A stretch of 34,526 bases of DNA from a virus. Position numbers and translations under genes: made by a program. This document shows, in pieces, positions 1-34,526 of this stretch. The notes under the pieces are model-generated. The model made no database searches, had not been told where the DNA came from, and was given only the letters and a program-made list of their open reading frames with translations. The stretch lies in IMG/VR virus record IMGVR_UViG_3300028563_000052, positions 1 through 34,526 of that record. One strand, written 5' to 3'. Numbering within the stretch: the stretch's first letter is position 1; each line of letters opens with the position of its first letter.

Positions 1-2013
1 GAATTCTTTTCGGGCGGCTTCAAGTTTGTCTTCGTCCGCTTTATCAAACCATATCTGCTCGTCGCGTAGCGTCGCCATGGCTTCAGCCCATACCTGGTCA
101 ACGGTAGCCCTGTCAATGAGCTTCTTGCGGCCTCCAATGCATCGTAGAACCCAGAAGCGCCGGTTACCGGTCTCATCGATCAGGAAGTCATACTTGTTGG
201 TTGTGCCGGCGAATACCGTCATACGCGGCTGGAACACGGCCGTGCGTCCCCAAGGCTCTCTGAAGAGGTCTTCCGACGACGACAGAAAGCTCTTGAGCGT
301 TTCCGCGCGGGTGGCGTACATGCCGTCGAGCTCGTTCAGTTCAGCTATCCATAGGCCGGACAATTTCTCGCCGACAGTCTTTACACTTTTCATTTCCGAA
401 ATCTTCACGCTATCGGAATATGCTCCGATCTTCAAATGTTGCAGCCCAAGCATCTGGAACATCGTGCTCTTGCCGATGCCGGTGCTCCCGGCTATGATAA
501 GCGCGGTGTCGAACTTTATGCCGGGCTCGAAGGCTCTTTGTATTGCGGCCGCGATCCACTTACGCGTCATGGCGCGGTTCAATTCGGTGTCCGCGACGCA
601 CAGGTGATCTATGAAGAGCGTATCGACGCGCTTCACGCCGTCCCATTTAAGGCTGTTTAAGTAATCCCGGAGCGGGTGTATGCGCTGTGCCCGGAAGCTG
701 CAAAGATGCTCCACGGCTTTTTCGATAACCTTGTCATCGAATGTGGCATAATTCAAGCTCAGATATACCGAAAGCAAGGCCCAATCATGCTTATTGAAAT
801 CTTCGGTTTCCCGGTCAACCTTGTCCCACGGCAACGCGGTCTTCGTTATCAACCGATGGGACTGCATGTTGTAGATGATGCCCTTTAAGTGTTCATCATG
901 CTCGAGTATAAAATAGCAGTTATTGGCCGTGGACTGTATCGGGGCACCTTCTACCGGCATGCCGGTGGTCTTATTTTTCTTCTGGTCTGGCATGAACATC
1001 TTCCAGTCCGCGGTAACGGCCGGGGCTGGAGCCGGTAAAACCTCGCCATCGACCGCGAAAGCCTTACGAGCCTTCTCGGTGACCACCTCGGGCATTTTAT
1101 CTTCGATCCATTGACACGTGGCGCCGAAGTCGCCGTCGAACATGTGGATCTTGAGCAGGTCAAACGCGGAGTTGCAATGCCCGTTCGCGGCGGGATCGTC
1201 GGACTGGTTACTGTATACCAATCCGTCTTGATAGATTATTACCCCGGCTTCGCCATGGCCTTTTAAATAGCGCCAGCGGTCGGGATCCCCCGTTGGGGCA
1301 TAGATATCGCCTAGCCACTGTTCCATCGCTTCTTGAGGGGTGTACAGGCGATTAAACGCCCCCGACGTGTCATCACGGTCACAGGGATTCTCGTGGCGGG
1401 TGTTCTCGCCACGAAGTGAGAACAGTGTCTTGTCGTACGGCTGGGTCAGTGTTGCATCGACATCGATCGATTTGCCGACCACCACGTTGAATACCGTCGC
1501 CGGTTGGTCCACCGAATGGCTGCCGTAATACATGACTTGATTGATTCGATAGCTGCAGCCGCAGAAGTTCTCCGTGCCGAACGTCTGGGCGACAACCCGC
1601 ATGCAGTGCTGCCATTCTGCCGCGTTGACCGTTCTCGACAACGGAAAGAATACCCGCCATCGGGGATTATCGAGGGTGTGCGACCGGGTTGTATGCGCTA
1701 CAAAGGTGTAGCCGGATTTTCGCAAATGGCTTATGAGATCGGGTGCAGCGGTATCGGCGTCATACGCCAGCATATCGGCGCCACCGATCTCGGTGAGCTT
1801 GCGCCGACCGGTATTGTTTGTCAGAAATCCCGCCATCACGCCGCCGACGTTCTTGAGTTTTGCCCGTTCGAGCTTTTCAAGTGCGAGATATTCTTGGCGG
1901 GTTTCAGCGGTTTTGACTATATTTGATTGTAGATGCTCGACGAGCCCTTGGAAATCCGTTTCAATGTTTGTCCAAGAGGCGCTTTGGGTATTCTTAGCGC
2001 ATGCCAGTTTCAT
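1..2013 (-). CDS. VapE-type replicative primase-helicase, 3' end outside the window
   Basis: Reading leftward from the ATG at 2013 the frame stays open for 671 codons to the window edge, so the C-terminus is missing. An N-terminal primase-like region (about residues 75-145) has a DxD-type motif (YDAD, 84-87) followed by a SHT...PRWRVFFPLSR block, as in archaeo-eukaryotic-type phage primases. The C-terminal half is a virulence-associated E (PF05272) helicase. It has the family lead-in RDYLNSLKWDG (449-459), Walker A GSTGIGKST (509-517), Walker B-like LWIAELNEL (554-562) and a sensor region FAGTTNKYDFLIDETGNRRFW that begins near residue 601. The predicted role is primer synthesis and fork unwinding for phage replication. 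The start follows AAGGAG (2022-2027) and lies two bases after the polymerase stop, so the two genes are probably co-transcribed and translationally coupled. The VapE assignment is firm. The primase assignment rests on motifs only. Confidence 0.9.
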   Translation of the reverse strand, partial: MKLACAKNTQSASWTNIETDFQGLVEHLQSNIVKTAETRQEYLALEKLERAKLKNVGGVMAGFLTNNTGRRKLTEIGGADMLAYDADTAAPDLISHLRKSGYTFVAHTTRSHTLDNPRWRVFFPLSRTVNAAEWQHCMRVVAQTFGTENFCGCSYRINQVMYYGSHSVDQPATVFNVVVGKSIDVDATLTQPYDKTLFSLRGENTRHENPCDRDDTSGAFNRLYTPQEAMEQWLGDIYAPTGDPDRWRYLKGHGEAGVIIYQDGLVYSNQSDDPAANGHCNSAFDLLKIHMFDGDFGATCQWIEDKMPEVVTEKARKAFAVDGEVLPAPAPAVTADWKMFMPDQKKNKTTGMPVEGAPIQSTANNCYFILEHDEHLKGIIYNMQSHRLITKTALPWDKVDRETEDFNKHDWALLSVYLSLNYATFDDKVIEKAVEHLCSFRAQRIHPLRDYLNSLKWDGVKRVDTLFIDHLCVADTELNRAMTRKWIAAAIQRAFEPGIKFDTALIIAGSTGIGKSTMFQMLGLQHLKIGAYSDSVKISEMKSVKTVGEKLSGLWIAELNELDGMYATRAETLKSFLSSSEDLFREPWGRTAVFQPRMTVFAGTTNKYDFLIDETGNRRFWVLRCIGGRKKLIDRATVDQVWAEAMATLRDEQIWFDKADEDKLEAARKEF

Positions 2014-2015
2014 TC

Positions 2016-3842
2016 TCACTCCTTTTTGTAGTATTGTGATTCGAAGCCTTCCAGCTTCAGGGGTAAACCGGTCGCCCAGGCGACCGGTTTCAATTCGCAG
2101 GTTGCATTCTCCAAAATGACTTCATCATGCACGTGCAGGACGCATGACGCGTGACAGTTCATAAGATGTTCCGCCAATAGATCTCTAGCGATGGCCTGCA
2201 CGACATTTTCGCAGATCATGCCGCCATATAATGTAGTTCGTACGCCGACGTTCCGCTCGGATTGCTGATAGGATACCGCTCTCGCGCCCGTACGCTCGGA
2301 ATCGGTCATCTGGACGCTCTTGTAAATCAGATATCGACCGCTCGGCAGCGTGATGTACATATCGTTCTTGATGGTTGAGAAGGTCAACTTGCCGACCGAC
2401 ACCGGCCATCCCTGAGTCACTACATCTAGCGCCGCCTCATTCAGATTCCACCAGTACTGCACGATCGCCGGGCAGGTGGTGCGCCACAGCTGCACCAGAT
2501 CGAGCATTTCACTCTCAGGCATGTCCGCGCCCATCGCATGCAGCGCACCGACGCTACCTTGGTACTGCAGTGCGAGCGATGCGATCTTACCCTTCTGCCG
2601 GAGTTCCTTGGTGATCTGATCGACCGGCACGTGGAACATGCGGCTGGCGGTTTCTTCGTAATACGGGGCTCCCGCGAGGAACACATCAAGTATCCACTTC
2701 TCCCCGGCGAGCCAGGCGCACACGCGGGCTTCGATCGCCGAATAATCATCGACGCGCAACACGCCACGGGGTGGCGCGACGACGGCCGACCGTATCAGTG
2801 TCGACAAGCATTGCTCGATATCCCCGAAATACAGTGAAATTTGTTCGGAATCACCATTTTTGACCAGCTCCCGCGCGAACGGCGTATCAACGCACTTGGC
2901 TCGCGGCAGGTTCTGCGGCTGGAAAAGCCGGCCCGACCACCTACCGGTATGAGCACCATAGTACATCATGGTGCCGCGCACGCGGCCGTCGTTGCACAAG
3001 GCCTGTTTAAGCGCTTGAAACTTCTTCACGCTGGCGAGGGCGAGGGTTTGCCTGATCTCGAGCATCCGGCGTCTGACGGGCTCCGTTTCAGTGTTTAAGA
3101 GGCTCTTGACGGCGGCTTTGTCGAGCGATCCGAGCGGATCGCCAAGAAAATTTCTCAGTTGGGTAAGGGAGTTGGGGTTCACGAGGCCGGAGATCCGGCG
3201 GGCTTCATCCATGAGCGCCGCGCGGTTGGCCTCCGACATGGCGATCGCGGCGGTCACGAACGACTCATCGACTAGGAAACCTCGATCATTGATTGACTGA
3301 TCGATTTCCCAAATGCGCCATTCTTTGTCTGGCATCGGGTAATCCTGCAGCCATGCATATAGGGCTCTCTCGATCTCTACATCCTGCCGGTTGTAGTCTT
3401 TGAACAACTCCCAGTCGTCGCCCTCGCGCTCAGCCTGCTTCGTGCAGAACTTGGTAATGAGCCGTTTACCGCCGTCGAGCTTGCCGGCGATACCGGCACG
3501 CTTGCAGGCCTCGTCGAGGCTGCCGGGCAGCCCCGCGAAGCGGCCCCAGGACATGGTGCAGCGCCACTGCTCGGGCGGCATTGGTTTACCGAGGTACTGG
3601 GCGAGTATTACCCGCTCGAACGCGGCATTATGGGCAATTTTCACGACCGCCGGGTCTGAAATGGCTGAGATTACCCGGTCGGATAGCCCACTGTTTTCAG
3701 ATATTTCGACCACGGCGACGGGCTCGTCATCGAAGGCAAACCCGAAGAGTAGTATCTCCGATCCTTCCGCGTATCTGTAAGCGCCACAGGTCTTTAGGTT
3801 ATAACGGCTGGTCGTTTCGACATCGATGAACAGGTTGATCAT
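2016..3842 (-). CDS. Family A DNA polymerase with DnaQ-like 3'-5' exonuclease domain
   Basis: This 608-residue protein is the probable replicative polymerase. The exonuclease domain shows Exo I DVET (7-10, D7 and E9), Exo II HNAAFE (71-76) and Exo III Y150...D154. Exo II carries Glu where cellular enzymes usually have Asp. The polymerase domain shows the template-grip region HTGRWSGRLFQPQNLPR (298-314), motif A DYSAIEARV (366-374), motif B RQKGKIASLALQYQ (415-428) and motif C HDE (572-574). The size is normal for phage polymerases that lack a 5'-3' exonuclease domain. No large thumb insertion like the thioredoxin-binding loop of T7 polymerase is evident. The ATG follows GGAGGT (3848-3853) at five bases. 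It is transcribed leftward from the divergent region at 3843-3955, together with the primase-helicase. Confidence 0.95.
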   Translation of the reverse strand: MINLFIDVETTSRYNLKTCGAYRYAEGSEILLFGFAFDDEPVAVVEISENSGLSDRVISAISDPAVVKIAHNAAFERVILAQYLGKPMPPEQWRCTMSWGRFAGLPGSLDEACKRAGIAGKLDGGKRLITKFCTKQAEREGDDWELFKDYNRQDVEIERALYAWLQDYPMPDKEWRIWEIDQSINDRGFLVDESFVTAAIAMSEANRAALMDEARRISGLVNPNSLTQLRNFLGDPLGSLDKAAVKSLLNTETEPVRRRMLEIRQTLALASVKKFQALKQALCNDGRVRGTMMYYGAHTGRWSGRLFQPQNLPRAKCVDTPFARELVKNGDSEQISLYFGDIEQCLSTLIRSAVVAPPRGVLRVDDYSAIEARVCAWLAGEKWILDVFLAGAPYYEETASRMFHVPVDQITKELRQKGKIASLALQYQGSVGALHAMGADMPESEMLDLVQLWRTTCPAIVQYWWNLNEAALDVVTQGWPVSVGKLTFSTIKNDMYITLPSGRYLIYKSVQMTDSERTGARAVSYQQSERNVGVRTTLYGGMICENVVQAIARDLLAEHLMNCHASCVLHVHDEVILENATCELKPVAWATGLPLKLEGFESQYYKKE

Positions 3843-3955
3843 GGTGTACCTCCGATCCTAATATACAGTATCGCTCGACTAAAAGCTTAAAATATTTATA
3901 AAATAAATCGCGCATTTTAATTGGAACGTAGTATATTATGACCATGGAGGTGACA
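3843..3955. promoter_or_regulatory. AT-rich divergent control region with mirrored GTATATTA boxes
   Basis: This gap separates the leftward polymerase operon from the rightward early operon. GTATATTA occurs at 3931-3938 on the plus strand and, as its reverse complement TAATATAC, at 3859-3866. Each copy lies 5-7 bases before a GGAGGT ribosome site (plus strand 3946-3951; minus strand 3848-3853). Both therefore look like -10 elements placed immediately before the coding regions. No good -35 hexamers are visible. The core (about 3881-3908) is nearly pure AT and contains the palindrome AAATATTT (3890-3897), which could also be an operator or a melting site. Divergent promoters are an inference from layout. 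A replication origin here is possible but unsupported. Confidence 0.6.
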
Positions 3956-4141
3956 ATGGAGCTTAATCATCTGCGAAAACTATCCGAACCTAAAAAGGTT
4001 TTCAGCGTGGCCTATTACGAGAGCGTGGTAGCCAAAATGCAGACCATCTGTGACAAAGAGGGCATCAAGCCTTCTAATTTGCTGCGCAACCTTTTAAACG
4101 AGTTCATCGATCAATACAACAATTCAACCAAAGGAGAGTGA
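3956..4141 (+). CDS. Small ribbon-helix-helix-like DNA-binding protein, probable early regulator
   Basis: The product has 61 residues. In-frame ATGs also exist at 3938 and 3944, but the GGAGGT at 3946-3951 sits between them and the ATG at 3956, which makes 3956 the best start. The body matches the ribbon-helix-helix layout: a short strand (KKVFSVAY), helix A (ESVVAKMQTICDKEG), a turn (IKPS) and helix B (NLLRNLLNEFIDQYN). Proteins of this type (Arc, CopG, MetJ) bind operators as dimers through the strand. It is the first gene of the rightward operon, directly beside the mirrored boxes of the divergent region, so autoregulation and control of the polymerase operon are plausible. The fold call comes from pattern only. 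The next ribosome site overlaps its 3' end. Confidence 0.65.
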   Translation: MELNHLRKLSEPKKVFSVAYYESVVAKMQTICDKEGIKPSNLLRNLLNEFIDQYNNSTKGE

Positions 4142-4143
4142 AG

Positions 4144-4491
4144 ATGTCTGATTACACCCCGATTCTCGAGCGCATCGCGGTCGCACTGGAAACCCTTGCC
4201 GGTACAAAGCCGGTGGCCGCAACACCCGTAACCCCGGTGGCACAGGTAGCACCGGCAGTTGTCAAAACACCTTTAACCCTTGATCAGCTGAAGACCGTTT
4301 CGGCACCGTTCAAGTCCGCAGGACAGGTGGTTCTCTGCAAAGAGGCCATATCTGAAATCGGCGCAACCAGCATCGCCGAACTCACCACGCGTGCGCAACA
4401 GGATCGCTACATCGCCGTCGTCAAGGACAAGGCCGAGCTGTTGCCCGTCGAACAACGCAATGCCGTCAATGCAGCCATTGCAACATTTTAA
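4144..4491 (+). CDS. Hypothetical protein with Ala/Pro/Val linker, next to the ssDNA-binding protein gene
   Basis: The product has 115 residues. The ATG at 4144 follows AAGGAG (4131-4136) at seven bases; a GTG two codons earlier is also in frame but too close to that site. Three parts can be seen. A short amphipathic helix (YTPILERIAVALETLAG) may oligomerise. A low-complexity linker of Pro, Val, Ala and Thr spans about residues 22-42. A C-terminal helical region (44-115) contains EIGATSIAEL. Small helical domains with a 'GA-x-(S/K)-(I/L)-x-(E/D)-L' turn recur in phage proteins encoded near ssDNA-binding proteins, but their function is unknown to me. The position just before the DUF2815 gene suggests a replication or recombination accessory role. 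This is inference only. Confidence 0.75.
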   Translation: MSDYTPILERIAVALETLAGTKPVAATPVTPVAQVAPAVVKTPLTLDQLKTVSAPFKSAGQVVLCKEAISEIGATSIAELTTRAQQDRYIAVVKDKAELLPVEQRNAVNAAIATF

Positions 4492-4512
4492 ACCAATTTC
4501 AAAGGATTCATC

Positions 4513-5058
4513 ATGGCCTCGAAAGTTGTTACCGGAGTTTGTCGTCTCAGCTACGAACACATTTGGGAAGCCCGTTCAATCGACGGTACCCAGGAACCGA
4601 AGTTCTCCGCTTGCATTCTCATTCCCAAAGCCGATACCGCGACCGTCGCTAATGTCAAAGCCGCTATCGCTGCCGAAGTGAAGGCTGGCTGGCCGTCGGG
4701 CAAGGTACCTGCAGGCGCCAAGATGCCGCTCAAAGACGGCGATACGCTCGTTGACTCAAACGGGCAGCCCCGTTCAGAGTGCGTCGGCATGTTCGTGCTC
4801 AACGCATCGAGTAAGTCGCGCCCCGGCGTTGTCGGCCTCGATCGTCAAGACATCATCGACCGCGATGTTGTCTACAGCGGTTGCTTCTGCCGTTTCCAGA
4901 TCGCGTTTGCACCGTATGATCTGCCCGCGTCGAAAGGCGTTGGCTGCTATCTCAACAACATTCAGTTTGTCAAGGACGGCGACTCGCTCGCCGGTAAGCA
5001 AAAGGCCGCCGACGCTTTCGCCGACGACTTCAAGCCGATCACCGATGACGCTGTCTAA
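4513..5058 (+). CDS. DUF2815-family phage single-stranded DNA-binding protein
   Basis: This 181-residue protein matches the DUF2815 (PF10991) pattern. The N-terminal segment is LSYEHIWEARSIDGTQEPKF followed by SACILIPKADT. The middle has a PLKDGDT stretch and FVLNASSKSRPGVVG. Near the C-terminus are VYSGCFCRFQIAFAPYD, YLNNIQFVKDGDSL and a DAFADDF acidic end. Members are encoded beside phage polymerases and helicases and are annotated as ssDNA-binding proteins with an OB-like fold. An acidic C-terminus (here DDFKPITDDAV) is typical of phage ssDNA-binding proteins and contacts replication partners. The start follows AAAGGA at 4501-4506. The SNF2 helicase follows after two bases. The family assignment is confident; the function follows the family annotation. 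Confidence 0.85.
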   Translation: MASKVVTGVCRLSYEHIWEARSIDGTQEPKFSACILIPKADTATVANVKAAIAAEVKAGWPSGKVPAGAKMPLKDGDTLVDSNGQPRSECVGMFVLNASSKSRPGVVGLDRQDIIDRDVVYSGCFCRFQIAFAPYDLPASKGVGCYLNNIQFVKDGDSLAGKQKAADAFADDFKPITDDAV

Positions 5059-5060
5059 CC

Positions 5061-6395
5061 ATGAGATACACTCCGCATGAATACCAGGCGTGGGCGGCCA
5101 AGCAGGTCGTCCATCGCCGGGCTTTCGCTCTTCTGCTCGCCATGGGGCTCGGGAAGACCGTTATTATCTTAACGGCGCTGAACGAACTCATAAACGAGCG
5201 GTTCGCATGCGGTAAAGTTCTGATCGTAGCGCCACTCAGGGTGGCCCGGGAAACGTGGGTCAGGGAGGCCAACAAGTGGGATCACTTGAAGGATCTATCT
5301 CTGATACGCGTTCTCGGGCCTTCTGAGCAACGCATCAAAGCATTGAACACTCAATCAGATGTATACATAATCAATCGTGAAAACATAGCGTGGCTGGTGG
5401 AGTACTATGGCAATAAATGGCCGTTCGATACCGTCGTCATCGACGAACTCAGCAGTTTCAAATCACATACGTCAGAGCGTTTCAAAGCCCTCCGGCGTGT
5501 GCGCGGAAAAATTAGCCGTATATACGGACTTACCGGGACTCCTGCGTCAAACGGACTGCTCGACTTGTGGGCACAAATGTTTCTGCTTGATCGCGGAGAG
5601 CGTCTTGGAAAGGGCATCACGGCATACCGGGATAAATGGTTCTACCCGGCACAGCGTGACCGGGAAAATCCGGCCATTGTGTACAACTGGGAACCCAACA
5701 AGGGCGCATCAGAAGAAATATATGCGAAGCTCGCCGACATCAGCGCGTCGGTTGAAAGCGGATTAGTCAAACTGCCCGAGCGAATCGATACAAACCATAT
5801 GGTCACCATACCGATGGCTGATTACAACAGCATGGTCGAAACCCTGCAGGTCGACGGCATACTCGCCGCGAACAGCGCGGTCGCGATCAACAAGCTGCAG
5901 CAGATCGCCAACGGATGCATCTATGGCGACGACGGCAGCTTTCATAAGCTGAACGATGCCAAACTGGAATGCCTCGAAGACCTTATCGAAGCCGCCAACG
6001 GCAAGAACGTGCTTGTATACTACCAGTATCAGTTCGACATAGAAAGAATCCTTGAAAAGTTCAAGGATAGCCGTGAACTTCGCACACCCGCATCGATAGC
6101 CGCCTGGATGGACGGTAAAATCAATATTGGTGTTGCTCACGCGGCCTCCTGCGGTCACGGTCTGAATCTGCAAGACGGCGGCAACATCATCATATGGTAC
6201 GGCGTACCGTGGTCGCTTGAATTATATCAGCAGGCCAATGCGCGGCTGCATCGGCAGGGCCAAACGGAAACGGTTTTTGTTCATCACATTCTTGCCCGTG
6301 GTACTGTAGATGAAGATGTTATCGATCGGCTGCACGGCAAGGATATAACCCAACAGCGTTTGCTGGACAATTTACTCAGGAGGAAAAATGGCTAA
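5061..6395 (+). CDS. SNF2-type superfamily 2 helicase/ATPase
   Basis: This 444-residue protein has the full set of SF2/SNF2 motifs. They are the Q-motif region HEYQAWAAKQV, Walker A MGLGKT (28-33), motif Ia LIVAPLR, Walker B DELS (128-131, replacing DEAH), motif III LTGTPA (157-162), motif V HGLNLQDGG and motif VI QANARLHRQGQ (391-401). Phages often carry such compact SNF2 proteins in replication cassettes. They move on double-stranded DNA using ATP and may remodel protein-DNA complexes or replication and recombination intermediates. The protein lacks the flanking chromatin domains of cellular SNF2 enzymes. Its last eight bases overlap the next gene, whose AGGAGG ribosome site lies inside this coding region. 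Confidence 0.93.
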   Translation: MRYTPHEYQAWAAKQVVHRRAFALLLAMGLGKTVIILTALNELINERFACGKVLIVAPLRVARETWVREANKWDHLKDLSLIRVLGPSEQRIKALNTQSDVYIINRENIAWLVEYYGNKWPFDTVVIDELSSFKSHTSERFKALRRVRGKISRIYGLTGTPASNGLLDLWAQMFLLDRGERLGKGITAYRDKWFYPAQRDRENPAIVYNWEPNKGASEEIYAKLADISASVESGLVKLPERIDTNHMVTIPMADYNSMVETLQVDGILAANSAVAINKLQQIANGCIYGDDGSFHKLNDAKLECLEDLIEAANGKNVLVYYQYQFDIERILEKFKDSRELRTPASIAAWMDGKINIGVAHAASCGHGLNLQDGGNIIIWYGVPWSLELYQQANARLHRQGQTETVFVHHILARGTVDEDVIDRLHGKDITQQRLLDNLLRRKNG

Positions 6396-6795
6396 GAAAG
6401 TCCTTGGAACCGGCTCACCGATTCCGCCCGAACTTGATTTCATGCACATCCTTGCGCGATGCACCGAACGGGCGTTACAAAACGCGGTTGATGACATTGT
6501 AGAAGAGCTTATCGAAAAGGATGCCAAGCTGCGCTCGCGTATCAAGAGTCAAGTGCGTGATTGTATGCAGATTGCCGACATCGCGGAGATACCCGAACGC
6601 GAGCCGGTATCAAAAGAAAAGGCCGCCGATGCGTTCGCGCTCACGCTCGATGCCGCGATCGCTCAAGCTGGTGTAGACGTGGTGCCTAAGAAAAAGCAGC
6701 CCCCAGAACCGGTACCGGGGTTGACCGAAATGGATATCGAGGAGATCCTTGGTAAAACTGAGTCACCTAAAGTTGTGGAGGATGACACGGTATGA
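6388..6795 (+). CDS. Hypothetical early protein, helical with a Lys/Pro-rich hinge
   Basis: The product has 135 residues and belongs to no family I recognise. The start follows AGGAGG five bases upstream inside the SNF2 gene. Residues 17-65 look entirely helical and charged (ARCTERALQNAVDDIVEELI and on), and a second helix follows around KEKAADAFALTLDAAIAQ. The stretch KKKQPPEPVPG forms a hinge before an acidic tail (TEMDIEEILGK...VVEDDTV). The stop overlaps the next small reading frame in ATGA fashion, so it is part of the coupled early operon. The helical acidic composition could suit an adaptor or inhibitor of a host or replication protein. No function can be assigned. Confidence 0.75.
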   Translation: MAKKVLGTGSPIPPELDFMHILARCTERALQNAVDDIVEELIEKDAKLRSRIKSQVRDCMQIADIAEIPEREPVSKEKAADAFALTLDAAIAQAGVDVVPKKKQPPEPVPGLTEMDIEEILGKTESPKVVEDDTV

Positions 6796-6830
6796 GCGGC
6801 GAAGAAGAGCGTGTAAAGGAGGGCGTATGA
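6792..6830 (+). CDS. Micro-ORF of 12 codons coupled on both sides
   Basis: ATG at 6792 overlaps the previous stop (ATGA), and the frame ends in TGA at 6828-6830, which overlaps the next ATG at 6827. It encodes MSGEEERVKEGV. The AAGGAGG ribosome site of the next gene lies inside it. It may be translated only as a re-initiation bridge, or it may be chance. There is no sign of a functional peptide. Confidence 0.35.
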   Translation: MSGEEERVKEGV

Positions 6831-6970
6831 GAGATCGCAGCGACAACTACCCGGATTTCTTCTATAAGCAGCCGGAGCCTTCCATCAATGTGACGACGGT
6901 GGAGTACGATCTCACCGATGAAGAGATGGCGGACTTGAATGCTTGTATCGAAAGGAACCGGGACAAATGA
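6827..6970 (+). CDS. Small hypothetical acidic protein
   Basis: The product has 47 residues. The start is chosen because AAGGAGG (6815-6821) lies five bases upstream of the ATG at 6827; a longer in-frame reading from 6749 would begin inside the previous gene without such a site. The N-terminus is charged and aromatic (RDRSDNYPDFFYKQPEP). A short strand (INVTTVEYDL) and one acidic helix (TDEEMADLNACIERNRDK) follow. The stop TGA overlaps the start of the thioredoxin gene. No family is recognised. Confidence 0.65.
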   Translation: MRDRSDNYPDFFYKQPEPSINVTTVEYDLTDEEMADLNACIERNRDK

Positions 6971-7284
6971 TCACCAAAGTCGACAAAATACCTGTAAAAG
7001 GCGCAGTGCTGGTCGATTTCTACTCCCCTACGTGCGTTCCTTGTAAAGTCATGGAACGTGTACTGGAAGAAATTGACGCACAGGGCCTTAAGACCCGTGC
7101 CGGAGAGCGTTTGAACATTGTCAAGATCGATGTAACAGAAGGCAACGAAGCCCAGCGGTGCGGCGTGATGTCGGTGCCGACGCTGGTGTACCTGGTCAAC
7201 AACATCGTCAAGGAGTCCGTTGTTGGATTCCCGGGCAAAACGGCTCTTGACAAGGGGGTAGCACGATGGCTGACTACCGTTTGA
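6967..7284 (+). CDS. Thioredoxin-like protein with CVPC active site
   Basis: From the ATG at 6967, which overlaps the upstream stop in ATGA style, the product has 105 residues, the size of a single thioredoxin domain. It shows VLVDFYSPTCVPCKVME with the redox pair C23 and C26, IVKIDVTEGNE as the central strand, and the cis-proline loop SVPT (P71). The catalytic turn is CVPC instead of the classical CGPC, which may shift redox potential or partner choice. Likely roles are supplying electrons to a ribonucleotide reductase, which is not in this window, or reducing disulfides in a phage or host target. A polymerase processivity role as in T7 is not supported because the polymerase lacks an obvious binding insertion. 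AAGGAA upstream is the likely ribosome site. Confidence 0.88.
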   Translation: MITKVDKIPVKGAVLVDFYSPTCVPCKVMERVLEEIDAQGLKTRAGERLNIVKIDVTEGNEAQRCGVMSVPTLVYLVNNIVKESVVGFPGKTALDKGVARWLTTV

Positions 7285-7574
7285 AAGAGTATCCGATTGT
7301 CGGTAATAAGCCGGTGCCCCGTGAGATCGTCGAGCATCCGCCTCGATCGAGGTATGACATAGCGCTCGACAAGTATCCAATGCGTACACGGCCGGCAGCC
7401 ACCCTCGAAGAGATTGATGCGTGGGTGCTGCTCAACCCGGAGCAGTGTGGTGACGCAGAATATATCGAGGCACGCTTGCGGGAGAGGGAACGGCAATATG
7501 CGTCCGAGAGCTACGCCGAAGCATACAAACAGGCAATGAGAATGCAAAAGGAGGCCTATGAGAACCTGTACTGA
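7266..7574 (+). CDS. Hypothetical early protein
   Basis: The product has 102 residues. The start lies 19 bases inside the 3' end of the thioredoxin gene, with a purine-rich site AAGGGGGT just before it. The N-terminal half is Pro/Arg-rich and extended (YRLKEYPIVGNKPVPREIV and PPRSRYDIALDKYPMRTRP). The C-terminal half is helical and charged (EARLRERERQYASESYAEAY, then KQAMRMQKEAYENLY). It overlaps the next gene by 17 bases. No family is recognised, and conservation data would be needed for any functional suggestion. Confidence 0.7.
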   Translation: MADYRLKEYPIVGNKPVPREIVEHPPRSRYDIALDKYPMRTRPAATLEEIDAWVLLNPEQCGDAEYIEARLRERERQYASESYAEAYKQAMRMQKEAYENLY

Positions 7575-7758
7575 ATGCCTTTATTACTACCCATTCTCGG
7601 CACTCTGCCGGCGTTATCCGCCATCGACGACGGACATCCTGGTCAACAAGGAGACCTGGTGGTGTGGGGAATTCAAAGAAATCGGACCGAAGGGCAGAGC
7701 AACACCCGTTGTGCCCCACACGGCAAAACTCAAACCTGAACTGGAGGATCTAGTATGA
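7558..7758 (+). CDS. Cys-rich mini-protein, probable zinc ribbon/knuckle
   Basis: The product has 66 residues. Four cysteines (C4, C7, C17, C36) are arranged C-x2-C-x9-C-x18-C, the spacing of small phage zinc-binding proteins. The surrounding aromatic pattern (CLYYYPFSALCRRYPP and TWWCGEF) is typical of the same group of phage mini-proteins. Metal binding is inferred from spacing alone. The C-terminal third is basic and Pro-rich. AAAAGGAGG precedes the ATG. The gene overlaps the 3' end of its upstream neighbour, and its stop overlaps the GroES start (ATGA). Confidence 0.75.
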   Translation: MRTCTECLYYYPFSALCRRYPPSTTDILVNKETWWCGEFKEIGPKGRATPVVPHTAKLKPELEDLV

Positions 7759-8093
7759 CCCCGTTGAAAGATCGCGTAATCATCAAATGTGACCAGATGG
7801 AGAAGACCACCAGGGGCGGCATAATCATCCCTGACACCGCCACCGGCATCCGCCGCGACCGCGGTACCGTGATGGCGGTAGGTAAAGGTGAATGGCTGTC
7901 GATTGCCGGCCGATACCGGGAGCCAGAGGTGAAAGTCGGCGACCGCGTTCTGTACAGTCACGTTGCCGGGGTGTTCATCGATGAAGAAAAAACGATGCTC
8001 AACATTCGGGAATGCGACATCATTGCCATCGTCGACGACGAGGTCACCATGACCCCCAATCCCTACAACGGGCATGCAAGGGACGTGGCATGA
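7755..8093 (+). CDS. GroES-like co-chaperonin
   Basis: This 112-residue protein aligns in pattern with GroES (Cpn10). It begins PLKDRVIIKCDQMEKTTRGG and continues IIIPDTA, which contains the mobile loop (about residues 16-27) with the hydrophobic GGIII tripeptide region that docks on GroEL. RGTVMAVGKG, VKVGDRVLYSHVAGVFIDEE and the final strand RECDIIAIV follow. It should form a heptameric lid for the host GroEL chamber, as phage T4 gp31 does to fold its coat protein. About 15 residues beyond the normal C-terminus (TMTPNPYNGHARDVA) are extra. It lies in the early operon, far from the coat gene. No GroEL gene is visible in the window. Confidence 0.9.
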   Translation: MTPLKDRVIIKCDQMEKTTRGGIIIPDTATGIRRDRGTVMAVGKGEWLSIAGRYREPEVKVGDRVLYSHVAGVFIDEEKTMLNIRECDIIAIVDDEVTMTPNPYNGHARDVA

Positions 8094-8296
8094 ACACCAC
8101 CGATATCATCAACACCTATATGACAAAAGAGAAGATGAACCGAGCAAGACGACGCGAGTTTGTCGCGTCGTTTGCCGGCCTGTCATTACGGAAGAAAATA
8201 GCGAGAGTGAAAGAGGTAGAAGCGGGGCTTATCGATCACGAGCCAACAGCAGAGCCCGCAGCTCCGCCTGGTTCTGCATTATCTTCTCAGAGTTGA
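8090..8296 (+). CDS. Small basic hypothetical protein, last gene of the rightward operon
   Basis: The product has 68 residues from the ATG at 8090, which overlaps the GroES stop (ATGA). The N-terminal 45 residues are helical and strongly basic (YMTKEKMNRARRREFVASF, then LRKKIARVKEVEAG). The tail is low-complexity Ala, Pro and Ser. The last 68 bases overlap, antisense, the 3' end of the leftward membrane-protein gene. The reading is supported by the coupling overlap. No family is recognised. Confidence 0.6.
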   Translation: MNTTDIINTYMTKEKMNRARRREFVASFAGLSLRKKIARVKEVEAGLIDHEPTAEPAAPPGSALSSQS

Positions 8297-8501
8297 CTTT
8301 TGTCTGCTGTATAATGGAGTGATCCTTTTCGAGTTCCGACACTCTGTCGGTCAGACTCGAGAGGATCGCCGACCCTTTCCAGGTCAGCCCCATCACCCCG
8401 CCCACGCCGCCGAGTAGAACTCCGATGATCAGAATCCACCCTTGAGGTGTCGGCCACGAGACAAAAACTTTCGAGCAATCAGCTTTGCAATGTTCAGTCA
8501 T
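8229..8501 (-). CDS. Small membrane protein with one N-terminal TM helix and coiled coil; possible holin or spanin-like lysis protein
   Basis: The product has 90 residues. The ATG at 8501 follows GGAGG (8505-8509 on the plus coordinate). A glycine-rich hydrophobic segment (GWILIIGVLLGGVGGVMGLTW, about 21-41) is a likely membrane helix. A heptad-patterned helix (SSLTDRVSELEKDHSIIQQT and on to NQAELRALLL) follows. One N-terminal TM plus coiled coil suits an inner-membrane spanin or a small holin. The lysozyme encoded at 25522-25971 has no secretion signal and would need a holin. The N-terminus holds two cysteines (C5, C9). It is the last gene of the late operon and overlaps the opposite-strand gene by 68 bases. 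The lysis role is inference. Confidence 0.7.
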   Translation of the reverse strand: MTEHCKADCSKVFVSWPTPQGWILIIGVLLGGVGGVMGLTWKGSAILSSLTDRVSELEKDHSIIQQTKVNSEKIMQNQAELRALLLARDR

Positions 8502-8512
8502 ATAACCTCCAC

Positions 8513-9835
8513 TTACTTTTTCTTCGGCGGTTTTGGAAACTCCGTCGTTATGTGCGTGCTACCGTCAGAGCTGTTGTACCAAAACATTCTGCCCCGGCCG
8601 AATTCATCATCGGTAAAGCCTTTGTGCACGATATCGCTGCCATGGGCTGATTTGGCCTCTGCAATGAGTCGGTCGTCGATGGGAGCTGTACGGGCTGCAT
8701 CCTCTTTGAGTTTCTGAGATACCGATTCCATGTATTCCCGGTTGGACTCGGTAGCGGCCGCTGCGGCTTCATTATCCGCTTTGGCATTCTTCATGTAGTC
8801 CACTTTATCCAGTAGACGCTGGGTGGGGCTGTTGATCGGTATTATGCTCTCCGGGGCCCTGTATCCCTCCTGATGCATTTCCACGACCTTGTTGTATGCC
8901 TTCTGGTTCTCGTACCAGGCTTGCCGTGCCCACTCAAGCTGTGCGTCACTGGCATGTGCCGGTTTTGGCAGGCCGAGATATTCCGATACCGGCTCGTTCT
9001 TCGAACCCGGTGACGGATCGAGCTTCACCTCATATGCAGGCTGCGCCGTTGACCGGCCGCCGCCTTCAAGCGGGCTATACTGTTCGATGGTAGAGAGAGA
9101 GTGCTGCTGACGCATGTCAGGCTGCCGAAGCATTGCCATATCATGCTCCCGGCTGATGGCGCCTCCGCGCCCGGGGCCACCCTCGGTATTCGGGGATTGC
9201 TCGGTGTACCCTTCCACATGGGTGTCTTCAGGCACTTGGGCATGTTTCAGTTCTGCCGCTTCTATCTGCTCGGCCGGAGCCTTTTTCGACGGCATGAGGC
9301 CTTTGAGTTTATTCAGCGCTGTTTGAACGATTTCGTGCATGCCGGCAGACTTTGCCGCGTCAATGCCCAGTTTGGCTTCTTCACCTTCACCGCCGGCAGC
9401 GTTGGCAGGGTCGCTGGCCATCATAAGAATGGCTTCGAGACCGCCCATGACGTGTTTCGACAGGTTCGGATTTTTTTCAGTCCAGCCGTTCTTTGTCACA
9501 TAGTCATCAAAGGCATCAGCGAGCGGCTTGAGCAGGTAGTCCTTCATGGTTCCACCACCGGCATCCAGCGAGGCGTCTGCGGACTTATCATCGCCCGTAG
9601 AGCGAAGAATGGCCTGGCTGATTCCTTCTCGGATTTGGGCGAGAGCCTGGGACGGCACATGCAACAGCGTTGACGGACGCTGGTACTCATACTGAGTTGG
9701 TTGATTGGTCACGTCAGCAGGCTGTATGCCCCCAATTTTGTCAAGGGTGTACGGTATGCGTCCGGAGGGTTGCGACGGTTCCGCAGTAGCAGTTGGTGCG
9801 GAGTAGGGGGCATCGATTTGGCTCAGTGTCGGCAT
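8513..9835 (-). CDS. Probable virion-associated protein of unknown function
   Basis: The product has 440 residues with no recognised domain. It starts MPTLSQIDAPYS, closely matching the start of the presumed ejection protein at 15159-16775 (MPTIGQIDTNQIS). The first 60 residues are Pro, Gln, Thr and Ala-rich and probably disordered. Residues about 95-190 are helical with an Ala-rich section (LEAILMMASDPANAAGG). A Gly/Pro/Glu-rich linker follows. Near residues 300-390 lies a long charged, Ala-rich helix (NAKADNEAAAAATESNREY). The C-terminus is compact and basic (RGRMFWYNSSDGSTHITTEF...KKK). Composition and its late-operon location suggest an internal or ejected virion protein. Its ATG overlaps the stop of the 38-residue gene upstream (TAATG). 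Confidence 0.7.
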   Translation of the reverse strand: MPTLSQIDAPYSAPTATAEPSQPSGRIPYTLDKIGGIQPADVTNQPTQYEYQRPSTLLHVPSQALAQIREGISQAILRSTGDDKSADASLDAGGGTMKDYLLKPLADAFDDYVTKNGWTEKNPNLSKHVMGGLEAILMMASDPANAAGGEGEEAKLGIDAAKSAGMHEIVQTALNKLKGLMPSKKAPAEQIEAAELKHAQVPEDTHVEGYTEQSPNTEGGPGRGGAISREHDMAMLRQPDMRQQHSLSTIEQYSPLEGGGRSTAQPAYEVKLDPSPGSKNEPVSEYLGLPKPAHASDAQLEWARQAWYENQKAYNKVVEMHQEGYRAPESIIPINSPTQRLLDKVDYMKNAKADNEAAAAATESNREYMESVSQKLKEDAARTAPIDDRLIAEAKSAHGSDIVHKGFTDDEFGRGRMFWYNSSDGSTHITTEFPKPPKKK

Positions 9836-9951
9836 TATTTGTCCTCTCGAAAGTAAACGTTGAACCGGTCAAGAATGAACCAGACGCACAGAAGAGTCAG
9901 CACGCCTGTATCGACGAGATTTGCATAGAAATCGGAGCAAAAGAACTGCAT
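9835..9951 (-). CDS. Tiny predicted membrane protein (38 aa)
   Basis: Reading leftward, ATG at 9951 starts one base after the homospermidine synthase stop and ends at a TAA that overlaps the next ATG. It encodes 38 residues, including a hydrophobic stretch NLVDTGVLTLLCVWFIL (11-27) and a charged tail RFNVYFREDK. One transmembrane helix with a positive/negative cytoplasmic tail is likely. It exactly fills the 118-base gap between two genes with tail-to-head coupling, which supports it being real. There is no strong ribosome site, only a weak GGCAG. A holin-like or regulatory membrane peptide is possible. Confidence 0.5.
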   Translation of the reverse strand: MQFFCSDFYANLVDTGVLTLLCVWFILDRFNVYFREDK

Positions 9952-9952
9952 G

Positions 9953-11548
9953 TTACTGCCTGTCGAGAAAATTCTCGAACCGCCAGATGTGCTTCTCGTC
10001 AGGCTCGCACTCCTTGCGTTCCGGGAAATAGTTCGTGTTATTTTTCACAGGTGTCCATTCATATTCTTTGCTGATGAATGTACCCAGGTATGGTTTCGCA
10101 ATTTTGAGAATGTACTCCTCTGGAATGTCTTCCGGATTCAGAATGCCCTCGTTTGGGTTTTCAACCATATAGCAAATCGCGGCAGTCACTCCGATGGCGA
10201 CTTGCACCGATGTGGCATTCTGCAAAGGAGCCAGTTTACGTGCGGTTTCGATATCGAGTGACGACCCACACCACCAAACGTGCTCATCGTCGTACCCGCC
10301 GATCATGATGCCGAGCACGTCAGAACCGTATTCGATTTCGTTTTCGTAGGCAATGCGTTGCTGGCAGAGAGGCTTGTAGTCGTTTGCCCGCAACTCCCAA
10401 AGACTGGCGACCATTGCATCACAACCGTGGTAGCAATAGTATACAGTCGGGCGATATTGCCCGTCTTCCGTGGTCAGAAAATCACTGATGGTGTACGCCT
10501 CCCCATGGCGGATAAGGGTGCCCATTATCTGTCCATCGGCGCTAATGGCGGCTGTCTTTTCATCCCCCTCTTCATCCTTATAGTCGGCGTCAACCGGCGG
10601 CGGAACGAAACCGCGTACACGGGTATTCATCCCCATTGTATGCAGAAAAATCTGGTTTTTCGGGCCGTGCTCCGGTATCGTTGCGTCAACTGGCGGCTTG
10701 CCTTCATGGGTGCCCCAGCCCAATTCGGCGGGGCTTGTGGCCTCTTCCAGAAGACCGCAGCATGACCAGGTGTTGACGAATTCGCCGCTTTCACGGGGCC
10801 GGGTCATGCGCTGAGTATCTCTCTCAGTATCGATAACGACTTTGACTTTCAGTTTGCGGGCGAGCTCGGCATAAGAGCCGTCGAACTCAACCTTTTTCTT
10901 CTTCGCCAGATCCCGCAGACCCTGCTTCATGAATGCACTGATCAAGCCGGGATTTGCACCGAATTCGAGCACTGCGGTGCACTCTCCACCCTTCCATTCG
11001 TGCATCACGGCATCGAGTTCCTGTCGACGGGCATAGAGTGACTTTTCTTCGGCCGAACGCTCATCGAATCCGTCGGTAAAGTCCCACTCCTCGATCGACG
11101 TGTTGACATATAAGACCTCGTTGTCACGGCACCACTGCAAAATTTCGATGCAACTGATGTCGTACGCCAAGTCGATGCAGAGGTCGCCTGGTTCGAAGTG
11201 GTCTTCCATGAACTTTTCGAAGTTGTCCGGGAGAACCTGTTCCTGCTCAAAAGTGCAGCCAGCGTCGATCCAGTTCTGGATGACTTTGCGTCTGTCCAGC
11301 ATGTCGACCAATACGACCCGTGACAGGTCGAGATCGAGGTGCTTGACGAGCATAGGGAACATGCACTCCCACACGCTGCCGAGGCCGATGCAACAAACGT
11401 CGCCTTCGAACTTCGGCTTGACCTTGGCGATCGGTGCCGGATTGGCAATAAGCTGCGGTTCTTCTTCGCCCGCGTGCCCATTGTTGACCATTTTCACCTT
11501 CGCCGTGGACAAAGACGGCACTTCATGTATATCAGAAAGTTTTGGCAT
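9953..11548 (-). CDS. hss: Homospermidine synthase (saccharopine dehydrogenase-like fold)
   Basis: This 531-residue protein matches bacterial homospermidine synthase throughout. It has the NAD-binding start CCIGLGSVWECMFPML (52-67), YVNTSIEEW (147-155), EFGANPGLISAFMKQ (195-209), FVNTWSCCGL (257-266), PAELGWGTHE (273-282), YYCYHGCDA (370-378), GIMIGGYDDE (413-422), QNATSVQV (443-450) and the C-terminal PYLG...W...F..ENF signature. The enzyme uses NAD+ to make homospermidine from two putrescines, or putrescine plus spermidine. The glycine motif is GLGSVW, lacking the usual third Gly. About 50 residues precede the Rossmann fold, more than in cellular enzymes, and begin MPKLSDIHEVPS. AAGGAG (11553-11558) precedes the ATG. 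It sits in the late operon after the tailspike. Length and motifs suggest it is intact. Confidence 0.92.
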   Translation of the reverse strand: MPKLSDIHEVPSLSTAKVKMVNNGHAGEEEPQLIANPAPIAKVKPKFEGDVCCIGLGSVWECMFPMLVKHLDLDLSRVVLVDMLDRRKVIQNWIDAGCTFEQEQVLPDNFEKFMEDHFEPGDLCIDLAYDISCIEILQWCRDNEVLYVNTSIEEWDFTDGFDERSAEEKSLYARRQELDAVMHEWKGGECTAVLEFGANPGLISAFMKQGLRDLAKKKKVEFDGSYAELARKLKVKVVIDTERDTQRMTRPRESGEFVNTWSCCGLLEEATSPAELGWGTHEGKPPVDATIPEHGPKNQIFLHTMGMNTRVRGFVPPPVDADYKDEEGDEKTAAISADGQIMGTLIRHGEAYTISDFLTTEDGQYRPTVYYCYHGCDAMVASLWELRANDYKPLCQQRIAYENEIEYGSDVLGIMIGGYDDEHVWWCGSSLDIETARKLAPLQNATSVQVAIGVTAAICYMVENPNEGILNPEDIPEEYILKIAKPYLGTFISKEYEWTPVKNNTNYFPERKECEPDEKHIWRFENFLDRQ

Positions 11549-11557
11549 GGATGCTCC

Positions 11558-13393
11558 TTATTGCGGCCAGTTCACATTTTTGTGTGCGATGATGAGTTCA
11601 TACTGTCCCCCTGCCGCAATCGGATCATACGGGTGAAACACGATCTGCCCTGCTTGGCAGATGACCTCCAAAAACCCTCCCGCAGTGCTGTAGTACCGAG
11701 GAAGCATAATGCGGTCACCGCCGGCAAGAATCCAGGTCGCAGAGAGAATGACAATGTTAGTTTGGTTGTAGCCGGACGGGTATGCCACGTTCGTGTCCCC
11801 GGTGTTGAGAGACCCTGTCAATTTTTGAGTGTAGTTGTCATTCACCGTATCGGGGACGTTATCCCGACAAATGTTGTGCGTTCCAGCATTCGCATTGTTG
11901 GTAAAAGTGGTGATCTTATTCCCGGTGATAACACAGTTCTGGGCAGTAGCAGCCAACGTAAGGCCGGCAATCAAGTTGCCGTTAACCACTGCTCCGTTTG
12001 CCGACGAACCGATTGTCAGGGTGCTTCCGAACGTATTATTACTCAGAATGGAGGAGGTCGCCCCATAGTTGCATGGCTGTGAGAAATTACAGCTGTAGAA
12101 ATTGTTGCCGGGCTGCCCGAGAACGATGATGCCCCCGTTGGATATGATATTCCGGAATGTCATATTGTATGATCCGTTGCTCATAGCTATACAGTGGGAT
12201 GTTCCCCCGGGAGTGGTTTGTGTGAGGTTCAGATCTTGCATTAACACATCGTGCACTGCTACTGAGTCTGCCCACATGTCGCCAAAATCGCTCAACTGAG
12301 TGATAGTAGTGTATGTTCCGGCGCCTTTGATTGCCACACCAGTTGCAAAGCTTAGACCGCTTCCAATTGCATATTTTCCGGTGTTTCCCCCGTTGAGCTT
12401 AACGGCCACGTTGCCGAAGTACACACCCAACGAAGCGGATGCTGTGAAGATGGCGGCACTGATTGCTGCGGCATCGTCAGTTGTGCCGTCAGCTTTCGCG
12501 CCAAACCACTCCGGAAGAAATTCCACCGGAGATGTCTGCGTGGCATTCGGAGATGACGCATCATGAAACTGAATGTGGCTGCCTGCTCCGCCGGTGGTCA
12601 CATCGAAATGGTATGAATGGTCATTTGGCTGAATAACCGGGTTGCAAACAAGTTTGAATGCAACCGGTTGAAGTACCGCACCAACGTCCATATACAACGG
12701 GATGTAATCTATGGCCGGAGTAGATGTCAGTTTATACGTCCCAGGCGGGGCATAGATGGGCAATTTGGGGGAAAGCCCGTTGGCACCGGTCACCGCAGCC
12801 AGAAAAGCCAGTCGATCATCGGTAGCGCCGTCCCCTTTCGCGTTGTACCACTTTACGTTTACCTTGTCCACGACAAAGCGAACCCACCGACCCAAGGACA
12901 GGTACCCCGTCGGCTGAATGAACATGCCCAGATCGTCACTGGCGGCGGTTGCGCTGCTCCAGTACCACCAACCCTGACCGCCGTCGCCAACATAGCTCAC
13001 TCCATCGACCCACACAGCCTGACCATTGGACACCCCAATTACATTGCGAAGATCGGTGACCAGATTAGCGGTGAACCCCGAAATGGCGGATTGAGTGTAA
13101 TTATCGTTTTCCCATATGACGCTGCCGCCCGAATCGGTCAGAATGAACTTGTACGACACGCCGGCCGTCAACCAAATGATCGGCACCGGGTTGCCGGAAC
13201 CGTTGGTCGGGAATCCGCCTGCGTTGAGCACGATAGGATTCGTGAACGGGGTTGCCCCGAGAGGGTCTTGATACGACGGCAGCTGAGCCGTGTTACCGGC
13301 GCCGGCCGCATATGTGTAAAACAGGCCGCCGTCGAGCGGCACGCCAAGATCATCGAATGTCCGATTCAGAAAGAACGGGCTATAAGTTGCCAT
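11558..13393 (-). CDS. Tailspike with virion-adaptor domain and two pectate-lyase-like modules
   Basis: The product has 611 residues. The N-terminal 100 residues resemble the widespread tailspike head-binding adaptor: SPFFLNRTFDDLGVPLDGG, then LFYTYAAGAGN, FTNPIVLNAGGFPTNGSG and VSYKFILTDSGG. Two beta-helix entry motifs follow, KWYNAKGDGATDDRLAF (181-197) and EWFGAKADGTTDDAAAI (295-311). Asn-rich coils typical of a right-handed beta-helix occupy 350-510, and a beta C-terminal domain ends the protein. Such trimeric spikes bind and often cut surface polysaccharide; catalytic residues cannot be placed from sequence alone. It follows the third ejection-type gene, as the tailspike follows gene 16 in P22. 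AAGGAG precedes the ATG. Confidence 0.88.
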   Translation of the reverse strand: MATYSPFFLNRTFDDLGVPLDGGLFYTYAAGAGNTAQLPSYQDPLGATPFTNPIVLNAGGFPTNGSGNPVPIIWLTAGVSYKFILTDSGGSVIWENDNYTQSAISGFTANLVTDLRNVIGVSNGQAVWVDGVSYVGDGGQGWWYWSSATAASDDLGMFIQPTGYLSLGRWVRFVVDKVNVKWYNAKGDGATDDRLAFLAAVTGANGLSPKLPIYAPPGTYKLTSTPAIDYIPLYMDVGAVLQPVAFKLVCNPVIQPNDHSYHFDVTTGGAGSHIQFHDASSPNATQTSPVEFLPEWFGAKADGTTDDAAAISAAIFTASASLGVYFGNVAVKLNGGNTGKYAIGSGLSFATGVAIKGAGTYTTITQLSDFGDMWADSVAVHDVLMQDLNLTQTTPGGTSHCIAMSNGSYNMTFRNIISNGGIIVLGQPGNNFYSCNFSQPCNYGATSSILSNNTFGSTLTIGSSANGAVVNGNLIAGLTLAATAQNCVITGNKITTFTNNANAGTHNICRDNVPDTVNDNYTQKLTGSLNTGDTNVAYPSGYNQTNIVILSATWILAGGDRIMLPRYYSTAGGFLEVICQAGQIVFHPYDPIAAGGQYELIIAHKNVNWPQ

Positions 13394-13395
13394 TT

Positions 13396-15177
13396 TTACT
13401 CCTTATCGATCGTTGACATGAGTTTTCTGCCTTTGGATTTCAGGGACTGACCGGCACCATACAACGCTCTGGCGGTGGAAGGGCTCTTGCTGATCACGTT
13501 TGCCACCGGCAACGCCAGGGACAATCCATGCGTTGCTGCCGCGTGCCCTACCGCCATGCCGAATCCTAAAAAGTCGTCAAGGCCGATGGGATTCTTCCGG
13601 CTCTCTACAAGAATTTGTTTCCGTGCAGCACGTTCCATGGGAATCATTTCAGACAGCTGTTTGTTGAGCTCTTTGATCCCGGGTTTACCCTTATTTTCCA
13701 ACTGCGTCTTCAGTTCGTCATAGAGCGCGTTGTAGAACGAGGCTTTATTCGTGGCATTCTCGTTTGCCATCATTTTGCCGTTGTGCTCGAGCCAATCGCC
13801 GTGCCCTCCGATCTCCTGCTTCAGCAATTGCGCTTCAGCGAGATCAACGTTATTCTTTATCGCGGGTGCATGCGCAAAATCGAGCCCGTATGTGAATTCA
13901 AGCTCACTGGAAACATCCTGCGCAACCTTGTCCATGGCCAGACGATTGAGACGGGTAGTTCCCGCCACTTTCTGTTTGGCGGCGTTGACCGCTTGCGCAA
14001 TGTTGATGCGGCTGCTCGGATCGGCTGCGTCGAATTCAACGGACTGAATTTTCTCCCGAAGCTGTTTCGCCACGTCTACGATTTTAGATTGCCACTGGCT
14101 CTGAACTTGAGATGCATTGCCGAATACGCCGTATTTCGAATACATAGCGTTCGTGGCGCCTTTAGACATCTCGGGGGAGTTGATCTTTACCTTTGTCCCC
14201 TGAATACGGGCAGCCATGTTCTCCGCCGTCTGTCCGGCGCCGGTTAATGCGTTTCCCGCTACATTGGATGCTGTTTCCGGGGCATCCCTAAGGGCACCCG
14301 GTATCGCTTTCACTACGCCTGGGGTGGCCTTTATTGCTTTTGCAGTCACATTAGCGGACACTTCGGCTACTTTATCCAGTGCAGCAAACATTGATTTGGT
14401 GGCGGCGCCCGCGGGTATGATTGCCGCCCCCAGCTGCGCAAAATTCCCGACAGCGTTGGCTGCATTTGATATTCGTGGGTGCGCTGCGGCAAACTTGTCG
14501 GCGGCATCTGCCAGGTTGTCCACCAGCTTCTTCTCACCGGGTACCCATGTTGGCACTTTTGATAACGCCTGCAGGCCTTCACCTGCATAATGTTCTGCCG
14601 TCTGAACCGCTTGACCCATGTTACTCAACACCGGTGTGTTTCGGGTAGCATAGATTGCCTGATTCAGTGCCTTACCTGGCAGGTTGGCCAGGTCTTTAGC
14701 CGCAGTGCTATATTCATTGAGCTTCGTTTCCGCGGGGGTCTCACCAGCGGCGTGCGGCACCGGGCTGGTTTGTGCGAACTCCGGATAGTGCGAATTGAAT
14801 GCCTTTGTGATCTCATTGGCGGAGTTCAAGTCACTATTTTGAAAAGCCCGCATAACGCTGTTTGCATAATCCTCGGGTGACCCTGGAGCGGCGTCTCTGT
14901 AAGGCACCGCTCCGGTGAACAGCACTGTGGCATGCTGCATCAGTGCACCTGGTTTAACCTGAATGGGCTGTTTCTCGGCTGCCGATAAAGCAGGCTTGCC
15001 CACAACGATCGGTTCAGAATGGGGCACGGGTTCAGAGTGTGGCCATTTCTGCGGTATCGCGGGGGAGTGCGGCACCGTGGTGTCACCAGCCATTTGCTCA
15101 TCCGTCATTGGATGAATCGCATCAGGGGCAACCGCCATCTCCGCATCGGTCATCGGCTTTATTTCGGGGGCTGCCAT
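13396..15177 (-). CDS. Putative DNA ejection/pilot protein (gp16-position)
   Basis: The product has 593 residues. The N-terminus carries two copies of PMTD(A/E)(E/Q)MA (8-15 and 23-30), a short motif also seen at the front of other phage internal virion proteins. The protein is rich in Ala, Lys, Gln and Asn and mostly helical. Hydrophobic Gly/Ala segments near residues 235-265 (NAVGNFAQLGAAIIPAGAAT) and 555-575 (GMAVGHAAATHGLSLALPVA) could insert in membranes during genome delivery. The order gp7-like, Gln-rich coiled-coil protein, this protein, spike repeats the P22 7-20-16-9 order, so it occupies the gp16 slot. Similarity to gp16 itself is not evident, so the role rests on position and composition. 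Its start overlaps the upstream gene by 19 bases. Confidence 0.65.
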   Translation of the reverse strand: MAAPEIKPMTDAEMAVAPDAIHPMTDEQMAGDTTVPHSPAIPQKWPHSEPVPHSEPIVVGKPALSAAEKQPIQVKPGALMQHATVLFTGAVPYRDAAPGSPEDYANSVMRAFQNSDLNSANEITKAFNSHYPEFAQTSPVPHAAGETPAETKLNEYSTAAKDLANLPGKALNQAIYATRNTPVLSNMGQAVQTAEHYAGEGLQALSKVPTWVPGEKKLVDNLADAADKFAAAHPRISNAANAVGNFAQLGAAIIPAGAATKSMFAALDKVAEVSANVTAKAIKATPGVVKAIPGALRDAPETASNVAGNALTGAGQTAENMAARIQGTKVKINSPEMSKGATNAMYSKYGVFGNASQVQSQWQSKIVDVAKQLREKIQSVEFDAADPSSRINIAQAVNAAKQKVAGTTRLNRLAMDKVAQDVSSELEFTYGLDFAHAPAIKNNVDLAEAQLLKQEIGGHGDWLEHNGKMMANENATNKASFYNALYDELKTQLENKGKPGIKELNKQLSEMIPMERAARKQILVESRKNPIGLDDFLGFGMAVGHAAATHGLSLALPVANVISKSPSTARALYGAGQSLKSKGRKLMSTIDKE

Positions 15178-16775
15178 AATCCGTTTTTATCCTTTGTGAA
15201 GGTAATCGACTGTCCGTTGATAACCCGAACTCGAGTAGCGCCGACCGGTTCCCCTTTCAGAATGTGCAAAGTGTCCGACAGTACCCCTATGTTGCGGTTA
15301 CGACCCGTTATCCTATCAAGATCCTCGGCGGCCGCCTTTTGCCGGGGATCTGCGGGAGCCTCGGGCGCCGCCGGAGCTTCGGGCGCCGCCGGAGCTTCGG
15401 TAGTGGACATAACCACCCCCGTCATCTTTGCCCAGCGATCCGGATCGGATTCGATCAGCGGTGAGTACTTGCCGTCAAGAAACGCCCCGTGTTTGGAAAT
15501 TATTTCGTTGTCTACTTTCTTCACGTCTCTCACAATGGACAACAGCTTCTGCTGCGTTTCCGGTTCTCCCAGTGTCTGAGGGCGACTGAGAACATGCTGT
15601 AAGAAGCTCGCGGCATCCTGCCCCAAGCTGGTGAACATGCCCTTCTTGAGCTCCTCGGCATGGGGGGCTCCGCCTTGAAATATTCCCTGAAGGTCAGTGG
15701 TAACCACGGTTTTCTCATCGGTCGTCCACTGTCCCGCTGGTTTCTGCAAGATCGTGAGCGCACGGTCGGCACGCATGTTGTTGATGGTTGCCTGACCAAC
15801 GGCCGTACGGGATGTCGCAGAAAGATTGTCGAGGTCTTTACCTGCCTTCTCCCATTCACCCTGTGCCTTCTCCGGAGTGTAACCTTTAATGGGTTTGAGA
15901 CCCGAGGGCCATTCACCACCGGCTTTGGTCGCTTCGACGGCCTTGTTATGCCGTTGTTCTTCGTTGAATTTCTTCTGCTCCAACTCATCTTTCTTTGCCT
16001 GCTCTTCATGCTGGAATTTGCGTTCCTCGGCAGTCATCGCCATGTTGACCAGGGGCGTGTTGGCACGCTGTTGCTCGATGCGGGTCTTTGCACCGATCTG
16101 CTGAGTGCCCCACATGTCGAGGAATCTCTGCAGTTCGGGAGTTTTGGTGCCATCGAGCAGCTCTGCCGGTATTGGCGGCATGTTGTTCTGGATGTCTTGT
16201 GCGTTTTGTCCGCTGCCGGGAATCGCGGCGAGTGCTCTGGCGTGGTTGTACAGATCAACTTTCTCCGAAATGTCCCCGGTGTTCTGAATGGCAAGAGCCT
16301 GATCCTCGTAGAACCCATGAATGCGATCGACGTGATCATTGTAGAAGGTTTGTGCATCACCGGCGAGCTTGAAGGCCTTGTCGCCCATGCCGGCCTTCTG
16401 AAGATTCTGCAGATATGCCTGCGGCTGAAAGGATCCAGATTTCGGGTCAAACGATGACTTAAATGCATCATTGATTGCCGACTGCTGGCGCATAGGCTCG
16501 GTAGCGGTCAGTGTGTTGATCTTGGACTGCAGAGATGCGCCCGAGGTTACCACCTTGGCGTTTAAGCCGGCCCAGTCGTAAGAGCCGTCCGGCTTTTTCA
16601 GGCTGGGATCTTGCGAGATGTTAGACAGCGTGCGCTGGTCGTTCATCGACTGCTGCATCTGCTGGTTTTGCATGTTCTGATTGCGAATGCGGTTGCCCTG
16701 TTCGACATAGTCGAGCACGTTGGTTCCGCTGCCACCCGAAATTTGATTTGTGTCGATCTGTCCGATAGTAGGCAT
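15159..16775 (-). CDS. Putative DNA ejection protein, Gln-rich coiled coil (gp20-position)
   Basis: The product has 538 residues, beginning MPTIGQIDTNQISGG. Residues 25-55 are Gln/Asn/Met-rich (GNRIRNQNMQNQQMQQSMND). A charged coiled coil occupies about 250-290 (EERKFQHEEQAKKDELEQK). Near the C-terminus lies an Ala/Pro/Glu repeat (STTEAPAAPEAPAAPEAPAD) before a small end domain. High Gln and Ala content and its place between the gp7-like and gp16-position genes match P22 gp20, which leaves the capsid with the DNA. The start codon overlaps the stop of the gp7-like gene (TAATG). The function is inferred from order and composition. Confidence 0.68.
   Translation of the reverse strand: MPTIGQIDTNQISGGSGTNVLDYVEQGNRIRNQNMQNQQMQQSMNDQRTLSNISQDPSLKKPDGSYDWAGLNAKVVTSGASLQSKINTLTATEPMRQQSAINDAFKSSFDPKSGSFQPQAYLQNLQKAGMGDKAFKLAGDAQTFYNDHVDRIHGFYEDQALAIQNTGDISEKVDLYNHARALAAIPGSGQNAQDIQNNMPPIPAELLDGTKTPELQRFLDMWGTQQIGAKTRIEQQRANTPLVNMAMTAEERKFQHEEQAKKDELEQKKFNEEQRHNKAVEATKAGGEWPSGLKPIKGYTPEKAQGEWEKAGKDLDNLSATSRTAVGQATINNMRADRALTILQKPAGQWTTDEKTVVTTDLQGIFQGGAPHAEELKKGMFTSLGQDAASFLQHVLSRPQTLGEPETQQKLLSIVRDVKKVDNEIISKHGAFLDGKYSPLIESDPDRWAKMTGVVMSTTEAPAAPEAPAAPEAPADPRQKAAAEDLDRITGRNRNIGVLSDTLHILKGEPVGATRVRVINGQSITFTKDKNGLWQPPK
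15361..15396. repeat. Two perfect 18-bp tandem copies coding for Ala/Pro/Glu repeats
   Basis: The unit tcgggcgccgccggagct is repeated exactly at 15361-15378 and 15379-15396. A decayed copy lies to its left. On the minus strand it encodes the APAAPE hexapeptide of the ejection-type protein. It keeps frame, so slippage would change linker length without breaking the gene. Confidence 0.9.
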
Positions 16776-17656
16776 TATGGATTCCCTCCCTGACCGTACC
16801 CGCCGCCATATGCGCTCGGATTGTACTGGTAGCTGCTGAGATTACTCAGGCTCAGCCCCGTGACTCCGGTGCCGCCTGATGACGACGAGTATCCAAGCGG
16901 CTGAGACGAACCGCTCGATGTCTGCGCGGCCGGAGAACCTTGCTGATTTGAGGTATCTCCGAGCTTCATTTGCCCGATTTGCTGTAGATGTGCACCTTGC
17001 TCATCGGCTGCACTCTGTGCTCCTTTGATGCCCGCAGCATGCACGTTCCCGAGCTGAAGATTCAGATTTGTCATGTTCTCGCCGTACCCGGTGTCGAGAT
17101 TTGCCAAAGCGTTTGAGTTGCCCTGTCCAAGCTGAGTCTCCCACTCCCCGAGGCCTGCGTTCGTGTTAAACGACGATAGAGCCCGATTGTAGGCGTTCTG
17201 GTAGCTGGTGCCGGCAAGTTGCTGGTTGAAGTAAGACATGGCCTGCGCCGTTGCGCCGGACGTTCCCAGGCCCTTTGCAAAGGCACTGGCGTTGACGCCA
17301 GCTTGCCCCTGTTGCAGCTGGAACTGGTAACCTGGCTCGTTTTGGAGGTCTTGAGGGTTGAAGGAGAAATCTCCGATCCCACTCAGCCGTTTGACGCCCA
17401 TCTGACCAACGGCTTGGTAGGGCTGTAGTTCACCGGTAGCCTTATTGTAGCTGGTAGTGAGGGCGTCCATGCCTTTATGGATGGCCGTATCCTCCTGTTG
17501 CGTGGCAAGATACGATCCCAGGTAGTTGGCTATATCCTGTTCTGCCATGCCGCTTATGCTCATAGCGTTGCCGCCTGCTGAGCTGCCACCGCCGCCTCCC
17601 GATGACCCGCCAGAACCGCCGATCATAGAAGTTATCGAACTTACGTCAAATGCCAT
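16775..17656 (-). CDS. P22 gp7-like DNA transfer (ejection) protein
   Basis: The product has 293 residues. It shows the pattern of phage DNA-transfer proteins: an early helix with GELQPYQAVGQMGVKRLSGI (76-95), then NEPGYQFQLQQGQAGVNASA, GLGTSGATAQAMSYFNQQLA and SYQNAYNRALSSFNTNAGLG. A Gly/Ser-rich N-terminus (SMIGGSGGSSGGGGGSSAGG) and a Gly/Ser/Tyr-rich C-terminus flank this core. In P22, gp7 is packaged in the head and ejected with DNA into the host envelope. This is the best recognised of the three ejection-type proteins and anchors the assignment of the two that follow. An extended -10 promoter lies just upstream, and a weak GAGG site precedes the ATG. Confidence 0.85.
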   Translation of the reverse strand: MAFDVSSITSMIGGSGGSSGGGGGSSAGGNAMSISGMAEQDIANYLGSYLATQQEDTAIHKGMDALTTSYNKATGELQPYQAVGQMGVKRLSGIGDFSFNPQDLQNEPGYQFQLQQGQAGVNASAFAKGLGTSGATAQAMSYFNQQLAGTSYQNAYNRALSSFNTNAGLGEWETQLGQGNSNALANLDTGYGENMTNLNLQLGNVHAAGIKGAQSAADEQGAHLQQIGQMKLGDTSNQQGSPAAQTSSGSSQPLGYSSSSGGTGVTGLSLSNLSSYQYNPSAYGGGYGQGGNP

Positions 17657-17682
17657 GATTTTGCCTCGCTTTGCTTATCTAT

Positions 17683-17691
17683 ATTATACCA
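17683..17691 (-). promoter_or_regulatory. Extended -10 promoter in front of the ejection genes
   Basis: On the minus strand the 47-base gap before the gp7-like gene reads TGGTATAAT, a consensus extended -10 (TGnTATAAT), with transcription expected to begin near 17676. There is no convincing -35 hexamer at 17 bases, which extended -10 promoters can tolerate. It would give the ejection genes, tailspike and homospermidine synthase a supply of transcript independent of the main late promoter. Confidence 0.6.
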
Positions 17692-17703
17692 TTTTCTCAC
17701 TTG

Positions 17704-18273
17704 TTACGCTACGACCGCGTTAGAAATAAGTACGCCGGCCGGATCGTTCCATATGTCCAATGGCGTTGGATTGTCGCCCCAGCCCTTCCCGCCCAGGAAT
17801 TTGGCAAGGTAATTGACCAGCCCCGAACAGATCATGTCGTGCGGATTCGTCTGAATATGGACAAACCACAGCGAAAACCGCTCGTGGAGGCCGATTTCCT
17901 TCAAAATCTGGTCATAGCCGTAGTCGACACCGATGGTCTTCAGTCGACCGAGCTCATTGACGCCCTTGATCCGGGCATCCGTGTTGTCGAAGATCGGGTA
18001 CCGTTTAAACCCGAAAAATTTCTGGTTCTTCTGCGTCAGGTACTCTTTTTCGATGGAGTCGTCAAGCTCGAGCCCGGAACCGACCATCTCGGCGGCGAAA
18101 TACGACGTCGCAATCGGGTTGGCAAACAAGGCGTGGCTGGGGTCGGCTTCGTTACCCCATTGCTTCCAGTCCCAGTTCGACGACACGACCCGGATGCATC
18201 GGGACACGAATTCATTCGACGTGGTGAATCCCACATCGAGAGGTTTCACGACTTGAGCGTTGACGTTCGGCAT
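17704..18273 (-). CDS. Permuted papain-like (YiiX/NlpC-P60 type) cysteine hydrolase candidate
   Basis: The product has 189 residues. The layout follows circularly permuted NlpC/P60 (papain-like) proteins: VVKPLDVGFTTSNEFVSRCI (8-27), a catalytic-type His in PSHALF (H47), a central strand region (FFGFKRYPIFDN), LGRLKTIGVDYGYDQILKEI resembling the usual 'G-x-x-YD-x-x-x-I' helix, and MICSGLVNYLAKFLG with the candidate nucleophile C149 late in the chain. PTPLDIWN matches the usual 'P.DL' end. Relatives are amidases or thioesterases acting on peptide or lipid amides. In the late operon, between fibre and ejection genes, it could be a virion enzyme attacking cell-wall peptide links. It lacks a signal peptide. 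AAGGAG precedes the ATG. The fold call is by pattern only. Confidence 0.6.
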   Translation of the reverse strand: MPNVNAQVVKPLDVGFTTSNEFVSRCIRVVSSNWDWKQWGNEADPSHALFANPIATSYFAAEMVGSGLELDDSIEKEYLTQKNQKFFGFKRYPIFDNTDARIKGVNELGRLKTIGVDYGYDQILKEIGLHERFSLWFVHIQTNPHDMICSGLVNYLAKFLGGKGWGDNPTPLDIWNDPAGVLISNAVVA

Positions 18274-18275
18274 GG

Positions 18276-18419
18276 TTACTCCTTCGGAAGTTTTGCCTTC
18301 AGGTCGGCGTTATCTTTTTGCTGGGCGGCGATGATGTCATAGAGCTGATCGAGAATAGCATTGAACTGCCGCTTTGCGTTGTTGACCAATGCATCGAGAT
18401 TAATCTGCTGTTGATCCAT
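18276..18419 (-). CDS. Small coiled-coil protein (47 aa)
   Basis: Reading leftward, ATG at 18419 follows AAAGGAG (six-base spacing), and the frame ends in TAA two bases before the next ATG. The 47 residues (start MDQQQINLDALVNNAK, middle RQFNAILDQLYDIIAAQQKD) form a single amphipathic helix with a heptad pattern. The AAGGAG of the following gene lies in its last codons. It sits directly after the large fibre gene, so a small fibre-assembly or virion linker role is possible but unproven. Confidence 0.65.
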   Translation of the reverse strand: MDQQQINLDALVNNAKRQFNAILDQLYDIIAAQQKDNADLKAKLPKE

Positions 18420-18429
18420 AGAAACTCCT

Positions 18430-21400
18430 TTAGGTTGAGTACTCAAAAGTCACCCACACTGCGTTTGAGGTTAGCCCGGTTGCACCGTTTACATACATCG
18501 ACAGCGTCGATGCCGCAGATGCATACACGTAGAGGACTGAAGAGGTTGCCCCGTCCGCGAGCAGCTGCCCCATGGCTCCAAAATCTGCATAGTTGGCAAT
18601 TGCATATGGGAGGGTGGCAGTGATGGTTGACATCACTCCCCCGCTTATGTGCAGTCTGACGTAGACCATCTTCCCGACTTTAGTGTACCAGATGTGCTTG
18701 ACGGGAGAGAATATCCCGGTCACGGATGATGATGCTCCGTAGTCGGTGTTTGCAACGGTGTAGATATCCCCGGTAGTTTTAACGGCGCCTGCCACGTCAA
18801 GAGCTTCGGCTGCGGCAGTAGATGCGCCAACCTTGGTCTTTCCACCGCCAGCCGCTACAAAAACATTGCCGCCACCACCGGCCAGATTAACGCTGTCGGT
18901 CACATAATTGTTCAAGTAAACTGCGTCACCAACAGAGTCAATAACCATTGCGGTGTTGCCGCCGTCGCTTCCAGCTTTGATCGACGCACATTCGACAATC
19001 CGGTTAACAGTCAGGGCAGCAACGCCAGAAGCTGGCTGATAGATAGTGACATTTCGTGAGGAGCCTGTGACCTGCATGACGAGATTGTGTTTACCATCAT
19101 AGATGTTGGTATTACGGTATTGAGTCGCTCCATTCTGGAACCCCGAATAATTTAAAGCTAACGAACCAACACCGTTGATATCATATTGACCATTGATTTC
19201 ATTTTGGTGGAAGTAAAGGGTTGCGCCGTCCGATGTGACAACAATTGGTTTCGCAGTTGCCTTACTGGTGATGAGCAACCCACTTACGGCATTGGTTGAG
19301 ACGTGTGCGAACCCGGCGTAAGGGATATTGGTTATCAGTGAACCGGCCTGCGCACTTCCTAAAGCCTCCATCGCTATGTATTTTCCAGCATCATTAGCCG
19401 CTTGGAAGTACGCCTCATACCCAGAATCTGTTGCTCTCGCAACAATGGTTGCATAGTGACCAGTTGGTGCAGTGACATACGTCTGCACGTCTGCGGTTGC
19501 CGCGTTCGATCCGATATACATACCATACTGGTTAAATGTCATCACGGCGGTGTTGTTCACCCCAATGGTGACGGGGTAGTTGTCTTGCGTAAATATACGG
19601 AGACCGTTGGTGTTTCCCAACGAGCGAACCACTCCGGCACTTGCGACCAATAGACCCGAAGTCGTGTAGCTGGGCGACAGAGTATCCAGTAATAGATATT
19701 GAGTGCCATTCCCATAGACTGCCGCAAACCCGGCACTCGATGCGGCAGTGTTGTTGTCGTTTCGACACCATATTCTGGTCGCCGAATCTTGTGTGACTGT
19801 AACATAAACGGGTGTTCCAGCAGCAGCGATATTGGCCCCGATGTAGATACCCGAAGCGTTAATGTTGAGTGGAGACAGCGACAGCTTCGAATAGGCGATC
19901 GCCGCAGAGTTGGACACGTCCGCATTGATGATCAGGCTGCTACCGATACCGCCGCTCGAATCGTTATGGACAACTCCAGCGGTCGGCGCCAGAACTGCCA
20001 TTTTTATTGACCCACCGGTGTCGATAGTGAGCCTGTCAACGCCATTAGTTGCAAGGGAAAGCAGCGCAGTTGAGTAATTGCCGCTGCTCAGCCGAGCAGC
20101 ACCCTGACCCGCGTTGGCATTACCGTAGAGATCGAGAAACGCTCCATGCGTTTGGCCCGATTGAACAGCCGACGAAGTAATCTGTACCTTACCGGTGTCC
20201 TGGTTGTTGCTGATCAGAATGGATGTATCATCCAATAGCACCCGCTGCATCATCGCTCCGGCGTTCGCCCCCATCGTCAATTTGAGAGACGTCACCGACA
20301 CCCCGGTACCGCGTGTAGCTTCGAGCCACGGAGTACGGGTTACGTTGTTGGTTGTGGCGACCAGGGCACGAAACTCCTGGTTGTTTGCATCCAGGCCCCA
20401 GTTACCTTCGTCCGATGCACGGCCCGAATCTATAAATAGTGCACGGGGGTGTGTAACACTGTCCGTGTTGGTGATCTTGGTATCACTGTCGACGATGGTC
20501 ACGATGGTGCCGTCGTCTGTAACGACGGAGTCACCTTCTTGATTGCTTCCGATGTATTTGCTCAGATGGTTCAGTGTGAGCGCGTTGCCGGTCAAGCCCG
20601 TTGCCGGAGTCGGCACGCCTGAGCCGGTAAATATCATCCGCCAGTCGACGTACGTGGCTCCGAGATCCGTCGACCGGACACGGGCCTTGACGGCATTACT
20701 GAAGCCATTGGAGGTCTCAAATATGATGGTGCCTAAAGGCTTGAATTCAGCTTCCGGAAACGCGGCAATCAGTGTGGACAGTTCGGTTGACGCCCCTGCT
20801 CTTGCATTTGATACAGTGGTGTACTGCGCCTGCCCCATGACCGATACGATCGGATTGATCGATGACGTGGTCGCGAAGATGTGATACAGAACAAAATTGC
20901 TGGCAGACACTTCCGACTGACCCCAAACACCTGCTCCGCCGGCGTTGATGTTGTTGTACGACAACCGGCCGCTACCGGTGTTCAGAACGCTATACCCAGC
21001 CTGTGTACTGATTCTCAGGGCAGCGCCGGCACCCGATAGCCACGCCACGGGGAGACCGGTCGTCGAGGCCACTCCGGCAAGTGCAAAGTCAAGGTCTTCG
21101 TCTTCGATGTCTCCAGCGGCAACACCGAACTGCGCGGAGGCGTTTGACCCTCCCGACCCGTCGGCAACGATACTGGTCAAACCGAGACCGTCGACCCATT
21201 GAGTGTGCAACACTTGATGGAGGTATGCGTGCATTTCACCATTCATTGAACTGATGCCGTGCTGTTCCTGGTTGAGAAACAAGGCTTTGGCGTTTGTTGC
21301 GTCCCAGTAGATGTACGAAACGATAACTTGTGCCTCAATGAGCGTGCGAATGGCTGTAGCAGACGGGTTGACCGCCTCGGTGAGGTTAAGAGTCACATTG

Positions 21401-21951
21401 TCGAAGTAGATATAGTGCGAACCTTCGACATTGGAGATCGTTAGTGTTGAGGTGCCCTTTTGGTAGTTCTTGCCTTTGACCCAGATAGAGAACGTCGTGA
21501 CATACACCGTCGGCGCAATCTGGAAAACCCTTGTTGCATTTGTAAAGGTGATCGTGCTGTCGTTGTATTCGTTTTCGAAACCGGTGCGCATCGACTGAGA
21601 GTCATACACCACCGAACGGTTGGCGTCCGACCGGATCATCTCAGGCACGGTGTCGAGGTTACGGGCGCCGATGTAGTCCGGGTAATCGTAATACCGTGCG
21701 GTGATGACCGACGTGTCCTGTACACTGGTCTGCGTGAGAACATTCTGTGTCGGTTCACCGGACAGATTCAAAAATCCAGCCGTGAACGTCTTTGGCGGAT
21801 ACGGGTACCATCCGGTGTCATCGGCGTACTGATGCAAGCCTCCGGCCGGAGTCACGCCGGCATTGATACCGGATGTCTGCGTCGCCTGGGCGTAGACGTT
21901 GACCCCTCCTGCCGGGGTCACGCCAATTGATTCAGGAATCTTTATGGTCAT
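18430..21951 (-). CDS. Large tail fibre protein
   Basis: The product has 1173 residues and is rich in Ser, Thr, Ala, Asn and Gly with alternating beta-strand pattern, as in trimeric fibres. The N-terminus contains two copies of GVTPAGG (10-16 and 32-38), each followed by a Tyr-Ala, then an extended Pro/Tyr-rich stretch (TGWYPYPPKTF). These may be the virion attachment part. Asn/Thr-rich shaft repeats fill the middle, with phrases such as GLRIFTQDNYPVTIGVNNTA. The C-terminal 130 residues (DYGASSSVTGIFSPVKHIWY, then TKVGKMVYVRLHISGG) resemble compact receptor-binding tips. No peptidase or esterase motif was recognised. It overlaps the beta-helix gene by four bases (ATGA). The fibre role is likely; the receptor is unknown. 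Confidence 0.8.
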   Translation of the reverse strand: MTIKIPESIGVTPAGGVNVYAQATQTSGINAGVTPAGGLHQYADDTGWYPYPPKTFTAGFLNLSGEPTQNVLTQTSVQDTSVITARYYDYPDYIGARNLDTVPEMIRSDANRSVVYDSQSMRTGFENEYNDSTITFTNATRVFQIAPTVYVTTFSIWVKGKNYQKGTSTLTISNVEGSHYIYFDNVTLNLTEAVNPSATAIRTLIEAQVIVSYIYWDATNAKALFLNQEQHGISSMNGEMHAYLHQVLHTQWVDGLGLTSIVADGSGGSNASAQFGVAAGDIEDEDLDFALAGVASTTGLPVAWLSGAGAALRISTQAGYSVLNTGSGRLSYNNINAGGAGVWGQSEVSASNFVLYHIFATTSSINPIVSVMGQAQYTTVSNARAGASTELSTLIAAFPEAEFKPLGTIIFETSNGFSNAVKARVRSTDLGATYVDWRMIFTGSGVPTPATGLTGNALTLNHLSKYIGSNQEGDSVVTDDGTIVTIVDSDTKITNTDSVTHPRALFIDSGRASDEGNWGLDANNQEFRALVATTNNVTRTPWLEATRGTGVSVTSLKLTMGANAGAMMQRVLLDDTSILISNNQDTGKVQITSSAVQSGQTHGAFLDLYGNANAGQGAARLSSGNYSTALLSLATNGVDRLTIDTGGSIKMAVLAPTAGVVHNDSSGGIGSSLIINADVSNSAAIAYSKLSLSPLNINASGIYIGANIAAAGTPVYVTVTQDSATRIWCRNDNNTAASSAGFAAVYGNGTQYLLLDTLSPSYTTSGLLVASAGVVRSLGNTNGLRIFTQDNYPVTIGVNNTAVMTFNQYGMYIGSNAATADVQTYVTAPTGHYATIVARATDSGYEAYFQAANDAGKYIAMEALGSAQAGSLITNIPYAGFAHVSTNAVSGLLITSKATAKPIVVTSDGATLYFHQNEINGQYDINGVGSLALNYSGFQNGATQYRNTNIYDGKHNLVMQVTGSSRNVTIYQPASGVAALTVNRIVECASIKAGSDGGNTAMVIDSVGDAVYLNNYVTDSVNLAGGGGNVFVAAGGGKTKVGASTAAAEALDVAGAVKTTGDIYTVANTDYGASSSVTGIFSPVKHIWYTKVGKMVYVRLHISGGVMSTITATLPYAIANYADFGAMGQLLADGATSSVLYVYASAASTLSMYVNGATGLTSNAVWVTFEYST

Positions 21952-23699
21952 GGATGTGCCGTAATGTGTGTATCAGACCAAAGTGAAACCGTCCAACCCG
22001 CGATGTCGCCAGTGAGAACACCAGCGCCCTGTGATGCCCCGAAACCCCCTCCATAGATGTCCACTTGCGTGTTTGTCCGAATGATATGGTCGATGTAGTT
22101 CGCCGGGATGACCAGAGTCCCGGTATAATCGGTGGCGTTTGGGCCAAAGACGATACTGTTCTTCACGTTGGCAATCGACGGGTACACCGCATTCACCTTG
22201 GTGCTCAGTGTCGCCGTGCTGCTCTTTGCGCTGAACGTGTTGCCATCAGAAGTTGACTTACAGTAAATAGTATAACTGGTAGCATTCGTCAAGTTGGGTA
22301 TTATCGCAAACCCATCAGCGATGTACTTCGACACCGGGCAAACCTTCAAGATCGCATCGCCCGAGTTGTTGTAGAAGAACAGGAAATCGGTACTCGCGTA
22401 AGAACCACTATTGCTGATCGTCGCCTTAAGTTCCCCATCCACGTTGCCGTTGACCGCGAGGGCGAGTCCGGTCGGTACGATGGTCGTGGTTACTCTGACC
22501 GAAGTCGAAGCCGAATCCCCGTCGGCATTTGTGACAACCAGAGCGAGTGCTCCAGTTTTTCCTGTGACGTCGATCACGATAGATGTATCGGTGCAGGAGG
22601 TCAACGTCTGTCCTACGGTGTTAATCGTCACCGTGGCATTGGCCTGCCCAGTATAGGGTTTGAACGACCATCCGGTAATCGTCAACGTGGTTCCTGTGAT
22701 GCTGGCAGAAGAGATGGTTATTTTCTCGCGTGGCGGCAAACCCGCTGTCCAGTTAAACCAGTTCGATGATGCTGTTGGAACAACACCGCCAACTTGGGTA
22801 GGGGTACGACGGAGCGTGGCCGCGTCGGTTAAATTGAATACTTTACCGGCCTTGTTCGTGTAGCCCTCGGTGCCTGCGGAGAGGGAGTTTCCGGGGGAAT
22901 AACACGAAGCGCCGCCTCCAAGGGAGATATCGGTTCCATTACCTAAAAAGAAATTCCAGTCCTCCCCCATAATATTCGCGGCTGGCACATATATCCCATA
23001 ACCGGTACAATTGGTGATACGATTGCCGAGTACAAAACCCCCCGTGACTCCCTGAATCCCCATATTGCAATTGTTGATTACATTCAGTTGTGCCGACGTG
23101 TTAGCTGCAACCTGCAACCCTATCGAGGAACAATCATATATGACATTGCCTATGGGGGAAACACATAGGTATAACCCTCCTGTGCTGCATGAGTAGATTT
23201 GGCAGTTTACAACCTGTGCTGCGGATACTATCCCATATGTTCCATTACCCACAGTACATTTAGAGACGTACTCCCCGCCAAGACAACTGATTCCGTACGT
23301 TCCATTATTGTGTATAGAGCAACCGATGAATCGACAATAATATGGGGTACCTGTATATGCTATTCCTATTCCAGTTGCATTCTTGCATTCGAGATACTTC
23401 ACATTTATTTGGGCGCTCCTTGACAAACAGTTCGCTGCAGCGCTGTTGCCGTTAAGGACGCCGTAGGTTCCATCTGTCCCCCACGCGGCATTAGTTCCGA
23501 TCAGAGTAACCCCCGCGACAGCAAACGTAATTGCCGTGGTCAATGTCTGACCCGCGGGCTGATATAAGGCAGTATTGAAAAGAATAGTATCTCCGTTAGC
23601 AGCGGTACTTGCCGCACTCTGAAGAGATACCCACGGATTTGCCATCGTCCCGCTATTCGTTCCCGGTGCCCCCGGAGCAACATACCAAGTAGTAGCCAT
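21948..23699 (-). CDS. Right-handed beta-helix surface protein with Ig-like domain
   Basis: The product has 583 residues. The start WYVAPGAPGTNSGTMANPW followed by AANGDTILF is a common entry to right-handed parallel beta-helix proteins. Residues 85-240 are stacked rungs with repeated 'NGTYGI' turns and twelve cysteines (91, 105, 122, 127, 139, 148, 166, 171, 179, 190, 211, 231). Residues about 330-410 (KITISSASITGTTLTITGW...) form an IPT/Ig-like beta domain, a second beta domain follows, and the end (IYGGGFGASQGAGVLTGD) is another IPT-like strand set. Its place among fibre genes suggests an adhesin or spike. No pectate-lyase GDG..DD motif is present. The start overlaps the upstream stop (TAATG). 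Confidence 0.78.
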   Translation of the reverse strand: MATTWYVAPGAPGTNSGTMANPWVSLQSAASTAANGDTILFNTALYQPAGQTLTTAITFAVAGVTLIGTNAAWGTDGTYGVLNGNSAAANCLSRSAQINVKYLECKNATGIGIAYTGTPYYCRFIGCSIHNNGTYGISCLGGEYVSKCTVGNGTYGIVSAAQVVNCQIYSCSTGGLYLCVSPIGNVIYDCSSIGLQVAANTSAQLNVINNCNMGIQGVTGGFVLGNRITNCTGYGIYVPAANIMGEDWNFFLGNGTDISLGGGASCYSPGNSLSAGTEGYTNKAGKVFNLTDAATLRRTPTQVGGVVPTASSNWFNWTAGLPPREKITISSASITGTTLTITGWSFKPYTGQANATVTINTVGQTLTSCTDTSIVIDVTGKTGALALVVTNADGDSASTSVRVTTTIVPTGLALAVNGNVDGELKATISNSGSYASTDFLFFYNNSGDAILKVCPVSKYIADGFAIIPNLTNATSYTIYCKSTSDGNTFSAKSSTATLSTKVNAVYPSIANVKNSIVFGPNATDYTGTLVIPANYIDHIIRTNTQVDIYGGGFGASQGAGVLTGDIAGWTVSLWSDTHITAHP

Positions 23700-24274
23700 T
23701 ATTCACCAGCCTTTGGAAGCTGATCCTCTTCCGGGATTTCGGTCATATCCATATCCACGGCGCACCCAATATGCCGCCCGGTCACAATGTCATGGTATCT
23801 GGTCGGGTCGATCGCGCTTTGGTGCTGACAGTTCGTATCGCATTCTGGCAAGCCGTTCGCTACGAGTTCGGGATGTAAGTGCGAGCAGAAAGACTTCTCT
23901 ATCCACAGACAATCGTCAACAACATGCCCGCAAGCCGGGTCAAGCTGCACGTTGAGCAGGTTGCCGCGGGTGAAAGTCAAGTTCTGGTATTCGGTGAACA
24001 TGAGCGTTGGAACCGGTTGACAGAAATTGCTGTCGTCAATCGTATCACCGTCGTTGAGTTCCATCGGCATAGGTGAATCGTCGGGGCCGAGGGCCGATTG
24101 ATCGTCGATGATCCGAGCGGTCATAAGAGGTAAGGCCGAGGCCTCGGTCTGTATTGTAGACACGCCGCCTTTGATATTGCCCTTGCCCGTCACAGGCGTT
24201 GCAACTTCGGGCTGCCGAAGGTTCGCACATTGACTGTTCATTATGAGTCCGAGGACTCGGGAGAAAGTTGCCAT
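23699..24274 (-). CDS. Cys/His-rich hypothetical virion-operon protein
   Basis: The product has 191 residues of no known family. The N-terminal 20 residues resemble a short anchoring helix (ATFSRVLGLIMNSQCANL). The C-terminal half carries clustered Cys and His (C115, H117, C122, C130, H132, H134, C145, C149, H151, H161, H168, C171), compatible with metal binding or disulfides. An acidic segment (DDQSALGPDDSPMPMELNDG) precedes it. GAAGGGAA lies seven bases upstream of the ATG. Its position between the collagen-like fibre and the Cys-rich beta-helix protein suggests a virion or adhesin accessory. Oxidative folding in the cytoplasm would be unusual, so a metal site is the simpler reading. Confidence 0.6.
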   Translation of the reverse strand: MATFSRVLGLIMNSQCANLRQPEVATPVTGKGNIKGGVSTIQTEASALPLMTARIIDDQSALGPDDSPMPMELNDGDTIDDSNFCQPVPTLMFTEYQNLTFTRGNLLNVQLDPACGHVVDDCLWIEKSFCSHLHPELVANGLPECDTNCQHQSAIDPTRYHDIVTGRHIGCAVDMDMTEIPEEDQLPKAGE

Positions 24275-24294
24275 TTAGTTTATTCCCTTCACGC

Positions 24295-24888
24295 TTAAAC
24301 CGTCGTCAGCGTCCGAAGTACACGGGCGCGAAAATATGCTTTGTTATCCGTGCTGCAGCGCATCTCGAGGCCCATGGTCGGCGTTGCGTTGCTGTCTGCC
24401 TCGTTCCACGATCCAACCTGCTGCCAGTTACCCGAGGTGCAGTTGTAATAACCAGTCACGTGCCAGGTGTTTGCGAATGACCAGTCGGTGGCGTTGCCGG
24501 TCATCGATATCGTCACGTCGAACGCCCCGACTGTGGCGATATTCAGGTTGCCCAGTTCAATCGTTGCCCCGGGATATGCAGATGTAAATGACCGGGTAAA
24601 GTCCTGCACGCCAGGGCCCTGAATGCCGGTCTGACCCTGTATACCCGTTGCACCCTGAATGCCCTGAGGCCCTGTTGCACCCTGAATCCCCGGGGCGCCC
24701 TGGATGCCCGTCAGACCCTGTATACCCTGAAGCCCCGTTGCCCCTTTGTCACCCTGGATGCCGGTACCGCCGGATATACCGGTGTCGCCTTGAACCGGCT
24801 TATTGCGAAACCAGTTTGCCCATACAGGGCTGACCAGTTGTCCGGATACGATCGGTTCTTGTACAGGCACGGGAGAATAGGGTTTCAT
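24295..24888 (-). CDS. Collagen-like fibre protein, possible needle or short fibre
   Basis: The product has 197 residues from ATG 24888, which overlaps the upstream stop (ATGA). A GTG at 24894, four bases after GGGAG, is an alternative giving two more residues. The N-terminus (residues 1-33, with [14 protein letters not shown]) looks like a virion anchor. Residues 34-93 are 20 uninterrupted Gly-X-Y triplets, mostly GIQ, GAT and GLQ, predicting a collagen-type triple helix. The last 100 residues form a beta-rich tip ([19 protein letters not shown] and on). Three-stranded stalk plus tip suits a trimeric fibre. It lies where P22 has the gp26 needle, downstream of gp10, so it may replace it. That is inference. 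Confidence 0.82.
24610..24789 (-). repeat. Collagen-type Gly-X-Y coding repeat
   Basis: Twenty in-frame nine-base units encode G-X-Y triplets, and many occur as 18-base near repeats (for example ggcatccagggt-like units read on the minus strand). Such arrays change length easily by slippage while keeping frame. Confidence 0.85.
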
Positions 24889-25535
24889 GCCCACGTGTCT
24901 CCCTTATGCGTGAAATACGTGTGCGGTACCATGCCGATGTCCGGTGACAGCATGGAACGGATACCCGGCCACACGATGCCCGGCAACTGGTTATTGCTGT
25001 TCAGATACGGCCATATGAACCCGTGACCGCGGTCAATTGCGTCGGTGTTCCGCTCGAACTTCACCCACTGATGAAACCATTCAGGTTTGCCGTTGGTGTA
25101 GATGATACCGACATCGACGAACACGACCTTCATCTGGTTGAAACAAGGCTTGTTCGCCGGCAACGGTATATCCAGTATCGACACCATCATGTCGGTGTCG
25201 AAGTACGCAGCCGTGGGATACTGGCCACATAGCCACACTCGGGCGACGTCTGACATTGCAATGGTCGCGAATTCGTCGCCGCGGTAATTGACCGCTTTTG
25301 TATTCTTCGCCCGCATCCAAATCCTCTTGGCGTGCTCATCCTGCATGATAGCCTGTTCCACTTCATCAAGCGTCATCGTGGTAGGAAGGTCTGCAACAGA
25401 CTTTTGATCACTAACAATATGATGACGATGCCCGCCAGCCATGGCAAGCTCGTGAGTGTGATCAATACAAGCCTTTCGCATTTCATCGAGAGGCCTTTCG
25501 CCGAAGTGAATGGTTATGACATCAAGCGTTTTCAT
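24885..25535 (-). CDS. Glycosyltransferase with DXD motif (GT32/sugar-binding type)
   Basis: The product has 216 residues. The core [20 protein letters not shown] followed by DTDMM matches the 'SD..R...L...G..Y.D.D' signature of DXD-type sugar-binding transferases (PF04488-like). The putative metal-binding D113-T-D115 follows a hydrophobic strand. The start ([20 protein letters not shown]) matches a Rossmann-like nucleotide-sugar fold entry. The C-terminal portion has conserved Trp and His residues ([10 protein letters not shown]). It probably transfers a sugar from a nucleotide-sugar donor. It sits between the lysozyme and the collagen-like fibre gene, so virion glycosylation is one possibility. 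It overlaps the lysozyme gene by 14 bases and has only a weak ribosome site, suggesting coupled translation. Confidence 0.75.
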
Positions 25536-25971
25536 TGTGAGGCTGATTCCTTATGATGTCGTAAAGTCGTTGCGCTCTCGCGCCCACCTGTTTGAACCAC
25601 AAACTGTTCTTCATTTCGAAAGCCGCCCGGGGCCAGTTGTGCGCCACGATCGCCAGCAAGAAATGATGAAACTCCCCGAGGCCTGTCTTGCCCAGGTTGA
25701 AACACATGTTGACCAGAACATCTATCACGTCGGCCGGGATAAACACGCCGGCGGGGATCAACTCATGCACGCCATCGATGGCATGGCAGATGTCTTCCCG
25801 AAAGAACTCATCGCACTGATCTTCAGTGATTGTCTGACCGTCTTCGAGCTTGTCGCCGGGCAAAACCAAATGACCGATACCGACGGTGAGGTACCCCTCT
25901 GAGTCGTGGTACACGGTGAGCGACTTGCCTTCATCTATGATAAGCTGTGCTTTGTATCGGTCGAAACACAT
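25522..25971 (-). CDS. T4-type lysozyme (GH24 endolysin)
   Basis: From the ATG at 25971 the product has 149 residues. LIIDEGKSLTVYHDSEGYLT then VGIGH matches T4 lysozyme: E14, D23 and T29 show the same spacing as T4 E11, D20 and T26. The body (FEMKNSLWFKQVGARAQRLY) has the family helix pattern. It cleaves the MurNAc-GlcNAc bond of peptidoglycan. A longer in-frame reading from 26013 exists, but it starts inside the gp10-like gene without an added domain, while the chosen ATG follows GGAGG and overlaps the stop (TAATG). There is no signal or anchor segment, so release needs a holin or delivery in the virion. Its place directly after a connector gene is unlike a separate lysis cassette. Confidence 0.92.
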   Translation of the reverse strand: MCFDRYKAQLIIDEGKSLTVYHDSEGYLTVGIGHLVLPGDKLEDGQTITEDQCDEFFREDICHAIDGVHELIPAGVFIPADVIDVLVNMCFNLGKTGLGEFHHFLLAIVAHNWPRAAFEMKNSLWFKQVGARAQRLYDIIRNQPHNENA

Positions 25972-27521
25972 TATGCATCCTCCGCCTCGATGTCGGCATA
26001 TGCCGCGATCCACACCTGTCGAACGGCCGCCATGGATGAAAGCCGGAATGACCAGTCACGAGACTTCCCCATGCCCAAAGGCCACCGTACCCGCTTTTTG
26101 AACTCACCAATTTTGCCCATGGATGCCCAGTGCTCTTTCGACCAGGTTATCCCGCCGTCCTTGCTCCACTGGAGCGCCATTTGGGGGTTGTCACTGACCG
26201 GATCAGAGTCTGCAACGGTGGTGGTAGTAGATGTGGTCGAGGTATGTGCCCCACTCATCATGCCGTCACCGATGCCGACACCCTTCTGAGTGTCGACTTC
26301 AAAGCCGTAGACGTACAGATTCTTCATGTCCTTGTGGGTATGCGATAACGTGCGAATGCGGTGGATGTAGGCACCGTTATCCGTGAACGTGTCCAAGTCG
26401 AAAGTGTATATGTTGCCGTTGCGGCGATCGAGGCACAACGTCACCGGGCTCGAAAGTGACCCGGCGAATAGCGCCAAGTGGGTTTCAAACTGACCCGTCA
26501 AGGGATTCCAGTAACCGCGGCGGTGCCATGCTTTAGTTGACAAATCATAGCAATGCGACCGTGATCCACTGGGAAAGTTCAGGCAATAAAAGAAATGACC
26601 TTCCTGCTCATAGGTAAAAGCCGTGGCGTCGGTGGTCACCGATACCTGCCCGATGAGATATTCCTCGGCATGTGTGGTGATCCGCTGCGGGGTGAAAGAG
26701 TTTGACATCCATACGACGTTGCCGCCCGACGGATTACTGCCGAGCCAGAACACATCATTCCCGTTGGTCTGCACCGATGCCGGAGCCATGCAACCAACCG
26801 CGATGACCAACTCCTGAGCACGGGCAAACGGCGGAGCCCCGATGGCGTCCTGTCCGGTGCTGTACCAGAGCTCGGTGGTACGCTGTCCAAATATCCATAA
26901 GTAGGTAGCGGTACTGATGATGGCCACCACGTTGTCGGAGTCGGTTTCCTTGGCTACCTGGTGCGCTGCCGGCCATGTGAATACATCATATGCTGCTGAT
27001 GCGTAGGTCATGTTAGTACCGATATCATGGGTAATGAAATACCCGTCTCGGTATGCCACGGTGCCGGGGAAGTTCGGGAACACTGAACCAATGCCGGGGT
27101 TAGAGGTGATGACAGTTAATGTGTTGCCCCGCAGATCGTACCCATACCCATGCAGCCCGTCCGTAATGAGCATCTGATTGCCATTGTCCACCATGTACAC
27201 ATAGCCGACGTTTGTGTTCAGAGAACCCTGCGAGAGAACAACACCTGACGGAAGAATCTCATACAGTTTGTCCTGGTAGACCGCGAACATGCGGCCCTTA
27301 CCCGTGATGTAGAACCCCCGTGGCGGGGACGCATAGACGCTGCCTTGCGAATTGGAGACTGTCGTGAACAGCTTCAGTCCGGGCGTGCCATAAAACACCG
27401 CAGAGTTCTTCGCATCCTCTTTCTCGAGTTCGGGATAGAGGTTGATCGTCTCTTGGTTGTCGACAGACTTTGAACGCGCCCGGCTTTGACCGGCCACGAA
27501 TGGCAACTTTATAAGTGACAT
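25971..27521 (-). CDS. P22 gp10-like packaged DNA stabilisation/tail hub protein
   Basis: The product has 516 residues. The start AGQSRARSKSVDNQETINLY then PE, followed by FYGTPGLKLFTTV, is the signature of the gp10 family (PF11134). Beta-propeller-like repeats follow, such as GRMFAVYQDKLYEI, TYLWIFGQRTTELWY and VFWLGSNPSGGNVVWMS. P22 gp10 (472 residues) forms the hexameric tail hub that closes the portal channel and carries the needle and spikes. This version is slightly longer, with a Thr/Ser-rich insertion near 425-440 (SGAHTSTTSTTTTVADSDP). It follows the gp4-like gene after two bases, as in P22. Confidence 0.92.
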   Translation of the reverse strand: MSLIKLPFVAGQSRARSKSVDNQETINLYPELEKEDAKNSAVFYGTPGLKLFTTVSNSQGSVYASPPRGFYITGKGRMFAVYQDKLYEILPSGVVLSQGSLNTNVGYVYMVDNGNQMLITDGLHGYGYDLRGNTLTVITSNPGIGSVFPNFPGTVAYRDGYFITHDIGTNMTYASAAYDVFTWPAAHQVAKETDSDNVVAIISTATYLWIFGQRTTELWYSTGQDAIGAPPFARAQELVIAVGCMAPASVQTNGNDVFWLGSNPSGGNVVWMSNSFTPQRITTHAEEYLIGQVSVTTDATAFTYEQEGHFFYCLNFPSGSRSHCYDLSTKAWHRRGYWNPLTGQFETHLALFAGSLSSPVTLCLDRRNGNIYTFDLDTFTDNGAYIHRIRTLSHTHKDMKNLYVYGFEVDTQKGVGIGDGMMSGAHTSTTSTTTTVADSDPVSDNPQMALQWSKDGGITWSKEHWASMGKIGEFKKRVRWPLGMGKSRDWSFRLSSMAAVRQVWIAAYADIEAEDA

Positions 27522-27523
27522 GT

Positions 27524-28252
27524 CTATCCCGTAAGAATATTTGGAAACCCGATTTGACGACCCGTCAACGCGAAATCGATGCCGGCGATGATTGGCTCTT
27601 TAGCGTTGACCCTTTTGATTGACGCCATGTACTTGGCAGCCATGGCATCTACGCGACCCATGACACTCGCCGGAGGGTTATGCCCGAGTGACGGCAACAG
27701 CTGGGCAAGCCCGAACTGCAGCGCCAGTTGATACCCTGGAGGAAACGACACGTCATCCGTGAGAGCCTTGAAAGCGCTCACCTGTGACCACCGCGTAAGG
27801 TTGAAGTACAACGGGATGGTAGGATACGGAAAGAACGTAAACGTTGCATTCGGGTATGATGGTGTATACAACGCCAGATATGGGTATGTGCTGGTCACCG
27901 ACTTGAGCATGATCTTCTGATACTGCTCATTGGTCACCAGAGCGATGTTGTAGTCTACTTTGTTGTTCGGGTCACGGGAGTCGCGGGCGAACATGCTGTC
28001 AATTTCGACAGGCCTTGGTCCAACCCAATCCGCGCCGGCACCCTCGCCGATTGTATACACACCCTTGCCTCCAACCATCTGATACACATCCGTGACCAGC
28101 TGGAAGCAGGCGTATTTCTGATTGTTCCACTCATCCAACATGCTGTTGAGCAGAGTAAATGCCGCAGCAGCTTCAGCCGCCTGAAGGTCGTCGGAGACCG
28201 CCAGGGCGTTTATGGATCGCTCGGCTGCGACTATCAAGTCCAACACTTTCAT
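27524..28252 (-). CDS. P22 gp4-like tail accessory (head completion) protein
   Basis: The product has 242 residues. It shows the gp4/connector pattern: AAEAAAAFTLLNSMLDEWNN near the start, VYTIGEGAGADWVGPRPVEI then DSMFARD, a TNEQYQKI segment, PNATFTFFPYP and a conserved DVSFPPGYQLALQFGLAQLL. In P22 gp4 binds the portal ring and completes the head. P22 gp4 is 166 residues; longer forms are usual in non-enteric phages. GGAGG lies seven bases before the ATG, and the start overlaps the glycosyltransferase stop (ATGA). The gene is followed by gp10, as expected. Confidence 0.88.
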   Translation of the reverse strand: MKVLDLIVAAERSINALAVSDDLQAAEAAAAFTLLNSMLDEWNNQKYACFQLVTDVYQMVGGKGVYTIGEGAGADWVGPRPVEIDSMFARDSRDPNNKVDYNIALVTNEQYQKIMLKSVTSTYPYLALYTPSYPNATFTFFPYPTIPLYFNLTRWSQVSAFKALTDDVSFPPGYQLALQFGLAQLLPSLGHNPPASVMGRVDAMAAKYMASIKRVNAKEPIIAGIDFALTGRQIGFPNILTG

Positions 28253-29187
28253 ATCTTGACCTCCGGGCGACCTTCTTTGAATGTTTCGTTAAGCAATCCA
28301 ATGGGAGACTGTACAACACTGATTGCCCGCATGAGGGGCTCCACGTTTTCCCGGGCGATATTCGAACTCTTGTGGTCGTCATTTGCCTCGGGGCATTCTG
28401 ACGGCTTGTTCTCCATGTTCCTTATCATATCGAACGGCATGGTTGTCTGGGAACCACAAGTCTCCATGGAGGCAAACAGATCCTGAACCAACTCCGTGGG
28501 CGACTTCTGAGCCATCAGGAACTCATGGTAGTTGCCTCTGAACGTGTGGCGACCGGTATGCTGCATACTGAGGTTCGGCTCGAGCCACACTTGAATCTTG
28601 TCCTGGTGACAATACTTACAGAATGCCGTGTCTTCGCCCCACCATTCGCGGCTGCCAAACAGGAAGCCGGTCTGGAAGAACTTCCACTCCACATCCCCCG
28701 TGAGAGCGTCTTTGCCGATCATCGACGGATGCTTTTCCATGAACGTGTTGAACACGGTACGATTGATGCGCAGCAGGCCTGTGGGCACCATAGCGGCATA
28801 GATAAGACCGGTGTCGGGATTGAACATAGCCTGAAGCTGATCGTTGCAATGCACCGACACCGGGTAACCGACTTCTTCTGACTTGTAGGGGTATGCCGCG
28901 CCGACGACCTGGACGTCATGGCTGAGTAGCTTCAACAGGGCGTCGGGCGGAAACCCGACGTCACTGTCAATGAATATCATGTCCATGCAATCCGAAGCAA
29001 GAAAGCGCTTGACCAACGCATTACGCGCCTGGCAGATATAGGGATCGCCGGGCTTGTCGGCATAGGTAACATCCCAGCCGGCATCCGCGAGCGTCCGCAG
29101 ATTACTAATTAAGCTGCTGACCGTAGTGCAATCAATCGAACCCGTTCCCGCCGGTATGGCGAGAAACACTTTCTTGTTACTCGGCAC
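28249..29187 (-). CDS. GT2-like glycosyltransferase
   Basis: The likely start is GTG at 29187, five bases after GGGAGG (29193-29198), giving 312 residues. Upstream in-frame codons overlap the preceding gene without a ribosome site. The sequence shows KKVFLAIPAGTGSIDCTTV, FIDSDVGFPPDALLKLLSHD with the DXD motif D74-S-D76, VVGAAYPYKSEEVG and a WWGEDTAFC acceptor/catalytic region with the 'GED..FC' pattern of GT2 enzymes. A Cys/His pair (CKYCH) follows. It is placed between a head protein and the gp4-like gene, an unusual location that hints at glycosylation of a virion protein. Its stop overlaps the next start (ATGA), so its expression is coupled to virion genes. Confidence 0.82.
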   Translation of the reverse strand: MPSNKKVFLAIPAGTGSIDCTTVSSLISNLRTLADAGWDVTYADKPGDPYICQARNALVKRFLASDCMDMIFIDSDVGFPPDALLKLLSHDVQVVGAAYPYKSEEVGYPVSVHCNDQLQAMFNPDTGLIYAAMVPTGLLRINRTVFNTFMEKHPSMIGKDALTGDVEWKFFQTGFLFGSREWWGEDTAFCKYCHQDKIQVWLEPNLSMQHTGRHTFRGNYHEFLMAQKSPTELVQDLFASMETCGSQTTMPFDMIRNMENKPSECPEANDDHKSSNIARENVEPLMRAISVVQSPIGLLNETFKEGRPEVKI

Positions 29188-29200
29188 AGCCACCTCCCGG

Positions 29201-29455
29201 TTAAGCAGTGAGACCAACACCCGATGACGTGCTGAGCACAGCAAGGATGCTGGTCACAGCTGCCGCAAGGTCAGTCGTGCTGGGAGTCGTGGTCAGAGCC
29301 GTGATCGCCGATGCCTGCTTAACGGGTGTCGAGCCGGTGTAAAAAGCGATCTTTGTGTCGGCAAACAGTCCGCCGTCTGCGAGCTGATTACCAACCTGTT
29401 CCTGAAGAGTCGTGGTCAGGTAGAGACCCACGTTTGAGGACGAAATGTAACTCAT
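29201..29455 (-). CDS. Small head-associated protein candidate
   Basis: The product has 84 residues. It is rich in Ser, Thr, Ala and Leu. The end (STTDLAAAVTSILAVLSTSS, GVGLTA) resembles the C-termini of phage head-fibre or decoration proteins, which finish in similar 'DLAA.(V/I)..ILA.L...G..A' helices. The first half predicts helix and strand (YLTTTLQEQVGNQLADGG). AAGGAA at 29464-29469 precedes the ATG. The gene follows the coat gene across a hairpin, where decoration proteins are often encoded. A decoration role is tentative. Confidence 0.55.
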   Translation of the reverse strand: MSYISSSNVGLYLTTTLQEQVGNQLADGGLFADTKIAFYTGSTPVKQASAITALTTTPSTTDLAAAVTSILAVLSTSSGVGLTA

Positions 29456-29484
29456 GATATGATTCCTTTTTCTTGGTTGTTAAA

Positions 29485-29507
29485 GAATGGGGCTGTTAAC
29501 CCCATTC
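29485..29507 (-). terminator. Hairpin after the coat gene, possible attenuator or weak terminator
   Basis: An 8-bp inverted repeat, gaatgggg and ccccattc, surrounds a 7-base loop in the 64-base gap between the coat gene and the 84-residue gene. On the minus strand it is followed only by TTTAA, a weak U-tract, so partial termination or mRNA end protection is more likely than a full stop. Confidence 0.5.
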
Positions 29508-29519
29508 CAGTTTCTGGAC

Positions 29520-30809
29520 TTATACTGCGAGGTAGAGACGTGCCGCCCATTCGGGACGGATCATCGCCTTACCGTACAGTGCATCGAAACGGCTCAGCTG
29601 ACGACCGTTGGTGATGTCACCGTTTCTCCAGTAACGGAGAGACATGCCATCATAGTCGGCACGCTGCATCTTACCCTGGTTCGGCCACACGGGCAGCTTC
29701 ACCATGGCCAAGGCCGCTGCAGTCTGGTGCAAAAGCACGATCTGCGCGTAAGCGGTCGACGGTGCACCCGTGAACGTGCAAAGCGCGGTGTTCTGGGGAA
29801 GCCCAGACACGTTCTGCAGTCCGAGGGATGTTGAGGAGTAGATTGCTCCGCCGTTCACGAACACGTTGACGCTGACGCCACCTGCAGTGAGAGTGTAGGT
29901 CTTCGTTGACGCAGAATATCCGTTGGCTCCGTCCGTGCCTTCCTGCACAACGAACTGAGCGAGCTGACCTGTGGAGGCCTTCGTCTCAGGGTTGACAGAG
30001 TAAACAGGGTTGGATGCCGTTGTGCCGATGGTGAACACGTCGCCGACGACCACGGTCTGGCTCGCGTTCTTCAGTGTCAACGCTGTTGCACCTTCGGTGG
30101 TGATTGTCGCACCGACGGTCGTTCCTGATGCGGCAGTGCGGGTACCCGTGGTCATGACGGGCATGTTCTGATCCATGTACCACGACATGCCGTGAAGTGT
30201 CGACATCCGACCTTCCTTGAAGATCTTTCCGATATCAGCCTGCGGGTTGAACTGCAGCGTGTACTGCCCGGCGAGATATGACTCACCGATCGAACCCATG
30301 ACAAGGCTGATCTTGTCATCCACGGGAACGAGCGCATCGTTCATCTTCCGCTTGCCTTCGAGGATCGACTTGGTCTGCGTTGCGGCAGAGGTCGTGTCGA
30401 TCAACGATGCGTTGGCGATGGTTGTATACATCCCGGCGAGGTCACTGTCGACCTGGCTCGCGATGGTCTTCCCCATCGGCTCAGCATAGCGCTTCTCATA
30501 GTCATCGACCAGGAGAGCCTCTTCGCTGTCGTAGAACTCGGAGTCAATACCGATCTCGGTACCGACAGTCAACGCTGTGGATTGTTCGGAGTGGGCCTGC
30601 ACCTGCATGGCAGTTCCAGTACGCACGGTGTACTTGTTGGGCAGTCTGATCTGCAAGGTCTTACCGATCTTGCCAGACATCGACTTCGAAGAGTTCGCAA
30701 ACTCTTCACCATAACTGCGGTCGACCGCTTTGGCGAAGCGGATCTGCGAATGGGCGACCATCAGGGGAATCCTGGTGATCTCGCTGGGTTGGAGAAGACT
30801 ATTGGACAT
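29520..30809 (-). CDS. Major capsid (coat) protein, P22 gp5 type
   Basis: The ATG at 30809 has AGGAG seven bases upstream and gives 429 residues, almost exactly the 430 of P22 gp5. A longer in-frame reading from 30857 would begin inside the scaffold gene. The P22 coat signature includes SEITRIPLMVAHSQIRFAKA, VDRSYGEEFANSSKSMSGKI, IGIDSEFYDSEEALLVDDYE and SQVDSDLAGMYTTIANA. A beta-rich insertion (about 220-330) with GDVFTIGTT and VYSVNPETKASTGQLAQF corresponds to the I-domain. The end WRNGDITNGRQLSRFDALYG followed by KAMIRPEWAARL is typical. It builds the T=7 head with the scaffold encoded just upstream. The phage GroES could assist its folding. Confidence 0.95.
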   Translation of the reverse strand: MSNSLLQPSEITRIPLMVAHSQIRFAKAVDRSYGEEFANSSKSMSGKIGKTLQIRLPNKYTVRTGTAMQVQAHSEQSTALTVGTEIGIDSEFYDSEEALLVDDYEKRYAEPMGKTIASQVDSDLAGMYTTIANASLIDTTSAATQTKSILEGKRKMNDALVPVDDKISLVMGSIGESYLAGQYTLQFNPQADIGKIFKEGRMSTLHGMSWYMDQNMPVMTTGTRTAASGTTVGATITTEGATALTLKNASQTVVVGDVFTIGTTASNPVYSVNPETKASTGQLAQFVVQEGTDGANGYSASTKTYTLTAGGVSVNVFVNGGAIYSSTSLGLQNVSGLPQNTALCTFTGAPSTAYAQIVLLHQTAAALAMVKLPVWPNQGKMQRADYDGMSLRYWRNGDITNGRQLSRFDALYGKAMIRPEWAARLYLAV

Positions 30810-30823
30810 GATAAAACTCCTGG

Positions 30824-31708
30824 TTATGCCGGAATGAGACCGCGCTTCTTTTTCCATCGAATCGCGTATTCTTCATCCGTCTCGACATGATTGTTTTCAG
30901 TTTTCCCCGGTGTCGTCTCTGCGACGGGAGCGGGAGCCCTCGACGTTGTTGGCTTACGAACAGCTGGCGCAGCAGTATCATTTTCCAACAACGCTGAAAT
31001 TCTACCGAGTTCCCTGCTGATACGATTCGCCGGCAGAGCATTGATACGCTCGACCACGTCTTCGTGTGTCGCGAGATAGTACGCGACGGCTGCAGGGTTA
31101 TCTTCCTCACGGATGCCGTGGAACAGAGGTTCGCTCAGCTCCATGTCGTCAAGAGCCTTGACGGCAGTGTCGTAATCCGTGTGTGCCCGTTTGAATTCAG
31201 CAATGTTGTTCGTGATCTCCTGGTTGCGGCGTTCCACTTGCGCGACACGCCGGCCTTCTGTTCTGGCCTCCTCGATCTTGTGCTCAGTCCACGCTGCCAT
31301 TGCATCGTCGTACTGGTCGGAGGTTGAGAAATCGTTACGCTTTGGACGATCAGTAACCGTCTGGCGCTGCTCAGTCTGGGTTTGTCCACCCTTCTTCAGT
31401 TCTGTGAGTTGCTCCTCAAGAACCTTGGCACGTGCCCGGGCTTCAGCGCGTTCACGCAGGAGCTTCGAGTACTGGCGGTCTGCCCGATTGGGCTGCCTTT
31501 CGGTCTCGACTTTCTCTTTGTCAACTTTGGACTCATCAGTCGTTTCGGTCTTCGATTCAACAGGTCTCTCCTCGGTGGTGACTGCCGGGGTTTCCACCTT
31601 GTCAACGGTTTTATCCGTTGCCGGTGTCGACTCCGTAGTCGCTACTTTGGCCTGTTCGACGGACGTGCCTTCAGTAACATCGATCTTGTCAAGGTCTGTT
31701 CTGTCCAT
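30824..31708 (-). CDS. Scaffolding protein (P22 gp8-like)
   Basis: The product has 294 residues; P22 scaffold has 303. It is highly charged. The first 75 residues are Thr/Glu/Lys-rich and disordered (VETPAVTTEERPVESKTETT). A coiled-coil region then runs about 78-170 (YSKLLRERAEARARAKVLEE). A basic C-terminal helix (EEYAIRWKKKRGLIPA) suits the coat-binding helix-turn-helix of scaffolds. Its place between portal and coat confirms the assignment. It would guide procapsid assembly and then leave, and in P22 it also recruits the portal and ejection proteins. A GGAG site precedes the ATG. Confidence 0.88.
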   Translation of the reverse strand: MDRTDLDKIDVTEGTSVEQAKVATTESTPATDKTVDKVETPAVTTEERPVESKTETTDESKVDKEKVETERQPNRADRQYSKLLRERAEARARAKVLEEQLTELKKGGQTQTEQRQTVTDRPKRNDFSTSDQYDDAMAAWTEHKIEEARTEGRRVAQVERRNQEITNNIAEFKRAHTDYDTAVKALDDMELSEPLFHGIREEDNPAAVAYYLATHEDVVERINALPANRISRELGRISALLENDTAAPAVRKPTTSRAPAPVAETTPGKTENNHVETDEEYAIRWKKKRGLIPA

Positions 31709-31710
31709 AC

Positions 31711-33849
31711 TTACTCCATCACCGGTTGGTCTTGAGCCGGTACATTTTGAGAATCGGAACCCGGTGACTGCGCCGGTACGTTATTATCTTGTTGCGGCTC
31801 CAGCTGGGCTGCCGCAACATCGAGTGCTTTGCCATGCGCCATCATACCCACCTCGTGGGCCTGATCGATGAGCGCCTTCTTCAGTTCGGTCTGTGCCTTG
31901 ATGAGCACGGTCTTCAGTTTCAGATCGCGCTCCGCCGACTTGTCCTTGATGGCAGACACGAGCTGCTGAATCAGGGCATCCTTCTGCTGGGCGACAACGT
32001 GTGCCTGCTGCAGCGTCTGCTCGAGCTTCTGTACGAGGGCTCTCACGGCTACCGGGATGTCCTTCATATTCGGGTTCTCCTGCAGATTTGCCGGCAGGAG
32101 CTGCTTGCAACGGTCGACCACGACATCTTCGGCGCCTATGGCCTCGGCAACGAGGTCGATCATCGAGCCGCCGAGCTCGGGCAGCTTCTCGATGAGCTGC
32201 ATCAGAAGGTCTGCGGTCTTTTCTCTCTTGGTGCTGTAGTTCGGCCCGGTGTCAGCGACGACATCGAACTTCAGATTGGTCATGATGTGCTGAACGATTT
32301 CCCCGGTCTGTTCGTTCGGGTACTCCTGGTTGATCTTCACCATCTGCTCTTCCATGGTCTTGCCCAGGATCTTGACTGTCCGCGGGGTGTCATACACCGT
32401 CGGCAACATGGAGCAAATGACCTTCCACCCGTGCATCATGCTCTTGCGCAGATTGTCCGAGAAGTGGAAATTGATGAGCTCACCCTCGCGTTGGTTGGCC
32501 ACAATGGCCTTGCCCGACTTCTCCGATTTACTGCGCCCCATGTTGACATCAGGTAAACCGATGATCTCTTTCAGGTCGTTGTCGGCCTGTTGCATCTCGG
32601 ATATGATGGCAACGTTCAGCTGCTGCGGCGATACACGCTGCGGCGGGGGCACGAGCTGTGATTCGAAAGTCGTCGGCTTATAGTGCAACGACACAATGTT
32701 TGCCTGATTGGCGGCTTTGTACTCATGGGCATAGCCTTCGTCCTGACCTTCGGCGATCATCCACTGCGACTTCGGCGCCAAAGCAACATACTCGGCAAAG
32801 CTTGACTTTGAATAGTTCAACATTTTCTGCGCGTCCGTGGCTTCATGGGCAACGCCGTAGAACCACCGCTTGCCATCGTATACAACCTCTTTGCCGACAC
32901 ACGGAACGATCGGGAGATACTCGCCCGGGATGATGCCACGATCGAGAATCTTATGGGCGACCAGCAAGAACCATTCGATGGTCGTGTGCTTGCAGGGACG
33001 CTTGTTGACCACTTTTGGCACACCGTCACCGGCCGGCGGCAGCTCAGACTGGTATATCTTCATGCCGTTGTCAAGCAGACACAGATGGTCTTTCTTCACG
33101 GATTTCCGGAAGTAGTATGCCCGACGGAGGGTCTTCTCTTTGACCCATGGCGCACTGATCGAGGTTGTCCAGTCGCCGATATCGGGACGGACGAAGTCCT
33201 CGTTCTCCTGTTTGTATTCTTCTTTGTCAACATCTTCGATGAAGAAACAATAGTTACAATCGGAGAAGTCGATACGCTTCGACTGGTGAATAGGGAACAA
33301 GACTTTGCGGGAGTCGATGATACGATCGAGATAGATTTCCTGGTCGAACGAGTTCTCATCGACGTACCGGGTCTTGATCCAGTAATACCCGAGGCCGACG
33401 TTAGCCGACATGTCCATTGCACAATCATATGCCGACGCGCTGTCGGCACTGTTTGTAATATCGCGGACTAAACCTTCGGCTATCTCGGCAGATTTGGGAT
33501 CAGCGCCGTCGTTCTTCGGTCTCAACGTGAGACCGGGACGATTCATGCGTTGATCGTTGCAGAGGCGGTTGATGTACGTGCCGCACTTGTTGTAGGTCAT
33601 GACGGGACGAGGGCCGCCTTCGTTCTTGAGACGCGCCTCTTCGAGGATTGGATCCCACTGTTTTCCACCGAGAAAGAACCGTTGGTTAGTCTCGATGTCC
33701 TGCAGTATGTATCCAATCGCCGACTCGGTATCGTCTGAGCGCTGGCGAGCTTCCGCGAGGATTTCATCGTCGTCCTTCATCTCCTGAATCTGTTCAGGAG
33801 TCATCTTGTCGGACTCGGTGATATCCATATTTGAAATCAGTTCATCCAT
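31711..33849 (-). CDS. Portal protein, P22 gp1 type
   Basis: The product has 712 residues; P22 portal has 725. Family features include SAIGYILQDIETNQRFFLGG near the start, PVMTYNKCGTYINRLCNDQR, SADSASAYDCAMDMSANVGL then GYYWIKTRY, SRKVLFPIHQSKRIDFSDCN, KRPCKHTTIEWFLLVAHKIL and VCVGKEV-like text (VPCVGKEVVYDGKRWFYGVA). The C-terminal 150 residues are a long helical barrel with coiled coil (VQKLEQTLQQAHVVAQQKDA) and end in a Gln/Pro-rich tail (EPQQDNNVPAQSPG). Twelve copies form the DNA channel and packaging sensor. The start overlaps the terminase end by 13 bases and has a weak AGGGA site. Confidence 0.95.
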   Translation of the reverse strand: MDELISNMDITESDKMTPEQIQEMKDDDEILAEARQRSDDTESAIGYILQDIETNQRFFLGGKQWDPILEEARLKNEGGPRPVMTYNKCGTYINRLCNDQRMNRPGLTLRPKNDGADPKSAEIAEGLVRDITNSADSASAYDCAMDMSANVGLGYYWIKTRYVDENSFDQEIYLDRIIDSRKVLFPIHQSKRIDFSDCNYCFFIEDVDKEEYKQENEDFVRPDIGDWTTSISAPWVKEKTLRRAYYFRKSVKKDHLCLLDNGMKIYQSELPPAGDGVPKVVNKRPCKHTTIEWFLLVAHKILDRGIIPGEYLPIVPCVGKEVVYDGKRWFYGVAHEATDAQKMLNYSKSSFAEYVALAPKSQWMIAEGQDEGYAHEYKAANQANIVSLHYKPTTFESQLVPPPQRVSPQQLNVAIISEMQQADNDLKEIIGLPDVNMGRSKSEKSGKAIVANQREGELINFHFSDNLRKSMMHGWKVICSMLPTVYDTPRTVKILGKTMEEQMVKINQEYPNEQTGEIVQHIMTNLKFDVVADTGPNYSTKREKTADLLMQLIEKLPELGGSMIDLVAEAIGAEDVVVDRCKQLLPANLQENPNMKDIPVAVRALVQKLEQTLQQAHVVAQQKDALIQQLVSAIKDKSAERDLKLKTVLIKAQTELKKALIDQAHEVGMMAHGKALDVAAAQLEPQQDNNVPAQSPGSDSQNVPAQDQPVME

Positions 33850-34526
33850 CCGTCATTCCCTGATTGAATGTTTATCGCGACGGGTCGCACCCTTTGGTTT
33901 GGCAAGCCGTGCGTAATAGGGTCTCTGTACTGCCATTTATCCAGTAGAGCATAAGCAATGCGGAGGCAGTCAGACGCATCTTTATATTTCTCATCCTCTT
34001 TCTCGGTTCCCTCAACAAGACGATGATTCGCCAGCGATGCAATTGTATTTCGACACCACGGAGCCACGAACAAGGAGGGCTCATTGTATACACTCCGTTC
34101 GGCAAGGGCATTCCACTTCAGATCGGTGATGATCACTTGCCGCTGTATGTCGATGATCTTGGTCTGCGGCAGTTGAAAGTCGAGGCCGCCGTTCTCGGGA
34201 CGATGAAACAATGATACTATGCCTTCTGTTTGACCTGACCAGCTCCAGGCGCCCGATCCTTGCGCATAGCGAGTGTCCATACCTCTGCGCATAATCTTGA
34301 GCCCGTGTGTGCCGCTCTCGTCCTGACGATAGATTTCTTTGGCGATCTCATCGAGGCCGCCATTGAACTGCATCTCGTGACGGACGTCATGATAGTAGGC
34401 GTTGAATGTTTCAAAGGTTGGCCATTCATTGTAAACCCATTTGTAGTAGTCCTCCGGCCACCGATGCCTGTCGTTTTTCGGTATCACGGCGATCCACAAA
34501 CAGAACGGGTAGTAGTGGCTGTGCGG
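33837..34526 (-). CDS. Large terminase subunit, C-terminal nuclease domain (5' part outside the window)
   Basis: The frame is open from the window edge at 34526 for 229 residues. It shows the end of an RNase H-like nuclease domain: PHSHYYPFCLWIAVIPKNDR is probably the first nuclease strand region, MRRGMDTRYAQGS follows, and KYKDASDCLRIAYALL carries the last acidic residue of the site (D in DASDCLR). It cuts concatemeric phage DNA and powers packaging together with the portal encoded next. The ATPase half must lie beyond 34526. The TTG at 34499 is not a real start because the frame continues upstream with homology-like sequence. The position directly before the portal supports the call. Confidence 0.85.
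   Translation of the reverse strand, partial: PHSHYYPFCLWIAVIPKNDRHRWPEDYYKWVYNEWPTFETFNAYYHDVRHEMQFNGGLDEIAKEIYRQDESGTHGLKIMRRGMDTRYAQGSGAWSWSGQTEGIVSLFHRPENGGLDFQLPQTKIIDIQRQVIITDLKWNALAERSVYNEPSLFVAPWCRNTIASLANHRLVEGTEKEDEKYKDASDCLRIAYALLDKWQYRDPITHGLPNQRVRPVAINIQSGNDGWMN

Follow-up and report, generated by a model that had tools for sequence, protein, structure and literature searches.

A predicted homospermidine synthase with a phage-only N-terminal extension recurs in the virion modules of three tailed-phage lineages

Homospermidine synthases of phages and other viruses

Phages need polyamines. Polyamines are present in phages R17 and T4 (PMC7226272), several phages depend on spermidine, and two phages, Ralstonia phage phiRSL1 and Achromobacter phage Motura, are already known to encode a homospermidine synthase (HSS), that of phiRSL1 being reported as active (PMC9992855). 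The chlorovirus PBCV-1 has an HSS that is active and is reported to be virion-associated (PMC7019647, PMC9992855). Polyamines neutralise only ~0.2% of the phosphates in the PBCV-1 virion (PMC7019647), an argument against simple bulk neutralisation there.

The system described here resembles phiRSL1 and PBCV-1, the latter a eukaryotic virus, in that the virus itself encodes an HSS, a likeness that we draw from the published reports and not from sequence; chloroviruses encode a fuller pathway than our phages do. The Motura enzyme is ~31–35% identical to ours, has no N-terminal extension and is encoded outside the structural modules, beside a glutathionylspermidine synthase, and models of the giant-virus enzymes of Hyperionvirus and Tupanvirus are 24–27% identical. 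In the literature on homospermidine and auxiliary metabolic genes we found nothing beyond PMC9992855. A separate HSS clade in ordinary-sized phages, recurrent in virion modules and carrying a phage-only extension, thus appears to be new, as we did not find it described.

Enzyme family, active site and substrate

The window, by which we mean the whole 34,526-nucleotide stretch of viral DNA analysed, contains a 531-residue gene with an ATG start at positions 9953–11548 (minus strand, as are all window genes below unless marked +). An earlier note had called its product an HSS on the strength of sequence motifs, all of which are present in the translation, and the PDB chains matched by sequence were exclusively HSS (E from 1.4e-80 to 1.7e-69). 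Both halves of the saccharopine-dehydrogenase-like fold were matched in Pfam (Sacchrp_dh_NADP, 5e-19; Sacchrp_dh_C, 4e-19), and no family in PHROGs or NCBIfam matched the protein. Its AlphaFold model (pLDDT 91, pTM 0.92) aligns with B. viridis HSS (BvHSS) at a target-normalised TM-score of 0.92, against ~0.68 for carboxyspermidine dehydrogenase and a range of ~0.66–0.70 for that enzyme and lysine dehydrogenase.

We mapped the key BvHSS residues given in PMC4725965 and PMC8489232 onto the window protein. The catalytic and substrate residues D94, E117, N162, E210, W229, E237, H296, E298, Y323 and D361 are all kept in the window protein, whose D130, E153, N199, E242, W261, E269, H348, E350, Y371 and D410 are invariant in all 12 phage proteins of the set described below. 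The earlier note had listed loss of active-site residues and a better match to another dehydrogenase family as findings that would speak against an HSS; none of the substrate and catalytic residues tested is lost, and the fold favours HSS. We rejected a carboxyspermidine or saccharopine dehydrogenase identity on the far lower fold scores, the HSS active site and the uniformly HSS matches in the PDB. The bacterial enzymes of known structure (B. viridis, 4PLP and 4TVB; L. pneumophila, 2PH5; P. aeruginosa, 6Y87) have the same fold, domain order and NAD site and all catalytic and substrate residues in common with the window protein; they differ from it in overall identity (~35%) and side-pocket residues, and they lack the N-terminal extension and an insertion around residues 319–339, both of which only the phage enzymes have. 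In a comparison of the window gene with L001, the relative nearest to it, pN is 0.14 and pS is 0.89, reported in place of dN/dS because synonymous sites are saturated, and HSS is under strong purifying selection. As judged from its sequence and predicted structure, the gene product is an apparently intact HSS.

The Rossmann motif GxGxxG reads GLGSVW in the window, with the first two glycines in place and Trp at the third. The earlier note had counted this loss as an oddity; the loss is real, and it is less odd than was claimed, as this position in 79 cellular relatives is Ser in 42, Ala in 23 and Gly in only 11. A bulky Trp or Phe at this site (W60 in the window, 11369–11371, minus strand) was found only in the window, L001 and L009, which form lineage A below. 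In the side pocket, the positions of V115, Y123, N135, L138, Q240, T295 and N297 are not as in BvHSS, and the changes relative to that enzyme are T295R, S236E, L138R, N135L and Q240S. Most of these changes are common to ~80 cellular relatives, so they mark a subgroup and not a defect of the phage enzyme. We know of no requirement for the side-pocket residues in the reaction, nor of any assayed member of this HSS subgroup.

The earlier note had seen no putrescine-forming decarboxylase in the window, and the putrescine-forming families PF02784, PF01276 and PF00491 were indeed not found there. None of the five families that we sought (these three with PF02675 and PF03738, covering ornithine/arginine decarboxylase, agmatinase/arginase, AdoMet decarboxylase and glutathionylspermidine synthase) had a match in nine phage records, which are possibly incomplete. 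We therefore rejected a polyamine pathway within the phage, and putrescine must come from the host.

The nearest cellular relatives among the matches listed are HSS-like proteins of Omnitrophota, Methanoperedens and methanogens, which are 44–49% identical to the window protein, have the same side-pocket residues and form the nearest group in our tree; they differ in having no extension and in that an ornithine-decarboxylase-like gene, lacking from the phage records, is often next to theirs. In this closest subgroup, an ornithine/lysine-decarboxylase-like gene often directly follows HSS, and the order of HSS and then a gene with a decarboxylase motif holds in part of the subgroup (Omnitrophota, Margulisbacteria and methanogens). 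One such neighbour matched lysine/ornithine and ornithine decarboxylases best in the PDB (E 6.5e-79 and 4e-68). We scored adjacency to HSS in place of the presence of PF02784, because that family includes diaminopimelate decarboxylase and its occurrence in 29 cellular genomes is uninformative alone. The decarboxylase beside the cellular HSS supports putrescine as the substrate, by gene association.

An improbable alternative is that the protein, although homologous to HSS, differs from it in substrate or product; it might, for instance, use another diamine or an acidic second substrate held by the extra side-pocket arginines. Such an enzyme would account for T295R, L138R, S236E and Q240S relative to BvHSS and for the resemblance of the cellular neighbour decarboxylases to lysine/ornithine as well as ornithine decarboxylase. 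However, the catalytic and amine-site residues are all those of HSS, the fold resembles HSS much more than it does carboxyspermidine dehydrogenase, and the adjacent decarboxylase is no carboxynorspermidine decarboxylase (nspC scored 19.6 bits, the cut-off being 409).

Position in virion operons of three phage lineages

In the window, HSS lies near the end of an operon that encodes a P22-type portal protein (31711–33849; PHROG 156, E 9e-94), a P22-type major coat protein (29520–30857; Pfam PF11651, E 2e-15), a 293-residue DNA ejection protein (16775–17656; PHROG 598, E 3e-14) and two probable ejection-type proteins. The first of these, of 538 residues (15159–16775), is assigned from BLAST and position and is conserved in L001 and L009 (BLAST E 1e-21 and 2e-29); the second, of 593 residues (13396–15177), is assigned from position and sequence alone and has a duplicated N-terminal motif (PMTDAEMA/PMTDEQMA). 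Directly upstream of HSS is a 611-residue tailspike-like gene (11558–13393; Pfam PF12708; PHROG tail spike/EPS depolymerase). The earlier note had placed HSS between this tailspike and a 440-residue ORF (8513–9835), the last gene of the virion operon; this is correct, save that a 38-residue ORF between HSS and the 440-residue gene (9835–9951, found by eye) was overlooked. The 440-residue protein has no family match in Pfam or PHROG, and its N-terminus is similar to that of the ORF at 15159–16775.

The tailspike gene ends in ...CAATAAGGAGCATCCATG, and the segment 11549–11565 holds both its stop and a ribosome-binding site, AAGGAG, which overlaps the stop region and lies five bases 5' of the HSS ATG. 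The gene thus has its own ribosome-binding site and a spacing that fits operon membership, and from the position of AAGGAG the N-terminal extension is very probably translated.

Several further features of the window were observed. The 38-residue ORF has one hydrophobic stretch (MQFFCSDFYANLVDTGVLTLLCVWFILDRFNVYFREDK), and its stop overlaps the next start (TAATG). Glycosyltransferase-like ORFs without a Pfam match lie within the virion operon (24885–25535 and 28249–29244), and a run of similar-looking genes lies between terminase and portal in lineage C (L122, 6969–13656). The early cluster encodes a thioredoxin (6943–7284, +) and a GroES homologue (7755–8093, +); a GroES-like gene adjoins HSS in L001, and Motura too has GroES. 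In P22-like phages, the last ejection-type protein opens with a short duplicated motif that is different in each phage. The motifs, each present twice, are PMTDAEMA in the window (13396–15177), EYDALLSVDT in L001 (4027–6072), IVYDTP in L009 (7611–9923), DLASPV in L016 (4046–8755) and SGPWEKYA in L126 (12126–13664).

Scans of viral contigs yielded 12 distinct full-length phage HSS, the window included, at 52–81% identity, and one partial sequence (L018). The contigs come from metagenomes and are possibly fragments; three pairs of entries are the same contig (L001 and L008, L002 and L010, L003 and L011), and the near-identical L016 and L017 were counted as one. In a tree of 95 HSS proteins, built by a quick method with no bootstrap and with a midpoint root, the 12 phage proteins group together as a single clade (SH-aLRT 100) with a long stem (1.02). 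The Omnitrophota/methanogen group lies beside this clade, and the enzymes of Motura, Legionella and B. viridis fall elsewhere.

The carriers fall into three lineages. Lineage A (the window, L001 and L009) is P22-like, with the order portal, P22-type coat protein, DNA ejection protein, two more ejection-type proteins, tailspike and HSS; in L009, HSS directly follows the ejection-type proteins. In lineage B (L003, L004, L005, L012, L014, L015 and, more distantly related, L010) the terminase gene precedes those for portal, minor head protein and HSS; next, on contigs that extend far enough, come a protein in the scaffold position and the major capsid protein. Neck and tape-measure genes are also present in L012, and HSS precedes the minor head protein in L010. 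Lineage C (L013 and L016/L017) runs from terminase through a distantly P22-type portal, structural-type genes and a 1569-residue internal-type protein to HSS and a large fibre-like gene; family matches back the terminase and portal calls only. HSS therefore lies among head, ejection or tail-fibre genes in all three lineages. The earlier note had proposed a search of related phages for the same gene at the same locus, and because the gene recurs in the structural modules of three lineages, HSS is tied to particle genes more strongly than that note could see.

HSS is the sole window protein clearly common to lineages B and C, the other match being a helicase at ~21–22% identity. A portal query found seven lineage-B contigs, all seven of which carry HSS, and L126 and L127, which are more distantly related to the window, keep the same order through the tailspike and then have no HSS. 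That the gene is shared by otherwise near-unrelated lineages and missing from L126 and L127 indicates that it entered separate phage lineages. Because the virion modules of all three are large, agreement by chance would be fairly frequent, and position alone is not strong proof of a role. It is very improbable that the protein has lost catalysis and now serves as a structural component of the particle: such reuse would fit the location among virion genes and nothing else, and the active-site residues are invariant in the 12 phages despite their divergence.

We rejected naming a host, as the nearest named phages are P22-like podoviruses at ~30% identity, which is too distant. Extension-free HSS genes also occur on two more viral contigs, one of 424 kb (L099, 3538–4920; L102, 9977–11263), with no recognisable structural genes around HSS in either.

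The phage-only extension and the role of the enzyme

The N-terminal extension of ~50 residues noted earlier is real. From alignments and pLDDT it spans about residues 1–48 (11405–11548, minus strand) and is confined to phages: the distance from the start to the Rossmann glycines is 48–98 residues in the 12 phage HSS and typically ~10–20 in cellular and Motura-type enzymes. All 12 have an extension with a conserved core (consensus PNxSxExVxLVxNGxxGExEPQLPAxPAPIA), which is absent from ~80 cellular relatives among the matches listed; a longer upstream start is possible in a few cellular ORFs, but the sequence there is unrelated. Outside the ~80 examined there could still be a cellular HSS that has the extension. 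We rejected the extension as a portable module, because the viral-contig scan and a profile HMM run over 13,159 ORFs of all fetched loci found it on these phage HSS alone (next match, E 1.4).

In the models, the extension core sits firmly on the enzyme body (pLDDT ~88–90) and the residues before it are mobile; in the window model these are residues 1–14, and the remaining extension is docked. The outer part is not conserved from lineage to lineage, and in L003, of lineage B, a helical hairpin on a linker is predicted within it. As modelled, a docked strap with a free helix would fit a role in stabilising the enzyme, in regulating it or in docking it to a virion partner.

The gene is probably a late-expressed, enzymatically competent HSS of the virion operon that serves the packaging phase. 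This reading is built on computed features: the fold and family of the protein, its active site, the purifying selection on the gene, its place in the operon, the recurrence of that place in three lineages, and the extension. From these we infer that the enzyme is active, that it is made late and that its product is used in packaging or in late translation. HSS would be made together with the virion proteins and would take host-made putrescine as its substrate; one molecule would be oxidised with bound NAD+ and ammonia released, and the oxidised product would be coupled to a second putrescine and then reduced to sym-homospermidine. Homospermidine made late would raise or replace the polycation pool during DNA packaging and virion protein translation. 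Several points speak against this account: co-location with large virion modules in three lineages could be partly chance; the side pocket is changed (T295R, S236E, L138R), and lineage A has Trp or Phe at the third glycine; and in PBCV-1 polyamines are too scarce for genome neutralisation.

It is also possible, if rather unlikely, that HSS is itself a virion component, with its extension bound to the head or ejection apparatus and the enzyme packaged, to enter the next cell with the DNA and make homospermidine at once, like other internal phage enzymes. HSS is encoded at or near genes for the head interior or head exit, namely ejection-type genes in lineages A and C and portal and minor head protein genes in lineage B; the confinement of the extension to these proteins, the mobile predicted hairpin in lineage B and the reported virion association of PBCV-1 HSS (PMC7019647) point the same way. 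However, in the models the extension core is packed against the body of the enzyme and so may only stabilise it, the outer part of the extension varies between lineages, and the extension was found on no other virion protein. A packaging tag common to HSS (MPKLSDIH) and its 440-residue neighbour (MPTLSQID) was rejected, since 0.7 such pairs are expected by chance. As a separate observation, the N-terminus shared by that neighbour and the protein at 15159–16775 (MPTIGQID) has a chance expectation of 0.006 and is perhaps a packaging signal of internal proteins.

A broader version, to which we give slightly less credence still, is that HSS genes of a phage-specific clade pass, as virion genes, from one tailed phage to another unrelated one, and that the extra N-terminus loads the enzyme for ejection with the DNA. 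If true, the virion would supply the next host with a functional polyamine synthase.

The phage HSS genes known so far belong to jumbo phages, and in Motura, the one that we examined, the gene is remote from those of the particle. The three lineages described here consist of phages of ordinary size, and each carries, within the virion module, an HSS whose N-terminal part is confined to phages. Two old questions thereby become testable: do phages produce a polycation specifically for packaging, and can a tailed phage carry a metabolic enzyme as virion cargo, in the way that PBCV-1 is reported to carry its HSS? Recurrence and the phage-only front end suggest, from sequence, that the polyamine may be made for new particles or that the enzyme may travel with them.
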